From positions 124,001 to 188,000 of the forward strand of contig NZ_LDJL01000007.1 of assembly GCF_001431405.1 (NCBI RefSeq): a stretch of DNA of 64,000 nucleotides. Reading direction: 5' to 3'. Below are positions 1 to 64,000 of this stretch, piece by piece (positions within the stretch are counted from its first letter, which is position 1; each line of letters begins with the position of its first letter). The notes beneath the pieces were generated by a model that was not told the origin of the DNA, did not search any database, and saw only the letters and a program-made list of their open reading frames with translations. Source of the stretch: Pseudoxanthomonas dokdonensis (GTDB lineage Bacteria > Pseudomonadota > Gammaproteobacteria > Xanthomonadales > Xanthomonadaceae). Both the position numbers and the translations under genes were made by a program.

Positions 1-335
1 AGGACGTGCTGCTGGAAATCGACTGGCAGGGCGCGCGCCAGGTGCGCGAGAAAATCCCCGATGCGGTCAGCGTGTTCATCCTGCCGCCATCGGCCGATGC
101 GTTGGAGCAGCGCATGCGCAGCCGCGGCCAGGACAGCGAGCAGGTCATCCAGCAGCGGCTGGCGGCGGCACGCGAGGAGATGTCGCACTACGACGAGTTC
201 GACTACGTGATCGTCAACGACGTGTTCGATACCGCGGTCGCCGAGATGCATGCGATATTCACCGCCAGCCGCCTGCGCCGGCCGCAGCAGCAGGTCCGGC
301 ACCGCCAGCTGATCGGCGAGCTGTTGCGGGATTGA
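1..335 (+). CDS. gmk: Guanylate kinase, C-terminal part (5' end outside window)
   Basis: Guanylate kinase phosphorylates GMP to GDP with ATP in the cytoplasm. The reading frame is open from base 3 to a TGA at 333-335, giving about the last 110 residues of a protein normally near 205 residues. The first residues (DVLLEIDWQGARQV) match the conserved GMP-kinase core just after the GMP-binding region, followed by a charged lid-like stretch (RMRSRGQDSEQVIQQRL) and the YDEFDYVIVNDVFD motif near the C-terminus. The start codon and P-loop lie upstream of base 1. It precedes rpoZ-spoT, the usual order in Xanthomonadaceae and many other gammaproteobacteria, with a 143-bp gap that contains a separate promoter. 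Confidence 0.95.
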   Translation, partial: DVLLEIDWQGARQVREKIPDAVSVFILPPSADALEQRMRSRGQDSEQVIQQRLAAAREEMSHYDEFDYVIVNDVFDTAVAEMHAIFTASRLRRPQQQVRHRQLIGELLRD

Positions 336-398
336 CCGCGTCCACGACGATGCGTCGGCGGTTTCATGAACGTAAGTAATTGATTTGAAATGGCCTAC

Positions 399-427
399 TT
401 GCGCCGCGGCGGGCATTTGCCTACAAT
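399..427 (+). promoter_or_regulatory. Sigma-70-type promoter for rpoZ
   Basis: A TTGCGC -35 box (399-404) and a TACAAT -10 box (422-427) are separated by 17 bp and lie about 50 bp before the rpoZ ATG. The rpmE2 promoter in this window has the same architecture (TTGCGC, 17 bp, TAAAAT), which supports the call. Prediction from sequence only. Confidence 0.6.
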
Positions 428-478
428 CGCCAGCTCTTTTCCCACAGATTCGTGCGACCCAGGTCGCCGGGAGCCCGC

Positions 479-778
479 ATGGCCCGTATTACCGTAGAAG
501 ATTGCCTGCAAGTCGTCGACAACCGTTTCGACCTGGTCACCATGGCTGCCAAGCGCGCCCGCCAGCTCGCCAACGGCGTCGAGTCGACCATCGACAACAG
601 CGAAAGCGCCGACAAGCCGACGGTGCTGGCACTGCGCGAAATCGCCGCCCGCCAGATTGACAACGATCTGATTGATCGCGTCGAGAAGGCCGAGCGCGAA
701 CGCGCCGAACGCGAAGCGCTGGAGTGGGCCGCCGCCGAAGTGGTCGCCGACGAAGACCTGGCCAAGGGCGACGACTGA
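479..778 (+). CDS. rpoZ: DNA-directed RNA polymerase omega subunit
   Basis: Omega is the small subunit that helps fold and assemble beta-prime into RNA polymerase and forms part of the ppGpp-binding site. The 99-residue product begins [20 protein letters not shown] and contains the conserved RARQL and ALREIA segments of the family. The ATG at 479 is preferred over the in-frame ATG at 452 because the family begins MARITVEDC and a GGGAG ribosome-binding site lies at 469-473. Length matches Xanthomonas RpoZ. The C-terminus is rich in Glu and Ala. A terminator hairpin follows before spoT, so the two genes may be only partly co-transcribed. Confidence 0.96.
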
Positions 779-802
779 TCAGCCGCGCTTGCGCGACTGC
801 AG

Positions 803-833
803 GAAAAAGGCCCGCGCAAGCGGGCTTTTTTTT
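803..833 (+). terminator. Rho-independent terminator after rpoZ
   Basis: The stem GCCCGC/GCGGGC (810-815 and 820-825) has a GCAA tetraloop. A-rich sequence precedes it and a run of T follows. It sits 25 bp after the rpoZ stop. Confidence 0.85.
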
Positions 834-878
834 CGCTTGTTAATTGCCGTGGACAACGGTCTGGCATAGGCTGGCGAC

Positions 879-3050
879 ATGAACCCAGGTCGTCCCGCCA
901 AGGCCATCAAAACGCGTCCGTCCGCCAATGCGGAAGGGGTGCCGGATTATGTCCTCCAGTTTGAAAAAGCCGCCTCCTACCTGCCGCCGGAACAACTGGC
1001 GATGCTGCGCAAGGCCTGGGTGGTCGGCGCCGCCGCGCACGAAGGCCAGATGCGCAAATCCGGCGAGGCCTACATCACCCATCCGGTGGCGGTTGCGCGG
1101 GTATTGGCCGACATGGGCATGGATACCGAGACCCTGATCGCGGCGATCCTGCACGACACCATCGAGGACACCCCGCTGACCGCGCAGGAGATCGCGCTGG
1201 AGTTCGGCGAGTCGGTGGCCGAGCTGGTCGAAGGCGTGACCAAGCTGGACAAGCTCAAGTTCCGCAACCGCAAGGAAGCGGCGGCCGAAAGCTTCCGCAA
1301 GATGCTGCTGGCGATGTCGCGCGATTTGCGCGTGATCATGATCAAGCTGGCCGACCGCCTGCACAACATGCGCACGCTGGGCGCGCAGAGCGCCGAGGCA
1401 CGCGCGCGCATTGCCCGCGAAACCCTGGACATCTACGCCCCGATCGCGCAACGGCTGGGGATGAATCTGGTCAAGTCCGAGTTGCAGGACCTGGGTTTCC
1501 GGGCGATGTATCCGTGGCGGCATGCGGTAATCGAAAAACACATCAACAGCCGACCGGTGGTGCGTCGCGAATCGATGGCGCAGATCGAAGCGCACCTGGC
1601 CCAGCGCCTGACCCGCGACGACATCGAGCATCGCCTGGTCAGCCGGATCAAGACTCCGTGGAGCATCTACAACAAGATGCGCAACGAAGGCAAAAGCTTC
1701 GACCAGGTGATGGACGTGTTCGGCTTCCGGGTGGTGGTCGATTCGGTGCCGGCCTGTTATCACGCGCTGGGTGCGGTGCATTCGCAGTACAAGCCGCTGG
1801 ATGGTCGCTTCCGTGATTTCATCGCCATTCCCAAGGCCAACGGCTACCAATCGCTGCACACGGTGTTGTTTGGTCCGTACGGCTCGCCGATTGAAGTGCA
1901 GATACGCACCCATGAAATGGATCTGGTCGCCGAACGCGGGATTGCCGCGCACTGGACCTACAAGTTCGGCGCGCAATCGCCGAACAGTGCGCAGAGCCGC
2001 GCCCATGCCTGGATCGTGGAGCTGATCGAGAACCAGCGCGCGGCGGGCTCCTCGCTGGAATTCCTCGACAACGTCAAGGTCGATCTGTTCCCGGACGAGG
2101 TGTATCTGTTCACCCCCAAGGGCAAGATCCTGGCGCTGCCGCGCAATTCGACCGCGCTGGATTTCGCCTATGCCGTGCATACCGATGTTGGCAACCAGGC
2201 GGTGGCCTCGCGGGTGGACAAGAAGCTGGTGCCGTTGCGGACCAAGCTGTCCAGTGGCCAGAGCGTGGAGATCATCACCGCCAAGTCGGCCGCGCCAAAG
2301 CCGCAATGGCTGGAATTCGTGGTCACCAGCAAGGCGCGGACCGCGATCCGCCACCAGTTGAAGCAGCTGGAGCACGAGGACGCGGTGCAACTCGGCCACC
2401 GGATGCTGGACCGGGCGCTGGAAGCGCTGGACAGTTCGCTGGAACGGCTGCCGCAGCAGCGCCTGGACGCATTCCTGGCCGAGCATCGTTACCCGCGGCT
2501 GGAAGCGCTGCTGGCCGATGTCGCGCTGGGCAACTGGATGCCGGCGCAGGCGGCGCAGTCGTTGATGGCGTTCGCCGAGTTGCGCAACGGCGGCCACTCG
2601 CGCCATTCGCAGGAAAAGATCCTGATCAACGGCACCGAGCGCGGGGTCATCAGCTTTGCCAACTGCTGCCAGCCGATCCCCGGCGATGACATCATGGGTT
2701 TCCACACCGCCGGCAAGGGCATCGTCGTGCACCGGCTGGACTGTCCGAATGTCAGTGAGTTCCGCAAGTCGCCCGAACGCTGGATACCGATCGACTGGGA
2801 TGCCAACGTCAGCGGCGATTACGATGTGGCGATCCTGATCGATGTGGAGAACAGACCGGGCGTGCTGGCCCAGGTCGCCACCGCGGTGGCCAAGAGCCAG
2901 TCCAACATCGATCGCGTCGAATACCTGGAGCGCGACATCAACGTGGCATTGCTGCGGTTCTCGATCCAGGTCCGCGACCGCAACCATCTGGCCGAAGTCA
3001 TGCGCCGCGTGCGCCGCCTGAACGTGGTCCATGGGGTGCGCCGGCAGTAG
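879..3050 (+). CDS. spoT: Bifunctional (p)ppGpp synthetase/hydrolase SpoT
   Basis: This is a RelA/SpoT homologue of 723 residues that controls the stringent-response alarmone (p)ppGpp in the cytoplasm. The N-terminal HD hydrolase domain is intact: H54 and the HDTIEDT motif at residues 92-98 supply metal ligands and catalytic acids. The synthetase domain follows, with the RFRDFIAIPKANGYQSLHT segment that binds and positions substrate nucleotides. A TGS domain starts near VYLFTPKGKILALP, and a C-terminal ACT domain covers roughly the last 80 residues (YDVAILIDVENRPGVLAQVA). Both catalytic halves look intact, so a bifunctional enzyme is expected. Placement after rpoZ is conserved in proteobacteria. 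The ATG at 879 gives the usual length. No strong Shine-Dalgarno is visible. Confidence 0.96.
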   Translation: MNPGRPAKAIKTRPSANAEGVPDYVLQFEKAASYLPPEQLAMLRKAWVVGAAAHEGQMRKSGEAYITHPVAVARVLADMGMDTETLIAAILHDTIEDTPLTAQEIALEFGESVAELVEGVTKLDKLKFRNRKEAAAESFRKMLLAMSRDLRVIMIKLADRLHNMRTLGAQSAEARARIARETLDIYAPIAQRLGMNLVKSELQDLGFRAMYPWRHAVIEKHINSRPVVRRESMAQIEAHLAQRLTRDDIEHRLVSRIKTPWSIYNKMRNEGKSFDQVMDVFGFRVVVDSVPACYHALGAVHSQYKPLDGRFRDFIAIPKANGYQSLHTVLFGPYGSPIEVQIRTHEMDLVAERGIAAHWTYKFGAQSPNSAQSRAHAWIVELIENQRAAGSSLEFLDNVKVDLFPDEVYLFTPKGKILALPRNSTALDFAYAVHTDVGNQAVASRVDKKLVPLRTKLSSGQSVEIITAKSAAPKPQWLEFVVTSKARTAIRHQLKQLEHEDAVQLGHRMLDRALEALDSSLERLPQQRLDAFLAEHRYPRLEALLADVALGNWMPAQAAQSLMAFAELRNGGHSRHSQEKILINGTERGVISFANCCQPIPGDDIMGFHTAGKGIVVHRLDCPNVSEFRKSPERWIPIDWDANVSGDYDVAILIDVENRPGVLAQVATAVAKSQSNIDRVEYLERDINVALLRFSIQVRDRNHLAEVMRRVRRLNVVHGVRRQ

Positions 3051-3151
3051 CCCACTGGCGGCCTGCGCCGGCCACGCCCGCGCGCCCACGATAACGATGC
3101 CGGTTGCCCGGATCGTTTAAAATCGCGGCTCTTTTTCCAGCAGGAGCCGCC

Positions 3152-3535
3152 ATGAGCCGCCAAATCATCCAGACCGACCAGGCACCGGCCGCCATTGGTC
3201 CGTATTCGCAGGCCGTGCGTGCCGGCAACACGGTGTATTTTTCCGGCCAGATTCCGCTGGACCCGGCCACCGGCAACATTGTCGAAGGCGACATCGAAGC
3301 GCAGGCCAAGCGTTGCTTCGACAATCTGACCGCGGTGGCGACCGCCGCAGGCGGCTCGCTCGACAAGATCGTGCGCCTGGGCCTGTACCTGACCGACCTC
3401 AACCAGTTCGGCAAGGTCAACGCGGTGATGGAATCCTATTTCAAGGCGCCGTTCCCGGCGCGTTCGACCATCGAAGTCTCGGCACTGCCGAAAGGCGCGT
3501 CGTTTGAAGTCGACGCGGTGATGATCCTGGATTGA
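3152..3535 (+). CDS. ridA: RidA family enamine/imine deaminase
   Basis: RidA proteins hydrolyse reactive enamine/imine intermediates, such as 2-aminoacrylate, released by PLP enzymes. The 127-residue product starts MSRQIIQTDQAPAAIGPYSQ and carries the family signature GPYSQAV, the FSGQIPLDP strand, the catalytic Arg of the RLGLYLTDL segment (normally RidA Arg105), and the C-terminal PARSTIEVSALPKGASFEVD motif region. The ATG at 3152 has AGGAG at 3142-3146; an earlier in-frame start at 3104 would add an unconserved extension. A TAAAAT -10-like hexamer is present at 3118-3123, without a convincing -35. Its place after spoT is common in gammaproteobacteria. Confidence 0.95.
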   Translation: MSRQIIQTDQAPAAIGPYSQAVRAGNTVYFSGQIPLDPATGNIVEGDIEAQAKRCFDNLTAVATAAGGSLDKIVRLGLYLTDLNQFGKVNAVMESYFKAPFPARSTIEVSALPKGASFEVDAVMILD

Positions 3536-3545
3536 TCGACAAGCT

Positions 3546-3577
3546 GGCCGGTGTCCGTCGCGCGGCGGACACCGGCC
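3546..3577. terminator. Perfect 12-bp hairpin between convergent ridA and araC-type gene
   Basis: GGCCGGTGTCCG (3546-3557) and its exact reverse complement (3566-3577) enclose an 8-nt loop. It lies in the 55-bp gap between convergent genes, where a bidirectional terminator is expected. There is no T tract, so termination is an inference. Confidence 0.5.
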
Positions 3578-3590
3578 GCGCATACGGCCG

Positions 3591-4631
<1,041 letters not shown>

Positions 4632-4649
4632 GCCCCTTTTCCAAACCGT

Positions 4650-4679
4650 CCGGTTATCCCCCCCCAGTATGCCGGTTAT
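4650..4679. promoter_or_regulatory. Direct repeat, candidate AraC-type operator
   Basis: CCGGTTAT occurs at 4650-4657 and again at 4672-4679, a start-to-start distance of 22 bp (about two helical turns), which is typical of AraC/XylS binding to direct repeats on one DNA face. It lies 19 bp upstream of the AraC-type gene's start and about 100 bp before the divergent beta-helix gene. A related half site, ATAACCAG (7226-7233; the reverse complement of the repeat is ATAACCGG), lies just upstream of the TonB-receptor gene. Confidence 0.45.
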
Positions 4680-4732
4680 GCCCTGCTTTGTGACACAGCT
4701 AACCGCAAGACTTCACTGATTGGTCTGCAAGA

Positions 4733-4757
4733 GGCGTGGTTCCGTCCGGAACACGCC
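4733..4757 (+). promoter_or_regulatory. Inverted repeat before the beta-helix lipoprotein gene
   Basis: A perfect 14-bp palindrome GTTCCG-TC-CGGAAC (4739-4752) is extended by GGCGTG and ACGCC on either side with a one-base bulge. It ends about 20 bp before the ATG at 4779. It could be an operator or a 5'-UTR hairpin next to the strong ribosome-binding sequence GGGAGGAGGGGAA. The role is unknown. Confidence 0.4.
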
Positions 4758-4778
4758 AATCATCGGGGAGGAGGGGAA

Positions 4779-6029
4779 ATGGAAGGTCGAAACAAGTGGC
4801 AACCAGGGCGGACGCTGGCGATGGCGGCGGCGTTGCTGGCGGTGGCAGGGTGTGGGCGCGAGCAACAGCCGCCGGCAGCGGCAAGCGGCGCTGACGCCGA
4901 TTTCAGTCGCACCCTGCATCAGCGCCTGCTGGATGCCAAGCCAGGCGACGTCATCGAAATCCCGGCCGGGACCTTCCATTTCGACCGCAGTCTCAGCCTG
5001 CGTGCCGATGGCGTGACCATCCGCGGCGCCGGCATGGACCAGAGCGTGTTGTCGTTCAAGGGCCAGAAGGCCGGCGCGGAAGGACTGCTGGTCAACGGCA
5101 ATGATTTCACCATCGAAAACCTGACCATCGAGGATTCCAAGGGCGATGGGCTGAAGGTCAGCGAGTCGGAGAACATCACCATCCGCAAGGTCAAGGTGCA
5201 ATGGACCGGCGGTCCCAGCACCAAGAACGGCGGCTACGGTCTGTATCCGGTGTTGACCAAGAACGTGCTGATCGAGGATTCGGTGGCGATCGGCGCATCC
5301 GACGCCGGCATCTACGTTGGCCAGTCCGACGGCGTGATCGTGCGCCGCAGCCGCGCCGAGCAGAACGTCGCCGGCATCGAAGTCGAGAACACCATCAACG
5401 CTGATGTGTACGACAACATCGCCACCCACAACACCGGCGGCATCCTGGTCTTCAACATGCCGGGGCTGTCGCAGCAGGGCGGCAACATCCGGGTCTACAA
5501 CAACCGGATCCTGGCCAACAACACCGGCAATTTCGGTGCCAAGGGCACTCCGGTGGCCAGCGTGCCGGCCGGTTCGGGCATCGTCGTCAACTCGAATGAC
5601 GATATCGAAATCTTCGGCAACCAGATCGTCGACAACGATACCGCCAGCATCATCATTTCCAGTGTGTACTCCACCGGCTACAAGGACTCCAGCAAGTCGG
5701 AGACCTTCGATCCGTATCCGGAACGCATCTACATCCACGACAACACCATCAGCGGTGGCGGTGGCTCGCCCGACGGCATGGATCTGAAAGCCCTGAAGGT
5801 GGCGATGTACGGCTTGACCGGCAATCTGCCGGACGTGCTGTGGGATGGCTACCAGAACCCCGAACTGGCGCAGAAGGGCAAGCTCAACGCCGCCCAGATC
5901 TGCCTGAAGGGCGTCAATGGCGTGCTCAACGCCGACGGCCCCAACGGCTACAAGAATCCATCCAACGGGATGGCGCCATTCAACTGTGAACTGCCTGCGC
6001 TGCCGGCCATTGATCTGGGGCGGGGATGA
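4779..6029 (+). CDS. Parallel beta-helix repeat lipoprotein (TIGR03805-like)
   Basis: A predicted lipoprotein of 416 residues with a right-handed parallel beta-helix. A hydrophobic signal (residues 12-24) ends in a lipobox AVAGC with Cys25 as the lipidation site. Residues about 45-330 show repeating strand turns rich in I/V/N/D, such as DGVTIRGAGMDQSVLSF, NDFTIENLTIEDS, ENITIRKVKVQW, GVIVRRSRAEQNVAGIEV and DIEIFGNQIVDN, typical of pectin-lyase-like folds. From memory of the families it matches the beta-helix protein that regularly pairs with an HNE_0200/SO_2930-type protein; no function has been assigned to the pair. The next gene, which overlaps by 4 bp (ATGA), is that partner. The ribosome-binding site GGGAGGAGGGGAA is very strong. 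No catalytic lyase residues could be identified, so it may bind rather than cleave a polymer. Confidence 0.85.
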   Translation: MEGRNKWQPGRTLAMAAALLAVAGCGREQQPPAAASGADADFSRTLHQRLLDAKPGDVIEIPAGTFHFDRSLSLRADGVTIRGAGMDQSVLSFKGQKAGAEGLLVNGNDFTIENLTIEDSKGDGLKVSESENITIRKVKVQWTGGPSTKNGGYGLYPVLTKNVLIEDSVAIGASDAGIYVGQSDGVIVRRSRAEQNVAGIEVENTINADVYDNIATHNTGGILVFNMPGLSQQGGNIRVYNNRILANNTGNFGAKGTPVASVPAGSGIVVNSNDDIEIFGNQIVDNDTASIIISSVYSTGYKDSSKSETFDPYPERIYIHDNTISGGGGSPDGMDLKALKVAMYGLTGNLPDVLWDGYQNPELAQKGKLNAAQICLKGVNGVLNADGPNGYKNPSNGMAPFNCELPALPAIDLGRG

Positions 6030-7177
6030 TTGCAATGCGGGGATGGAGGACGCTGGCGCTGGCCGGCTTGCTGATGGCTGCGTCGGGATGTGGCAAGGCA
6101 CCACCGGTGACGTTCTTCGACCAGGGTCAGCCGCAGACGTTGAGCCAGTGGCATGTTCTGCAGGTCAGCGGCCGCACGCTGTCGCTCAACCAGGGCGTGA
6201 TGCCGTATGACCTCAACACGCCGCTGTTCAGCGATTACGCGCACAAACTGCGCACGGTATGGATGCCGGCGGGCAGCCATGCGCAGTACCGCACCGGTGT
6301 CGGCCTGGATTTTCCGGTCGGCACCATCATCAGCAAGACGTTCTACTACCCGCTGGCGGAAGGCCGCGATGGCGACCGAAACATGGTGGCGCGGACCGAC
6401 CCCTCGCAGAGCCTGTTGCGGGACGAGAAGCTGGATCTGGACAAGGTGCGCTTGATCGAGACCCGGCTGCTGGTGCATCGCAAGGATGGCTGGGTGGCGC
6501 TGCCCTATGTCTGGAACGAGGCTCAGACCGAGGCGGTGCTGCGTCGTGAAGGAGATCTGGTGGCGCTGACGCTGGTGTCGCCGCAGGCGCCGACCCGGGA
6601 AGAAGTCGCTTACCAGGTACCGGACCAGAACCAGTGCGCCGGCTGCCACGCGGTCAATAACCGGTCCCGGCACATCGCCCCGATTGGCCCCAAGGTACGG
6701 CACCTGAACCGTGACTTCGACTACGCCGACGGCAGCGAAAACCAGTTGGCCCACTGGGCCCGGATCGGCTACCTGCAGGGGGCGCCGGATCCGGCACGCG
6801 CGCCGCGTGACGCCAACAGTGGCGATGCCACCGCGAGTCTGGATGCGCGCGCACGCGCCTACCTGGACATCAACTGCGGCCATTGCCACAGCAATACCGG
6901 TGCGGCCATCACTTCAGGACTGCACCTGGACGCCGGTGGCCATGAGGGACTGGCGCGTGGATTCTGCAAGCAACCGATCGCCGCCGGCAAGGGCACCGGC
7001 AACCGGCCGTATGACATCGTGCCCGGTAAGCCGGACGAGTCGATCCTGCTGTTCCGCATGGACAGCGATGATCCGGCGGTGATGATGCCCGAGCTGGGGC
7101 GCTCGGTGGTCCATCGTGAAGGGGTGCAGCTGATCCGCGAATGGATTGCCTCGCAACACGGCAGCTGCGATGTCTAG
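6026..7177 (+). CDS. SO_2930-family diheme c-type cytochrome lipoprotein (TIGR03806-like)
   Basis: A predicted exported lipoprotein of 383 residues. The signal peptide has lipobox ASGC with Cys22. Two CXXCH heme-binding motifs are present: CAGCH at residues 204-208 and CGHCH at 284-288; Met353-Met354 in the AVMMPELGRS segment are plausible axial ligands. The N-terminal half (NTPLFSDYAHKLRTVWMPAG) is the conserved region of this family. The start ATG overlaps the stop of the beta-helix gene by 4 bp, showing translational coupling; an alternative ATG lies 9 bp downstream. The presence of both partners plus a TonB receptor suggests a cell-envelope redox step acting on an imported or surface-bound compound. 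The substrate is unknown. Confidence 0.87.
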   Translation: MIAMRGWRTLALAGLLMAASGCGKAPPVTFFDQGQPQTLSQWHVLQVSGRTLSLNQGVMPYDLNTPLFSDYAHKLRTVWMPAGSHAQYRTGVGLDFPVGTIISKTFYYPLAEGRDGDRNMVARTDPSQSLLRDEKLDLDKVRLIETRLLVHRKDGWVALPYVWNEAQTEAVLRREGDLVALTLVSPQAPTREEVAYQVPDQNQCAGCHAVNNRSRHIAPIGPKVRHLNRDFDYADGSENQLAHWARIGYLQGAPDPARAPRDANSGDATASLDARARAYLDINCGHCHSNTGAAITSGLHLDAGGHEGLARGFCKQPIAAGKGTGNRPYDIVPGKPDESILLFRMDSDDPAVMMPELGRSVVHREGVQLIREWIASQHGSCDV

Positions 7178-7253
7178 GCGCTGTATCCAGACACAGAAGC
7201 CAGCGCGCACTCGCGCGCGAACATAATAACCAGACGGTTCAAGGGGAAGGGAT

Positions 7254-9692
7254 ATGAAACTGTTGCAAAGGACGTTGGTCACCGGTCTGCGCCGCGCCAT
7301 GCTGGGCGGTTGCGTGCTCGCTTCAGGCGCGGGGGCTGCCTGGGCACAGGATGTCCAAGGCCAGGATGCCCAGAATGAGGCCATCCTGCTGGACACGGTG
7401 ACGGTAACCGCACAAGGCCGCGAACAGGAACTGAAGGACGTGCCGATTGCGGTCAACGTGGTCAGCGAAGGTTTCATCGCGGACACGGCCGCCACCGATA
7501 TCGGCGATCTGGACATGTTCGTGCCCGGCCTGCGGGTCGAAGATGGCAGCCCGACCCAGCCGCGCTACGCCATCCGTGGCATCAGTGCCGGCGATTTCGG
7601 CATCGGCACTGATCCGCCGGTCGGCGTCTACGTCGATGGCGTCTATTCGGCACGCACCGGTGGTGCGATGCTGGCATTCAACGATGTCGAACGCATCGAG
7701 GTGCTGAAGGGTCCGCAGGGTACCTTGTTCGGTCGCAACAGTGCCGCCGGTGCGGTATCGATCATCACCAACAAACCGTCCAGCGTATTCGAGGGCGATG
7801 CCACGGTGCGCCTTGGCAACGACGGCCGGCGCTATGTCTACGGCCTGCTCAACGCCCCGATCAGCGACAGCCATGCGCTGCGCATCAGCGCGATGTCCAA
7901 CCAGAGCGATGGCTGGCTGCGTGATGCCGGCACTGGCGAAGATCTTGCCGGCGATGACAACTGGGCCGCGCGGATGGCATGGCGCTCTTGGATTGGCGAA
8001 GACACCACCCTGGACTTCACCTGGGATCACGAGGAAATCAGCCAGCTGGCACGTCCGGCGATTGGCCTGGTGGCGCTGGATTCGTATCCGGCCACCGCAC
8101 CGTATCCGGCCGACCCGGCCAACTATCTGAACCCCATTGACGCACCTGTCTTCAATGACGTCATCGGCAACCGCGAATCGCGCCGCTTCGACGCGGCCAC
8201 GGTCCAGGTCAACCACGCCTTCAGCTGGGGTAACCTGCTGTCGACCACCGCCTGGCGCGACTTCGACACGGTCAACCGCGAAGACGAAGACGGAACCAAC
8301 CGCCCCAATCTGTACTTCGACACCGCCAACATCGAAAGCAACCGCAGTTACTACCAGGAGTTCAAGTTCAACGGCGTGGCCGGCGCGTTCGACTGGGTTG
8401 CCGGGGCCAGCTGGTTCAAGGAGGATGCGCAGCAGACCAGCGCCACCAACCTGCTGACCGACAGCCTGGGTACGGCAATGCAGAACCTGCCTGACTTCGG
8501 TGGCCTGAACGTGTTCGCCGCCATCGACCAGGTACTGGCGATGCAGGGCATTCCGTTCTACCTGCAAGGGCATACCTGGAACGAATCCATGCACAACCGC
8601 AGCCAGGCCGAAGCGCTGGCCGCGTTTGGCGATGTCATCTGGCACGCGACCGATCGCCTCAACCTGACCTTCGGCCTGCGCTACACCCACGACGCCAAGG
8701 AGTTCCAGTGGCTCAATGGCCCGCGGGTGGCGCCGGATCTGGACCAGAACGTGGCGGTGCTGGATTCGCTCGGCGTATTCGCCGCGCTGCAGCAGATGGG
8801 CTATCCGGTCAGTGCCGAGATGTTCCAGCAGGACTTCGTGTTCAATGTCGGCCCGCTGGAAGGGGTGACCTTCAAACGCAAGGACAGCTGGCAGGATCTG
8901 AGCCCACGCCTGGTCATCGACTACGCGCTCAACGACAACACCATGGTGTTCGGCTCGGTTGCCAAGGGCTACAAGGCTGGTGGCTACAACGCGCTGGAGA
9001 TCAATTCGTACTTCGACAACGAGGAAGTCTGGAACAGCGAGCTGGGCCTGAAGATGGCGTTGCCGGACTACAAGCTGGCCTTCAATACCTCGGCGTACTA
9101 CATGATCTACAAGGATCGCCAGTCAATCACGCTGGATTTGAACAGCCAGGGCTCCGGCGTGCCGCGTTACCTGGTCAGCACCGACGACACCCAGGCCTGG
9201 GGCGTGGATGCCGACCTGCACTGGCAGCCGCTGCAGGGACTGGACCTGATGCTGGGCATGGCCTACATCGATGCCACCTACAAGAATGGCGAGTCCAACG
9301 GTCGTGACCTGTCCGGCGATGCCACCGGTGAGCCCTATCTCAGTGCCACCGCCAGCGGCAGCTACACCTGGCTGCTGGACCGCCACGGCAGCCTGCGGAT
9401 GTCGTTGATGCATGGCTATCGCGGCCAGACCCGCTGCAATGCCGATTCCAGCACCCAGGGCACCTGCCAGGTCAGCCCGGTGTTCCGCACCGGCGAGGCG
9501 CAGAACCGTACCGACATGCGGCTGCAGTGGACCTCGGTCGACGGCCAGTGGGGCGTGGGCGTCTACGCCAACAACCTGTTCGACAACCAGTACATCGGCG
9601 TCAACAACCTGACCACGTCGGTGCTGGGCACGCCGTTCGCTTCGGTTTCCGAACCACGCCAGTACGGGCTTGAACTGAACTACAGCTTCTGA
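7254..9692 (+). CDS. TonB-dependent outer-membrane receptor
   Basis: An 812-residue outer-membrane transporter. A Sec signal peptide ends near AGAAWAQ (about residue 32). A TonB-box-like LDTVTVTAQ follows (about 46-54), then the plug domain (DVPIAVNVVSEGFIAD ... VERIEVLKGPQGTLFGRNSAAGAVSIITNKP) and a C-terminal beta-barrel of about 22 strands ending in the outer-membrane signature YGLELNYSF, with a terminal aromatic residue. The start ATG has AGGGGAAGGG upstream. It lies 76 bp after the diheme cytochrome gene in the same direction and is probably part of the same regulon; a half-site resembling the AraC-type direct repeat lies at 7226-7233. The substrate cannot be read from sequence. The FGRNSAAGAVSI plug motif is common in receptors of the FecA/IroN-like class used for large organic substrates. 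Confidence 0.93.
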   Translation: MKLLQRTLVTGLRRAMLGGCVLASGAGAAWAQDVQGQDAQNEAILLDTVTVTAQGREQELKDVPIAVNVVSEGFIADTAATDIGDLDMFVPGLRVEDGSPTQPRYAIRGISAGDFGIGTDPPVGVYVDGVYSARTGGAMLAFNDVERIEVLKGPQGTLFGRNSAAGAVSIITNKPSSVFEGDATVRLGNDGRRYVYGLLNAPISDSHALRISAMSNQSDGWLRDAGTGEDLAGDDNWAARMAWRSWIGEDTTLDFTWDHEEISQLARPAIGLVALDSYPATAPYPADPANYLNPIDAPVFNDVIGNRESRRFDAATVQVNHAFSWGNLLSTTAWRDFDTVNREDEDGTNRPNLYFDTANIESNRSYYQEFKFNGVAGAFDWVAGASWFKEDAQQTSATNLLTDSLGTAMQNLPDFGGLNVFAAIDQVLAMQGIPFYLQGHTWNESMHNRSQAEALAAFGDVIWHATDRLNLTFGLRYTHDAKEFQWLNGPRVAPDLDQNVAVLDSLGVFAALQQMGYPVSAEMFQQDFVFNVGPLEGVTFKRKDSWQDLSPRLVIDYALNDNTMVFGSVAKGYKAGGYNALEINSYFDNEEVWNSELGLKMALPDYKLAFNTSAYYMIYKDRQSITLDLNSQGSGVPRYLVSTDDTQAWGVDADLHWQPLQGLDLMLGMAYIDATYKNGESNGRDLSGDATGEPYLSATASGSYTWLLDRHGSLRMSLMHGYRGQTRCNADSSTQGTCQVSPVFRTGEAQNRTDMRLQWTSVDGQWGVGVYANNLFDNQYIGVNNLTTSVLGTPFASVSEPRQYGLELNYSF

Positions 9693-9712
9693 TCACCCAT
9701 TGGGGAGGGTGT

Positions 9713-9744
9713 CCCGGGCGCCAGTGACATGGCTGGCGCCCGGG
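9713..9744. terminator. Perfect 12-bp hairpin after the TonB-receptor gene
   Basis: CCCGGGCGCCAG (9713-9724) pairs exactly with 9733-9744 across an 8-nt loop, 20 bp after the receptor stop. It lacks a T tract, so it may stabilise the 3' end or act as a Rho-assisted terminator. It argues for starting recG downstream of it. Confidence 0.55.
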
Positions 9745-9786
9745 CATCGACTGGCAGTCGGCGCGGCAACCCGGCATGCTTGCCGG

Positions 9787-11889
9787 ATGTCGCATGTTGT
9801 CAGCGGCGGTGACCTGATCGCCGCCACCTCCATCCAGACCCTCAAGGGCGTCGGCGAACGCGTCGCCGCCAAGCTGGCCGCGCGCGGCCTGCTGACGTTG
9901 CAGGATCTATGGTTCCATCTGCCGCTCCGTTACGAGGACCGCACCGCGATCCTGCCGATCCGGCAACTGCAGCCCGGCGTCCCGGCCCAGGTCGAAGGAA
10001 CGGTCGAGGCGGTCGAGCGCGGGTTCCGGTTCCGGCCGGTGCTGCGGGTCGCCATTGGCGATGCGTCCGGCGCCACCCTGGTGCTGCGCTTCTTCCATTT
10101 CCGCGCCGCGCAGGTGGCGCAGTTCAAGGTCGGCAGCCGGGTGCGTTGCTACGGCACGCCGAAGCCGGGCCAGCACGGACTGGAAATCATCCACCCCAGC
10201 TACCGCCTGCTGGCCGATGGCGAGGCCGGCGTGCTCGGCGATTCGCTGGACCCGATCTACCCGGCGGTCGACGGCGTCGGCCCGGCGGTGCTGCGCAAGC
10301 TGATCATGCAGGCACTGGACCGCCTGCCCGCTGACGAGCGGCTGGAAATCCTGCCCGCCAGCTTGCTGCAGGAACAGCCGTGGCCGTCCCTGCGCGAGGC
10401 CCTGCTGACCCTGCACCGGCCGGGACCCGGCACCGATCTGGCGGCGCTGGCGGCCGGTCGCCATCCCGCCCAGCAGCGCCTGATCATCGAAGAACTGCTG
10501 GCCCATCACCTCAGCCTGCGCCGGCAACGCATCGCGCTGCAGCGGCATCGGGCGCCGGCGTTGCGTGGCAAAGGCACGCTGGCGGCAAAACTGCTGGCGA
10601 CACTGCCTTTCCAGCTGACCGCAGCGCAGCAGCGCGTGTTCAAGCAGATCCAGCAGGATTTGAAACGGCCTTCGCCAATGTTGCGGCTGGTGCAGGGCGA
10701 TGTCGGCAGCGGCAAGACAGTGGTCGCCGCGTTGGCGGCAATGCTTGCGGTGGAGGCAGGCAAGCAGGTGGCGCTGGCGGCGCCGACCGAACTGCTGGCC
10801 GAACAACACCTGGCCAACCTGCGCAACTGGCTGCAGCCGCTGGGCATCGAAGTGGCCTGGCTGGCCGGCAAGGTCACCGGCAAGGCGCGCACGCAGGTGC
10901 TGGAACAGGTGCGCAGCGGGCAAGTGCAGGTAGTGGTCGGCACCCATGCGCTGATGCAGGAGGCAGTGGTGTTCCATGATCTGGCATTGGCCATCGTCGA
11001 CGAGCAGCACCGGTTTGGCGTGCAGCAACGGCTGGCCTTGCGCGACAAGGGCGCGCTGGCGGGCAGCGTGCCGCACCAGTTGGTGATGACCGCCACCCCG
11101 ATTCCGCGCACGCTGGCGATGGCCGCCTATGCGGACCTGGATGTGTCGGCGATCGATGAGCTACCGCCCGGGCGCACACCTGTGCAGACGGTAGCCTTGA
11201 ATGGCCAGCGCCGGCCGGAACTGGTCGAACGCATTCGCGCCGCCTGCGCTGAGGGCCGGCAGGCCTACTGGGTCTGCACCTTGATCGACGACAGCGACGA
11301 AGTCATCGCCCAGGCCGCGCAGACCACTTACGAACAACTGGCCGCGGCGCTGCCGGAGCTGCGCATCGCACTGGTCCACGGACGGATGAAGGCCAATGAA
11401 AAGCAGGCGACCATGCGCGCGTTCAAGCAGGGCGAGCACGATCTGCTGGTCGCCACGACGGTGATCGAAGTCGGCGTCGACGTGCCTAATGCGTCATTGA
11501 TGATTGTCGAGAACGCCGAACGCCTCGGCCTGGCCCAGTTGCATCAGTTGCGTGGCCGGGTCGGTCGCGGCGCGGTGGCGTCGAACTGCGTGCTGCTGTA
11601 CCAGTCGCCGTTGTCGATGATGGCCAAGCAACGATTGGCGACGATGCGGGAAACCAACGACGGTTTCATCATTGCCGAAAAAGATCTGGAACTGCGCGGT
11701 CCCGGCGAACTGCTCGGCACCCGCCAGACCGGGCTGGCCAGCCTGCGCGTGGCCGATCTGCAACGCGACGCCGGCTGGCTGCCACTGGTGCAGGCGTTGG
11801 CCGAACGCCTGCTGGCCGAATCCCCGCCACTGGCCGACCGCATCGTCGATCGCTGGGTCGGCAGCGCCGCCCGTTATGCCGCGGCGTGA
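9787..11889 (+). CDS. recG: ATP-dependent DNA helicase RecG
   Basis: RecG reverses stalled replication forks and branch-migrates Holliday junctions. The 700-residue product has an N-terminal wedge/OB domain (IQTLKGVGERVAAKLAARGL; later TLVLRFFHFRAAQV), the Walker A GDVGSGKT, the DEQH box in VDEQHRFGVQQR, the TATPIPRT motif, and the superfamily-2 motif VI QLRGRVGRG. The ATG at 9787 is chosen because it follows the hairpin at 9713-9744 and gives the usual length of near 690-715 residues; an upstream in-frame TTG at 9700 would include the hairpin. Gene position between the spoT region and accessory DNA is typical of Xanthomonadaceae. Confidence 0.95.
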   Translation: MSHVVSGGDLIAATSIQTLKGVGERVAAKLAARGLLTLQDLWFHLPLRYEDRTAILPIRQLQPGVPAQVEGTVEAVERGFRFRPVLRVAIGDASGATLVLRFFHFRAAQVAQFKVGSRVRCYGTPKPGQHGLEIIHPSYRLLADGEAGVLGDSLDPIYPAVDGVGPAVLRKLIMQALDRLPADERLEILPASLLQEQPWPSLREALLTLHRPGPGTDLAALAAGRHPAQQRLIIEELLAHHLSLRRQRIALQRHRAPALRGKGTLAAKLLATLPFQLTAAQQRVFKQIQQDLKRPSPMLRLVQGDVGSGKTVVAALAAMLAVEAGKQVALAAPTELLAEQHLANLRNWLQPLGIEVAWLAGKVTGKARTQVLEQVRSGQVQVVVGTHALMQEAVVFHDLALAIVDEQHRFGVQQRLALRDKGALAGSVPHQLVMTATPIPRTLAMAAYADLDVSAIDELPPGRTPVQTVALNGQRRPELVERIRAACAEGRQAYWVCTLIDDSDEVIAQAAQTTYEQLAAALPELRIALVHGRMKANEKQATMRAFKQGEHDLLVATTVIEVGVDVPNASLMIVENAERLGLAQLHQLRGRVGRGAVASNCVLLYQSPLSMMAKQRLATMRETNDGFIIAEKDLELRGPGELLGTRQTGLASLRVADLQRDAGWLPLVQALAERLLAESPPLADRIVDRWVGSAARYAAA

Positions 11890-11919
11890 GGCCCGGCAGC
11901 GGCGCACGCCAATGCCAGG

Positions 11920-12486
11920 CTAGGGCTGGGGACGCGACCTGACCGGCTGATACTGGCCTTTGTCGCCGCTTTTGTGTCCACGCGGGTCGACATTGGCGCA
12001 GAGGCGATCGCCGCAAAGCTCGATATCCGAGCCGTAGAAGGCTTTCACTATCGGCACCGCGTTTTCGTAGCGCTGCAGTTCTTCCTTGTTCGCGCTGATT
12101 TCGCGACGGTAGTAACCCAGCAGCGCCCATCCGACCAACAGCACCAGCAGCAGGGTACCGACAGCAGCGCCCAGCCACAGCCAGACCATCCTGCCGGCCT
12201 GCCGCAACTGATTGCAGGTCTCGGACACGCTGCGGCCATAGTCGGCGGCGACCGGGGCTATCGATTCCCGGGCCTGGCGCGCGATTTCGCTGCTGGCGTT
12301 GCGGGTGATGGCTTCAATCCGTTGCTGCGCCTGGCCGACTTCGTGCTGCAGTGACTGCATCCGCTGCTCGAACTCGGCCTGCATCCGGGCCTCGCGCTGT
12401 TCGGATTTGGCCAGCAGCATCGATTGCATCTTGATGGTGCCTTGCAGTGAGGACAGCAATTCGGTTGAAAGGGCAGAATCGTGCAT
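11920..12486 (-). CDS. Coiled-coil membrane protein of unknown function (MobB/relaxation-protein-like)
   Basis: A 188-residue protein. Residues about 15-75 form a Gln/Glu/Arg-rich coiled coil (KSEQREARMQAEFEQRMQSL). A strong transmembrane segment spans about 100-125 (MVWLWLGAAVGTLLLVLLVGW), and a C-terminal domain with two Cys (ELCGDRLCANVDPRG) ends in a basic, Pro-rich tail. The architecture resembles mobilisation accessory (MobB-type) proteins that sit near type IV secretion effectors in Xanthomonadaceae; this is recalled similarity, not a search result. Ribosome-binding sequence AAGGAAGA precedes the ATG. It lies 27 bp downstream of the putative effector gene on the same strand and is probably co-transcribed. 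Confidence 0.7.
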   Translation of the reverse strand: MHDSALSTELLSSLQGTIKMQSMLLAKSEQREARMQAEFEQRMQSLQHEVGQAQQRIEAITRNASSEIARQARESIAPVAADYGRSVSETCNQLRQAGRMVWLWLGAAVGTLLLVLLVGWALLGYYRREISANKEELQRYENAVPIVKAFYGSDIELCGDRLCANVDPRGHKSGDKGQYQPVRSRPQP

Positions 12487-12513
12487 GGGATCTTCCTTGA
12501 GAAAAAGAGGGAA

Positions 12514-13458
12514 TCAGATACGCATCGCCGGCGTTTGTCGTTGCCGGCTCAGTTCCTGTTGCTGCAGTTCCTGCTGTTGCTGGCTGGTAAATTGTTCGCG
12601 GCCCCATTGCTCGACGGCCTGCATCTGCGGTGAGTTGGCGATAAGGGCAGCGGTCTGCGAGATTGCCCGGTCATTGTCAGCCAACAGGGCAGCGGCCAGG
12701 CGGTCCAGGTCCGGGTCGCCGGTGCGGAAGTGCTGACGCGGCTCTGGCGCATGCCGCTGCGGCGATGACGGCAGCGAGGTATCAGCCAAAGTCTGGTCTG
12801 CATCCGCGCGCGGGATGGTCGTAGGTACCTCATTGTCGGTCAGCAGCTTCTGCTTCCAGTCGCGGTCCTTGGGCAACGGCCGGCTGGATTCACTGTTGTA
12901 CGGACTGTCCGGGTAAGGCGCCGGGATGCTGCGGATCATGTCCTTGTTGTCCAGTACCTTGAGCGTGCCGTCAAAGTTTTGCAGCGGGACGAGCGTATGC
13001 GGGTCATTGGGCAGCGGCAGATTCATCTGCGCGTGCAGGCCGGCACGATTCAATCCGGTCCAGACAAAATCGATGCAGCTGTTGCTGACGCCGTTGTAGT
13101 TGAGGTCGAAGTAGGTCTCGTTGCCGCGTCGGCCTGCTTCGCCGTAGCCCTTGAGTGTCCGGTATTGCTGCTCGCTAATCTCCAGCGTGCGGGTGTAGGT
13201 GGGGTTTTGGTAGAATTTTTGTTCATCCAATACAATCTGGCCCGGACCGCGGATACCGGTTTCGATGGGTGAGAAGCCATAGCCGACGGTTTTGGTTCCA
13301 TTGCTGATGCTGTAGTAGGCGTGACCGGCCACTGAGCGGTGGTCGGGCTGGCCGGGATGTTTGACCACAGTGCCGGGCGCAGCCAGATAAATCGAGAGCG
13401 TATAGACGGGTACATTTGCATCGGCGTGCAAATCAGGGGCAGAGGTAAGACGGTTCAT
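12514..13458 (-). CDS. Putative secreted effector: papain-like (NlpC/P60- or LRAT-like) hydrolase with Gln-rich tail
   Basis: A 314-residue protein without signal peptide. Residues about 16-145 look like a permuted papain-like hydrolase domain: the GHAYYSI motif with His46 comes first, and NSCIDFVWTGLNRAG with Cys128 follows, the order seen in permuted NlpC/P60 and LRAT-like enzymes. A Pro/Ser/Asp-rich linker (about 175-250) leads to a C-terminal region (LDRLAAALLADNDRAISQ) and a Gln-rich end with a run of four Gln. A Gln-rich C-terminus is a known trait of the XVIPCD signal of Xanthomonadales type IV secretion effectors, but the full motif was not recognised. Its ATG overlaps the stop of the lipoprotein gene by 1 bp (TGATG), tying the two together as an effector/immunity candidate. 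The substrate (peptide, amide or lipid ester) is unknown. Confidence 0.6.
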   Translation of the reverse strand: MNRLTSAPDLHADANVPVYTLSIYLAAPGTVVKHPGQPDHRSVAGHAYYSISNGTKTVGYGFSPIETGIRGPGQIVLDEQKFYQNPTYTRTLEISEQQYRTLKGYGEAGRRGNETYFDLNYNGVSNSCIDFVWTGLNRAGLHAQMNLPLPNDPHTLVPLQNFDGTLKVLDNKDMIRSIPAPYPDSPYNSESSRPLPKDRDWKQKLLTDNEVPTTIPRADADQTLADTSLPSSPQRHAPEPRQHFRTGDPDLDRLAAALLADNDRAISQTAALIANSPQMQAVEQWGREQFTSQQQQELQQQELSRQRQTPAMRI

Positions 13459-14108
13459 CAGCGGGCACCTATTTCAGACAGACCTATTTCAAAGTAGTGG
13501 CTGACCAGCAGCTCGAAATTCAGATGGGCGACCTGTGGATGGTCCTGGAGGCTCTCGATTTCGATGTGATAGCGACCGGGTGTCGGCGGCGTGATACGCG
13601 CGATATCCCAGATCAGGTAATTCAGATTGAAGTCGAACTGACCGATGGCGTAAAGTTCTTTGACATCCTGGCCGGCGCCGCCGTGATGTACGAAGGTGTT
13701 TACTGGATGGGCTTCATACCACACCCGTGGAGGCCGAACACTGGAGTCCTCCTGTAGCTCCGAAAGCACCACCGGGATGCGCTTGCCGGCTTCCAGTTTC
13801 CACAGGCGAATGCGAAACGGCATGGGTTGGGTGTCGAGATACTCCAGAACTCCTGGTCCGGCATCCGGCCGGCCTTTGGGTCCCGGACTACGAAAGCCAA
13901 CGAACACCGGGCGCAGATAGCCGTTGTCGGTGGTGTTGGGCAAGCTGAAGTCCGCTTCGACCTTGGCCCCAGCACGGGTCAGATCAAATGGTTTGACCAC
14001 CGGAAAACTACGGTCGGCAGTGGCGGGCGTCGGGGTGATGTTCTGCGCGCATCCTGCCAGCAGCATCAGGCATGCCAGCAGCCAACGCTGTCGTGGATTT
14101 GTTCTCAT
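13458..14108 (-). CDS. Periplasmic lipoprotein, candidate immunity protein
   Basis: A 216-residue protein with signal sequence QRWLLACLMLLAGC; the lipobox LLAGC places the lipidated Cys near residue 20. The rest is rich in short beta strands (VVKPFDLTRAGAKVEADFSL, YHIEIESLQDHP, LNFELLVSHY), suggesting one or two Ig-like beta-sandwich domains. The stop overlaps the effector start (TGATG). Immunity proteins of Xanthomonadales antibacterial effectors are often periplasmic lipoproteins encoded next to the effector, which is the basis for this call; no family name was recognised with certainty. A second copy at 14218-14853 is nearly identical over most of its length. Confidence 0.7.
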   Translation of the reverse strand: MRTNPRQRWLLACLMLLAGCAQNITPTPATADRSFPVVKPFDLTRAGAKVEADFSLPNTTDNGYLRPVFVGFRSPGPKGRPDAGPGVLEYLDTQPMPFRIRLWKLEAGKRIPVVLSELQEDSSVRPPRVWYEAHPVNTFVHHGGAGQDVKELYAIGQFDFNLNYLIWDIARITPPTPGRYHIEIESLQDHPQVAHLNFELLVSHYFEIGLSEIGAR

Positions 14109-14217
14109 GGTTGATTACCTGTGTGATGCGCAGTTGAAAGGGAAGGATGAATGACGCTGATGCGGAAACGATGACCGATGCTGGCTTGCCGGTCATGGCA
14201 AGAGATTGGGTGATTCA

Positions 14218-14853
14218 TCAGCGGATGCCTCTCGCGTTGTAATGGCTGACCAGCAGTTCAAAGTTCATCTGTGAAACCTGAGGGTGGTCCTGAAGGCTTT
14301 GTATTTCGATGTGGTAGCGGCCGGGCGTCGGCGGCGCGATACGCGCGATATCCCAGATTTGATAGTTCAGATTGAAATCGAACTGGCCGATGGCGATGAG
14401 CTCTTCGGCATCATCACCCGCGCCGCCGTGACGGATGAAGACATCGGCGGGGTGGGCTTCGTACCACACACGTGAAGGCCGAACACTAGAGTCCTCTTGA
14501 AGCTCGGAGAGCACGACCGGGATGCGTTTGCCGGCTTCCAGTTTCCACAGGTGAATGCGAACCGGGATGTCCTGGGTGTCTAGATACTCCAAACCTTTGG
14601 GCCCGGCATCCGGTCGTCCCTTTGGCCCTGGACTGCGGAAGCCAACGAACACCGGGCGCAGATAGCCGTTGTCGGTAGTGTTGGGCAAGCTGAAGTCGGC
14701 TTCGACCTTCGCACCAGCACGGGGCAGGTCGAATGGTTTGACCACCGGAAAACTGCGGTCGGCAGTGGCGGGCGTCGGGGTGATGTTCTGCGCGCATCCT
14801 GCCAGCAGCATCAGGCATGGCAACAGCCATTGCGCCCGGGCTTTTGCCTGTAT
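14218..14853 (-). pseudogene. Tandem duplicate of the lipoprotein, initiation codon altered (ATG to ATA)
   Basis: A paralogue of the gene at 13458-14108. The stretch from the lipobox (CLMLLAGCAQNITPTP) to the C-terminus is collinear and highly similar at DNA level, with long identical tracts near the signal peptide. At the position of the ATG of the intact copy this copy has ATA (complement of 14851-14853). The frame stays open upstream to 15162, with in-frame ATGs at 15036 and 15162, but those would add over 60 residues unlike any signal peptide before the lipobox and have no convincing ribosome-binding site. It may therefore be silent, use ATA or a CTG, or be fused to an upstream reading frame. 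The C-terminal end differs (YNARGIR versus YFEIGLSEIGAR). Confidence 0.6.
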
Positions 14854-15408
14854 GGCGGGTTGTCCAATGCTGGCGAGTGCGATCTTGCAAACGCGTTCGC
14901 CAGTGCCTGCTGATGAGCGGCCAGCACCGGCCCGCGCAATACGCCGCCATCGGACCGGCGTGCTCCATCGCAGACGGCTGTGGTCCTGGATTGCACCGTG
15001 CAACAATCGGATAACGTGATACGGGCCAGCGTCCATTCTTCTGCCATCTTCATGTCCTTGCGAAACTATACCGCTGGCCGTGCGCTTGCAATGCAACTTG
15101 TTTGAACGGATGCGACGCTGACTGCGTCGCGACGAGAACGGGCGTCCTGAGCTCCATTGCAAGTCACTTTCATCAAGCAGGCTCTGCTGTCAGACCGCCT
15201 ATCCCAAGGCGATGGTCGATGAGGCGCGCGTCCATGTTGGTCATTGACACCCAATCTTGAGTACGGAATGCACTGACAAGCCGGATGCCATCCAGTGACG
15301 AGTGTCACCAGATGGGTGGGCAGGTGTCTTTGGCAACCATGGTCTCGATGACACTGAGCGTAAAGGGTTAACGCCGTGTGGAGTGTTCGGACGCGATGAG
15401 GTCCAACT
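14854..15408. other. Gene-poor stretch upstream of the duplicated lipoprotein
   Basis: No gene is supported here. On the minus strand an 80-codon frame (15053 to 14811) with an AAGGA sequence one base before its ATG overlaps the lost start of the lipoprotein duplicate. Its product (MKMAEEWTLARITLSDCC...) resembles nothing recognised and could be the 5' remnant of an older gene cut by the duplication. A short inverted repeat GTGAC-GAGT-GTCAC is at 15295-15308. Nothing else was seen. Confidence 0.4.
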
Positions 15409-16788
15409 TCAGCGCCTGCTGTCCGCCTCGGTCCTGTCGACACGGATGCCGCGGCTGCGGTCGCTGTCGAGCACGAATGATCGGTGATCGTCGGCGGGGG
15501 TGAGTGAGAAGGACTTGCCCTGGTACTGCTGCTGATCCTTCTGCAGCAGGAAGGTCACCGGCGCGGTGCCGGGCAGGCGTGACTGCACGACGACGGTCAG
15601 CACCTCGCCCTGCAGCGAAAGCTGATAGTCGGCTTGAAGCTCATCCGATCCGTAGCGGCCAGCCAGTGGTGGCGGAGCCGGTGCGGCGAAGCCATCGGGC
15701 AGAATGCGCGCGAGTGCGGCGTCGATCTTGCGACCGGCATTCCAGTCGGCGCGGTTGCACAGGATCGCCGCGCTGACGCCGGCATCGGGCAGATAGGCAT
15801 AGAAGGCCTTGAAGGCTTCCGCCGAACCGCTGTGCTGGACCACCCGTTGACCATTGCGTTGGCCAACCAGCAGGCCGCCGGCGTACGCCAGCTGATCGGA
15901 TGGATGGATGACCGGCCGGCCATCGCTGAGCCTGCCCGGGGTCAACATGATGCGGCGTACGTCATCGGTCCAGACCCGATGCTGCAAGGTCATGTCGCGC
16001 TGGTAGCGCGCAAGGTCATTGATGCTGGTCATCAGTCCGCCGGAGCCGCCGAAGTGCGGATAGCTGTCGCGCACGGCGAATTCACCATCCTGTTCGACGT
16101 AGCCGTGGGCCAGGTTCTGGACATCGGCCTGCCGGCCCTGCATGACGTAGCTGCGTGTCATGCCCATCGGTGCCAGTACGCGCGTGTTGACGTAATCCGC
16201 GAATGACATACCGCTGACCCGCGCGACGACTTCGGCCAGCAGCAGATAACCACCATTGGAATACAGATAGTCGGTGCCGGGGACGAAGTTGGTGCCGCGT
16301 TGACGCATGAGCAGGGCCAGCGCGGTGTCCCTGCTGTTGTCGGCACCGCTGCCGAGGCCGGCCATCCGCAACAGTGAAAGGAAATCACGGACCCCGGAAC
16401 TGTGGTGCAACAGCATGTCCAGGGTTACCGGCGCGTCGTAGCGCGGAAGCTCCGGCAGATAGCGCTGGACCTCGTCATCGAGCGACAGCTGTCCTTGGCT
16501 GGCCAGCTGTGCGACGGCCAGCGCGGTGAACTGCTTGGATACCGACGCGGCGTAGAACAGGGTGTCGCCGTCAATCGGTTGGCGGCGGGCAATATCGGCA
16601 TAGCCCGCCGCGGCGATCTGGTCGGCCTGGCCCTGGCGGAATACGCCCAACGCGCAGCCCGGTGCAATCGCCTGGTCGTTATCGGTGACCAGCACCTGCA
16701 ACGGGTTTTCAGGCGACGGCGGAACCGCCTGCACCGGGCACGGTGCCAGGGCCAGCCACAACAGATACCTGTACTTGAACATCATCAC
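15409..16788 (-). CDS. Secreted serine hydrolase, class C beta-lactamase / D-aminopeptidase-like
   Basis: A 459-residue protein with a signal peptide (YRYLLWLALAPCPVQA, cleavage near residue 21). The SxxK nucleophile motif is SVSK at residues 82-85 and the YxN motif is YSN at 176-178; the HSGSAEAFKAF segment corresponds to the third (KTG-like HxG) motif. The fold is the penicillin-recognising serine hydrolase group that includes D-Ala-D-Ala carboxypeptidases, esterases and D-aminopeptidases. A C-terminal beta-rich domain (about 350-459) is attached. It is the last gene of the minus-strand D-glutamate locus, 54 bp after the TonB receptor, which suggests it trims D-amino-acid-containing peptides or esters in the periplasm or outside the cell. 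The exact substrate is inferred from context. Confidence 0.85.
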   Translation of the reverse strand: MMMFKYRYLLWLALAPCPVQAVPPSPENPLQVLVTDNDQAIAPGCALGVFRQGQADQIAAAGYADIARRQPIDGDTLFYAASVSKQFTALAVAQLASQGQLSLDDEVQRYLPELPRYDAPVTLDMLLHHSSGVRDFLSLLRMAGLGSGADNSRDTALALLMRQRGTNFVPGTDYLYSNGGYLLLAEVVARVSGMSFADYVNTRVLAPMGMTRSYVMQGRQADVQNLAHGYVEQDGEFAVRDSYPHFGGSGGLMTSINDLARYQRDMTLQHRVWTDDVRRIMLTPGRLSDGRPVIHPSDQLAYAGGLLVGQRNGQRVVQHSGSAEAFKAFYAYLPDAGVSAAILCNRADWNAGRKIDAALARILPDGFAAPAPPPLAGRYGSDELQADYQLSLQGEVLTVVVQSRLPGTAPVTFLLQKDQQQYQGKSFSLTPADDHRSFVLDSDRSRGIRVDRTEADSRR

Positions 16789-16842
16789 AGCTGCTTCCCG
16801 CTTTGCCGCGCCGTGCCGTTGCCGGCAGGGCGCGCAGATACA

Positions 16843-19674
16843 TCAGAAATTGAAACGCACGCCCACATTGTATTGGCGGCCGATGACGTCATACAGCGAA
16901 CGCACCGTGGCGTAGCCACCCGTACCGGTGATTGCCGGATCCTTGTCGGCTACGTTGCGTACAGATGCGAACACGCTGACCGTGGCATCGTCTGCATGGT
17001 AGATGTCGTAGGAGCCGCCCAGATCGAAGTAGGTGCGACCGGAATGGCTGAGGACGTTGAGATCCTTGTAGGTGTAGCTGTTGTTGATGTTGCCGCCGCC
17101 GATGTAGCGCACCCCAGCATTGAAGCCCCAGGGCCCGATGCGGTAGTTGCCGGTCAGGTTGCCGGTCCAGCGGGGCTGGCCGCCGACACTGGCGATGGTT
17201 GGCTGGTCGGTGCTGCCGGCCAGCTGGGTGACGGTTTCACCGTCGTCCAGTTCCAGTGTATCCACGTAGGACACCAGGCTGCGCACGCCCAGCTCGCCAT
17301 TGCCGAGCGGGGTGCTGTAGGAAAGTTCGAAGTCCGCGCCGCTGACCAGCATCGACTGCAGGTTCTGCGGCGATACTTCGACGTATGAAATCAGGCCGCT
17401 GTCGGGGTCGCGGACGATCAGATCGCACAGCTGCGGCTGGCCGCCGTAACAGCGGTCGACGATTGCCGATGCCTGGAAAGTGGTGATCGCCTTGTCAACG
17501 CTGATGCGGTAATAGTCCAGCGACATCATCAGGTTGGGCAACGGGCTCAACACGATGCCGGCGGTGGTGGTATCGGCTTCTTCCGGATCCAGCCCGGGAT
17601 TGCCCGAAGACACCGACTGCACCAGGTACGTGGTCCCGGTGTCACGGTCGAACACATTGAAGTTGGCCGATGATGCACCGCTGTACAACTCGTCAAGCGA
17701 AGGCGCACGGATGTCGCGTGACTGGGTGGCACGCAGGCGCAACAGCTCATTGACCTGCCAGGAACCGCCGATCTTCCACGAGGCAACCGAACCGGACGTG
17801 CTGTAGTCGGTCAGACGCGCGGCCAGATCCAGATCCAGCGACTGCGCCCAGGCGGTATCGGCGGCCAACGGCAACACCCATTCGGTGAACAGCTCTCTGA
17901 CCTCGACTTCACCGTCCCAGGGCACGGTATTGCCGGTATTGAAGTCACCGGCCATCGAGCGCGCGTCCGAAGTCACGTCGGCGCGTTCGCGACGCCACTC
18001 GACACCGGTCGCCATCGACACGGGACCGGCCCAGGTTTCGAAGGGTTCGCCGCGCACGGTTGCGGCAGCGGCATCCTGGACAATGCGCGAGTTGACCCAG
18101 GAGGTACCGGTCACGTAATCGCGCGCCGCCTGCGAGGGGGCACCGTCGCCGAACAGGTTGATCGCCTGGCAACCCGCGGCGCGCGCGTCGGCGTCGCGAC
18201 AGACCGCCGCACCGGTGGCCGGGTCGATGATCGAATTCAGGGCATAGGCGAATTCACTGGTCAGGCGCTTGTCGTAGCTGCGCAGCATGGTCTCGCTTTC
18301 GCCATGGGTGTAATAGGCGTCCCAGCTCCAGTAGTTGTCCATCAGGCCTTCGAGCCCGGCCACCACTCGCTTGGTTTCCATCGTCTTGTCGTTTACTGCA
18401 CGCGCGTAGTCGCGGTTGTAGCGGCCCATCTTGAAGCTGTCGATGCCGGCGTCGTCCATTGCCTGGCCAATGCTGGTCGGCAGGAATGCGTTGTCACGCT
18501 TGATGGTCAAGCCGCTGTCGGTGCGGGTGAGGCTGTTGTAGTAAAGGCTGGACTTGGCCCACGAAGCCTCGGCATAGCCAGTGACATTGGGAGTGAAGTC
18601 GAACGACAGGCGCCCATAGACGCTCTCGCGATCAATCGGCGTCTCCAGCACGAATTCGGCTGAGCCATCGGCGCCGTCGCCACCGACCATGCTGGAACTG
18701 CTGACCAGGTCGCCATACTCGAACGGTATCGGGGTGCCGTCGTCGGCAAACTGGATCCCTTTCAACGGACCCGCGTTGATCAGGCCACCGAAGGTCATGT
18801 TGGAACTACGGGTGTTGTCAATCAGCAGTTGCCGCGGCTCGTCGTTGTCGGCGGTATAGGCTGGATTGGCGATCTTGCCCCAGCTACGCGCGCCCCAGTC
18901 CCGGTCGGCCAGTCTTGGAATGCCGTCGTTGCTGGCTTTTTCCACCGCCAGCAGCAGGTGGCCGCGGTCGTCGGCAAAACGTTTGCCAAAGGCCAGCGAA
19001 CCCAGTTGCGTATCACGGTCACCATGGCGGGTGGTGCCGGCCTGCAGCAGTCCCTTGACGCCTTCGAGTTCGCGGTCGAATTTGAAATTGACGACACCGG
19101 CGACGGCATCCGAACCCCATGCCGCCGACGCACCGCCGGTGACGATGTCGATGTTGCTGATCAACGTCTGCGGTATCGAATTGATGTCCACCGGGCCTTC
19201 GGTCTGGCTGGGTACCGAGCGTTTGCCATCCACCAGCACCAGCGTCCGGTTGAAACCCAGGCCACGCAGGTCAAGGTAATAGCCGCCGGCATAGGATGAG
19301 TTGTTGGTGGTGCTGGTCGGGGTCAGCGACGGGCGCACCGACGGCATCTGGTTGATGACCTCGGCGACGCTGATCGCCGCGGCGTTGCTGATCTCCTCGG
19401 CGCTGATCGCCGTTGTCGGCGTGGGTGCACTGAACCCACCACGCATCACCCGCGACGCGGTTACGCTGACCTTGTCCAGTTGTGTTGCGCTGCCAGGCGC
19501 TGCCGCGGTGTCGGGCTGCGACGATGTGGCCGGAACAGGCGCGGCCTGGGCCAGGACGCCAGCGCTGGGCAGCGACAACGCGGCGCAACAGGCCAGCGCC
19601 AACTGCCGCTGCCGGCAACCACGCGCACCGGGTTTGCCAAGGGATTGATGCGGGGAACAGGGATTGGCGCTCAC
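16843..19674 (-). CDS. TonB-dependent outer-membrane receptor of the D-glutamate locus
   Basis: A 943-residue receptor. The GTG at 19674 is chosen because GA-rich ribosome-binding sequence lies just upstream and the signal peptide (LALACCAALSLPSAGVLAQA) then begins about 25 residues in; a longer ATG frame from 19785 adds unconserved sequence. The plug domain has TPTTAISAEEISNAAAISVAEVIN, LDLRGLGFNRTLVLVDGKR and GGASAAWGSDAVAGVVNFKF, typical of the long peptide/oligosaccharide-type receptors with an extended plug. The barrel ends IGRQYNVGVRFNF with terminal Phe. A 39-bp element shared with the dgcN upstream region lies at 19833-19871, about 160 bp upstream, so co-regulation is likely. The substrate is probably a D-Glu-containing peptide or N-acyl D-amino acid (inference). 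Confidence 0.9.
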   Translation of the reverse strand: MSANPCSPHQSLGKPGARGCRQRQLALACCAALSLPSAGVLAQAAPVPATSSQPDTAAAPGSATQLDKVSVTASRVMRGGFSAPTPTTAISAEEISNAAAISVAEVINQMPSVRPSLTPTSTTNNSSYAGGYYLDLRGLGFNRTLVLVDGKRSVPSQTEGPVDINSIPQTLISNIDIVTGGASAAWGSDAVAGVVNFKFDRELEGVKGLLQAGTTRHGDRDTQLGSLAFGKRFADDRGHLLLAVEKASNDGIPRLADRDWGARSWGKIANPAYTADNDEPRQLLIDNTRSSNMTFGGLINAGPLKGIQFADDGTPIPFEYGDLVSSSSMVGGDGADGSAEFVLETPIDRESVYGRLSFDFTPNVTGYAEASWAKSSLYYNSLTRTDSGLTIKRDNAFLPTSIGQAMDDAGIDSFKMGRYNRDYARAVNDKTMETKRVVAGLEGLMDNYWSWDAYYTHGESETMLRSYDKRLTSEFAYALNSIIDPATGAAVCRDADARAAGCQAINLFGDGAPSQAARDYVTGTSWVNSRIVQDAAAATVRGEPFETWAGPVSMATGVEWRRERADVTSDARSMAGDFNTGNTVPWDGEVEVRELFTEWVLPLAADTAWAQSLDLDLAARLTDYSTSGSVASWKIGGSWQVNELLRLRATQSRDIRAPSLDELYSGASSANFNVFDRDTGTTYLVQSVSSGNPGLDPEEADTTTAGIVLSPLPNLMMSLDYYRISVDKAITTFQASAIVDRCYGGQPQLCDLIVRDPDSGLISYVEVSPQNLQSMLVSGADFELSYSTPLGNGELGVRSLVSYVDTLELDDGETVTQLAGSTDQPTIASVGGQPRWTGNLTGNYRIGPWGFNAGVRYIGGGNINNSYTYKDLNVLSHSGRTYFDLGGSYDIYHADDATVSVFASVRNVADKDPAITGTGGYATVRSLYDVIGRQYNVGVRFNF

Positions 19675-19982
19675 GGTCTCTCTCTCTCTTGTAGGAAATC
19701 GGGGCAACAGCGGGTCGGCCACAAGCGCTGCATTCCCAACGCATGCTCGGTCTTGGCGAAAAAAACGATCGTCCGGTAACAACACTGCAATGACCGGTTC
19801 GTCCCAACCTTAGCCAGCGTTGCCGGCTTCGACCAATGAAAAGACCATGGCCGGGCATAACGTGGAGTTATCGCTGGCGCGATCGCCTGCAATTCCCGCA
19901 ATGGCGTCCGATGCGCGAGTGGCCGGCGCTGCGCGACCATCTGGACAGGCACGCGGAGCGGTAGTTGGTTCTTGTGGCGCGC
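19675..19982 (-). promoter_or_regulatory. Upstream region of the TonB-receptor gene
   Basis: A 308-bp gene-free stretch between the LysR-type gene and the receptor. It holds the LysR-type box element at 19833-19871. On the minus strand, TTGGTC followed after 18 bp by TAAGGT gives a weak -35/-10 pair immediately downstream of the element. It ends in a GA-repeat ribosome-binding region. Confidence 0.45.
19833..19871 (-). promoter_or_regulatory. LysR-type box, copy 1 (upstream of TonB receptor)
   Basis: Read on the plus strand: CCAATGAAAAGAC, 9 variable bases, GCATAAC, 5 variable bases, GTTAT. The ATAAC-N5-GTTAT inverted repeat is a classic 15-bp LysR-type T-N11-A box. The same element with identical spacing lies upstream of dgcN at 26116-26154. 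Confidence 0.7.
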
Positions 19983-20885
19983 CTAGCGCAGTGCCTTCGG
20001 CGTCAGATCGGCAATGACACGGATGTGGTCGATGAAGGCTTGCTGGATTGGCGTTGGCTGCTCGCCGTTGCGCACAAGCAGGTACAGCGATACGTCCAGT
20101 TCGGGCTTCAAGGTGCGGATCTGGATGTTGTTGCCGCCGCCATAGGCGGTGAATGGATCGACGATGGCCAATCCATGTCCATCGACGACCAGCGCCCGTG
20201 CCAACTGGTAGGTCTGCACGTTGATGCGGGTCTGTGGTTCCGGTTGCAGATGTTGCAGGTGGGTGCGTACACGCCGGCCCAGTCCGTCATGCGACAGGAT
20301 CCCGATCATCCGTTCGCCTGCCAGCTCACTGACCGGCAGCGGCTTGTCGAGCAGCGCAGGCTTCCACCAGCCGGCCGGCGCGATCACGCGCAGCTTGTCG
20401 CGATGCAGGCATTGCAGCTGTATGTCGGGGTGGCGTACTTCCTGCAGGGTCAGGCCGATGTCGCTTTCACGCAGCAGCAGCGAGCGCAGCATTTCTCGCG
20501 AATGTTCGGTCACCAGCTCGATCGGCGCCTCGGCGAACGCAGCCGACAGACCGGTAACGGCCTGTGGCACCAGCGCGCTGGCCAGCGTCGGGATGCTGAC
20601 GACCCGCAATGGCCGATGGCCGGCATGTTTGATGCTGGCCGACAGCCGTTGCAGATCGCGCAGCTGATCGTGGATCTTCTCGATCCGCGCGCACAGCAGC
20701 TCACCCTCGGCGGTCAACTGCAATCGGCCGCGCACGCGGTTGAACAGGGCAAACCCGAGCTGCATTTCCGCATGCTGCAACAGCTTGGTCGCGGCCGGCT
20801 GCGAGACATTCAGCAGCTTGGCCGCTCCGGTCAACGTGCCGGCTTGCAGGACAGCCTGGAAAACCTCGATATGACGCAATCGCAT
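19983..20885 (-). CDS. LysR family transcriptional regulator of the D-glutamate locus
   Basis: A 300-residue LysR-type regulator, starting at the ATG 20885 (MRLRHIEVFQAVLQAGTLTG); the longer frame from 20924 adds 13 unconserved residues. The N-terminal winged helix-turn-helix spans residues about 1-60, with the recognition helix in NVSQPAATKLLQHAEMQLGF. The rest is the periplasmic-binding-like effector domain (PLRVVSIPTLASALVPQAV). It sits inside the minus-strand cluster, between gltS and the TonB receptor. A LysR regulator (DgcR) is reported to control dgcN-dgcA in marine bacteria, and this gene is the candidate counterpart; whether it is orthologous needs a tree. The shared LysR-type boxes at 19833 and 26116 are its likely targets. 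Confidence 0.88.
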   Translation of the reverse strand: MRLRHIEVFQAVLQAGTLTGAAKLLNVSQPAATKLLQHAEMQLGFALFNRVRGRLQLTAEGELLCARIEKIHDQLRDLQRLSASIKHAGHRPLRVVSIPTLASALVPQAVTGLSAAFAEAPIELVTEHSREMLRSLLLRESDIGLTLQEVRHPDIQLQCLHRDKLRVIAPAGWWKPALLDKPLPVSELAGERMIGILSHDGLGRRVRTHLQHLQPEPQTRINVQTYQLARALVVDGHGLAIVDPFTAYGGGNNIQIRTLKPELDVSLYLLVRNGEQPTPIQQAFIDHIRVIADLTPKALR

Positions 20886-20982
20886 GCTTGACTCTGGTCC
20901 AACCTTGTTTGGGGAACCGCGCACAGGTATTCGATCATGTCAGCCACGCGACCCTGGCGGACAGGTGCGTGCTGCCGCCGTG

Positions 20983-22194
20983 CTATTTCCAGAAGTTGAG
21001 GAAGCCGGTGATCACCAGCGCGTTGGCGAAGTCGATGAAGAACGCGCCCACCAGCGGCGCGACCAGGAAGGCTCGCGGGGCCATGCCGTAACGCTCCACC
21101 AGCGTCCGCATGACCGCCATCGCATTGGCCGTGGTCCCCAGCATGAAGCCGACGAAGCCACCGCCCATCACCGCGGCGTCGTAGTCGCGTCCCATCAACC
21201 GGTACACCACGATGAAAGCGAACAATCCGACCAGGGTCGCCTGCACGATCAGGATGGCGACCAGCGGCAGGGCCAGGCCCGCCAGCTCCCACAGTTTGAG
21301 GTTCATCAGTGCCAGTGCCAGGAACATCGACAGGCAGACATTGCCAATGACTTCGATGGTCGGCATCGACAATTTCAGCCAGCCGGTGCGGTCATCGAGA
21401 TTGCGCATCGCCGCGCCCACCAGCATCGCTCCGATGTAGCTGGGCAGGGTGATGCCAAGCTGGCTGATGCCCTGGCTGATCCAGGAACCCAGCCACATCG
21501 CGATCAGCAGCAGCACGATGCTCTTGAGCGCGGTGAATTCGCGTTGGCTGTGGCTCTGGCCGTTGGCCTGCTGATAGCCCGGATCATTCAACTGGGCCGC
21601 CAACTCCGGGTCTCCGTGGTCCGGCGTGCGGATGCCCCAGCGCCGGATCAGCGCGGTCGCCAGGGGACCGCCCAGCAGGCCGCCGCAGATGATGCCGGCC
21701 ATGGCCGCGGTGATCGCCACCGACTGCGCACCCTGCACGCCGGCCTGTTCGAACAGGGGCGCGAAGGCCAGGCCAGTGGCCGGACCGCCGGCCATGGTCG
21801 TGGAACCTGCCAGCACGCCGAACAGCGGATGCAGGCCAAACAGCTTGGCCACCATCACCCCGGCCAGGTTCTGCACGACGGTGAAGCCGGCGGCCAGGGC
21901 CAGGAAAATCGCCACCTGGCGGCCGCTGATGCGCAGCAGGCTGACGCTGGCGTTGGCGCCGATGGCGGTGAAGAAGGCAATCATCAGCGGCGTCTGCAGG
22001 CTGGTGTCCAGCGCGAACAGGGTCTGTCCACGGCCATGGGCCACCAGGCTGGCGAGTGCCAGCAGCAAACCGCCGACGACCGGCGCGGGAATGTTGTAGC
22101 GGCTGAGGATGGAAACGTGGCGGCACAGCCCGTAGCCAACCATCAGGCAGGCGCCGGCAAGGGCGAGGGTCTGGATGGCGTCCAGCTCAAACAT
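20983..22194 (-). CDS. gltS: Sodium/glutamate symporter, GltS family
   Basis: An inner-membrane Na+-dependent glutamate carrier of 403 residues with 10-12 hydrophobic segments. Family motifs are seen: the N-terminal region ending YNIPAPVVGGLLLALA, the first reentrant-loop motif TTMAGGPATGLAFAP, and the C-terminal half with LGTTANAMAVMR and FVGFMLGTTANAM. The two GG-rich reentrant loops typical of the GltS/ESS fold are present. Placement in a D-glutamate catabolic cluster suggests uptake of D-Glu (GltS family members accept both enantiomers in E. coli) or L-Glu released in the periplasm. It begins 57 bp after the D-aminoacylase gene and is probably co-transcribed. Confidence 0.93.
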   Translation of the reverse strand: MFELDAIQTLALAGACLMVGYGLCRHVSILSRYNIPAPVVGGLLLALASLVAHGRGQTLFALDTSLQTPLMIAFFTAIGANASVSLLRISGRQVAIFLALAAGFTVVQNLAGVMVAKLFGLHPLFGVLAGSTTMAGGPATGLAFAPLFEQAGVQGAQSVAITAAMAGIICGGLLGGPLATALIRRWGIRTPDHGDPELAAQLNDPGYQQANGQSHSQREFTALKSIVLLLIAMWLGSWISQGISQLGITLPSYIGAMLVGAAMRNLDDRTGWLKLSMPTIEVIGNVCLSMFLALALMNLKLWELAGLALPLVAILIVQATLVGLFAFIVVYRLMGRDYDAAVMGGGFVGFMLGTTANAMAVMRTLVERYGMAPRAFLVAPLVGAFFIDFANALVITGFLNFWK

Positions 22195-22251
22195 CGATTT
22201 CTCCTGCGGTGGTGGGGACGACGCGCCCGCGGACAGGCACGCGTGGACCCA

Positions 22252-23946
22252 TCACGGGCAGGAGCCCGCCGTGGGGACATGGTGCAGCAGCTTGCCGGCC
22301 AGCACGTCGGTGGCCTCGCCCTGGTCAATCGCAAGCCTGCCGTTCACCAGCAGCGACTGCACGCCTAGCGACAGTTCCTGTGGATGCAGGTAATCCGCAC
22401 GCGGGGCATATTTGACAGGGTCGAAAACCACGATGTCGGCATGGTAACCCGGGCGCAGCAGTCCGCGCTTGTGCAGACCGAGCAGGCGCGCGCTCAGGCC
22501 GGTCGAACGATGGATGAATTCGCCCAGGCCCAGCAGCTGATCGCGCTGCACGTAATCGACGTATTTCTTCGGAAACGTGGCGTACTGGCGCGGGTGTCCG
22601 TCGGAACCGTCGGAGCTGGTGATGACCCAGGGCTGCCGCATCAGCAGGCGCACGTCGTCCTCGGCCATGTTGAACGAAGCCACCGAGCCAGCCGAACGGA
22701 CGCCCGGTGGTCGGTCGTCGCCTTCGACGATGCGGATTGCGGCGTCAACCGCATCGATGCCCCATTCGCCGGCTACCTGGCTCAGGCGTTTGCCGGTCCA
22801 GGGATGGCCGGCGGCGGTCAGCAGCAGCGATTCGGCGCCGCCACGACGGCGCAGATTGTCCTGCATCTGCTGACCGATCCGTGCGCGCAGGGTCGGGTCG
22901 CGCAGGCGTTGCAGCAACGCGCTGCGGCCGCCATCCTGCGCCCACAGCGGAAACAACGCGGACTTGAGGTTGGTGCCGGACGCCAGCCACGGATACTGGT
23001 CGGCGCTGACCTGCTGGCCCTGTGTGCGAGCGTCATCAATGAGCCGGACAAGCGCGCCGGCCTGGCCCTGGACGTCGACGCCAAGCGCCTTGAGATGGGC
23101 GATGTGCACTGGCAGGCCGGCCCGGCGACCAATTTCCAGCGCTTCGCGGGTCGAGTCCAGCAGGCCAAGCGTGTACGAGGACTCATCGCGCTGATGGGTG
23201 TCGTAGATGCCGCCACGCAGTGCCGCCTCGTGCGCAAGGGCCACGACCTCGTCGGTATCGGCAAAGCTCTGTGGCGCATAGAACAGGCCAGTGGAGAAGC
23301 CGAAGGCACCCTCGCACATGCCGTTGGCGACCAGCTCGCGCATGGCCTGCAGTTCATCGGCATCGGGATGACGGTCATCTTCCCGCAGCACCGCCCGGCG
23401 CACCGGCCCGAAGCCGACGTAGGGTGCGAGGTTGGTGCCGACGCCATGGTTGTCGAACCAGCGCCGCTGTTCGGCCACCCGCGGGCTGCCGTCGCCGTCA
23501 ACGCCGACCATCAGCGTGGTCACGCCCTGGTACAGCCAAGGCAGGTTGCGGCGGACCGAGGCATCAGGCGAGGTGATGTAGGTCTTGGGGTGGGCATGCG
23601 CGTCGATGAAACCCGGCGCCACCACCATGCCCTTCGCATCCAGCAGGCGCCGCGCTCGATAGTGCCGCGAGGCATCGTCGGTGAGCGCGACGATGCGGCC
23701 GTCGGACACCACCACGTCCTGCTGCCTGGGATCGCCACCACTGCCGTCATACACCGTGCCGCCGCGGATGACCACGTCCACCTGGGTGAGAGCGGCGACT
23801 GGCGCATCGCCCGCCGCCTGCCCGTTGTCGTGGCAGGCCGACAGACACAATGCCAGGCAGGCGATCGCAGGCCACCGGGCGGCGTTGAGAAGGCCTGCTC
23901 CGATGCCAGGGATCGTTGTCGTGGATGCTGTTCTCATGGTTTTCAT
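22252..23946 (-). CDS. Exported N-acyl-D-amino-acid deacylase family lipoprotein (amidohydrolase)
   Basis: A 564-residue amidohydrolase-superfamily enzyme. The ATG at 23946 overlaps the dgcA stop (ATGA) and gives a signal peptide with lipobox LSAC, Cys38, so the enzyme is predicted to be membrane-anchored outside the cytoplasm. The TIM-barrel metal motif PGFIDAHAHP has His117 and His119. Further family motifs are FGFSTGLFYAP, HIAHLKALG and SSDGSDGHPRQYATFPK, the last matching the end-of-barrel Asp region of D-aminoacylases. At the position where D-aminoacylases usually have a metal-ligand Cys (in a GVTT-x-x-x-G-NCG context), this protein reads GVTTLMVGVDGDGSP and lacks it. Expected reaction: release of a D-amino acid, perhaps D-Glu, from an N-acyl or peptide form. 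Confidence 0.85.
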   Translation of the reverse strand: MKTMRTASTTTIPGIGAGLLNAARWPAIACLALCLSACHDNGQAAGDAPVAALTQVDVVIRGGTVYDGSGGDPRQQDVVVSDGRIVALTDDASRHYRARRLLDAKGMVVAPGFIDAHAHPKTYITSPDASVRRNLPWLYQGVTTLMVGVDGDGSPRVAEQRRWFDNHGVGTNLAPYVGFGPVRRAVLREDDRHPDADELQAMRELVANGMCEGAFGFSTGLFYAPQSFADTDEVVALAHEAALRGGIYDTHQRDESSYTLGLLDSTREALEIGRRAGLPVHIAHLKALGVDVQGQAGALVRLIDDARTQGQQVSADQYPWLASGTNLKSALFPLWAQDGGRSALLQRLRDPTLRARIGQQMQDNLRRRGGAESLLLTAAGHPWTGKRLSQVAGEWGIDAVDAAIRIVEGDDRPPGVRSAGSVASFNMAEDDVRLLMRQPWVITSSDGSDGHPRQYATFPKKYVDYVQRDQLLGLGEFIHRSTGLSARLLGLHKRGLLRPGYHADIVVFDPVKYAPRADYLHPQELSLGVQSLLVNGRLAIDQGEATDVLAGKLLHHVPTAGSCP

Positions 23947-24932
23947 CGTCCGCCCCAGAAGCCATCGGCGGGAGGTTGCAGGCGACCGTTTTCGAAACGC
24001 GATCCGTCCGCATGGTCGTGGCTGAGCCACCACGGTCCGTCCAGGTCGACGAAGTCGGCATGCCGGGCGATGTGCAGCGCTGGCGCAATCCCCAGCGAGG
24101 AGCAGATCATGCAGCCGACCATCACCTGCAGATTCCGTTCGCGGGCGGCTGCCAGCATCAGCAGTGCCTCGCTGAGCCCGCCACTCTTGTCCAGCTTGAT
24201 GTTGACGGCCTGGTAGCGATCAACCAGCCGCGTCAGGTCGGCGGCGACATGGCAGGATTCGTCCGCGCAGATCGGTCGCTGCGGCTGGAAACCAAGCAGC
24301 GCAGCGTCATCGTCGCTGGGCAACGGTTGTTCCACCAGCGCCACATCGGTCTCCACCAGTACCGGCTGGATCCAGCGCAGCAATTCCAGATCCCAGCTCT
24401 CGTTGGGATCCACGATCAATCGTGCGCCCGGCGCTGCTGCGCGGACCGCGCGTATCTGCTCCGCCGGCTGTCGCGCATCGACCTTGATCTTGATCAGTGG
24501 CGCATCCGCCACCCGCGCGGCGGCCTTACCCATGATTGCTGGCGCATCCAGGCTGATGGTCAGCGCGCTGGTCATCACCGGCAGTGGACCATGGCCCAAT
24601 GCGTCACTGACGGCTACGCCATCAAGCCGGGCCTGCAGGTCCCACAAGGCATCATCCAGTGCGTTGCGGGCGGCGCCGGCGGGCAGCAACGACGCCAGTT
24701 GCTGGCGATTGGCGCCTTGTTCGATTGGCGCGCGCACGCTTTCCAGTTGCGCGATCACCGACGCGACGCTTTCGCCGTAGCGCGCGTAGGGCACCGATTC
24801 GCCACGGCCGCGCATGCCGTCCTGCTGCAGTGACACTTCCACCACCTCGGCGGATGTCTTGACCCCACGCGAAATCCGGAACGGATGCGCCAGCGCCCAG
24901 CTGCGGTGGCTGGCGCTCAGCCGGCGAAGCAT
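23943..24932 (-). CDS. dgcA: N-acetyl-D-glutamate racemase DgcA-like (dipeptide-epimerase family)
   Basis: A 329-residue enolase-superfamily enzyme close to L-Ala-D/L-Glu epimerases. The capping domain (1-120) is followed by the barrel with the catalytic KIK motif (Lys148, Lys150), metal ligands Asp175 (IVDPNESWD), Glu201 (VEQPLP) and Asp224 (CADESC), and the second catalytic Lys region NIKLDKSGG (244-252). In the recently described DgcN-DgcA route, DgcA interconverts N-acetyl-D- and N-acetyl-L-glutamate. The assignment rests on pairing with dgcN, whose stop it overlaps by 16 bp; alone it could equally be called a dipeptide epimerase acting on L-Ala-D-Glu from peptidoglycan. The next gene overlaps by 4 bp (ATGA). 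Confidence 0.85.
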   Translation of the reverse strand: MLRRLSASHRSWALAHPFRISRGVKTSAEVVEVSLQQDGMRGRGESVPYARYGESVASVIAQLESVRAPIEQGANRQQLASLLPAGAARNALDDALWDLQARLDGVAVSDALGHGPLPVMTSALTISLDAPAIMGKAAARVADAPLIKIKVDARQPAEQIRAVRAAAPGARLIVDPNESWDLELLRWIQPVLVETDVALVEQPLPSDDDAALLGFQPQRPICADESCHVAADLTRLVDRYQAVNIKLDKSGGLSEALLMLAAARERNLQVMVGCMICSSLGIAPALHIARHADFVDLDGPWWLSHDHADGSRFENGRLQPPADGFWGGR

Positions 24933-26002
24933 GACTGCAACCGATCGGCGATGCGGTCCATGCCCATCGTCACCGGGTCCTGGCAGGGCAGGTCGAGCTG
25001 GTTTTCGATGCTCTCGCAGGCGCGCTGCGCCTCATCGCGGTCCATGCCCGAGGTATTGAGTGCCACGCCAATGGCAAGCACGCCCGGACTGGTCAGGCGG
25101 GCGGCGGCCAGGTTGGCTTCCAGGCATGTGCGCAGGTGCGGAACCGGGTAGTGCGGCAGGCCACGCATGTGCTGGCGCGTCGGCTCATGACACAACAGCA
25201 ATGCATCGGCTTGTGCACCGTGCAGCAGCCCCAGCGATACCCCGGCATAGGACGGGTGGAACAGCGAACCCTGGCCTTCGATGATGTCCCAGCCGCCATC
25301 CTCGCGTGCCGGTGAAATCCATTCGGCCGCGCCCGAAATGAAGTCCGCGATTACCGCGTCGATGGGCACGCCGCCGCCGGCAATGAAGATCCCGGTCTGG
25401 CCGGTGGCCCGGAAATCAGCGGCCAGGCCACGCGCCCGCAGCTCTTTTTCAAATGCCAGTGAAGCGTACATCTTGCCCACCGAGCAATCCGTGCCGACCG
25501 TCAGCAGCCGCTTGCCGGCGCGGCGCTGGCCATGGCCGACCTGCAGTGGCGGCGGATTGCGGGCATCGTAGAGATGGCGATCGTTGCGTTGTGCCGCAGC
25601 GACGATGGCCGGATGCGATGCCAGGCGCTGGTGCAGTCCGGATGCGACGTTGAGTCCGGCATCGAGTGCCGCCACCACCGCACGCACGGTTTCCTCGTCC
25701 ATGACCCCACCGGCGTTGGCGACGCCGACGATCATCGTATTGGCACCGGCCAGGCGCGCCTGCCGGGCGTCCATGTCAGTCAGGCCGACGCTGGTCCGGC
25801 ACTGGCTGCCGCGCAGTTGCCCGACGCACCATTGCGGACGCCAGTAGGCCAGCCCGCGGGCGGTCTTGGCCGCCAGATCATCGCGGGCGTTGCCCAGGTA
25901 CAACAGATAGGGCGGCGCCCACTGCGCATTGGCTGCACCGGCAACGATGGCGGGGCCGGTGCTGTCTGGCGATGCGGAAGAGGAATTCATGCGAGTGCTC
26001 AT
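24917..26002 (-). CDS. dgcN: D-glutamate N-acetyltransferase DgcN-like (DUF1611)
   Basis: A 361-residue cytoplasmic protein of the DUF1611 family. The N-terminal domain (PYLLYLGNARDDLAAKTARGLAYWRP) is Rossmann-like; the C-terminal domain begins with a P-loop, GTDCSVGKMYASLAFEKELR, and contains FRATGQTGIFIAGGGVPIDA and EGQGSLFHPSYAG, all hallmark stretches. DgcN is reported to acetylate D-glutamate as the first step of a D-Glu catabolic pathway, with DgcA as second enzyme. The start at 26002 (MSTRMNSSS) is uncertain: an ATG at 25990 is as good, neither has a clear ribosome-binding site, and the longer frame to 26119 is excluded because it runs into the LysR-type element. It is the first gene of the minus-strand cluster, and a LysR-type box lies 114 bp upstream. 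Confidence 0.86.
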   Translation of the reverse strand: MSTRMNSSSASPDSTGPAIVAGAANAQWAPPYLLYLGNARDDLAAKTARGLAYWRPQWCVGQLRGSQCRTSVGLTDMDARQARLAGANTMIVGVANAGGVMDEETVRAVVAALDAGLNVASGLHQRLASHPAIVAAAQRNDRHLYDARNPPPLQVGHGQRRAGKRLLTVGTDCSVGKMYASLAFEKELRARGLAADFRATGQTGIFIAGGGVPIDAVIADFISGAAEWISPAREDGGWDIIEGQGSLFHPSYAGVSLGLLHGAQADALLLCHEPTRQHMRGLPHYPVPHLRTCLEANLAAARLTSPGVLAIGVALNTSGMDRDEAQRACESIENQLDLPCQDPVTMGMDRIADRLQSCFAG

Positions 26003-26115
26003 GATGGAGAGATGCTGCCTGCGCAGTGACGGGAAAGTCCGGGGCGGCCCATGCGGGGGAGGAGGCATGGCCGCCACCGGGACCCATCCACGATAGGCAG
26101 CCAGCGATGCCTTTC

Positions 26116-26154
26116 CCAATGAAAAGACGCCGTCGATGCATAACCGGGGGTTAT
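26116..26154. promoter_or_regulatory. LysR-type box, copy 2 (between dgcN and nucleoside hydrolase)
   Basis: CCAATGAAAAGAC, 9 variable bases, GCATAAC, 5 variable bases, GTTAT: the same 25 conserved positions and spacing as the element at 19833-19871. On the minus strand TTGGGA followed after 18 bp by TATCGT gives a possible core promoter for dgcN. The divergent nucleoside hydrolase starts 79 bp from the other edge, so the site could act on both. Confidence 0.7.
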
Positions 26155-26232
26155 ACGCGGAGGCGGGCGCCAGACTTTCATGGCCGCGCGTTGGGTGCCA
26201 GACTCGGGTGTCGACCGAACAGGAAGCAGAGC

Positions 26233-27174
26233 ATGACCGACAAGATTCCCCTCGTCATCGATACCGATCCCGGGGTCGACGACGCGCTGGCGTTGTTGAT
26301 GGCCTTCAATGACGACCGCCACCAGGTGGTCGGGCTGACGATTGCCGCCGGCAACGTCGGTCTCGAGCACACGGTCCGCAACGCGTTGAAGCTGTGCGAG
26401 GTGGCCGCAAGGGACGAGGTACCGGTGTTCGCCGGTTGCGCGCAGCCACTGCTGTACCCGGCCGAGGATGCCGCCTACGTGCATGGTCGTGATGGCTTTG
26501 GCGACGTAGGCCTGGCTGCGCCGGTGCGCCAGGCCGAGGCAGAACACGCGGCGCTGGCGCTGCTGCGGCTGTCGCATCAATATGCCGGCGAACTGCTGCT
26601 GGTGGCGCTGGGGCCGCTGACCAACATCGCGCTGGCACTGAAGCTCGATCCCACCCTGCCATCGCGGATCAAGCGGTTCGTGGTCATGGGCGGCGCCATC
26701 ACCGCGCACGGCAACATGAGCGCCGCGGCCGAATTCAACATCGGCTTCGACCCGGAAGCCGCGCATATCGTGTTCGAGGCGTTTCCAGCCATCGACCTGG
26801 CTGACTGGGAGGCCACCCTCGCCCATGGCCTGCATCATCGCAAGGTCGAGCAGTGGCTGCAGGCGGACTCGCCACGGGCACGTTTCTATGAGCAGATCTC
26901 ATTGCAGACCCGCAACTGGTCGGCCGACCGCCGTGGCGAGTACTGGCACAGCGCCGATGCGCTGGCCATGGCCTATGCGCTGGAACCCGACGGCGCCAGG
27001 CAACTGGTCGAGCGCCCGGTGGCGGTGGAAATGGCCGGCCGGCTGACCCGCGGGGCTACCGTGGTCGACTGGAACCGCCAGCATGGCCGGCCCGACAACT
27101 GCCGGGCACTGCTGGAATACGACCAGGACCGGTTCGAGGCGCTCATTCACCGGGCGTTGGCTGCCGGGGGCTGA
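26233..27174 (+). CDS. Inosine-uridine preferring nucleoside hydrolase family protein
   Basis: A 313-residue nucleoside N-ribohydrolase that cleaves the N-glycosidic bond to give base and ribose. The calcium-binding motif DTDPGVDDALAL lies at residues about 10-21, followed by GLTIAAGNVGLEHTVRNAL, the conserved VHGRDGFGDVGL loop, LVALGPLTNIALAL, VMGGAITAHGNMSAAAEFNIGFDPEAA, and a C-terminal HSADALAMAYAL with the Asp ligand. The ATG at 26233 is used because AGGAAG lies at 26221-26226; the open frame from 26026 runs through the regulatory region. It is divergent from dgcN, so it may share the LysR-type element, but no pathway link to D-glutamate is evident. Confidence 0.92.
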   Translation: MTDKIPLVIDTDPGVDDALALLMAFNDDRHQVVGLTIAAGNVGLEHTVRNALKLCEVAARDEVPVFAGCAQPLLYPAEDAAYVHGRDGFGDVGLAAPVRQAEAEHAALALLRLSHQYAGELLLVALGPLTNIALALKLDPTLPSRIKRFVVMGGAITAHGNMSAAAEFNIGFDPEAAHIVFEAFPAIDLADWEATLAHGLHHRKVEQWLQADSPRARFYEQISLQTRNWSADRRGEYWHSADALAMAYALEPDGARQLVERPVAVEMAGRLTRGATVVDWNRQHGRPDNCRALLEYDQDRFEALIHRALAAGG

Positions 27175-27180
27175 GCGGGC

Positions 27181-27209
27181 TTGCGCGGGATTTTGCTTCG
27201 GGCTAAAAT
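27181..27209 (+). promoter_or_regulatory. Sigma-70-type promoter for rpmE2
   Basis: TTGCGC (27181-27186), 17-bp spacer, TAAAAT (27204-27209), about 38 bp before the rpmE2 ATG. The -35 is identical to that predicted for rpoZ. No Zur-type palindrome was seen nearby. Confidence 0.65.
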
Positions 27210-27246
27210 GCCGCTCTTCTATTCCCTGATACACGGTGTGCCCGCC

Positions 27247-27489
27247 ATGAAGGCCGACATTCATCCCGAATACCGCGAAGTCGTCTTCCACGACGTGACC
27301 TCCGATTTCAAGATCCTGACCCGCTCGACCCTGAGCAGCAAGGAAACCACGAAATGGGAAGACGGTAACGAATACCCACTGGTCAAGATCGAAATTTCCT
27401 CGGCTTCGCATCCGTTCTACACGGGCAAGCACAAGGTCATCGACACCAGCGGTCGTATCGACAAGTTCCAGAAGCGCTACGCGCGCTGA
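27247..27489 (+). CDS. rpmE2: Ribosomal protein bL31, type B
   Basis: An 80-residue large-subunit ribosomal protein. It begins [20 protein letters not shown] and includes [11 protein letters not shown] and [25 protein letters not shown], the family signature. It has no Cys, so it is the zinc-independent C-minus form (type B), which in many bacteria replaces the zinc-binding form under zinc limitation. The ATG at 27247 gives the standard length; an earlier in-frame start at 27181 coincides with the promoter and is rejected. In Xanthomonadaceae this form is often the only L31, which would fit the ordinary promoter here. Confidence 0.95.
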
Positions 27490-27552
27490 TCGGCAGCGGC
27501 GCCGAGGCGCCGTCCTGCTTGTCGCAAGGGCTTCGTGCCCGGTGGTAGCCAG

Positions 27553-27576
27553 CGGCCGCGCCTAGCGCGGCCGTTT
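27553..27576 (+). terminator. Possible terminator downstream of rpmE2
   Basis: CGGCCGCG (27553-27560) and CGCGGCCG (27566-27573) form an 8-bp stem with loop CCTAG, then TTT. The T run is short, so the call is tentative. The gap 27490-27755 otherwise holds only a GATAAT -10-like hexamer (27667-27672) that may serve gltA. Confidence 0.45.
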
Positions 27577-27755
27577 GCGTTGGCGGCGTCCGGATTCGCA
27601 AAGCACTGTTGCGCGCACCACTGCGCGCTGGCTCATTTTTGAGGCGACGACCCCCATGCCATGTGCGATAATCATGGCATCCATGGCGTGCCGTGGAATC
27701 CCGTCACATGCCCACCGGTTTCCCGGCCGGCACCCCCCTTGAAGGAGCGCAAACT

Positions 27756-29045
27756 GTGTCCGAACTTGACCAGGTCACGCTGAATGCAGGCGACAAATCC
27801 GTCAACCTGCCAGTACTCAAACCCACGCTTGGCAACGACTGCGTCGATATTTCCAGGCTGACCAAGGAAACCGGTCTTTTTACCTACGACTCCGGTTTTA
27901 CCGCCACCGCCAGCTGCAAGTCGGCCATCACCTACATCGATGGCGACAACGGCGTGCTGCTGTATCGCGGTTACCCGATTGAACAGTTGGCCAAGCATTC
28001 CAACTTCCTGGAAGTGGCCTACCTGCTGATGAACGGCGAGCTGCCGACCAAGGCCGAATTCGAAGCCTTCGATCACGAGGTCACGCATCACACGATGATG
28101 CATGAGTCGCTGAAGAACTTCCTCGGCGGCTTCCATTACGACGCCCACCCGATGGCCATGCTGGCCGGTACCGTCGCCTCGCTGTCGGCCTTCTATCACG
28201 ACACCCTGGACCTGGAAGACCCGGAACAGCGCCGCCTGGCCGCCATCCGCCTGCTGGCCAAGATGCCGACCCTGGCCGCCGCCGCCTACCGTTATTCGAT
28301 TGGCTGGCCGATCCGCTACCCGCGCAACAACCTGGGTTACGTCGACCGCTTCCTGCACATGATGTTCGAAGTGCCAAGCGAGCCGCTGGAAATGAACCCG
28401 GTCGTGGCCAAGGCGCTGGACCTGTTGTTCATCCTGCATGCCGATCACGAACAGAACGCCTCGACCTCGACCGTGCGTCTGGTCGGTTCCACCGGCGCCA
28501 ACCCGTATGCATCCGTCGCCGCCGGCATCACCGCGTTGTGGGGTCCGGCCCACGGCGGTGCCAACGAAGCCGTACTGAAGATGCTCGAGGAAATCGGCGA
28601 CGCCAAGAACGTCTCCTCGGCCGTGGCCAAGGCCAAGGACAAGGAATCGGGTTTCCGCCTGATGGGCTTCGGTCACCGCGTCTACAAGAACTTCGACCCG
28701 CGCGCCAAGATCATCCGCGAGATGACCCACGAAGTGCTGGGTGCGTTGAACATCGACGACCCGTTGCTGGAAGTAGCGATGCGGCTGGAAGAAGCTGCGT
28801 TGAAGGACGACTACTTCGTGCAGCGCAAGCTGTACCCGAACGTCGACTTCTACAGTGGCATCATCTACAAGGCACTGAAGATCCCGACCGAGATGTTCAC
28901 CGTCATGTTCGCCATCGGCCGCACCGCCGGCTGGACCGCGCACTGGCTGGAACAGCAGATCGATCCGGAAGCCAAGATCGGCCGTCCGCGCCAGATCTAC
29001 ACCGGTCACGACGTGCGCGATTACAAGGGCTTCGACCAGCGCTGA
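27756..29045 (+). CDS. gltA: Citrate synthase, type II
   Basis: Citrate synthase condenses oxaloacetate and acetyl-CoA in the first step of the TCA cycle. The 429-residue product matches the hexameric, NADH-sensitive GltA size class. Catalytic regions are seen: the [10 protein letters not shown] motif, [11 protein letters not shown] with the active-site His, and [14 protein letters not shown] with His and Asp. A GTG start at 27756 is chosen because GGAG lies 8 bp upstream (27744-27747) and the product [16 protein letters not shown] has family length; the ATG at 27693 would add 21 residues. A strong terminator follows directly. Confidence 0.96.
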
Positions 29046-29068
29046 GCGGGTTGAACCAGGTCGCACGG

Positions 29069-29095
29069 AAAAGGCCTCGAAAGAGGCCTTTTTTG
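29069..29095 (+). terminator. Rho-independent terminator after gltA
   Basis: AAAAGGCCTC-GAAA-GAGGCCTTTTTT: an 8-10 bp stem with GAAA tetraloop and a T run, 24 bp after the gltA stop. Confidence 0.9.
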
Positions 29096-29142
29096 TGCGC
29101 CGGTAACGCATTGCATCTGGAACCAACCATCGGCAGCCCCTT

Positions 29143-29231
29143 GTAGAGCGGAGCTTGCTCCGCTGCCGTTCGAGCAGCCTGCGCATTTTCGGGTGTTGTT
29201 GGTGTTTCCAGCGGAGCGAGCTCCGCTCTAC
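29143..29231. repeat. GTAG-headed REP pair, unit 1
   Basis: GTAG followed by AGCGGAGC-TT-GCTCCGCT (29143-29164), a spacer with TTTCGGGTGTTGTT, and an inverted REP ending in CTAC (29210-29231). It resembles the SMAG (GTAG) repeats of Stenotrophomonas: an imperfect BIME-like inverted pair. The first of three units with a period of about 120 bp that fill the space after gltA. Confidence 0.85.
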
Positions 29232-29261
29232 GCAGGCGTTCCAATCATCGGCAGCCCTCTT

Positions 29262-29350
29262 GTAGAGCGGAGCTTGCTCCGCTGTGGGTAAAGTAGCCTG
29301 CGAAATTTCGGGTGTTGTTGATGTTTTCAGCGGAGCGAGCTCCGCTCTAC
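29262..29350. repeat. GTAG-headed REP pair, unit 2
   Basis: The same structure as unit 1: forward REP at 29262-29283 and inverted REP at 29329-29350, with the spacer differing at a few positions (TGGGTAAAGTAGCCTGCGAA). The best-preserved ends of the three. Confidence 0.85.
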
Positions 29351-29383
29351 GCGGGCGTTCCAGTCATCGCCAGCCCTCTTCTT

Positions 29384-29472
29384 GTAGAGCGGAGCTTGCT
29401 CCGCTGCGGGTAAAGCCGCCTGCGCATTTTCGGGTGTTGTTGATGTTTCCAGCGGAGTGAGTTCCGCTCTAA
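29384..29472. repeat. GTAG-headed REP pair, unit 3 (decayed end)
   Basis: Forward REP at 29384-29405. The inverted partner at 29451-29472 carries substitutions (GAGTGAGTTCC) and ends CTAA instead of CTAC. The TAG stop codon of the neighbouring minus-strand gene (29469-29471) lies inside this last REP. Confidence 0.85.
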
Positions 29473-30110
29473 GCAGGCGGCTGGCTGGTCAACAATTGTT
29501 TGAGCTGGCTGCTACTCAATCGCCGCATCGGCTTTCCATCAACGGCCGACAGCGGTGCCTGGCGCAATGCGTCGTAGGGCAGCACGAGCAGTTCGAAGTC
29601 CACGCCATCGGCGTTGAATGACCAGACATCGACGGTGGCATCGCGCACGCGATCCATACGCAGCTGCTGGCTGCGCAGTTCGGCGGGGATGCCTTGTTCA
29701 AGCAGCAGGCGCTGGACCGCGTCGGCGTCATCGCTGTGCAGGTGCAGCTTCACTGGCGAGTGATCGTCGGCGGTGCCATCGGCGACCGCACCGGCCAGCC
29801 GCGGCGAGAACCGTTCGAAGAACTGCATCGCCGGCAGCGCCGCCTGCCGCCGCTGCAGCAATGCCGCCTGTTGGCCGGCACCGGCGAACAGGCGCTGGTG
29901 CTCGCGCAGGGCCTGTTCAATCTCGCTGTTGCTTGGCAGCAGCGCCTCGTCGTGGATGTGCAGGCGCTGGGCCGCCTTCGACTTGGCCTGCTGGTAGTCG
30001 CGCAGGCCGCTTTCGGCCATCAGCCGTGCGGCTTCCAGTGCCAGCCGGCGCCGCTCGCGGGTCTGGTGTTCGCTACGCTGCCTGGAGCTCTGGATGCGGC
30101 CGTGCGGCAT
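29469..30110 (-). CDS. Conserved hypothetical protein with nucleotidyltransferase-like C-terminal half
   Basis: A 213-residue cytoplasmic protein of unproven function. The N-terminal part is strongly basic and helical (QTRERRRLALEAARLMAESG; QAKSKAAQRLHIHDEALLP). The C-terminal half (HSPVKLHLHSDDADAVQRLL ... VWSFNADGVDFELLVLPYDAL) resembles the minimal nucleotidyltransferase-like fold of a family conserved in Xanthomonadaceae; this is a weak recollection. The ATG at 30110 is used because AGGAAG lies just upstream (MPHGRIQSSRQRSE); an earlier start at 30146 is possible. Its stop codon lies inside the third REP repeat, so the repeat array has been inserted or has grown right up to the gene end. 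Confidence 0.7.
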   Translation of the reverse strand: MPHGRIQSSRQRSEHQTRERRRLALEAARLMAESGLRDYQQAKSKAAQRLHIHDEALLPSNSEIEQALREHQRLFAGAGQQAALLQRRQAALPAMQFFERFSPRLAGAVADGTADDHSPVKLHLHSDDADAVQRLLLEQGIPAELRSQQLRMDRVRDATVDVWSFNADGVDFELLVLPYDALRQAPLSAVDGKPMRRLSSSQLKQLLTSQPPA

Positions 30111-30166
30111 GCTGACTTCCTGCGTTCCACCTGGAAGCGCGGCCACCGCGTGGCGGCCGCGCGCGA

Positions 30167-32644
30167 TCAGAAGATGTCGTAGGCCGCTTCATCCGGTTCG
30201 GCCGATTCGTCGAACACATCGTATTCGTGGATCCGGTCCATGTCTTCGGTCTTGACCCATTCGGTGGCGCCATTGAGGCTGACCTGGACCATGCCTTCCG
30301 GCGGTTCGTTCTGCGCGATCGGCTGGTCCTTCAGCGCCACCCGCATGTAATCGATCCAGATCGGCAGCGCGGCCTTGCCACCGTATTCGCGGTAGCCCAG
30401 CGAACGGAAATTGTCGCGTCCGACCCACACCGAGGTCACCAGCGGGCCGCCGAAACCGGAGAACCAGGCATCGCGGTGATCGTTGGTCGAGCCGGTCTTG
30501 CCGCCGACATCCTCGCGACCCAGCACCTTGGCCGCGGTGCCGGTACCGCGTTGGACCACGTCACGCATCATCGAAACCAGCTGGTAGGCGGTGCGCGGGT
30601 CGATGGCGCGGGGGGCGTAGATGGTCGGCACCACCGGCTGGTCGGTGGCGGCGGCGCCGGGCGCGGCGATGGTCTCGGCCTGGGCGCTCTGCTGCCCGGC
30701 TGCGGGCTCGATCGAAGCCGGCAGCGCGGGCTTGGTCTCGGCCGGACCGAAATTGAAGCCATCGACGACGTTGCCGCCGCTGCCGGCCGCGGCACCATCA
30801 CCGCTGCTGGTACCACGGCAGGTACGGCAGGCCACGGCAGGGTTTTCCTTGAAGATCACGGTGCCGTCGCGGTCGCTGACCTCATCGACCAGCCAGGGCG
30901 TGACCCGCGAGCCGCCATTGGCGAACACCGCATAGCCGCGGGCGATCGACAACGGGGTCAGCGAAGCGCTGCCGAGCGACATCGACAGGTTGGGCGGCAG
31001 CTCGGACTCGTCGAAGCCGAACTGGCTGATGTACTTGCGTGCATAGGGCACGCCGATGCTGTCCAGCAGGCGCACCGAAACCAGGTTGCGCGACTGCACC
31101 AGCGCCTCGCGCAGGCGCATCGGACCGCGGAAGCCGCCGCCATCGTTCTGCGGCCGCCACATGTGGCCGCGGCGGTCGCGGAACACCACCGGCGCATCCA
31201 GCACGATCGAGGCGGGGTTGAAGCCCTTGTCGAACGCCGCTGCGTAGACGAACGGTTTGAAGCTGGAGCCGGGTTGGCGGCGGGCCATGGTGGCGCGGTT
31301 GAATTTGTTGCCGGCGAAGCTGTAGCCGCCGATGATCGCCCGCATCGCGCCATTGTTGGCGTCCAGCGACACCAGCGCCGCCTGCGCCCGCGGGATCTCG
31401 TCGACCAGGTAGCTGCCGGGCTCCTTGCCCAGCTTGACCCGGGCCAGGTCGCCGCGCTTGAACAGCTTGGCCGGGGTCTTGCCGGTCCACTTGCTGGAGG
31501 CGGCCGGCAACACCACTTCGGTGGCGTCGGCCAGGACCACGGTGGCCGAGCCATCGTCGTGGGTTGTGGCCACGATAGACGGCATCAGAGTGCCCTGGGT
31601 CGGGATGCCGCTGAGCTGCGCGGCCAGTTGTTCGGCATCGGCATCGGCGCTGACTTCGAAATGCCGTTCGACCCCGTTCCAGCCATGGCGGTGGTCATAC
31701 AGCGCCAGCCCGGAGCGCACCGCGGCATCGGCGGCATTCTGCAGGGTGCTGTCGATGGTGGTGCGGACGTGATAGCCCTTGGTCAGCACGTCGCCGCCGA
31801 ATTTGGCAATCATTTCCTGACGGACCATCTCGGCCACGTAGGGCGCATAGACCTCGATCGGGCGGTCATGCGGCTTGGCGTGCATCGGCTCGGCGGTGGC
31901 GGCAGTGGCGTCCGCGGCGCTGACATAGCCGTCTTCGCGCATCCGCTCGATGACGTAGACGCTGCGCTGGTGGTTGCGGGCCGGGTTGCTGATCGGGTTG
32001 CCGCTGGACGGGAACTTGAGGGTGCTGACCAGGGTGGCGGTCTCGGCCAGGGTCAGCTGGTCCAGCGACTTGCCGTAGTAGAACTCGGCCGCCGCGGCCA
32101 CGCCGTAGGCGCGATTGCCGAAGAAGCTCTTGTTGAGATACAGCTCGAGGATCTGGTCCTTGTCCAGCATCTTCTCGATGCGCATCGCCACCATCATCTC
32201 GACCAGCTTGCGGGTGTAGCTGTACTCGGAGCTGAGGAAGAACTGGCGGGCGACCTGCTGGGTGATGGTGCTGCCGCCGGCGACCCGGCCTTCCTTCATC
32301 GTCGCGGTCTGCCAGACCGCCCGGGCGATGCCCTTGGGGTCGACGCCGTGGTGCTGGTAGAAGTTGGCGTCCTCGGCGGCGATGAAGGCCTGTTTGACCT
32401 GATCCGGGACCTGCTCGATGTTGATGGGGTAGCGGCGGGTCTCGCCGAACAGGGCCATCAGCTTGCCGTCGCTGGTGTAGACGTACAGGGGCTCCTGCAG
32501 CTCCACGTTGCGCAGCGACTGGATGTTGTCGGGCACCTTGGCCGACACCACGTAGTAAAGGGCGCCCAGACCGGCCAGGCCGAGCAGGGTCAAGCCGAAG
32601 AACGCGACGAGCGTCCAGCGAAAAAGACGACGGAAGCGAGACAT
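30167..32644 (-). CDS. mrcA: Penicillin-binding protein 1A, bifunctional glycosyltransferase/transpeptidase
   Basis: An inner-membrane peptidoglycan synthase of 825 residues. One transmembrane anchor covers residues about 9-33 ([23 protein letters not shown]). The GT51 glycosyltransferase domain has the catalytic [12 protein letters not shown] motif and [14 protein letters not shown]. An OB-like (PCB_OB) insert precedes the transpeptidase, whose SxxK nucleophile is SSFK in [17 protein letters not shown], SxN is SRN ([12 protein letters not shown]) and KTG is in [19 protein letters not shown] Ser/Gly/Ala-rich insert with CRTC lies before the KTG motif. The start is the ATG at 32644 ([11 protein letters not shown]); the longer open frame is chance. 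It is divergent from pilM, a common arrangement in gammaproteobacteria. Confidence 0.95.
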
Positions 32645-32784
32645 CCAGACTTTCCGATTGCAGAATTTATGACGGCAGAGTATAGAGTACGCATGGGGTC
32701 GCTCGTGGGGACTCTGGGGAAAACAGGGACTTGGGGAAGAACCTTCGTGAACCGTGACAAGGTGCACAGCCACGAACACAGAGG

Positions 32785-32812
32785 TTGCCAAGCGTAAAAA
32801 CTTAGTTATTAA
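32785..32812 (+). promoter_or_regulatory. Possible promoter for the pilMNOPQ operon
   Basis: TTGCCA (32785-32790), 16-bp spacer, TATTAA (32807-32812), in the A/T-rich part of the 216-bp mrcA-pilM intergenic region. On the other strand TATACT (complement of 32679-32684) is a -10 candidate for mrcA without a clear -35. Confidence 0.45.
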
Positions 32813-33918
<1,106 letters not shown>

Positions 33919-33919
<1 letters not shown>

Positions 33920-34779
33920 TGGCGAAAATCAACCTATTGCCCTGGCGTGCCGAACGCCGCGCGGCACGCCAGCGGGACTTCTACGCCATGCTGGGCGTGG
34001 CCGCCATCGGTGGCCTGCTGCTGTCCTTCATGATCTGGTTCTATTACGACCGCCAGATCAGCGGGCAGAACGACCGCAACCAGTTCCTGCAGACCGAGAT
34101 CGACAAGGTCAAGGCGCAGAACGAGGAGATCAAGGCGCTCGACAAGCAGAAGGACCGCCTGCTGGCGCGCAAGAAGGTCATCGAGGAACTGCAGGCCAAC
34201 CGCTCGCAGATGGTGCACCTGTTCGACTCGCTGGTACGCACCATTCCCGATGGCGTGGCGCTGTCCAACATCAAGCAGGAAGGCGAGATGCTGACCCTGG
34301 AAGGCCGCGCCCAGTCCAACGCCCGGGTCAGCGCCTACATGCGCAACCTGGAAGGCTCGGGCTGGATGACCAAGCCGGACCTGGCGATCATCGAGGCCAA
34401 GCCGCCGGAGAAGAATGCGGTGGTCAACGCCACCAGCCGCGAACTGCCGTACGTGTTCACGTTGCAGGTCAAGCTGGCCAATCCGAATGAGAACGAGGAT
34501 GGTACCGCCAAGGTTGCGGACGCCGCCGACGTGGCGACCAGCGCCGCTGACGCGCCTGCGGTGAACGCCGCCGACACGCCGGCCGCCGCGGTGAGCAGCG
34601 ATGCCGCCATCCCGGCAGCCACCAATCCCGCCCCGGTGGCAACGCCTGCCACCGAAACCGCCAACCCCGATGCAGCCAATCCGGCCAATCCGGTGCCGCA
34701 GCCGGCCGCGCCGGCGGCGACGCCCGCCGATGCCGAAGGCCCGTCCACGCCGGTCAACACCGGGGGCAACCAGTCATGA
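33919..34779 (+). CDS. pilN: Type IV pilus assembly protein PilN with long Ala/Pro-rich tail
   Basis: An inner-membrane alignment-complex protein of 286 residues. It starts [21 protein letters not shown], the conserved PilM-binding segment with INLLPWR, then a transmembrane helix (about 25-44) and a periplasmic coiled coil plus ferredoxin-like core (to about residue 190). The last 95 residues are Ala/Pro/Asp/Thr-rich low-complexity sequence ([20 protein letters not shown]) not present in most PilN proteins, which are nearer 180-200 residues. Overlaps pilM by 1 bp and pilO by 4 bp. Confidence 0.95.
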
Positions 34780-35444
34780 GCCAGAAAACCTCACTCAAGA
34801 ACCTCGACTTCAACAACATCGGCAGCTGGCCGCGCAATGCCAAGATTGGTTTCTGCGCCCTGGTCGGCCTGCTGATCCTGTTCCTGGCCTATTTCCTGGT
34901 CATCAAGGGCAAGAGCGAAGAGCTGGCCAATCTGGAGAGCAAGGAAGCCAGCCTGCGCGGCGAGTTCGAGACCGAGCAGGGCAAGGCCGCCAACCTGGAG
35001 CCGTTGAAGCAGCAGCTGGCGCAGATGGAACAGGTACTGCAGCAGATGCTGCGGCAGCTGCCGAGCAAGACCGAGATGCCGGATCTGATCATCGACATCT
35101 CGCAGACCGCGTTGTCCAGCGGCCTGTCCAACGAGCTGTTCCAGCCGGGTCCGGAAACGCCGAAGGAGTTCTACGCCGAAAAGCCGATCGCCCTGCGCAT
35201 GGTCGGCAGCTACCACCAGTTCGGCGCCTTCGTCAGCGGCGTGGCCTCGCTGCCACGCGTGGTCATCCTGACCATGCATGACATTTCGCTGCAGCCGCGT
35301 GGTGGCAAGGGGGCCATCACCAGCAGCGGCGCGCTTGAACTGTCCGGCACGGTCAAGACTTACCGCTACCTCGACGAACAGGAAATCGAGGATCAGGCCA
35401 AGGCCGCCGCCGCCGATGCCAGCAACAGCAAGAAGGGGGCATGA
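34776..35444 (+). CDS. pilO: Type IV pilus assembly protein PilO
   Basis: An inner-membrane bitopic protein of 222 residues that dimerises with PilN. A short cytoplasmic part with the conserved NLDFNNIGSWP is followed by a transmembrane helix (about 26-46: GFCALVGLLILFLAYFLVIK), a coiled coil (KSEELANLESKEASLRGEFETE) and a periplasmic core with IALRMVGSYHQFGAFVSGVASLPRVV. ATGA overlaps with pilN and pilP indicate translational coupling. Confidence 0.95.
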   Translation: MSQKTSLKNLDFNNIGSWPRNAKIGFCALVGLLILFLAYFLVIKGKSEELANLESKEASLRGEFETEQGKAANLEPLKQQLAQMEQVLQQMLRQLPSKTEMPDLIIDISQTALSSGLSNELFQPGPETPKEFYAEKPIALRMVGSYHQFGAFVSGVASLPRVVILTMHDISLQPRGGKGAITSSGALELSGTVKTYRYLDEQEIEDQAKAAAADASNSKKGA

Positions 35445-35983
35445 GGATGGCGATCAAGCCAATTACCCGCGCGTGTGTTGCCATCGGCGTGGTCCTGTTG
35501 ATGGCCGGTTGCGCCCGCACCATCACCAGCTCGCCCGGCGATGCGCCCAACCTGCAGAAGTGGGTGGCCGACATCCGCGCCCGCCCGGCGCCGCCGCTGG
35601 AGCCGTTGCCGGTGATGCAGCAGTTTGAAACATTCGAATACGCCGCCCAGGCCATGCGTGATCCGTTCAGCGATGCCTGGAACAACCAGGACGCCAACAG
35701 CGGCCTGCGTCCGGACCCGAACCGGCGCAAGGAAACCTTGGAAGCGTATCCGCTGGACAGCCTGGACATGGTCGGTACGCTTGGCCAGGGCGGCAATCTG
35801 ATTGCGTTGGTGATGGCGCCGGACAAGGTCACGTACCGGGTCCGGCCGGGGGCCTATCTGGGGCAGAGCGACGGTCGTGTGACCGCCGTTCGCGAAGATG
35901 GAATTGAACTAGTTGAATTAGTGCCGGACGGTGCGGGTGGCTGGCTGGAACGGCCTGCTTCGATTGCGCTTGAAGATCAATGA
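35441..35983 (+). CDS. pilP: Type IV pilus lipoprotein PilP
   Basis: An inner-membrane lipoprotein of 180 residues linking PilN/PilO to the PilQ secretin. The signal ends in lipobox LLMAGCA (Cys near residue 24). The mature part has a long disordered linker with FETFEYAAQAMRDPFSDAW and then the C-terminal beta-sandwich (LDSLDMVGTLGQGGNLIALVMAPD ... VRPGAYLGQSDGRVTAVREDGIELVELVPDG). The 4-bp overlap with pilO and the nearby pilQ start fit the conserved operon. Confidence 0.95.
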   Translation: MRMAIKPITRACVAIGVVLLMAGCARTITSSPGDAPNLQKWVADIRARPAPPLEPLPVMQQFETFEYAAQAMRDPFSDAWNNQDANSGLRPDPNRRKETLEAYPLDSLDMVGTLGQGGNLIALVMAPDKVTYRVRPGAYLGQSDGRVTAVREDGIELVELVPDGAGGWLERPASIALEDQ

Positions 35984-35997
35984 TTAGGGGAAACACG

Positions 35998-37911
35998 ATG
36001 ACCGCAAACAATGCCCAAAGCCTGCGGCCGTTCCGGCGCTTGGCCACGCTCGGGGCCGGCACCTTCAAGGCGCGTTCGTTCAGGGCCTGCACCCTGGCGC
36101 TGGCAATCGGCCTGCTGGCCTGCGCCGGCACCGCGATGGCCGCGCCACCGGCTGCTTCGACGCCGGCCACCGCCGGCAAGGCCGCACAGGTGTCGGTATC
36201 CAATATCGACTTCCGCCGTGGCGAGGACGGCGCCGGCCGGCTGGTGCTCAGCTTCGACGGCAACGGCGCGGCGCCCGACCTGCGCAATCTCGGCTCTTCG
36301 GTGGTGGTGGACGTCGGCAACGCGGTGTTGCCTGCTTCGCTGCAGAAGCCGCTGAACGTGGTTGACTTCGCTACTCCGGTGCAGCGCATCGATGCCCATC
36401 CGCAGGGCAGCGGCACGCAACTGGTGCTGAGCACCAACGGTGCATTCGAATCGCTGGCTTACCAGACCGGCAACGAATACGTGGTCGAGATCGTGCCGAA
36501 GAGCGAGCGCGCGGCGATGGGCGCCACCGCGTCCACTTCGATCGCCACCGCGGCGGCCAGGATTGCCACCGCCAACGCCGAGCGCCAGTACAAGGGCCGC
36601 CCGGTGACCTTCAACTTCCAGGACGTGCCGGTGCGCACCGTGCTGCAGTTGATTGCCGAGGAGTCGAACCTCAACATCGTCGCCTCGGACACCGTCCAGG
36701 GCAACGTCACCCTGCGGCTGGTCAACGTGCCGTGGGATCAGGCCCTGGATATCGTGTTGCGGGCCAAGGGCCTGGACAAGCGCCGCGAAGGTGGCGTGGT
36801 CTGGGTGGCGCCGCAGCCGGAGCTGGCCAAGTTCGAGCAGGACAAGGAAGACGCCCGCATCGCGATTGAAAACCGCGAAGATCTGGTCACCGAGTACATC
36901 CAGATCAACTACCACAATGCCAACGCCATCTTCAAAGCACTGACCGAAGCCAAGGGCATCGGCAACAGTGGCAACAGCGGCGGTGGCGGTGGCAGCAACG
37001 ATCAGGAAAACGGCTTCCTGTCGCAGCGTGGCCGCATCGTTGCCGACGAACGCACCAACACGCTGATGATCAGCGACATCCCGAAGAAGGTCGCGCAGAT
37101 GCGTGAGCTGATTTCGGTGATCGACCGTCCGGTTGACCAGGTGCTGATCGAAGGCCGCATCGTCATCGCCACCGACACCTTCGCCCGCGATCTGGGCGCT
37201 CGTTTCGGTATAGGTGGTAGCCACGATTATGGGGACAATACCGCGAGTATTGGCAGCGGAGTACCGAGCGCCGGTAGCGGTGGCAACGCGACGCGCGGTT
37301 TGAACGTCAACTTGCCGGCCAAGAATTTCACCGAGGGTACGCCCGCCAGTCTCGCCTATACCTTGCTGGGCGCCAACTTCAATCTGGATCTGGAGCTGTC
37401 CGCGCTGCAGGAAGAAGGCCGTGGCGAGGTCATCTCCAACCCGCGCCTGGTCACCACCAACCAGCGTGAGGCCAGCATCAAGCAGGGTCGCGAAGTCGGC
37501 TACCTGACCGTGACCGGCAGCGGCACCGGCATCGCCACTCCGACCGTGCAGTTCAAGGAAGCGGTGCTGGAGCTGAAGGTGGTGCCGACCATCACCAGCG
37601 ACAACCGGGTGTTCCTGTCGCTGAACGTCAAGAAGGACGAAGTGACCCAGTTCATCGACCTCGGCGATTTCGGTTCGGTGCCTGAACTGGCCAAGCGCGA
37701 AATCAACACCGCGGTGCTGGTCGACGATGGCCAGACCGTGGTCATCGGTGGCGTGTACGAGTTCACCGACCGCAGCAGCGTCTCCAAGGTACCGTTCCTG
37801 GGCGACGTGCCGTTCCTCGGCAACCTGTTCAAGAAGAAGGGCCGCAGCAAGGAAAAAGCCGAGCTGCTGATCTTCGTCACTCCCAAGATCCTGCGCGTGG
37901 CCAAGCAGTAA
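35998..37911 (+). CDS. pilQ: Type IV pilus secretin PilQ
   Basis: The outer-membrane secretin through which the pilus passes; 637 residues. The signal peptide (ACTLALAIGLLACAGTAMA) ends near residue 45. An AMIN domain follows (VSVSNIDFRRGEDGAGRLVLSF), then N0/N1 domains (NFQDVPVRTVLQLIAEESNLNIVASDTVQG) and the C-terminal secretin domain (VLIEGRIVIATDTFARDLGARFG ... VPFLGDVPFLGNLFKKKG). The start at 35998 is preferred, with AGGGGA 8 bp upstream; ATG 35980 overlapping the pilP stop would add six residues. A Gly/Ser/Asn linker with GGGGG lies near residue 330. A terminator follows. Confidence 0.95.
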   Translation: MTANNAQSLRPFRRLATLGAGTFKARSFRACTLALAIGLLACAGTAMAAPPAASTPATAGKAAQVSVSNIDFRRGEDGAGRLVLSFDGNGAAPDLRNLGSSVVVDVGNAVLPASLQKPLNVVDFATPVQRIDAHPQGSGTQLVLSTNGAFESLAYQTGNEYVVEIVPKSERAAMGATASTSIATAAARIATANAERQYKGRPVTFNFQDVPVRTVLQLIAEESNLNIVASDTVQGNVTLRLVNVPWDQALDIVLRAKGLDKRREGGVVWVAPQPELAKFEQDKEDARIAIENREDLVTEYIQINYHNANAIFKALTEAKGIGNSGNSGGGGGSNDQENGFLSQRGRIVADERTNTLMISDIPKKVAQMRELISVIDRPVDQVLIEGRIVIATDTFARDLGARFGIGGSHDYGDNTASIGSGVPSAGSGGNATRGLNVNLPAKNFTEGTPASLAYTLLGANFNLDLELSALQEEGRGEVISNPRLVTTNQREASIKQGREVGYLTVTGSGTGIATPTVQFKEAVLELKVVPTITSDNRVFLSLNVKKDEVTQFIDLGDFGSVPELAKREINTAVLVDDGQTVVIGGVYEFTDRSSVSKVPFLGDVPFLGNLFKKKGRSKEKAELLIFVTPKILRVAKQ

Positions 37912-37934
37912 CCACCACCGCGCCGGGAACACGA

Positions 37935-37962
37935 CAAGGGACCTTCGGGTCCCTTGTTGTTT
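37935..37962 (+). terminator. Rho-independent terminator after pilQ
   Basis: CAAGGGACC-TTCG-GGTCCCTTG: a 9-bp stem with a stable TTCG tetraloop followed by TTGTTT, 23 bp after the pilQ stop. Confidence 0.85.
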
Positions 37963-38064
37963 GCGGGGTTTGCTGTCTGCAAGCCGGCCGCGCGGCCGCC
38001 ATGATTGAACCTTCGCCGGCGCTATCGGTCAGAATGGTCCCCACCCGGACCTGATCAGAGCCTG

Positions 38065-39084
38065 ATGGACAGCCAACCCAGCCCCGCCCAGCTTGACCCA
38101 CCCGATGTTGCCGGCAGCCGGCTGCACGATGTCTTCCACGGCCTGCGCGCGTCGCTGGCGCAGACCATCGTCGGTCAGTCGGAGCTGATCGAGCGTCTGC
38201 TGATCGCCTTGCTGGCCGATGGCCACCTGCTGGTCGAGGGCGCACCCGGACTGGCCAAGACCACCGCCATCCGCGCCCTGGCCGAGCGCCTGCAGGCCGA
38301 GTTCGCGCGGGTCCAGTTCACCCCGGACCTGTTGCCGGCGGATCTGACCGGCACCGAAGTCTGGCGTCCGCAGGACGGACGTTTCGAGTTCCAGGCCGGG
38401 CCGGTGTTCCACCCGATCCTGCTGGCCGATGAAATCAACCGCGCCCCGGCCAAGGTCCAGTCGGCATTGCTGGAAGCGATGGGCGAGCGCCAGGTCACCG
38501 TCGGCCGCCACACCTATCCGCTGCCGGCATTGTTCCTGGTCATGGCGACCCAGAACCCGATTGAACAGGAAGGCACATTCCCGTTGCCCGAGGCGCAGCT
38601 GGATCGCTTCCTGATGCACGTCCGCGTTGGTTATCCCGAAGCCGCCACCGAAGTGGAGATCCTGCGGCTGGCCCGCGAGCGCGCACGCAATGATCTGCAA
38701 CCGCTGGCGCAGGCGCTGGACAGGATTCCGCTGGAAGACGTGTTCGCGGCACGCTCGGCAGTGCTTGACCTGCATCTGGCACCAGCGCTGGAGCGCTATC
38801 TGGTCGAACTGGTACTGGCTTCGCGTGATGCCGCCCGCTACGACCCGCAACTGGCGCGCCGGATTGCCTGGGGTGCCAGCCCGCGTGGTTCGATCGCGTT
38901 GGAGCGCTGTGCCCGTGCCCGCGCCTGGCTGGCCGGCCGCGATTACGTCACACCCGATGACATCCGCGCGATTGCCCCGGACGTACTGCGGCACCGGGTG
39001 CTGCCCAGTTACGAAGCGACCGCCGAAGGCTGGGACGGCGATCGTCTGGTCGCGGCCCTGCTTGACGTGGTCCCGCTGCCCTGA
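38065..39084 (+). CDS. MoxR family AAA+ ATPase
   Basis: A 339-residue cytoplasmic AAA+ ATPase, thought to act as a chaperone that activates von Willebrand A (VWA) proteins encoded beside it. Walker A is GAPGLAKTTAIR, Walker B and sensor regions are PILLADEINRAPAKVQSALLEAM and LFLVMATQNPIEQEGTFPLPEAQLDRF, and the C-terminal lid has LARRIAWGASPRGS. The ATG at 38065 gives the usual length; an in-frame start at 38005 is unlikely. First gene of a six-gene operon to 45022. Confidence 0.94.
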   Translation: MDSQPSPAQLDPPDVAGSRLHDVFHGLRASLAQTIVGQSELIERLLIALLADGHLLVEGAPGLAKTTAIRALAERLQAEFARVQFTPDLLPADLTGTEVWRPQDGRFEFQAGPVFHPILLADEINRAPAKVQSALLEAMGERQVTVGRHTYPLPALFLVMATQNPIEQEGTFPLPEAQLDRFLMHVRVGYPEAATEVEILRLARERARNDLQPLAQALDRIPLEDVFAARSAVLDLHLAPALERYLVELVLASRDAARYDPQLARRIAWGASPRGSIALERCARARAWLAGRDYVTPDDIRAIAPDVLRHRVLPSYEATAEGWDGDRLVAALLDVVPLP

Positions 39085-39095
39085 AGGCTGTGGCG

Positions 39096-40022
39096 ATGCC
39101 TACCACCAGCATTTCCACCGATGGCGTCAGCCCGACGCTGGCCGAGTTGATCGGCCTGCGCTCGCTGGCGCAGCGGCGCAAGGGCGTGCGCAAGGGACGC
39201 TTCAACCTGGCCGGCAACGCCGCGTCCAGCCTGCGCGGCCGCGGCATGGAGTACGCCGAGTCGCGTGAATATGTCGCAGGCGACGATGTCCGCCATATCG
39301 ACTGGCGGCTGACCGCGCGCAGTGGCCGCACCCATACCAAACTGTTCCAGGCCGAACGCGAACGGCTGACCCTGCTGGTGGCCGATACCAGTCCGCTGTT
39401 GTATTTCGGCACCCGGGTCCGTTTCAAATCGGTGCAGGCCGCGCGCGCCGGTGCGATCGCGGTGTGGACAGCGATCCGCGAGGGTGATCGGGTCGCCGCC
39501 CTGCGCGGTACCCACGCCGAGCCGCCGTTGTCACCGGCCGCCGGTACCCGTGGCGCATTGCGGGTGCTGGATGCACTGGTGCGCTGGTACACGCAGGCGC
39601 CGGCCGATGATCTGGGCCTGCCGGCGGCACTGGAAAGCGCCGGCCGGCTGCTGCGCCCGGGCTCGCGGCTGGTGGTGCTGGCCGAACCCCGCAGCGTATT
39701 GCAGGTCGAAGCCAGCCGCTGGTCAGCGCTGGCAGCGCATCACGAAGTGGTGGTGCTGCTGCTGGTCGATGCGCTGGAACAATCGCCGCCGAAGGCGCGA
39801 TTGCCGTTTGCGAGCAGTGCCGCCGGCGCCGGCCAGCGCGTCGAAGTTGACATGACTTCGCCGTCGCACCAGCAGGCCTGGCAGCAGATGTTCGACGCGC
39901 CGCTGCAACAGGCACGACAGTCATTGGCGCAACGTGGCGTGCACGCGGTGGTGCTGGCCGCGCATGACAGCAGCGACGCATGGCTGGCCGGCGCCCATCG
40001 CAGCCAGTCGCAGGTGGCGTGA
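39096..40022 (+). CDS. DUF58 domain protein of the MoxR/Bat operon
   Basis: A 308-residue protein. The DUF58 core contains the conserved GMEYAESREYVAGDDVRHIDW and RTHTKLFQAERERLTLLVADTSPLLYFG, a VWA-like fold. It is predicted cytoplasmic or membrane-associated. Start ATG at 39096 has AAGG at 39084-39087 (a GTG at 39090 is possible). The stop overlaps the next gene by 1 bp. DUF58 proteins regularly follow moxR. Confidence 0.92.
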   Translation: MPTTSISTDGVSPTLAELIGLRSLAQRRKGVRKGRFNLAGNAASSLRGRGMEYAESREYVAGDDVRHIDWRLTARSGRTHTKLFQAERERLTLLVADTSPLLYFGTRVRFKSVQAARAGAIAVWTAIREGDRVAALRGTHAEPPLSPAAGTRGALRVLDALVRWYTQAPADDLGLPAALESAGRLLRPGSRLVVLAEPRSVLQVEASRWSALAAHHEVVVLLLVDALEQSPPKARLPFASSAAGAGQRVEVDMTSPSHQQAWQQMFDAPLQQARQSLAQRGVHAVVLAAHDSSDAWLAGAHRSQSQVA

Positions 40023-40468
40023 TGATGGCGGCCCTGGTCCTGCGTGATGTGCATGTGCCGTCGGCACCGGCGTGGTGGCCGTTGGCGCCGGGCTGGTGGT
40101 TGCTGCTGGCTGCGCTGGTGCTGCTGCTGGCAGGGTGGGCGTTGATGGCCTGGCGGCGCAGCCGGCGCCGGCGACGCCATCGACAGTTGTTCGACGCCAG
40201 CCAGCGCGGCAGTCCCAGCGAACAGGTCGCGGCGATGTCCGAGCTGCTGCGACGTGCATCACGGCGTGCCGATGCCCGCGCCGACCGATTGCACGGCGAA
40301 GCCTGGCTGCGGTTTCTTGATGGCGACCACGGCCAGTCGTTCTCGCAGGGGCCGGGTCGCTTGCTGCTGGACGGCGGTTTCCAGCCCACGGTCGAGGCGG
40401 ACGCGGTCGAACGCCTGCGGATGCTGGCGCGGCCGCGGTTCCTGGCGTTGATGGAAAAACGCCGATGA
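40022..40468 (+). CDS. DUF4381 single-pass membrane protein
   Basis: A 148-residue protein. A short N-terminal periplasmic part rich in Trp and Pro (VPSAPAWWPLAPGWW) leads into one transmembrane helix (about residues 25-43), an Arg-rich stop-transfer segment (RRSRRRRRHRQ) and a cytoplasmic helical domain. This is the usual third member of the MoxR/DUF58/Bat operon (DUF4381). Overlaps DUF58 by 1 bp and the next VWA gene by 4 bp. Confidence 0.88.
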   Translation: MMAALVLRDVHVPSAPAWWPLAPGWWLLLAALVLLLAGWALMAWRRSRRRRRHRQLFDASQRGSPSEQVAAMSELLRRASRRADARADRLHGEAWLRFLDGDHGQSFSQGPGRLLLDGGFQPTVEADAVERLRMLARPRFLALMEKRR

Positions 40469-41484
40469 GCCTGGACTGGTCAATGCTGCCGTTCCTGCCG
40501 GATTCGTTTGCCGGTTTCGCCTGGCGCTGGTTGTGGCTGGCCTTCCCGTTGCCGTGGCTGGTGCAGTGGTCGCTGCCGGCGCGGCGCTCGCAGGCTGCCG
40601 CGTTGCGGGTGCCGTATGGCAGCGAGCTGCAATCGATCGCGGCACAGGGCGGCAGCGCGGTGCGCAGGCCGTCGTTGTGGCTGGCATGGCTGGCGTGGAC
40701 CTTGCTGTGCGCGGCGGCGGCGCGGCCGCAGATGCTGGGCGAGCCGATCGTGCCGCCGCAGGACAGCCGCAACCTGATGCTGGCGGTGGATCTGTCCGGC
40801 AGCATGAGCGAGAACGACATGGTGCTGGGCGGCAACGTGGTCGACCGTCTGACCGCCGCCAAGGCGGTGCTGGCGGACTTCCTGGATCGCCGCGAAGGCG
40901 ATCGCGTCGGCCTGCTCGTGTTTGGGCAGCACGCCTATGCATTGACGCCGCTGACCCGGGATCTGGGCAGTGTGCGTGATCAGCTGCGCGACAGTGTGGT
41001 GGGTCTGGCCGGACGCGAAACCGCGCTCGGTGATGCCATCGGCCTGGCGGTCAAGCGCCTGCGTGAGCAGCCGCGCGGGCAGCGGGTACTGGTGCTGCTC
41101 ACCGATGGCGTCAATACCGCCGGCACCCTGGACCCGATCAAGGCCGCCGAACTGGCCCGGATCGAAGGCGTGCGCGTGCATACCATCGCCTTCGGCAGCG
41201 ATGGCGGGATGATGTCGGTGTTCGGCATCAACATGCCGTTGCCCGGTGATGGCGAACAGATAGACGAACGTGGCCTGCGCCAGATTGCCGAGCAGACCGG
41301 TGGCCGTTTTTTCCGTGCCCGCGACATTGACGAACTGGCCGGCATCTATGCCGAGCTGGATCGGATAGAGCCGACCCGGCAGGCGGCGCAGGCGGTGCGC
41401 CCGATGATTGAATGCTATCGCTGGCCACTGGGTCTTGCCGCGGCGCTGGCGCTGTTGCTGCTGATCTGGCCGAGGCGCCGCTGA
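40465..41484 (+). CDS. BatA-like VWA domain membrane protein
   Basis: A 339-residue protein. Membrane helices lie near residues 18-33 and 70-86 and one at the C-terminus (about 316-335). The VWA domain has an intact metal-ion-dependent adhesion site: DLSGSMS at 109-115, a downstream Thr (RETALGDAIG) and Asp (LLTDGVNTAG). The Bat operon is linked to aerotolerance and envelope stress in other bacteria; the exact role is unknown. Confidence 0.92.
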   Translation: MSLDWSMLPFLPDSFAGFAWRWLWLAFPLPWLVQWSLPARRSQAAALRVPYGSELQSIAAQGGSAVRRPSLWLAWLAWTLLCAAAARPQMLGEPIVPPQDSRNLMLAVDLSGSMSENDMVLGGNVVDRLTAAKAVLADFLDRREGDRVGLLVFGQHAYALTPLTRDLGSVRDQLRDSVVGLAGRETALGDAIGLAVKRLREQPRGQRVLVLLTDGVNTAGTLDPIKAAELARIEGVRVHTIAFGSDGGMMSVFGINMPLPGDGEQIDERGLRQIAEQTGGRFFRARDIDELAGIYAELDRIEPTRQAAQAVRPMIECYRWPLGLAAALALLLLIWPRRR

Positions 41485-43325
41485 TGATCGAGCAGGCCCT
41501 GTCGCTGCATTTCCTGCGCCCGCAATGGCTATGGGCGCTGGCGCTGCTGCCGTTGCTGTGGCTGTTCTGGCGGGTCCGTCATCGCCAGCGCAACATCTGG
41601 CGGCAACACGTCGATGCGCATCTTCTGCCGAGCTTGATGGTCGAAGGCCGCAGTGCTTACTGGTGGCCGTTGTTGGGGATGACGCTGGCGTGGCTGCTGG
41701 CGGTGCTGGCGATGGCCGGCCCCGCCTGGCGCCAGCAGGCGCAACCGCTATGGCAGAACCACGCGCCGCTGGTGATCGCGGTGGACATGTCCAGCCGCAT
41801 GAACGCGACCGACCTGCCGCCGTCGCGGTTGTTGCAGGTGCGGGCCAAACTGGCGCGGCTGCTGTCGCAACGCAAGGACGGTGAAGTGGCGCTGCTGGCC
41901 TATGCCGACGACGCCTTCACCGTGGCCCCGTTGACTGACGATGGCGGTAACGTGGCCTTGTTTCTGGATGCGCTGTCGCCGGACGTCATGCCGGTGGACG
42001 GGCAGCGGCCACAGCGGGCAATAGAACAGGCCATCACCCTGTTGCAGCAGGCGGATTTCTCCAAGGGCCAGATTCTGCTGCTGACCGATCACGCGGGTCC
42101 GGCAGCCATTGCCAGCGCCGCCGCTGCCGCGGGGCAGGGCTGGCAGGTATCGGTGCTCGGTGTCGGTACCGCCAGTGGTTCCGCCTATCGCCAGCGCGAT
42201 GGCAGCATCGCCCAGGCACGACTGGATGCCACCAGCCTGCAGCGACTGGCCGCCGCCGGTGGTGGCCAGTACGCGCGCCTGGGCAATGATGACGCAGACC
42301 TGCAATCACTGGGCGTGTTGAACGCCGCTGCGGCAGGCAGCGGGCAGGGCCAATCGCAACAACGGATCTGGCTGGATCAGGGCTACTGGCTGCTGTTGCC
42401 GCTGCTGTTGCTGGTCGCGTTGGCGTTCCGCCGTGGGGCATTGGCCGCGTGGCTGCTGGTGGCGGTCATGTTGCCAATGGCGGCGCCGTCGCCGGCCTTG
42501 GCGCAAGCGGCGGCGACTTCGGCCGGGGCCGGAAAGCCCGGCGGCGACTGGTGGCAGCGTGCGGACCAAAAACAGTACCAGCGCATCGAGCAGGGCGTGC
42601 AAGCGTACCGCAACGGGGATTTCAAACAGGCCGAGCAGGCGTTCGCTGGCATCGAGTCCAGCGAAGCCCTGTACAACTACGGCAATGCGCTGGCCAAGCA
42701 GGGGCAATACGACGCCGCCATCAAGGCCTATGATCGCGCGTTGCAGTTGAAACCCGGCGAGGCCGATACGCTGGCCAACCGTGCCGCGGTCGAAGCCGCG
42801 CGCAAACGACAGCCACCGTCCGGGCAGAAGCCGTCCGACAAGCAGGGCCAGGGTTCGCAGCAATCCGGCGCGGCGGGTGACAACGCATCGGCCGGCGACA
42901 GGCACCAGGATCAGGCATCCAAAAGCGATGCCAGGCCGGGCGATAACCAGCCGTCGCCGCCCCCTGCCTCCCGATCAACGTCGCCATCATCGGCCAGCGC
43001 CGATAACAACAAGGCAGCACCTGCCGGTAATCCGGCAAAGTCCAGCGCCGACACCGCGGCGCCGCCGCCAGGCGCCGAAGACAGTGCCGCCCAGCAGGCG
43101 GCCGATGCCGCGCAGAAACAGCGCATGCAGCAGGCACTGGAACAGGCGAACAAGGATGGCCAGGGCGAACAACAGAAAGCCGCGGTGGCCGGTGAAACCA
43201 CCGAGCAGCGCGAGCAACGGCAGGCGGTTGATGCCTGGCTGCGAAGAGTGCCGGACGATCCCGGCGGACTGCTGAAAACCAAGTTCCGGCTGGAATACGA
43301 ACGCCGGCAGAGGGAAGGACGATGA
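41484..43325 (+). CDS. BatB-like VWA protein with TPR and low-complexity tail
   Basis: A 613-residue protein with hydrophobic segments near residues 14-27 and 52-70, a VWA domain (PLVIAVDMSSRMNATDLPPSRL) and further helices around 300-330. A TPR pair (residues about 365-430: YQRIEQGVQAYRNGDFKQAEQAFAG, YGNALAKQGQYDAAIKAYDRAL) follows, then a Gln/Ala/Ser/Pro/Lys-rich disordered region (about 435-560). The adhesion-site motif reads DMSSR instead of DxSxS, so metal binding is probably lost, unlike the BatA gene before it. Overlaps its neighbours by 1 and 4 bp. This combines the VWA and TPR functions sometimes found on separate BatB and BatC proteins. Confidence 0.9.
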   Translation: MIEQALSLHFLRPQWLWALALLPLLWLFWRVRHRQRNIWRQHVDAHLLPSLMVEGRSAYWWPLLGMTLAWLLAVLAMAGPAWRQQAQPLWQNHAPLVIAVDMSSRMNATDLPPSRLLQVRAKLARLLSQRKDGEVALLAYADDAFTVAPLTDDGGNVALFLDALSPDVMPVDGQRPQRAIEQAITLLQQADFSKGQILLLTDHAGPAAIASAAAAAGQGWQVSVLGVGTASGSAYRQRDGSIAQARLDATSLQRLAAAGGGQYARLGNDDADLQSLGVLNAAAAGSGQGQSQQRIWLDQGYWLLLPLLLLVALAFRRGALAAWLLVAVMLPMAAPSPALAQAAATSAGAGKPGGDWWQRADQKQYQRIEQGVQAYRNGDFKQAEQAFAGIESSEALYNYGNALAKQGQYDAAIKAYDRALQLKPGEADTLANRAAVEAARKRQPPSGQKPSDKQGQGSQQSGAAGDNASAGDRHQDQASKSDARPGDNQPSPPPASRSTSPSSASADNNKAAPAGNPAKSSADTAAPPPGAEDSAAQQAADAAQKQRMQQALEQANKDGQGEQQKAAVAGETTEQREQRQAVDAWLRRVPDDPGGLLKTKFRLEYERRQREGR

Positions 43326-45022
43326 GCGTGCGTTTTCACCGATGGCTATGGACGTGGATGCTGCTGATCTGCGTGATTCCGCTGGCCCGGGCGGAGACCA
43401 GCGCCAGCCTGGACAGATCGAGCGTGGCGCTGGGTGAATCGGTGACCCTGACCGTGCAGACCGATCAGTTGCGCGGTTCGCCGGATCTGACCCCGTTGCT
43501 GGACGATTTCGCATTGCAGGATCAGTCCACCCGGCGCTCGGTACAGAACATCAACGGCAATTTCCGCAACAGCACCACCTATGAAATCGTGCTGGCACCC
43601 AAGCGCAGCGGTGAGCTGGTGGTGCCGGCGTTGACGCTCGGCAACCAGCGCACGGCGCCGCTGCGCCTGAAGGTGGGCGAAGGCCGCCCGGTGATCAGTG
43701 CCGATAGCGCCGCCCAGCGTGGCGACAGTACCTTCGTCGAAGTCGAGGTCGACGATCCGACACCCTATGTGCAGCAATCGGTGGGGGTGACATTGCGGCT
43801 GTACTACGCGGTACCGCTGGCGTCCGGACAACTCGAGCTGGATAGTCCGGATGGCGCGCTGTTGCAGAAAATCGGTGACGACGTGCAAAGCAGCCGCAAC
43901 CTGGCCGGTCGCCATTACAACGTGGTCGAGCGACGGTTCCTGCTGGTTCCTGACCACAGCGGCAAGCTGGTGCTGCCGGCGGCACGCTTCAATGGCCGCG
44001 GCGCCGGTGGCTGGATGGATGATTTCTTCGGCGGCAACAGTCGCGACATCCGGGCGGCAGGAAGCGCGCAGACATTGCAGGTCAAGCCGTTGCCGGCCAA
44101 CGCACCGCAACCGTGGTTGCCGTTGACGGATCTGAAACTGCGCTACCTCGACGCACCGCAGTCGCTGCGTGCCGGACAGGCGGCCAAGGTCACCATCGAA
44201 GCGGTTGCCAGCGGCGCGACCCAATCGCAGCTGCCCGAACTGTCGCTGCCGGCGCCGCCGGGAGCGCAGGTGTTCGCCGAGCCGCCGCAGTTCAACGAGC
44301 GCTTCATCGATGGCAGGCCGCAGGTCAGCATGACCCGCAGTTTCTCCATCGTGCCCAACCAGCCCGGCCGGCTGGACATTGCCGGCCTGCGGATCGGCTG
44401 GTGGCGGGTCGGCGATGACAGTCCGCAGCAGGCGGTGCTGCCCGATCTCACCCTCAAGGTTTTGCCGGGCAGTGGTGGATTCGCGACTCCGGCACCTGCC
44501 GCGACCACCGCTGACGTTGGTTCGAACGCTGCCTCGGCAGCGACCAGTGATGACCGGATACAGCTGCGGCAACCGGTATCGCGGGTCTGGATCTGGCTGT
44601 CCGCCGGCTTCGCCATCCTGTGGTTGCTGACGTTGCTGTGGGCGTTGCTGCGGCGGCCTGCGCCGGTGCTGGCCCACGGCGGCAAGTCATCCGCGGCCAC
44701 TGCCCGCGTGCCCACCGCGCGGCCGCGCCATGCACTGGCGGATCTGAAGCGGGTGCTGGATACCGGTGATCTGGACGAGGTTGCCGAGGTGCTGAAAGGC
44801 ATGGCCAGTCCGCCGCTGCGCGAACTCGACGCGTTGTCGGCACGTTTGTCCAGCCCCGACCAACGCGCGGCGATCGAAACCCTGCGCCGTGCGCGCTGGG
44901 CCGACGGCGACGCCGTCAGCGCCCGCCATGCGCTGCGCCAGGCATTCCGTGATGGTCCGCAGTGGCGTGTCGTGGACAACGAAGATCCATCGCCGTTGCC
45001 GCCGCTGTATCCGCAGCGGTGA
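43322..45022 (+). CDS. BatD-like protein
   Basis: A 566-residue protein with a signal peptide (WLWTWMLLICVIPLARA). The large periplasmic part is beta-rich (SASLDRSSVALGESVTLTVQTD), typical of the oxygen-tolerance BatD family, and a C-terminal transmembrane helix covers about residues 418-440 (IWLSAGFAILWLLTLLWALL) with a cytoplasmic tail. Start overlaps the preceding gene by 4 bp (ATGA). It closes the operon; the next gene is an unrelated transporter 55 bp downstream. Confidence 0.9.
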   Translation: MSVRFHRWLWTWMLLICVIPLARAETSASLDRSSVALGESVTLTVQTDQLRGSPDLTPLLDDFALQDQSTRRSVQNINGNFRNSTTYEIVLAPKRSGELVVPALTLGNQRTAPLRLKVGEGRPVISADSAAQRGDSTFVEVEVDDPTPYVQQSVGVTLRLYYAVPLASGQLELDSPDGALLQKIGDDVQSSRNLAGRHYNVVERRFLLVPDHSGKLVLPAARFNGRGAGGWMDDFFGGNSRDIRAAGSAQTLQVKPLPANAPQPWLPLTDLKLRYLDAPQSLRAGQAAKVTIEAVASGATQSQLPELSLPAPPGAQVFAEPPQFNERFIDGRPQVSMTRSFSIVPNQPGRLDIAGLRIGWWRVGDDSPQQAVLPDLTLKVLPGSGGFATPAPAATTADVGSNAASAATSDDRIQLRQPVSRVWIWLSAGFAILWLLTLLWALLRRPAPVLAHGGKSSAATARVPTARPRHALADLKRVLDTGDLDEVAEVLKGMASPPLRELDALSARLSSPDQRAAIETLRRARWADGDAVSARHALRQAFRDGPQWRVVDNEDPSPLPPLYPQR

Positions 45023-45077
45023 AGTCGGCCTGGGGCGGGTTTGCTAAGCTCTGCGCAAACCTGCACCCGGACGCTAC

Positions 45078-46385
45078 ATGAGCGCGCAACACAACACCCG
45101 CGGAAAACTGCCGCTGCACTGGAAAATGGCCATCGGCTTCGCCGCCGGCCTGGTGCTTGGCCTGATCATCCATGCCAGCGTTGGTGCCGATGCCGGCTGG
45201 GTCAACTGGATCACCAGCCACATCACCCAGCCTGCCGGCACGCTGTTCCTGCGGCTGATCTTCATGCTGGTGATTCCGCTGCTGTTCTCGGCGCTGGTGG
45301 TCGGTGTGTCGGAAATGGGCGACATCCGTTCGCTGGGTCGCATCGGCTGGCGCACGCTCGGTTATACGGTGCTGATATCGGGCATCGCGGTCGCGCTGGG
45401 ACTGCTGCTGGTCAACTGGCTCAAGCCCGGTGCCGGCGTCGATCAAGTGGTGGCGCAGCAGTTGCTGGCCGAAAGCGCAGGCCGCGCGCAGGCCATCGTC
45501 AGCTCAACCCACGAGCAGCCGGGCGGATTGAACATGCTGCTGTCGATCGTGCCGGACAACGTGGTCGGCGCCGCCTCCAACAACGAAATACTGGGAGTGA
45601 TGTTCTTCGCGCTGATGATCGGCATCGGCCTGGTCATGACCAACACCCCGGCCACCGCCACCTTCAAGCGCGGCATCGAGGGTCTGTTCGAAGTCTCGAT
45701 GACGCTGATCGGTCTGGTCATCCGGCTGGCGCCTTACGCGGTGTTCTGCTTCATGTTCAACCTGGCCGCGCAGTTCGGCTGGGATCTGCTGTACCGGCTG
45801 GGCGCCTACGTTGGCGTGGTGGTGCTGGCGCTGGCGCTGCACATGTTCGTGGTCTACTCGCTGGCGGTCAAGGTCATCGCCCATCGTTCACCGCTGGGCT
45901 TTTTCAAGGGCGTGCAGGAAGCGATGCTGATGGCGTTCTCCACCGCCTCCAGCAATGCCACGCTGCCGACCGCGTTGCGGGTAGCGGAAGACAACCTCAA
46001 GCTGCCGAACAAGGTCTCGCGCTTCGTGCTGACCGTCGGTGCCACCGCCAACCAGAATGGCACCGCGCTGTTCGAAGGGGTGACGGTGCTGTTCCTGGCC
46101 CAGTTCTTCGGCGTCGATCTCAGCCTGACCCAACAGCTGACGGTAATGTTTGTCTGCATTCTCGGCGGCATTGGTACCGCCGGCGTGCCGGCCGGCTCGC
46201 TGCCGGTGGTGGCGTTGATCTGCGGCATGGTCGGGGTGCCACCGGAAGGCATCGGCATCATCCTCGGCGTGGACCGCTTCCTCGACATGTGCCGGACCAC
46301 GCTCAACGTCACCGGTGACCTGATGCTGGCCACGCTGGTCTCGGAGGGCGAAGAAGACGCCCCGGCCACGGCGATGGATGCCTGA
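45078..46385 (+). CDS. Dicarboxylate/amino acid:cation symporter (DAACS family)
   Basis: A 435-residue inner-membrane transporter, family of GltP/DctA. About eight transmembrane helices and two hairpin loops are expected. Signature stretches: AFSTASSNATLPTALRVAEDN (serine-rich hairpin loop), TVGATANQNGTALFEGVTVLFLAQ (TM7 motif) and GIGTAGVPAGSLPVVALI (second hairpin), with DRFLDMCRTTLNVTGD in TM8. Its likely substrates are glutamate, aspartate or C4-dicarboxylates; the sequence does not decide which. Confidence 0.93.
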   Translation: MSAQHNTRGKLPLHWKMAIGFAAGLVLGLIIHASVGADAGWVNWITSHITQPAGTLFLRLIFMLVIPLLFSALVVGVSEMGDIRSLGRIGWRTLGYTVLISGIAVALGLLLVNWLKPGAGVDQVVAQQLLAESAGRAQAIVSSTHEQPGGLNMLLSIVPDNVVGAASNNEILGVMFFALMIGIGLVMTNTPATATFKRGIEGLFEVSMTLIGLVIRLAPYAVFCFMFNLAAQFGWDLLYRLGAYVGVVVLALALHMFVVYSLAVKVIAHRSPLGFFKGVQEAMLMAFSTASSNATLPTALRVAEDNLKLPNKVSRFVLTVGATANQNGTALFEGVTVLFLAQFFGVDLSLTQQLTVMFVCILGGIGTAGVPAGSLPVVALICGMVGVPPEGIGIILGVDRFLDMCRTTLNVTGDLMLATLVSEGEEDAPATAMDA

Positions 46386-46550
46386 GCGGTCGCCGCCGGG
46401 TCCGATTGCCGGCACGGCATCGGCATCAAGCGACTGAACTGCAAGGAATTTCCGCCACGCGGCGGCGGAGCCGGTTTCTAAATGATCGGCTGACTGTGGG
46501 ACAATGGGCGGCCCGCACGTGGCGGGCCTCCCTTCGCTGCCGATAATCCC

Positions 46551-48557
46551 ATGACGACGCCCGCCTCCAACCAGCCTGGCCGCCGCCAGCTTGCCAACGC
46601 CATTCGCTTCCTCGCCGCCGATGCGGTGCAACAAGCCAATTCCGGGCACCCCGGCATGCCGATGGGCATGGCCGACATCGCCGAGGTGCTGTGGAACGAC
46701 TACCTGCGGCACAACCCGAAGAACCCGCGCTGGTTCAACCGCGATCGTTTCATCCTCTCCAACGGCCATGGCTCGATGCTGCAGTACGCGTTGCTGCACC
46801 TGAGCGGTTACGACCTGCCGATGGAAGAACTCAAGCGCTTCCGCCAGCTGCACAGCAAGACCGCCGGCCATCCCGAACGTGACGAAACCCCGGGGGTGGA
46901 AACCACCACCGGTCCGCTCGGCCAGGGTTTCGCCAATGCGGTCGGCTTCGCACTGGCGGAAAAGCTGCTGGCCCAGCGCTACAACCGTCCTGAATTCGAC
47001 ATCGTCGACCACCGTACCTGGGTGTTCATGGGCGATGGCTGCCTGATGGAAGGCATCTCCCACGAAGCCGCCTCGCTGGCCGGCACCTGGGGCCTGGGCA
47101 AGCTGATCTGCTTCTGGGATGACAACCATATTTCGATCGACGGCAACACCGATGGCTGGTTCACCGACGACACCCCGGCCCGTTTCGAAGCCTACGGCTG
47201 GCACGTGGTGCGTGACGTCGATGGCCATGATCCGGACTCGATCAAGGCCGGTATCGACGCCGCGCTGGCGCAGTCCGACAAGCCGACCCTGATCTGCTGC
47301 CGCACCATCATCGGCTTCGGTTCGCCGAACAAGGCCGGCAAGGAATCCTCGCACGGCGCCGCACTGGGCAAGGACGAACTGGAAGCCACCCGCAAGGCGC
47401 TGGACTGGCCGTATGGCCCGTTTGAAATCCCGCAGGAAATCTACGATGGCTGGCGTGCCGGCAACACCGGCGTGGTCCGTGAAGACCAGTGGAACACCCT
47501 GTTCGACAAATACGCCAGGCACTTTGCCGACGAGGCCGCCGAACTCAGCCGCCGCTCGCATGGTGAACTGCCCGAAGGATTTTCCGCCGCCGCCGATGCG
47601 TTCATCGCCAAGCTGCAGGCCGAAGGCCAGACCATCGCCTCGCGCAAGGCATCGCAACTGAGCATCGAAGCGTTCGCACCGCAGCTGCCGGAAATGGTCG
47701 GTGGTTCGGCGGATCTGGCCCACTCCAACCTGACCTTGTGGAAGGCCAGCAAGTCGGTTGCCAGCGACGATGCCGATGCCAACTACGTCTATTACGGCGT
47801 GCGCGAATTCGCGATGAGCGCGATCAGCAACGGCCTGGCCCTGCATGGCGGCTTCCTGCCGTTCGATGCCACCTTCCTGGTGTTCAGCGACTACGCCCGC
47901 AACGCGGTGCGGATGAGCGCGCTGATCCCGGCCCACGTCATCCACGTCTATACCCATGACTCGATCGGCCTGGGCGAGGACGGCCCGACCCATCAACCGG
48001 TCGAACACTTGGCCAGCCTGCGCTACATCCCCAACAACGACGTCTGGCGCCCGTGCGATGCGGTCGAATCGGCGGTGTCGTGGAAGGCGGCGATTGAACG
48101 CCGCAGCGGTCCCAGCTGCCTGGTGTTCAGCCGCCAGAACCTGCAGCACCAAACCCGCAGCGACGAACAGGTCGCGGCGATTGCCCGTGGCGGTTATGTG
48201 CTGAAGGACAGCAACGGCACGCCGGAAATCATTTTGCTGGCGACCGGTTCGGAAGTCGGCCTGGCGATGGAAGCCGCCGCGCAGCTGGGTGACAAGGTGC
48301 GGGTGGTGTCGATGCCGTCCACCGACGTGTTTGATCGCCAGAGCGCCGAGTATCGCGAATCGGTGCTGCCCAAGGCCGTGCGCAAGCGGGTGGCGGTGGA
48401 AGCGGCGATTGCCGATTTCTGGGGCAAGTACGTCGGCCTGGATGGCGCCGTGGTCGGCATGCACAGCTTCGGTGCCTCGGCCCCGGCCGACGAGCTGTAC
48501 AAGCACTTCGGCATCACCGTCGAGGCGGTGGTCGAAGCCGCCCGATCGCTGGGCTGA
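46551..48557 (+). CDS. tkt: Transketolase
   Basis: A thiamine diphosphate-dependent enzyme of the pentose phosphate pathway transferring two-carbon units. The 668-residue product has the N-terminal TPP motif [32 protein letters not shown], the early catalytic-His stretch [40 protein letters not shown], the second-domain [37 protein letters not shown], and [23 protein letters not shown]. Length is typical (about 665). The 165-bp upstream gap holds a GGCCCGC...GCGGGCC inverted repeat. Terminator follows at 48602. Confidence 0.96.
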
Positions 48558-48601
48558 CCGGCGACAGTCAGCGGCGACCGCTGTCGCCGCCGACAAACAG
48601 G

Positions 48602-48634
48602 AAGAGCCGGTGCTTGCAACCGGCTCTTTTTTTT
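48602..48634 (+). terminator. Rho-independent terminator after tkt
   Basis: AAGAGCCGGT (48602-48611) pairs exactly with ACCGGCTCTT (48619-48628) around a 7-nt loop and is followed by six or more T. Confidence 0.92.
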
Positions 48635-49107
48635 GCGCGCAGGGAAGCTGCCCGTAGTCGATACCGTCGACATGATCGGCATGCTTGCCATCATGATCAG
48701 GCGCACGTCTGCATCCTGCGCAACACGATCATCAGCGGCCAGTGCGTCACCGCCACCATGATCGAATGTGCATTTTCCTCACCGCTTGCTTACAGCGGAT
48801 ACGGTTTTCTATTCCGGTTCCGACCGCAGCCAATCCTGAAATTCCGCGCATGCGCCATGTTGCTGGCAGCGGGTGTTGCCGCCGGGCCGCTGCACATCGC
48901 TGTGGTAGTGGTCAGGCGATCAGGTGAAACGCAATCCGCGGTCAGCGCAGCGATGCGGTGGCGCGGGCTGATGCCGGCACGATCAGTTTGAAGTGATCAC
49001 ACAGGTCGGATCGTAGCGGTGGACTGCTATCGATGAGCTCGAAACGATGGGCTCGGAGCGACGTGACCGCGCGGCGCATCAAACCAGCATCGGGCCTTAG
49101 ATCAAAC
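48635..49107. other. Gene-poor stretch between tkt and lipoprotein gene
   Basis: About 470 bp without a supported gene. Base composition is visibly less GC-rich than the neighbours (for example 48760-48850). A 125-codon plus-strand frame (48614-48991) starts inside the terminator and resembles no known family. No terminator, promoter or repeat of note was seen apart from the ribosome-binding site of the next gene. Confidence 0.5.
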
Positions 49108-49120
49108 AAGGAGAAACAGA

Positions 49121-51109
49121 TTGTTCATCAGGAAGTGCAGGATCTCGTTGCTCATGATGCTGGCGATCGCCGGCTGCGGTGGTGGAGGTGAGCCGGATCC
49201 GCCGCCACCGCCGCCGCCACCGACTCCCGCGCCACCTCCGCCCGCGCCTGCGCCAGGAGCTGGCATAGCCCTGCAGGGCGACGTTGTCGACGTCAACGGC
49301 GACATCGTCGTTACGGCCTATCGCGAGATGGCGGCGAAATTGAGCACGGCCGACGGCATCGAATACCGCTACGGCCCATCCGCTGCTGCCTATGGCGCGA
49401 CCGGCAACGAAGGTCGTCCCACCCTCAGCGCACGTCCCGATCATTCATTCGATCCCATTGCCTGGAGCGTGGGCGGCAAGCGCGGATGTCATGCAAGCCA
49501 GCACGGCGGCTTCTGCGGCACCTGGCAGCTGGGTGGTCCATTGCAGGCCAAGGTCGGTGATTATTCGTCCAGCATCGCGCACGCGGCCTATGTGGCCGAT
49601 ACGCCCGAGACATCGGTTGGCGTGGCCAGCTTCCAGGCGCTGGCGATGGCCAACAACACCTACAGCCAGAAGCCGGAGCCAAGCTGGACCACCTACTACG
49701 GCGACAATCGCGAGGGCTTCGATGACTTCCATGCGCTGGATTACGGTACGGACGCGCGCAAGGCGATCGCCATCGGCCGCTGCTATCGACAGGGCTGGTG
49801 CAGCAACAGCCTGATGGCATTCCAGAGTGGCTTGATCGGTGGCACCGGCAGCAACACCGCCTACAATCGCGCCAGCCTCAAGCTGCCAGCGGGCAAGGTG
49901 CCGACCGGCATCGTGCTGACCCACAGCAGTGAGTTCGCCCTGGTAACCATCTGGGACACGGTCAACATCCGCGGCCAGGTGGCGGTGATCGCGCTGGGCG
50001 GACAGACCGCGGCCTGCCGCGATGGCAATTGCCGCAGCGACTTCTGGGGCGAATGGCGGGGCTTCTATCCCGGCCTGCCCAACCTGGGCAACATCGGCTA
50101 CATGAAGCTGCTGGGCTTCATCGACCTGCCGGACGAGATGCGTGCGCCGACCGAGATTTCCGCATCGACCGGACTCGATCACACCGACTACCTCTACATG
50201 CACAAGCCGCAGGACTTTCTGCTTGACGACGCCGCGGTGCGGCAGGCCTTCAACGATGGCGAGTACCGCGACCGCACCGCCCGCGCTGGCGTGGCAGTGG
50301 TGATTTCAAAATCGGAGCGACGCGCGGCCGTCATCGACCTGGGGCCGTTGTTCCGCTATTACCGTGCGCAGTATTTCGCTGCCAGCCAGGCCGATTTCGA
50401 TCAGAGGCAGGCGTCCGCGGGCGAGGGGCCGGGGCAGTGGCCATACCGCTTCGAAGCGCAGCCATCACAGATGCCGACAGTGGCCAAAGTCATCGCCTTC
50501 GAGCACAAGCCGACCGCGGTCAACGTGCTTGCCAAGGGACCCGGCCGTGCATTCGTCGCCACCCAGCAGGGGCAGCTGCATATCTTCGACCTGGGCGGCT
50601 ATCTGGATCCTGATCGCAAAGCCGGAGCCGAGCAGATTGCGCGTCTGTCGAGCGTCATGGTCGGGCGCAATCCGACCGGCATCACCTATCCCAAGATGCA
50701 TGGCCTGGCCAGCGATTCGAGGCGGGTCTACAAGGACAGCTACAAGCGCGAAGTCATCGTCACCTCGCGCGGTGACCGGCGCATCGACTTCGTCAAGTTC
50801 GCCGCCGATTACAACAGTGGCGCGGTGCGGGGCGAGGCGACCATCGTCGATGCCGACCTGGTCGATCCCATCAGCAGCGAAGACGCCGACACCCATGGCA
50901 CCGAGGGCTATGTGCTGTCGGTGGCCGACTACGGTGGACGCAGGGTCAGCAATTACCGCTATGGCCCGGTCATTTTCCATACCAACCCCGGCATGGCCTG
51001 CGCGGCACCGGCAGGCTGTCCGGTGCAGGGACCGTACCGTTATGAGCTGGGCGGCCGGCATCCGTTGCCCGGCGGCCCATTCCATATCAACGGCGCCAAT
51101 ATTCCCTAG
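49121..51109 (+). CDS. Unrecognised polyproline lipoprotein, possibly beta-propeller
   Basis: A 662-residue predicted lipoprotein. The start is TTG at 49121, supported by AAGGAG at 49108-49113 with 7-bp spacing; no ATG gives a complete signal peptide. The signal ends in lipobox AIAGC followed by GGGGE, a run of eight Pro and Pro/Ala repeats (a flexible tether, residues about 20-46). The body has repeated beta-rich motifs spaced like a propeller (AVIALGGQTAACRDGNC, GVAVVISKSERRAAVIDLG, FVATQQGQLHIFDLGGYLDP, VIVTSRGDRRIDFVKF) and about seven Cys. No enzyme motif or family was recognised; an extracellular binding role is guessed. It is not in an obvious operon, but the strong site and clean frame make it a real gene. 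Confidence 0.8.
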   Translation: MFIRKCRISLLMMLAIAGCGGGGEPDPPPPPPPPTPAPPPPAPAPGAGIALQGDVVDVNGDIVVTAYREMAAKLSTADGIEYRYGPSAAAYGATGNEGRPTLSARPDHSFDPIAWSVGGKRGCHASQHGGFCGTWQLGGPLQAKVGDYSSSIAHAAYVADTPETSVGVASFQALAMANNTYSQKPEPSWTTYYGDNREGFDDFHALDYGTDARKAIAIGRCYRQGWCSNSLMAFQSGLIGGTGSNTAYNRASLKLPAGKVPTGIVLTHSSEFALVTIWDTVNIRGQVAVIALGGQTAACRDGNCRSDFWGEWRGFYPGLPNLGNIGYMKLLGFIDLPDEMRAPTEISASTGLDHTDYLYMHKPQDFLLDDAAVRQAFNDGEYRDRTARAGVAVVISKSERRAAVIDLGPLFRYYRAQYFAASQADFDQRQASAGEGPGQWPYRFEAQPSQMPTVAKVIAFEHKPTAVNVLAKGPGRAFVATQQGQLHIFDLGGYLDPDRKAGAEQIARLSSVMVGRNPTGITYPKMHGLASDSRRVYKDSYKREVIVTSRGDRRIDFVKFAADYNSGAVRGEATIVDADLVDPISSEDADTHGTEGYVLSVADYGGRRVSNYRYGPVIFHTNPGMACAAPAGCPVQGPYRYELGGRHPLPGGPFHINGANIP

Positions 51110-51163
51110 CCCGGTGGTCATCACTGCGCCGGTGCTCGCACCGCACCGGCGCAGCGCTGGCGA

Positions 51164-53125
51164 CTAAGGCGATGCGGCTGGCGTTGTCTGCCGCAACGCC
51201 AGCGCCAGCAGGCGGGCTTCGATACGCTCGCCAAGGGACTGGGGTGCCTGCAACTGCATGCGTTCGAAGGCTTCGTGATCCTGGCTGCGTGCGGTCAGCG
51301 CATGCAGCACGGTCTTGATTCTGGACGGCGTGCTGGCGGTGTTGGCCTTCAGCCATGCCAGTGCTTTGGCCAGGCGCTGTTCGACCGGAGTGAAATCACT
51401 GCCCAGCGGGTAGTCGGGCAGGCTGCCGTCGTGGCGGAACGGCCGCAGCTTTTCCTGCAGGCGCTGAAGCGTGTTGTCACACCAGTGCGCCGGTGCCTGG
51501 AAGTCGCTGCGCAGTTTCAGCGATTGCCTGGCCTGCTCCAGCAATGGGGCCTGGAAGCGTGCGTCGGTGATCGCCGCCATCGCGATCACGCACTCCTCGT
51601 CGTTGCGCGCCAGCAGATCGGCGATGCCGTATTCGTTGATGTACAGATCACGCAGATGCCGCGGGATGGTGGTGTGGCCGTAATTCCAGCGCACGTTCGA
51701 CTGCTGTTTGCCGGCATGTTCACGGACGGCGCGGAACATCAGTGCCGAGCGTGCATCCGGCAGCGCGTGCGACATCGCCACGAAGTTGTACTGGCCACCC
51801 ACCCCCGACACTACCCGCCCGTCCTCCAGCGCATCGGATACCGCCGCGCCGAGCGCGGTCGCCATCATGCATGAGTTGAAGAACCGGGCATCGCGCCGCT
51901 GCAGCCGCTCCAGGGTTTCGTGGCCACCGTACAGCTGGTTGATCTCGCTGATGCGGCGCATGCCGATGCCGCGCCGTTCGCTTTCGTCCAGCTGCCGCAA
52001 CCAGTCGTAGAAGTCTGGCGAGCCCAGGTAGAACGCACCATGCAGATATTCGCCATCGCGATCCAGCCGGGCCAGGTCGCCGAGGTTGGCGGTGCCGGTG
52101 GCAATGCGTGTCATCAGTGCTTCGTCATCGACCACCTTGCGGCGGATGACGCCGGTTTCCACCAGCCGCTTGAAGCCCTCGTTGATCATCTCGCTGCAGC
52201 CGTACAGGCCATGCTCGAACGGATCCAGCCCGCCGTGCGAACGCACCACCGGGTGTTGCTCGAGCTGCGGATCCAGCGCCGCCAGCACCCGCCGGTAGGC
52301 CGCGTTGTCGGTATGCCGCAGCACCAGCGCATGGCACAAGGCATCGGCCAGCGCGCCAATGCCAATCTGCAGGGTGCCGCCATCGCGGACCAGCGCACTG
52401 GCATACAGGCCGATGGCGTAGTCGGCATCGCCAATCGGCTGGCGCGGCAAGCCGAACAACTTCGGGTACGGCGGCGGCGGGGTGATGACCAGATCGAAGT
52501 AATCGGCGGCCACGCTGGCGCTGCCGCCCATCCACGGCAACTGCGGATCGATCTCGGCCACCATCAACGGACGCGGCAGGCCGCGATCGAGCACCGCCTG
52601 CACGGTGTCCTGGGTCAGATCATTGTTGCTGGACAGCGACAGCCGGTCGCTACCGGCCTGTGCCGCTACCTTCTGCACGATGATGTTCACTTCGCGCTGG
52701 GCCAATGCCTCGGCCACATGGGTGTAGTTGAGGCTGGCATAGCCGCGCTGGGTCTGCCGCGAATTGAGCAGGGCCCCGGACTGCATGTAGAACTCTTCAA
52801 CTTCGATGTTGGCCGGCAACGCATCGCGCTTCATTGCCTGCACGTAGTCCAGGCGCGGGAAGTCCTCGCCGAACTGGCGTTGCAGGAACGGTTTCAGGAA
52901 GCGGCCCTGCAGACCGCTGCCGGCGTCGGGTGGATCCAGTGACAATGCGGTGTACAACTGCCACCGGCGCTGGCGGTCGGCTTCGATGCGCTGGTACAAC
53001 GCATTGAGCAGCCGATGTGGTTTGCCGATCCCCAGCGGCGCGCCCATCCGCAGCGTGCCGGCCACATGGCCGAGGATGTGTTCAACCGCCTGATCCAGGC
53101 TATCCAGGTAAATGGTCATCGGCAT
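51164..53125 (-). CDS. Acetyl-CoA hydrolase/transferase family protein
   Basis: A 653-residue class I CoA-transferase-family enzyme. The N-terminal domain has IPQL-like segments (MVAEIDPQLPWMGGSASVAADYFDLVI) and GGTLQIGIGALADALCHAL; the C-terminal domain carries GCSEMINEGFKRLVETGVIRRK, with the likely catalytic-Glu region, and GVGGQYNFVAMSHALPDARS. It is longer than the typical 500-residue Cat1/ACH enzyme, with an extra N-terminal region. It would move CoA between acetate and another acid or hydrolyse acetyl-CoA; the substrate is not readable. The start could also be the ATG at 53119; neither has a good ribosome-binding site. Its 5' end faces the divergent blaI promoter. Confidence 0.88.
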   Translation of the reverse strand: MPMTIYLDSLDQAVEHILGHVAGTLRMGAPLGIGKPHRLLNALYQRIEADRQRRWQLYTALSLDPPDAGSGLQGRFLKPFLQRQFGEDFPRLDYVQAMKRDALPANIEVEEFYMQSGALLNSRQTQRGYASLNYTHVAEALAQREVNIIVQKVAAQAGSDRLSLSSNNDLTQDTVQAVLDRGLPRPLMVAEIDPQLPWMGGSASVAADYFDLVITPPPPYPKLFGLPRQPIGDADYAIGLYASALVRDGGTLQIGIGALADALCHALVLRHTDNAAYRRVLAALDPQLEQHPVVRSHGGLDPFEHGLYGCSEMINEGFKRLVETGVIRRKVVDDEALMTRIATGTANLGDLARLDRDGEYLHGAFYLGSPDFYDWLRQLDESERRGIGMRRISEINQLYGGHETLERLQRRDARFFNSCMMATALGAAVSDALEDGRVVSGVGGQYNFVAMSHALPDARSALMFRAVREHAGKQQSNVRWNYGHTTIPRHLRDLYINEYGIADLLARNDEECVIAMAAITDARFQAPLLEQARQSLKLRSDFQAPAHWCDNTLQRLQEKLRPFRHDGSLPDYPLGSDFTPVEQRLAKALAWLKANTASTPSRIKTVLHALTARSQDHEAFERMQLQAPQSLGERIEARLLALALRQTTPAASP

Positions 53126-53259
53126 AGCTTAGAACGCGTCGTGTAGTTTTCGGTAATGGCGGCCGCTGGCTGGTTGCCGCCATCCCGATTCCCCGCGCGT
53201 GACCCGTGACCTCGCCAGCAGCCTGGATCACGTTGACGCGTCCGGCTGGCGGAAATGAC

Positions 53260-53309
53260 TTGACAGCACAATTGTTTACGCGTGTAATCGATAAAAATTA
53301 CAGGTGTAA
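53260..53309 (+). promoter_or_regulatory. Strong sigma-70 promoter with two BlaI/CopY-like operators
   Basis: Consensus TTGACA (53260-53265), 17-bp spacer, TGTAAT (53283-53288). Operator 1 TTACGCGTGTAA (53276-53287) overlaps the -10 box; operator 2 TTACAGGTGTAA (53298-53309) is a perfect palindrome with a TACAnnTGTA core and lies 22 bp downstream on the same face of the helix, ending 5 bp before the BlaI-like start codon. This is the pattern expected for autorepression. Confidence 0.8.
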
Positions 53310-53314
53310 ACGCC

Positions 53315-53683
53315 ATGCCGATCAGTGATGCCGAAGCGCAGGTGATGCAGGTGCTTTGGGACGCCAGTCCACGCACCGCCGAGGAGATCGTCGCCGCCCT
53401 GGCCAGCCGCCACGACTGGGCCGAAGCGACCATCAAGACCTTGATCAACCGGCTGCTCAACAAGGGCGCCATCGATGCCGAAAAGCAGGGCCGGCGCTAT
53501 TGCTACCGGCCGCTGCTGCAGCGTGATGAATGGTTGTCGCAACAGAGCCAGGGGCTGGTCGACCGTCTGTTTGGCGGCCGGGTGGCGCCGCTGGTGGCGC
53601 ATTTCAGCGAACAGGGCAGGCTGTCGGCCAAGGACATCGCCGAGCTTCGGCAGCTGATACAGGAGCTGGACGATGACAAGTGA
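53315..53683 (+). CDS. BlaI/MecI/CopY family transcriptional repressor
   Basis: A 122-residue winged-helix repressor: MPISDAEAQVMQVLWDASPRTAEEIVAAL, recognition helix WAEATIKTLINRLLNKGAI, and the wing KQGRRYCYRPLLQRDEWL. Dimers of this family bind TACA-TGTA palindromes, and two such sites lie in its own promoter. Release normally follows proteolysis triggered by the membrane metallopeptidase encoded next door, whose start overlaps this gene by 11 bp. The inducing signal is not evident; no beta-lactamase gene is adjacent. Confidence 0.93.
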   Translation: MPISDAEAQVMQVLWDASPRTAEEIVAALASRHDWAEATIKTLINRLLNKGAIDAEKQGRRYCYRPLLQRDEWLSQQSQGLVDRLFGGRVAPLVAHFSEQGRLSAKDIAELRQLIQELDDDK

Positions 53684-55034
53684 ACTGTTCTCGACGCTGT
53701 GGCAAAGCACCCTGGCCAGTACCGTCGCGATGCTGTGGGTGATGCTGTCGCGACCCTGGATGCGGCGCTGTTTCGGTGCCGGCATCGCCTATGCAAGCTG
53801 GTTGCTGGTGCCCATTGCCATGGTCGCGGTGATGCTGCCGGCGCCAGTGACCACCGTCGTTGTGGGCGCCAACGAAATGGCCATGGCGCCCATGCATGGT
53901 GTTGCCGCTGCGTCGGCTAACTGGACATCCGCGCAGATGCTGCTGCTGACCTGGTTCGCTGGTGCGCTGCTGATGGCGGCGACCCTGGCGGTACAGCAAC
54001 GCCGCTTCGTGCAACGCCTGGGCCCACTGCAGACATGCGTCGACGGCAGCCAGCGCGCAGCCACCGCGGTCGGATTGCCGCTGGTCTACGGCCTGTGGCG
54101 ACCACGCATCGTGTTGCCGCTGGATTTCGAACAGCGCTACAACCGCGACGAACAACAGCTGATCCTGGCCCATGAGCGCGCCCATCTGCGGGCGGGCGAT
54201 ATCCATGTCAACGCGTTGATCGCATGGCTGCGCTGCCTGTACTGGTTCAATCCGCTGCTGCATGTGGCCGCGAAACTGGTCCGCCAGGATCAGGAAATGG
54301 CGCGTGACCAGACCGTCGTCGCCTGCTTTCCGGGACAACGTCGCCGTTATGCCGAGACCATGCTGAAAACCCGGCTGGCCGCCGAGGCTGTCCCATTCGT
54401 CTGTCACTGGAGTGGCATCGGGCCACTGAAGGAGCGCATCGCCATGTTGAAGTATCCCGGTCCGTCGCGTCATCGTCGCATCGGCGGTATCGCCGTGCTC
54501 GGCCTGTCGCTGGTGTTGGCAGGCATCGCCGCATGGGCGGCGCAGCCGGCGCGGATGGTGGTATCGGTCGCGCCGGTCCTGCCGGATGCACCTGCCGCGC
54601 CGCCGGCACCGCTTGCACCGGCAGTGCCAGCGTCGTTGGCGGCGCCGGAAATGCCGGCAACGCCGGCAGTACCCCCGGCACCGCCAGCACCGCCAGTGGA
54701 AAGAACCTTCTCCGGGCGCTACGAGCACAGCCACATGCCGCCACCCCGCTATCCGGCACAGGCGGCCAAGGACAAGGTCAGCGGCGAAGTATTGCTGCGG
54801 GTCCTGGTCGGCAGCGATGGCAGCACCAAACAGGTCCAAGTGGAAAAATCCCGGCCGGCCGGTGTGTTCGATGCCGCTGTACTGGAAGCCGCCCGGCAAT
54901 GGACGTTCGCGCCGAAAATCAGCCACGGCAAAGCAGTCGAAGAATGGATCCGGGTGCCGGTGACGTTTGCCATGGATCCTGAGAACGACGATGCAGACGA
55001 TCCGGGCCGTGCCACTGCACCGGTGCGGATGTGA
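53673..55034 (+). CDS. M56 (BlaR1-type) metallopeptidase fused to a TonB C-terminal domain
   Basis: A 453-residue membrane protein. Residues about 1-285 are the BlaR1-like M56 peptidase with several transmembrane helices and the zinc motif HERAH at 167-171. The usual BlaR1 sensor (penicillin-binding) domain is missing. A transmembrane helix near 270-288 leads to a Pro/Ala-rich spacer with PAPPAPLAP-type repeats (about 300-345) and a TonB C-terminal domain (PPPRYPAQAAKDKVSGEVLL ... AARQWTFAPK). This fusion couples a predicted inner-membrane signalling protease to a TonB-like periplasmic module. It overlaps blaI by 11 bp and the following gene by 4 bp (GTGA). Confidence 0.9.
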   Translation: MTSELFSTLWQSTLASTVAMLWVMLSRPWMRRCFGAGIAYASWLLVPIAMVAVMLPAPVTTVVVGANEMAMAPMHGVAAASANWTSAQMLLLTWFAGALLMAATLAVQQRRFVQRLGPLQTCVDGSQRAATAVGLPLVYGLWRPRIVLPLDFEQRYNRDEQQLILAHERAHLRAGDIHVNALIAWLRCLYWFNPLLHVAAKLVRQDQEMARDQTVVACFPGQRRRYAETMLKTRLAAEAVPFVCHWSGIGPLKERIAMLKYPGPSRHRRIGGIAVLGLSLVLAGIAAWAAQPARMVVSVAPVLPDAPAAPPAPLAPAVPASLAAPEMPATPAVPPAPPAPPVERTFSGRYEHSHMPPPRYPAQAAKDKVSGEVLLRVLVGSDGSTKQVQVEKSRPAGVFDAAVLEAARQWTFAPKISHGKAVEEWIRVPVTFAMDPENDDADDPGRATAPVRM

Positions 55035-55600
55035 GCCATCGCCATCGTGCCTGCCATCGGCTGGCCTTGTATGTGCTGTCGGCGATGCTGACGGCCTGCG
55101 CCAGCCAAGCGCCAATCAGCGAACAACAACCCGCGCGGACTGCCGTTGATCAGCGGATGTTCTTGCCCGAAGGTGTCAATCAGTACCAGTTGCAGGACAC
55201 TCAGCTCTTCGTCTATCCGCAACCACACGACAATCCGTCGCCAGGGTTCCCGGCGGATTTTCCCAATGTGGATTTGCCACCGACTTCGGTCTGCGTGTCG
55301 TTCGCGGTCGCGGTGGACGGCAGCGTGCAGCAGGTGGTGCCGGCACAGGCGCCGGACTGCGCACCGGCGGCCGAAGTGCCGGCTTTGCTGCGGGCCGCCA
55401 TGCAGACGGTCAGTCAATGGTCGTTCGACAGTGCGATGTTATGCAGTTACCCGGATCTGGAAAGCAAACAGCGTGACCGCAACAACACGGGTTGCAATGG
55501 CGATGGCGTCAGTATCGAAAAAATTCCCGTGACGCTGTCCTACGCGTTCGTGTTTGCTTCGCAACAGGGCAAAACCACGGTGCGGATGCGGAAGCAGTGA
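55031..55600 (+). CDS. Lipoprotein with TonB-C-terminal-like domain
   Basis: A 189-residue predicted lipoprotein; signal ALYVLSAMLTAC gives Cys near residue 23. Start is GTG at 55031, overlapping the preceding stop (GTGA). The middle part VCVSFAVAVDGSVQQVVPAQAPDC with a following helix (PALLRAAMQTVSQWSFDSA) resembles the energy-transducer TonB fold also found at the end of the preceding gene. Four Cys in the mature part could form disulfides. Probably the third gene of the blaI operon; function unknown. Confidence 0.75.
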   Translation: MSHRHRACHRLALYVLSAMLTACASQAPISEQQPARTAVDQRMFLPEGVNQYQLQDTQLFVYPQPHDNPSPGFPADFPNVDLPPTSVCVSFAVAVDGSVQQVVPAQAPDCAPAAEVPALLRAAMQTVSQWSFDSAMLCSYPDLESKQRDRNNTGCNGDGVSIEKIPVTLSYAFVFASQQGKTTVRMRKQ

Positions 55601-55623
55601 GGCCGATCAGTGTTCGTGCCGGT

Positions 55624-56241
55624 TCATGAAAATTCATGCACCACGTCGGCGATGCGGCGTACCTCGTCGGCATGGTGGCTGACGTAGACGATTGGCAGGC
55701 GGGTGTGATCGCGCACCCGCTGCAGGTAGGGAATCAGTTCTTCGCGGCGGGCCTGATCCAGCGCCGACAGGGGTTCATCCATCAACAGCAGCGAAGGCTG
55801 CGACAGCAACGCGCGCCCGAGCGCCACCCGCTGTGCTTCGCCACCTGACAGATTGCGGGTGCGTCGCGCCAGCAGGCCGGCGATGCCGAGCAGTTCGACC
55901 ACATCGTCCATCTCGAAGCCGGCCGCCGACGGATGCCGATGGCGTCCATACAGCAGGTTGCGGCGTACATCCAGGTGCGGGAACAGGCGCGCATCCTGGA
56001 ATACATAACCGACCCGGCGCTGGTGCACCGGCAGATTGATGCCGGCGGCACTGTCGAACAGGCAGCGGCCATCGACTTCGATGCGCCCTGACTGCGGAGC
56101 CAGCAGGCCGGCGATGGCGTTGAGCACGGTGGTCTTGCCAGCGCCGGATGGGCCGAACAATGCGGTGACCCGTGCGTCGGTGGACAACTGCACATGGCGT
56201 TGGAAATGCCCGCGCCGCAGATGGATGTCCAGGCGCAGCAT
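55624..56241 (-). CDS. modC: Molybdate ABC transporter ATP-binding protein ModC, short form
   Basis: The ATPase of a molybdate importer, 205 residues. Walker A FGPSGAGKTTVLNAIAGLL, Q-loop region YVFQDARLFPHL, signature LSGGEAQRVALGRALL, Walker B LLLMDEPLSALD, and H-loop YVSHHADEV are all intact. It lacks the C-terminal molybdate-binding TOBE/Mop domain present in E. coli ModC (about 350 residues). The start ATG overlaps the modB stop by one base. Confidence 0.93.
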   Translation of the reverse strand: MLRLDIHLRRGHFQRHVQLSTDARVTALFGPSGAGKTTVLNAIAGLLAPQSGRIEVDGRCLFDSAAGINLPVHQRRVGYVFQDARLFPHLDVRRNLLYGRHRHPSAAGFEMDDVVELLGIAGLLARRTRNLSGGEAQRVALGRALLSQPSLLLMDEPLSALDQARREELIPYLQRVRDHTRLPIVYVSHHADEVRRIADVVHEFS

Positions 56242-56933
56242 CAGCCGTCTTCCTCGCCGCGCTGGCGTCGCACCAGCCACTCCGACAGCAGCAATGCCAG
56301 CAGCGAAATCGCCACCGCGACCGCCGCCAGCCGCCAGATGCCGGCTTCGCTGCCCGGCACCTGCATCAGTCCGTAGATGGCTGACGACAGAGTCTGGGTT
56401 TCGCCAGGGATGTTGGAGACGAAGGTGATGGTGGCGCCGAATTCGCCCAGCGCCTTGGCAAACGCCAGCACCGTGCCGGCGACCACGCCGGGCCAGGCCA
56501 GCGGCAGGGTGATGGTGAAGAACACCCGCCATGGGCCGGCCCCCAGGGTTGACGCGGCCTGCTCCAGGCGGCGGTCGGTGGCTTCCAGCGATAACCGGAT
56601 CGCGCGCACCATCAGTGGAAATCCCATCACCGCGCAGGCCAGCGCGGCGCCAGTCCAGCGGAACGCGAACACGATGCCGAACTGCTGCTGCAGCCAGCCG
56701 CCAATCGGTCCCTGCGTGCCCAGCAGCACCAGCAGCGCATAACCGGTGACCACCGGCGGCAGTACCAGCGGCAGATGAATCACCGCGTCCAGCAGGGCCT
56801 TGCCGGGAAAGCGCCGGCGCGCCAGCAGCCAGCCGACCGCGATGCCCAATGGCAGGCTGGCCAGCGCTGCCACCGATGCCACCTTCATGCTCAGGCCGAT
56901 GGCGGTGAGCTCGTCGGGCGACAGCCAACTCAC
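56241..56933 (-). CDS. modB: Molybdate ABC transporter permease ModB
   Basis: The inner-membrane channel of the molybdate importer, 230 residues with about five transmembrane helices. The coupling-helix motif is ALGEFGATITFVSNIPGETQTLSSAIY, with LPLVLPPVVTGYALL upstream. Start is inferred as GTG at 56933 (VSWLSPDELTAIGLSMKVAS), which matches ModB length and follows modA by 28 bp; the longer open frame to 57191 is chance. No clear ribosome-binding site. Confidence 0.92.
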   Translation of the reverse strand: MSWLSPDELTAIGLSMKVASVAALASLPLGIAVGWLLARRRFPGKALLDAVIHLPLVLPPVVTGYALLVLLGTQGPIGGWLQQQFGIVFAFRWTGAALACAVMGFPLMVRAIRLSLEATDRRLEQAASTLGAGPWRVFFTITLPLAWPGVVAGTVLAFAKALGEFGATITFVSNIPGETQTLSSAIYGLMQVPGSEAGIWRLAAVAVAISLLALLLSEWLVRRQRGEEDG

Positions 56934-56961
56934 CTGAGGATGACCCGGCCAGCGGCAGCCA

Positions 56962-57774
56962 TCACGGCTGCTCCAGCACGTCGAAGCCGCGGCGCAGGAA
57001 AATCGCCTGCGCCTGCGCTGAGCGCAGCCAGGCGACCAGTTGTCGCGCCGCGTCCTGGCGCGGCCCCTGCAGCGCAGCCACCGGGTAGATGATCGGCGCG
57101 TGGCTGTCGGCAGCGAAGGTGCCGGCGATACTGACCTCGGGCTGGGCCTTGGCATCGGAGGCATAGACGATGCCCAGTGGTACTTCGCCACGCGCGACCA
57201 GCATCAGCGCGGCGCGCACGTTTTCCGCCTCGGCCAGCTGATGCCTGACGCTGTCCCATTGACCCGTGGACTGCAATGCCTGGCGTGCGTACTTGCCGGC
57301 CGGCACGCTGCGGGTCAGGCCGACCGCCAGCCGTTGCCGGCCCAGCGCCGCGGCGATTGAGCCAGACAACGCCGGATCGACCTGCAGCGGCCGCGAGGCA
57401 GGCGCAACCAGCACCAGCTGGTTGCCAAGCAGCTCATGGCGGTCGCCGGCGCTGACCTTGCCGCGTTGTTGCAGGTAATCCATCCAGGCCAGATCCGCCG
57501 AGAAGAACACATCGGCCGGCGCACCCTGTTCAATCTGCCGCGCCAACGCGGAGCTGCCCGCATACGAAACCCGCAGCGGGGTGCCGGTAGCGGCTTGATA
57601 GGCGATCGCCACTTCATCCATCGATTCCTTCAGGCTGGCGGCGGCGAACACGGTCAGCGGTGGCCTGGTCTGGCGACTCTGGGCGCCTGCCTGTACGGAC
57701 AACAGCAAGGCCATCAGCAGCATCGCCCAACGTGCGGCGGTGGCGTGTCGAGGTCGACGGTGCTGATGGTTCAT
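56962..57774 (-). CDS. modA: Molybdate-binding periplasmic protein ModA
   Basis: The substrate-binding protein of the molybdate ABC importer, 270 residues. Start ATG at 57774 ([18 protein letters not shown]) has AGGGAA upstream. The signal peptide ends near VQAGAQ. The mature protein has the oxyanion-binding segments [47 protein letters not shown], and [10 protein letters not shown]. First gene of modABC; no ModE regulator was seen nearby. Confidence 0.94.
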
Positions 57775-57841
57775 CGCGGTTCCCTGGCGGTGACGGAAAA
57801 GTGGTGGTCGCAGGCGGTTACGTGTCGGCAGGTCCAGTCTG

Positions 57842-58666
57842 TCAGGGCTCACCCAGGCTCTGGTTCAACAGCGCCGCCAGGTGTTGGCCTCCGGCTTGCA
57901 GTTGCTGCTCCATCAGGGACAGATGCTGGTCGACATAGGTTTGTGGCAGGACGCCGGGTCTGGCCGGATAGAACCCCGGCTGCACGACCAGCGAGCATGA
58001 GTGCTCGGCCCACTGCACGGCGGTGTCGGCAGGCAGGCGGCCGGGCGCGGAAGGTTGCGCCGGCAACGCCTGCAGCCGCGTCAGCCATTGCGATTCGCGC
58101 AGGCCGGTGCTGTTCAACATTCCGCTGTCCCACAGGCTGTGCAGGTTGCTGCCCTTGTCGCGGTAGTTGATCTGGAAGGTGTTGCCGCCCTTGTCGGACA
58201 GATAGCCGGCATGCAGCGGCTGATGGATGTCGCCGGCAAAATGGACGACGAACTTCAGCGCCTGCAGGCGCTGCTCGCGCGGGAGCGAGCGGTCGGCCAG
58301 CAATGCAGTCTGCGCGCGCAGCGCCTTGACCACGTCGCCATGGGGGTCTTCGGGCCTGGGCGGATAGTGACAACCGTTCTCGGCGATATTGACGTAATGC
58401 CAGTGCGAGGTCTGTTTGAACAGTTCGGCGTTGGTATCGCGCAGATTGTCGGCCCAGTTGGCGATGCCGGCCAGGCTCGGCTCGGCTTCGCCGGCCAGCA
58501 GCGAATGGACCTGGGCCTGGGCCGCGGGCGTGAGCCGTGACTCAGCCAGCTCGGCCACCAGCCGGTGGCCGGTCGGGCCCCAGGCCAGTGCTGGCGCGGA
58601 GGCTGCCAACAGCGCGCCCGCTAGCAGGGCGCGCCGGTAAACAGTAACAAAAGCGGTCGGATTCAT
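57842..58666 (-). CDS. Secreted S1/P1 nuclease
   Basis: A 274-residue zinc-dependent single-strand nuclease of the S1/P1 family. The signal peptide ends at SAPALA, so the mature protein begins with Trp29 ([14 protein letters not shown]), the N-terminal Trp that ligates zinc in this family; His34 is the next ligand. Further zinc-site motifs are [27 protein letters not shown], and [27 protein letters not shown]. Start ATG at 58666 is used in place of GTG at 58675. Probably degrades extracellular RNA and ssDNA for nutrients. Confidence 0.94.
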
Positions 58667-58721
58667 GCCGGCCACTTTAACCGACCTGATCCAACCGCGG
58701 CATGACGCCCGGGGCGTGGCT

Positions 58722-59342
58722 TCAGAACGTGATCACATAAGCGACGCCGTAAACCGTCGGGTCGACGTGGGCGGTACCGATGTTCTGGCCGTCAAGCTTG
58801 ACGTCGGTGTCGATGTCGATCCAGCGCGCATCGATGCGGAAGGCGCTGTTGTCGTTGACCGCGATATCGACGCCGACGTGCGCCGCCGCGCCCCAGGAAT
58901 CGCCCAGCTTCAGCTTCTGGCCGTCGAGCGGGCCGGCGGCGTCCTCGTCGAAGAAGGTGGTGTAGTTGAGGCCGACGCCGACGAAGGGCGAGAACCGGCC
59001 CAAATCATTGAAGTGGTATTGCAGGCTGAGCGTCGGCGGCAGCTGCTTGGCGGTCCCGATCCGGCCAAGTCCGCCGGCATTGATGGTGTGCTTGAACGGG
59101 GTCGAGGCCAGCAGTTCGATGCCCAGGTGGTCGGCGATGAAGTACTCGCCGGTGAAGGTCGGGCGTACCGAGCTTTCGATGTTGACCGGCAGGGTGCCGT
59201 TGACCAGCTTGCCGCTGTCGGCATCGGGGTTGACCGCGTGGATGCCCACGCCCAGGGTCCAGTCGCCCTTGGACTGGGCCATGGCGGGTGCGGCGGCACA
59301 GGCGGCGAGGACGAATGTGGACAGGAGCAGGGTGCTTTTCAT
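58722..59342 (-). CDS. ompW: OmpW family outer-membrane protein
   Basis: A small 8-stranded outer-membrane beta-barrel of 206 residues. The signal peptide is KSTLLLSTFVLAACAAAPAMA. Characteristic segments: GDWTLGVGIHAVNPDADSGKL, TFTGEYFIADHLGIELLAS, and RFSPFVGVGLNYTTFFDED, ending in YGVAYVITF with terminal Phe. The ATG at 59342 is preferred. OmpW proteins are proposed to allow small hydrophobic molecules across the outer membrane. Confidence 0.93.
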   Translation of the reverse strand: MKSTLLLSTFVLAACAAAPAMAQSKGDWTLGVGIHAVNPDADSGKLVNGTLPVNIESSVRPTFTGEYFIADHLGIELLASTPFKHTINAGGLGRIGTAKQLPPTLSLQYHFNDLGRFSPFVGVGLNYTTFFDEDAAGPLDGQKLKLGDSWGAAAHVGVDIAVNDNSAFRIDARWIDIDTDVKLDGQNIGTAHVDPTVYGVAYVITF

Positions 59343-59404
59343 CAGCGATTCCAATGGGGGAGACAAGCCGCGATCATCGGTCCGGAGCGATGGCCGCGCC
59401 TTGA

Positions 59405-60505
<1,101 letters not shown>

Positions 60506-60529
60506 GCAGGCCAAAGTCCGCAGCAAACG

Positions 60530-60556
60530 AAAAGGCGCCCCGCAGGGCGCCTTTTC
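60530..60556 (+). terminator. Rho-independent terminator after gap
   Basis: AAAAGGCGCCC-CGCA-GGGCGCCTTTTC: an 11-bp stem with tetraloop and a T run, 25 bp after the gap stop. Confidence 0.88.
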
Positions 60557-60603
60557 TATCGCCTGATTGGCAGCGCCGGAAGTTTGAACCAGGCGAGCAC
60601 TGG

Positions 60604-61761
60604 TCAGGGCGCGGCAGGCGGATTGTCGCCGCCGGCATCCATCGCCTGCGCCGGTCGCGCCGAGGCCGGCAGTTCGCCGGTCAAGGCGTGCAGGAAGGCG
60701 ACGATTGATGTCACCTGGGCGTCGGTCAACTCGCGATCCAGCTGGTATTTGCCCATCAGCTGCACGGTGCTGGCCAGACTGTCCTGCGAACCGTCGTGCA
60801 GATAGGGGGCGGTCAATGCGATGTTGCGCAGGGTCGGCACCTTGAACACATGCCGGTGCTGCTCTTCGCCGGTAACGTTGAATCGTCCCAGATCGGCATC
60901 GGTGAGGTTGCCGCGGTCGGCAAAATAGTCGTGATACACGCCCATCCGCTGATACTGGGTTCCGCCGACGTTGATGCCCTGGTGGCAGGTGGTGCAGCCA
61001 ACGCTCTTGAAGGTCTGGTAGCCCTCGATTTCGACTGGCGACAGCGCGGTCGCGTCGCCATTGAGGTAATCATCGAATCGCGATGGCGTCACCAGCGATT
61101 TTTCGTATTCGACAATCGCGTCCAGGGTATTGGCCTGGGTGATGCCATCCGGGTACAGCGCGGCGAACGCCGCCGGGTAGTCGGCATCCTGTTGCAGGCG
61201 CGGCACGATCACCGACCAGTCGCCGCCCATTTCCACCGGATTGAGCACTGGCCCGGCGGCCTGTTCCAGCAGATCCGCGGCCCGTCCGTCCCAGAACTGG
61301 ACGAAGTTGTGGCGGGCATTGAGCACGGTGGGCGAATTGATCGGCCCGATCTGGCCGTTGATGCCGATCGAAGTGACGCGTGGTTCGGCGCCGCCGTGAT
61401 CCAGTGAATGGCAGCTGGCGCACGATAACGTGGCGTCGCCGGACAGCCGGGTGTCGTGGAACAGCTGTTTGCCGAGTTCGGCCCTGGCGACATCGAAATC
61501 AGCCGGTGGCAGCGGCTTGACCAGTTCGCTGCTCGCCGCTGGCGTCGGTTCGACCACCGCCGCGGCGCCGGCCTGCTCGCGTTTGCATGCCGGTGTCGTC
61601 GCCAGCGCTGCCAGCAGGACAGCGGCGATCGGCCATCGGCGGTGGACGAACAGGTGGCGGCTGACGCAGAGCAGGGTTGCATTGCACGCCGCTTGTGCCG
61701 CGCCGCGCTGCGGGATGCTGGTGGAATGGGAAAAGCGTACTGATGCGCCTGTCGTGTCCAT
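60604..61761 (-). CDS. Diheme cytochrome c peroxidase family protein
   Basis: A 385-residue CcpA/MauG-family protein that reduces peroxide with electrons from cytochrome c in the periplasm. The two CXXCH heme motifs are CASCH at residues 114-118 and CTTCH at 256-260, with [28 protein letters not shown] and [20 protein letters not shown] conserved. A lipobox-like TPAC (Cys59) ends a hydrophobic segment at about 44-58, so it may be lipid-anchored. The start ATG at 61761 leaves an unusually long 43-residue N-region before the hydrophobic segment, so a later non-ATG start is possible. It is divergent from pgk across a short region holding a perfect palindrome. Confidence 0.88.
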
Positions 61762-61818
61762 GACATGTCCCGTGGGGCAGGAGAAACCGGACTCCCTTGC
61801 CTCACCGACCCTAACAGC

Positions 61819-61850
61819 ATGCTTTCGCGAAAGCATTTTACATTTAGAAT
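61819..61850 (+). promoter_or_regulatory. Perfect 18-bp palindrome and -10 box upstream of pgk
   Basis: ATGCTTTCGCGAAAGCAT (61819-61836) is an exact palindrome. A TAGAAT -10-like hexamer (61845-61850) follows 8 bp later, about 80 bp before the pgk ATG, so the palindrome would cover the -35 region, a repressor position. No match to a known operator was recognised. Confidence 0.55.
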
Positions 61851-61929
61851 CGGAGCGGGCCGGATCGCCAGCCATCAGCCATGGTTGGCGTGGTCGCGGC
61901 TGCTCCCTATTTTTCTCAAAGGAAACCCG

Positions 61930-63105
61930 ATGTCCATCGTCCGCATGACCGATCTCGACCTCACTGGCAAGCGTGTGTTGATCCGCCAGGATCTGAACGT
62001 GCCGATCGATGATGGCCGGATCACCTCCGAGCAGCGCATCAGCGCGTCGCTGCCGACGTTGCGGCTGGCGTTGGAGAAAGGTGCCGCGGTGATGGTCACC
62101 TCGCACCTGGGGCGGCCGAAGGAAGGCGTCTGGTCGCAGCAGGAATCACTGGCACCGGTGGCGACGCGCCTGTCGCAGCTGCTGGGCGTCGAGGTGCCGC
62201 TGATCAAGGATTGGGTCGACGGCGTCGAGGTGCAGCCGGGCCAGATCGTGCTGCTGGAAAACTGCCGGATGAATCCGGGCGAGGGCAAGGACGACGAGAC
62301 GTTGGCGAAGAAGTACGCCGCCCTGTGCGACGTGTTCGTGATGGATGCCTTCGGCACCGCGCACCGCGCCCAGGCATCGACCCACGGCGTGATCCGCTTC
62401 GCCCCGGTCGCCGCCGGTGGTCCGCTGCTGATGGCTGAACTGGACGCGCTGGCCAAGGCGCTGGACAAGCCGGCGCGTCCGCTGCTGGCGATCGTCGCCG
62501 GCAGCAAGGTCTCGACCAAGCTCGAACTGCTGTCCAACCTGGTCGGCAAGGTCGACCAGTTGATTGTCGGCGGTGGCATCGCCAACACCTTCATCGCCGC
62601 GCAGGGCCACGGCGTCGGCAAATCTCTTTATGAAGCCGACCTCATCGATACCGCGAACAAGATTGATGCCGATGCCAAGGCACGGGGCGCCGACATCCCG
62701 GTGCCGACCGACGTGGTTGTCGCCAGCGAGTTCAAGGCCGATTCGCCGGCCAGCGTCAAGCCGGTCGATGCGGTGGCCGACGACGATCTGATTCTCGATA
62801 TCGGTCCGGACACGGCCGCGCGCTATGCGGCGATGATCAAGGCGGCGGGGACCGTGGTCTGGAATGGACCGGTCGGCGTGTTCGAGTTCGATGCCTTCGG
62901 CCAGGGCACCGAAACCCTGGCGCGGGCCATCGCCGACTCGCCTGCGTTCTCCATCGCCGGTGGCGGCGACACCCTGGCCGCGGTCGACAAATACGGCATC
63001 GCCGATGAGGTCAGCTACATCTCCACCGGTGGCGGTGCGTTCCTGGAATTCCTGGAAGGCAAGACCCTGCCGGCGGTGGCGGCGCTGGAGGCACGCGGCA
63101 AGTGA
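61930..63105 (+). CDS. pgk: Phosphoglycerate kinase
   Basis: A glycolytic enzyme of 391 residues. Substrate-binding [23 protein letters not shown] at the N-terminus, [21 protein letters not shown], and the nucleotide-binding [13 protein letters not shown] and [22 protein letters not shown] are all conserved. Start ATG at 61930 ([14 protein letters not shown]) has AAAGGAA upstream; the open frame from 61765 runs through the regulatory palindrome. The stop overlaps the following HAD gene by 4 bp (GTGA). Confidence 0.97.
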
Positions 63106-63746
63106 GCACCGATGTGGTGTTCTTCGATCTGGACGGGACGTTGATCGATTCGGCCACCGGCATCACCCGTTGCGTCGCCCATGCGTTGACCCAACTGGGC
63201 GAGCCGGTACCGGAACAGCAGGTGCTGCTGGGCTGGATCGGGCCACCACTGCGGACCAGCTTCGCGCCGTTGCTGCAGGACGAGGAAAAAGTCGTGCGCG
63301 CGGTCGAGCATTACCGGAATCGTTTCGAAAGCCATGGCTGGGCCGAACACGAGATCTATCCAGGCATCGAGGTCTGCGTGCGCGCGCTGCATGATGCCGG
63401 CCACCGGTTGGCGGTGGTGACCGCCAAGAACGAACCGCATGCGCGCAGGATCGTCAGCCATCTGCCATTCGGCGAATGCTTTGAAGATGTCATCGGGGCG
63501 ACCGCCGATGGCAGTCGCAGCCACAAGCCGGAGTTGATCAGCGAAGCGTTGCAGCGATTGTCACTGGCGGCGGAACAGTGCTGGATGATCGGTGACCGGC
63601 GGATGGATATCGAGGGCGCGCGCCACCACCGCATGCGCAACATCGGCGTGCTGTGGGGCTTCGGCGGCGAGCAGGAACTGCGCGATGCCGGTGCCATGCA
63701 GCTGGCGCAGACACCGCAACAACTGCCATCCATCATCGCCGCCTGA
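63102..63746 (+). CDS. HAD family hydrolase (phosphoglycolate-phosphatase-like)
   Basis: A 214-residue haloacid dehalogenase-type phosphatase. Motif [10 protein letters not shown] (nucleophile Asp near residue 9), motif II VVTAKN, a motif III Lys ([10 protein letters not shown]), and motif [14 protein letters not shown] are intact, with a C1 cap. The GTG start overlaps the pgk stop. Its coupling to pgk suggests a repair or side-product phosphatase of glycolysis such as phosphoglycolate phosphatase; substrate unproven. Confidence 0.9.
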
Positions 63747-63851
63747 ACGCCATCGGCCGGCTGACATTTTGCGCAATCCATGTGCAGACGCAGCAGCGGC
63801 GCGTGCTTTCTCAGACCAAAAAAATACCACTCGCCAATGGTTGCGGATGAG

Positions 63852-63884
63852 GCGGAAAACCGCTGTTTTACAGGGGTTTTCCGC
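63852..63884. repeat. Hairpin between HAD gene and next gene
   Basis: GCGGAAAACC (63852-63861) pairs exactly with GGTTTTCCGC (63875-63884); the loop contains a further CTG/CAG pair. Downstream is a 12-bp palindrome TGTCCCGGGACA (63898-63909). Both lie in the 250-bp gap 63747-63997, which holds no gene. Could be a terminator or an operator for the next gene. Confidence 0.6.
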
Positions 63885-63985
63885 ACTTCCGAAGTCTTGT
63901 CCCGGGACAGCCGGAGTGACCGGCGGACGCATGCGTGCAACGCACGTTGCAGCGTCAAAACGGTGTGATAGCGTTGCTGGTTTAG

Positions 63986-64000
63986 AAGGACCCTGCCATG
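63986..64000 (+). other. Ribosome-binding site and start codon of the next gene
   Basis: AAGGA (63986-63990) then ATG at 63998-64000, the window end. In Xanthomonadaceae a pyruvate kinase or fructose-bisphosphate aldolase gene often follows pgk, but no coding sequence is visible here to test this. Confidence 0.5.

Follow-up and report, generated by a model that had tools for sequence, protein, structure and literature searches.

A bipartite box shared by dgcN and a TonB receptor gene suggests a regulon for scavenging D-glutamate from peptides

The seven genes described here appear to form a box-controlled regulon, probably LysR controlled, that scavenges D-glutamate (D-Glu) from peptides, most likely the stem peptides of peptidoglycan. 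We give this reading a probability of about 65%. The genes lie in a 64-kb window (the whole stretch of DNA that was analyzed), for which an earlier note had proposed that D-Glu-rich peptides are bound at the surface, hydrolyzed outside the cytoplasm, and imported. That proposal seems largely right and is partly supported, in that one box, unique in the genome at three or fewer mismatches, stands before both the receptor-hydrolase pair and the dgcN genes, that an exported aminoacylase and a glutamate symporter accompany dgcN in 33 of 80 named loci, and that in relatives the box precedes genes for other stem-peptide residues. Peptidoglycan forms a large reservoir of D-amino acids, and to our knowledge the uptake and burning of external stem peptides by Gram-negative bacteria is poorly defined. 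If true, the reading offers a testable route by which bacteria feed on dead cell-wall peptides. The box also makes a loose neighborhood a testable regulon, naming likely members and predicting co-induction, and it suggests roles for an uncharacterized exported aminoacylase, for TonB receptors with no known ligand, and for S12 hydrolases that are easily mistaken for β-lactamases.

Gene content and layout of the locus

All seven ORFs between positions 15409 and 26002 were present and lie on the minus strand, as had been claimed. dgcN (24917 to 26002), encoding a D-glutamate N-acetyltransferase (DUF1611), overlaps by 16 bp dgcA (23943 to 24932), which encodes an N-acetyl-D-Glu racemase of the enolase superfamily. 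dgcA in turn overlaps by 4 bp the gene (22252 to 23946) for a lipoprotein D-aminoacylase-like amidohydrolase (DAA; Amidohydro_3, PF07969), and both overlaps agree with the earlier description. The other genes are gltS (20983 to 22194), for a sodium/glutamate symporter; a lysR-family gene (19983 to 20885; PF00126/PF03466), for the presumed regulator of the boxes; a gene for a TonB-dependent outer-membrane receptor (16843 to 19674; PF00593 and PF07715); and a gene for a secreted S12 serine hydrolase of the class C β-lactamase/DD-peptidase fold (15409 to 16785; PF00144, 203.2 bits). The receptor ORF stays open to 19785, and the GTG start proposed at 19674 was chosen by its signal-like N terminus and a purine-rich stretch upstream.

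Three of the products scored above curated equivalog cutoffs: DgcN with 509.1 bits on NF041892 (cutoff, 480), DgcA with 424.2 bits on NF042940 (cutoff, 400), and GltS with 356.3 bits on TIGR00210 (cutoff, 310.75). The nearest solved chain to DgcN was 7xrj_A (E = 2.1e-101). Scored as an L-Ala-D/L-Glu epimerase, DgcA remained below the equivalog cutoff (324.2 bits on NF011708; cutoff, 343). gltS is the sole PF03616 match in the genome, and a PDB sequence search with its product found nothing at an E value of 0.001. DgcN acetylates D-Glu and DgcA converts N-acetyl-D-Glu to N-acetyl-L-Glu, a pathway that goes with a LysR-type regulator. No N-acetyl-L-Glu deacetylase gene was found at the seven-gene locus. 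The DgcN-DgcA pathway is mentioned in PMC10845958 and PMC12363236.

A rigid bipartite box precedes both transcription units

The box ATAAC-N5-GTTAT-N13-CTTTTCATTGG was found upstream of both dgcN and the TonB receptor gene. Both sites are exact matches on the minus strand, one at 26116 to 26154, 113 bp upstream of the dgcN ATG, and the other at 19833 to 19871, 158 bp upstream of the proposed receptor start. These 2 exact matches in the window compare with none in 100 shuffles, and they are the only sites at three or fewer mismatches in the 3.55-Mb genome (reversed-pattern control, 0). A single seven-gene operon was set aside because a 308-bp gap carrying its own box precedes the receptor gene; the genes from dgcN to lysR and the receptor-hydrolase pair are probably two transcription units sharing one regulatory element. 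Since both carry a box that matches nowhere else in the genome at that threshold, they probably form one regulon under the local LysR. The box contains a T-N11-A dyad, which is typical of LysR sites, and an operator-like element shared by both units is what a LysR-controlled regulon should show. A scan for sigma-70 consensus promoters found 0, compared to 2.0 expected in shuffles.

The box is also found in relatives. First, it lies upstream of dgcN in the related locus L061, where an exact match precedes the receptor gene as well. Second, 35 of 67 dgcN hits (at least 62% identity) carried it at three or fewer mismatches within 450 bp upstream; against the regulon reading, 13 dgcN hits had the box with no lysR (at least 45%) in the stretch. 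Third, its spacing is fixed. Among 168 loci fetched around dgcN, aminoacylase, and γ-glutamyltransferase (GGT) or M20 genes, some of them overlapping stretches, 46 sites at three or fewer mismatches had the 13-bp spacer, whereas spacers of 9 to 12 or 14 to 17 bp gave 0. At five or fewer mismatches there were 76 sites, 60 of which were automatically assigned to the following gene (dgcN, 30; DAA, 11; TonB receptor, 7; GGT, 6; and penicillin-amidase family, 6). Finally, an order-wide scan gave 90 box sites in 45 of 397 genomes, with 5 for the reversed control.

Stem-peptide genes behind the box in relatives

Operons with GGT and diaminopimelate (DAP) decarboxylase (LysA; 467 bits; cutoff, 298) follow the box in Rhodanobacteraceae-type relatives, and in two genomes they include a second DAP epimerase (DapF; 229 bits; cutoff, 115). 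These gene strings also hold a D-amino-acid-transaminase-like protein. Because the box precedes GGT, LysA, and a second DapF in relatives, peptidoglycan stem peptides are the likely substrate. Against the scavenging reading, the window locus itself has no gene for GGT, DapF, LysA, the transaminase, or a murein endopeptidase, and the two GGT genes of the genome sit away from it. These genes also bear on the use of poly-γ-glutamate or γ-glutamyl compounds, in which the receptor would import poly-γ-D/L-Glu oligomers, GGT (where present) would trim them, and the D-Glu would pass to DgcN. Such use would fit GGT behind the box in relatives and near DAA in 9 of 11 loci without dgcN, but it is quite unlikely given that GGT is missing from the window locus, that a nitrogen-side cut of the D-aminoacylase type would be unnecessary for such polymers, and that the box-preceded LysA and second DapF suggest DAP-containing peptides.

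The exported enzymes and the receptor

The nearest PDB chains to DAA were those of D-aminoacylase (1rjp/1m7j), followed by N-acyl-D-glutamate deacylase (3gip). DAA belongs to the same family as these enzymes and has the same HxH, two further His, Asp, and Lys/Tyr positions. The putative metal or catalytic residues H117, H119, H251, H284, and D446 were conserved in all 29 locus-type rows among the 33 aligned, and we take the roles of the HxH, the two further His, and the Asp to be those known from D-aminoacylase and N-acyl-D-Glu deacylase. Unlike these enzymes, DAA is an exported lipoprotein in which Asp150 lies near the aligned Cys, presumably the metal ligand of D-aminoacylase, in 29 of 29 locus-type rows, so that this Cys is replaced. 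The family also includes sugar-acid deacetylases (PpOngB chains were among the PDB matches), which, like the missing Cys, counts against the scavenging reading. The lipid anchor ascribed to DAA in the earlier note holds for the window copy (lipobox LSAC) but is not universal, as most Sphingomonadales copies have N termini that were judged by eye to be Sec type without a lipobox. Judging from its family, export signal, and context, the window DAA would be an exported D-aminoacylase-like lipoprotein cleaving N-acyl-D-Glu or Xaa-D-Glu. A further point against is that, in a sphingomonad, scattered D-aminoacylase and TonB receptor genes are listed among those induced on cholate (PMC12882949).

The S12 hydrolase keeps the motifs S82-x-x-K85, Y176-x-N178, and H319-x-G321 in a 10-row alignment and has full-length relatives in L061 (61%), L162 (48%), L164 (49%), and L104 (39%). 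It scored below every curated cutoff listed, including that for D-aminopeptidase (128.1 bits on NF009622; cutoff, 443). A β-lactamase reading was rejected, the score on the class C model NF033085 (98.1 bits) being far below the cutoff of 415. The mlr microcystin-degradation cluster has an S12 hydrolase, an M81 protein, and a substrate with γ-linked D-Glu, and the window S12 hydrolase is presumably MlrB-like. It is therefore conceivable, though very unlikely, that the locus breaks down N-acyl-D-amino acids or D-Glu-containing lipopeptides or cyclic peptides in an mlr-like manner, either to neutralize secondary metabolites or to feed on them. In L083 and L086, the box lies upstream of genes for exported M81 proteins that carry an MlrC C terminus, and penicillin-amidase-family acylases in Sphingomonadales have a diverged box (five mismatches). 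However, none of the seven genes encodes an M81 protein, and the DAP-metabolism genes that relatives carry behind the same box are hard to reconcile with lipopeptides.

A Pfam scan found no SusD family, and hence no SusC/SusD pair, among the seven genes. The polysaccharide utilization loci of Bacteroidota, which combine an outer-membrane receptor, periplasmic hydrolases, an inner-membrane importer, and a local regulator, have the same layout, but the present locus has no SusD, would involve peptide rather than glycan chemistry, and has a LysR-type regulator.

Proposed pathway and known systems

If the locus scavenges D-Glu from stem peptides, the TonB receptor would bring in D-Glu-bearing peptides. 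As their families, export signals, and context suggest, the S12 hydrolase would trim these in the periplasm, and the lipoprotein aminoacylase would cut the amide on the D-Glu nitrogen (in Xaa-D-Glu or N-acyl-D-Glu), releasing D-Glu. GltS, as a member of its family, would move D-Glu inward. DgcN would then acetylate it and DgcA would form N-acetyl-L-Glu, consistent with their equivalog membership, and this product may enter arginine synthesis or be deacetylated by an enzyme encoded elsewhere. Binding at the same bipartite box would switch on both units. A wider version, for which we see slightly less than an even chance, is that in Gram-negative bacteria a rigid LysR-type box regulon would let whole stem peptides serve as food through TonB uptake, periplasmic D-Glu release (by D-aminoacylase, GGT, and S12/M81 hydrolases), symport, interchangeable D-Glu exits (DgcN-DgcA or DadA-like dehydrogenation, perhaps transamination), and a dedicated LysA for diaminopimelate, with DapF in some.

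Stem-peptide D-Glu is also handled in peptidoglycan-peptide recycling by the YcjG epimerase and AmpG. The D-Glu source would be the same and the epimerase is of the same superfamily, but here D-Glu would be acetylated first and taken up by a TonB receptor and GltS, and DgcA falls below the YcjG cutoff. Compared to the DgcN-DgcA pathway, the locus has the same dgcN-dgcA pair and a LysR-family neighbor but is extended by a probably co-regulated receptor in the outer membrane, by exported hydrolases, and by a glutamate symporter of its own; some relatives lack dgcA or have a DadA-like gene in place of the pair. The earlier note had considered these additions new. This calls for a qualification, as an earlier paper on strain NOR5-3 (PMC3400609) had pointed out a TonB receptor gene adjoining one for a D-aminoacylase, in a passage that mentions neither DgcN-DgcA nor GltS nor common regulation. 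No description of this locus was found among the open-access matches listed.

The dgcN neighborhood in other genomes

A neighborhood survey covered 80 named dgcN loci, which were the best 80 among 584 confirmed relatives, some on short contigs. DAA was present in 37 of them and a glutamate symporter, from one family or the other, in 44; 33 had both, and the pair recurs beside dgcN-dgcA in several orders. Family counts were made by tblastn with seed proteins because the ORF caller sometimes chose antisense ORFs in high-GC DNA; the genomes of the named loci L071, L073, L074, and L082 are also in the family sample. A DAA ortholog occurred in 21 of 395 family genomes, 10 times beside DgcN, 9 times beside a DadA-like protein without DgcN, and twice beside neither, and gltS was in tandem with it in 19 of the 21. 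A DadA-like dehydrogenase was nearby in 9 of the 11 relatives having DAA but no adjacent dgcN, and the dgcN/dadA exchange amounts to 2 to 3 independent pairs, too few for significance. Against the scavenging reading, only 10 of the 22 genomes with DgcN above the cutoff had an intact DAA beside it, and DgcA above the cutoff was absent from 8 of them.

Counts of this kind bear on the reading that dgcN-dgcA-gltS-lysR serve the catabolism of free D-Glu only and that the receptor, hydrolase, and aminoacylase serve some other nutrient and are there by chance. At the thresholds used, dgcN-dgcA stood without the aminoacylase, symporter, and receptor in all 9 Rhodospirillales, 4 Sneathiellales, and 1 Vibrionales loci among the best 80 of 584; some Xanthomonadaceae loci consist of dgcN-gltS-lysR or dgcN-lysR only; and TonB receptors are common, with 38 PF00593 matches in this genome. 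We nevertheless consider it unlikely: the receptor unit and dgcN carry the same rare box in both the window and L061, DAA overlaps dgcA here and recurs in the 37 loci counted above, and in loci without dgcN a box with four to five mismatches lies upstream of DAA.

PBP4, AmpG-family, and M19 genes are frequent near dgcN in Sphingomonadales. They were set aside as regulon members, and since no box site among the 76 at five or fewer mismatches was assigned to them, their proximity may be plain synteny. Two further counts speak against the scavenging reading: among the 12 named Lysobacterales loci (best 80 of 584), DAA was found in 1, and the exact seven-gene order was shared by the window and L061 only, among 121 mapped stretches.

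The seven genes and their exported enzymes

All seven genes described in the earlier note were found, and all lie on the minus strand of the window: dgcN (24917-26002), dgcA (23943-24932), the gene of an exported D-aminoacylase-like amidohydrolase (DAA; 22252-23946), gltS (20983-22194), lysR (19983-20885), a TonB receptor gene (16843-19674), and the gene of a secreted S12 serine hydrolase (15409-16785). The overlaps that it had claimed, 16 bp for dgcN/dgcA and 4 bp for dgcA/DAA, were likewise borne out. DgcN, DgcA, and GltS scored 509.1, 424.2, and 356.3 against curated equivalog cutoffs of 480, 400, and 310.75, respectively, and GltS was the sole PF03616 match in the genome. There were seven M20 matches in the genome, and no N-acetyl-L-glutamate deacetylase was found within the seven-gene locus. 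We infer box binding, induction, transport, and the enzyme specificities of the locus. A relative of GltP/DctA-type (SDF) symporters, 36% identical to the symporter at dgcN loci of other lineages, lies elsewhere in the window (45147-46358, plus strand).

DAA has the lipobox LSAC, and an export-type segment was detected by a simple hydrophobicity test in 55 of 58 homologues (≥46% identity); two of the three that failed have a lipobox by eye. Its best PDB match was D-aminoacylase, followed by N-acyl-D-glutamate deacylase, and the matches also included PpOngB and another carbohydrate-deacetylase entry. In a 33-row alignment, H117, H119, H251, H284, K286, Y318, and D446, which we take to be metal-binding or catalytic positions, were invariant in all 29 locus-type rows, and Asp150 lay near the place of the family's Cys ligand. 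The S12 hydrolase has intact SxxK, YxN, and HxG motifs and scored far under both the beta-lactamase and the D-aminopeptidase cutoffs. Its ten best PDB matches included alkaline D-peptidase, D-aminopeptidase, D-Ala-D-Ala carboxypeptidase, D-amino acid amidase, and ClbP, as well as LACTB and a PBP-related beta-lactamase, with many AmpC enzymes next.

A shared promoter box

A bipartite promoter element (box) was derived by comparing the sequences upstream of dgcN and the receptor gene in two loci, that of the window and L061; among 121 mapped stretches, L061 alone shares the window's complete seven-gene order. All four upstream sequences contained ATAAC-N5-GTTAT followed after exactly 13 bp by CTTTTCATTGG. 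The dyad is of the T-N11-A type, as are LysR operators. Exact matches numbered two in the window and none in 100 shuffles, and only the two window boxes were found in the whole 3.55-Mb genome at ≤3 mismatches. At the same threshold, 168 fetched loci (2.85 Mb), which were picked around related genes, contained 46 sites with the 13-bp spacer, none with spacers of 9 to 12 or 14 to 17 bp, and no fits to the reversed pattern or to 40 letter-shuffled patterns. The unbiased figures come from two genome scans. One, of 61 genomes, yielded 9 sites spread over 6 of them (reversed control, 1); the other, of 397 genomes of the order, yielded 90 sites spread over 45 (reversed control, 5).

Genes behind the box

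At ≤5 mismatches there were 76 box sites, those with 4 and 5 mismatches being weak singly (shuffled-pattern means of 0.15 and 0.98 and maxima of 2 and 4, respectively). Sixty were assigned automatically, to dgcN (30), DAA (11), receptor (7), gamma-glutamyltransferase (GGT; 6), and penicillin-amidase family (6) genes. Fourteen of the remaining 16 were re-examined, with ten proteins searched by Pfam. Receptors were found in five loci (L077, L080, L083, L088, and L093), a TonB protein behind a 3-mismatch site (L086), an M23 peptidase with SH3 domains behind a 4-mismatch site (L188), a penicillin amidase (L117), and gltS at a distance of 354 bp (L183); two sites in L089 had no clear gene. Three exported M81/MlrC-like metallopeptidases, two in L086 (5229-8677) and one in L083 (6822-8522), also stood behind re-examined boxes, which connects the regulon with the enzyme family of microcystin degradation.

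Thirteen dgcN hits had the box and no lysR at ≥45% in the stretch. Ten others had such a lysR and no box directly before dgcN; six of these (L036, L039, L072, L077, L254, and L256) had a box before a GGT gene upstream of dgcN, and four (L064 to L066 and L074) had a 5-mismatch site.

Boxes also preceded large TonB receptors in L244 (2144-7006), L245, and L248 to L253; receptors of this kind were Pfam-tested in L080, L088, and L093. A TPR-sulfotransferase protein came next after them, with an M61-family protein and BhcC (3-hydroxy-D-aspartate aldolase; 741 bits in L250, over the cutoff of 690) nearby. Beside dgcN in L096, L105, L117, L130, L131, and other Sphingomonadales were PBP4, an AmpG-family transporter, a small S12 protein, and a penicillin-amidase-family acylase, of which only the acylase was found to stand behind a box (diverged, 5 mismatches).

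A stem-peptide signature behind the box in relatives

In Rhodanobacteraceae-type genomes, the box preceded same-strand dgcN-dgcA(-GGT)-lysA strings, and in two of them (G638 and G644) it preceded DAA-dapF-transaminase, the DAA being diverged (38% identity to that of the window). Two LysA proteins scored 467 and 460 (equivalog cutoff, 298) and the box-linked DapF 229 (cutoff, 115), all over; the transaminase was under its cutoff (246 versus 277). Each of the 11 genomes searched also carries dapF elsewhere, which makes the box-linked gene an additional copy. Of 10 such genomes, four (G644, G638, G602, and G443) had LysA inside the locus and six had it elsewhere; each of the 10 had a further LysA match over the cutoff within a long frame, and in 6 of them a single stop interrupted the matched region. 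In the window genome, dapF and over-cutoff lysA occur once each, both outside the locus. LysA and DapF handle diaminopimelate, the neighbor of D-Glu in Gram-negative stem peptides, and it is mainly because box-linked genes handle this compound that peptidoglycan is preferred over other D-Glu sources.

Possible exchange of dgcN and dadA and conservation of the locus

Among 395 genomes of the family, DgcN was over its cutoff in 22 and a DAA orthologue was present in 21, adjoining DgcN in 10 and not in 11. Nine of these 11 loci were DAA-gltS with a receptor, GGT, and a DadA-like D-amino-acid dehydrogenase (two scored, at 333 and 319 bits, under the cutoff of 383), and two had neither DgcN nor a DadA-like protein. 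With one locus having both genes, nine dgcN only, nine dadA only, and two neither, the Fisher P value was 0.002, but the genomes are related to one another. On the DAA tree, the dadA label must change no fewer than three times; the tree offers only two to three independent dgcN/dadA pairs, a number too small for the sign test to reach significance. The 17-kb dgcN contig of L061 is too short to rule out dadA nearby. Eight of the 22 DgcN genomes (G284, G294, G384, G097, G172, G338, G202, and G047, the last only 81% complete) had no DgcA over the cutoff; in these, DgcN may therefore lead to a different exit.

In 80 named dgcN loci, the best 80 of 584 confirmed relatives, dgcA was present in 71, DAA (at ≥45%) in 37, a full-length receptor relative in 20, GltS in 9, and an SDF/GltP-type symporter in 35. 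DAA occurred with a symporter in 33 and alone in 4, a symporter alone in 11, and neither in 32. By order, DAA was found in 29 of 33 Sphingomonadales, 4 of 4 Hyphomonadales, 3 of 4 Caulobacterales, and 1 of 12 Lysobacterales loci; DAA, symporter, and receptor were absent at the same thresholds from all nine Rhodospirillales, all four Sneathiellales, and the one Vibrionales locus.

Related loci and minor observations

No earlier description of this locus was found in the open-access literature among the matches listed. A TonB receptor gene beside a D-aminoacylase gene has already been reported (PMC3400609). In another paper, scattered D-aminoacylase and TonB-receptor genes of Caenibius tardaugens are reported to be induced on cholate (PMC12882949), a reminder that genes of these two kinds can also act together on different compounds.

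On contig 31 of the same genome (L031, 6839-19344), these gene families recur in a second locus, which has diverged. It contains two S12 hydrolases, a DUF1611 protein (430.6 bits, under the DgcN cutoff of 480), a TonB receptor, an aminoacylase with L-x-W in place of HxH, a POT peptide symporter, and a DgcA-like epimerase (337.7 bits, under the cutoff of 400); no box was found in it at ≤5 mismatches. Similar SH-epimerase-aminoacylase-DUF1611-SH strings were seen in L034, L037, L044, L047, L048, and L050.

Finally, the stretch at 11920-15162 of the window (minus strand) resembles an effector gene accompanied by a duplicated gene for an immunity lipoprotein: a 314-aa protein without a Pfam match (12514-13458) is followed by two related proteins with a lipoprotein-type signal (13458-14108 and 14218-15162), the second of which has a subthreshold DUF5625 match.
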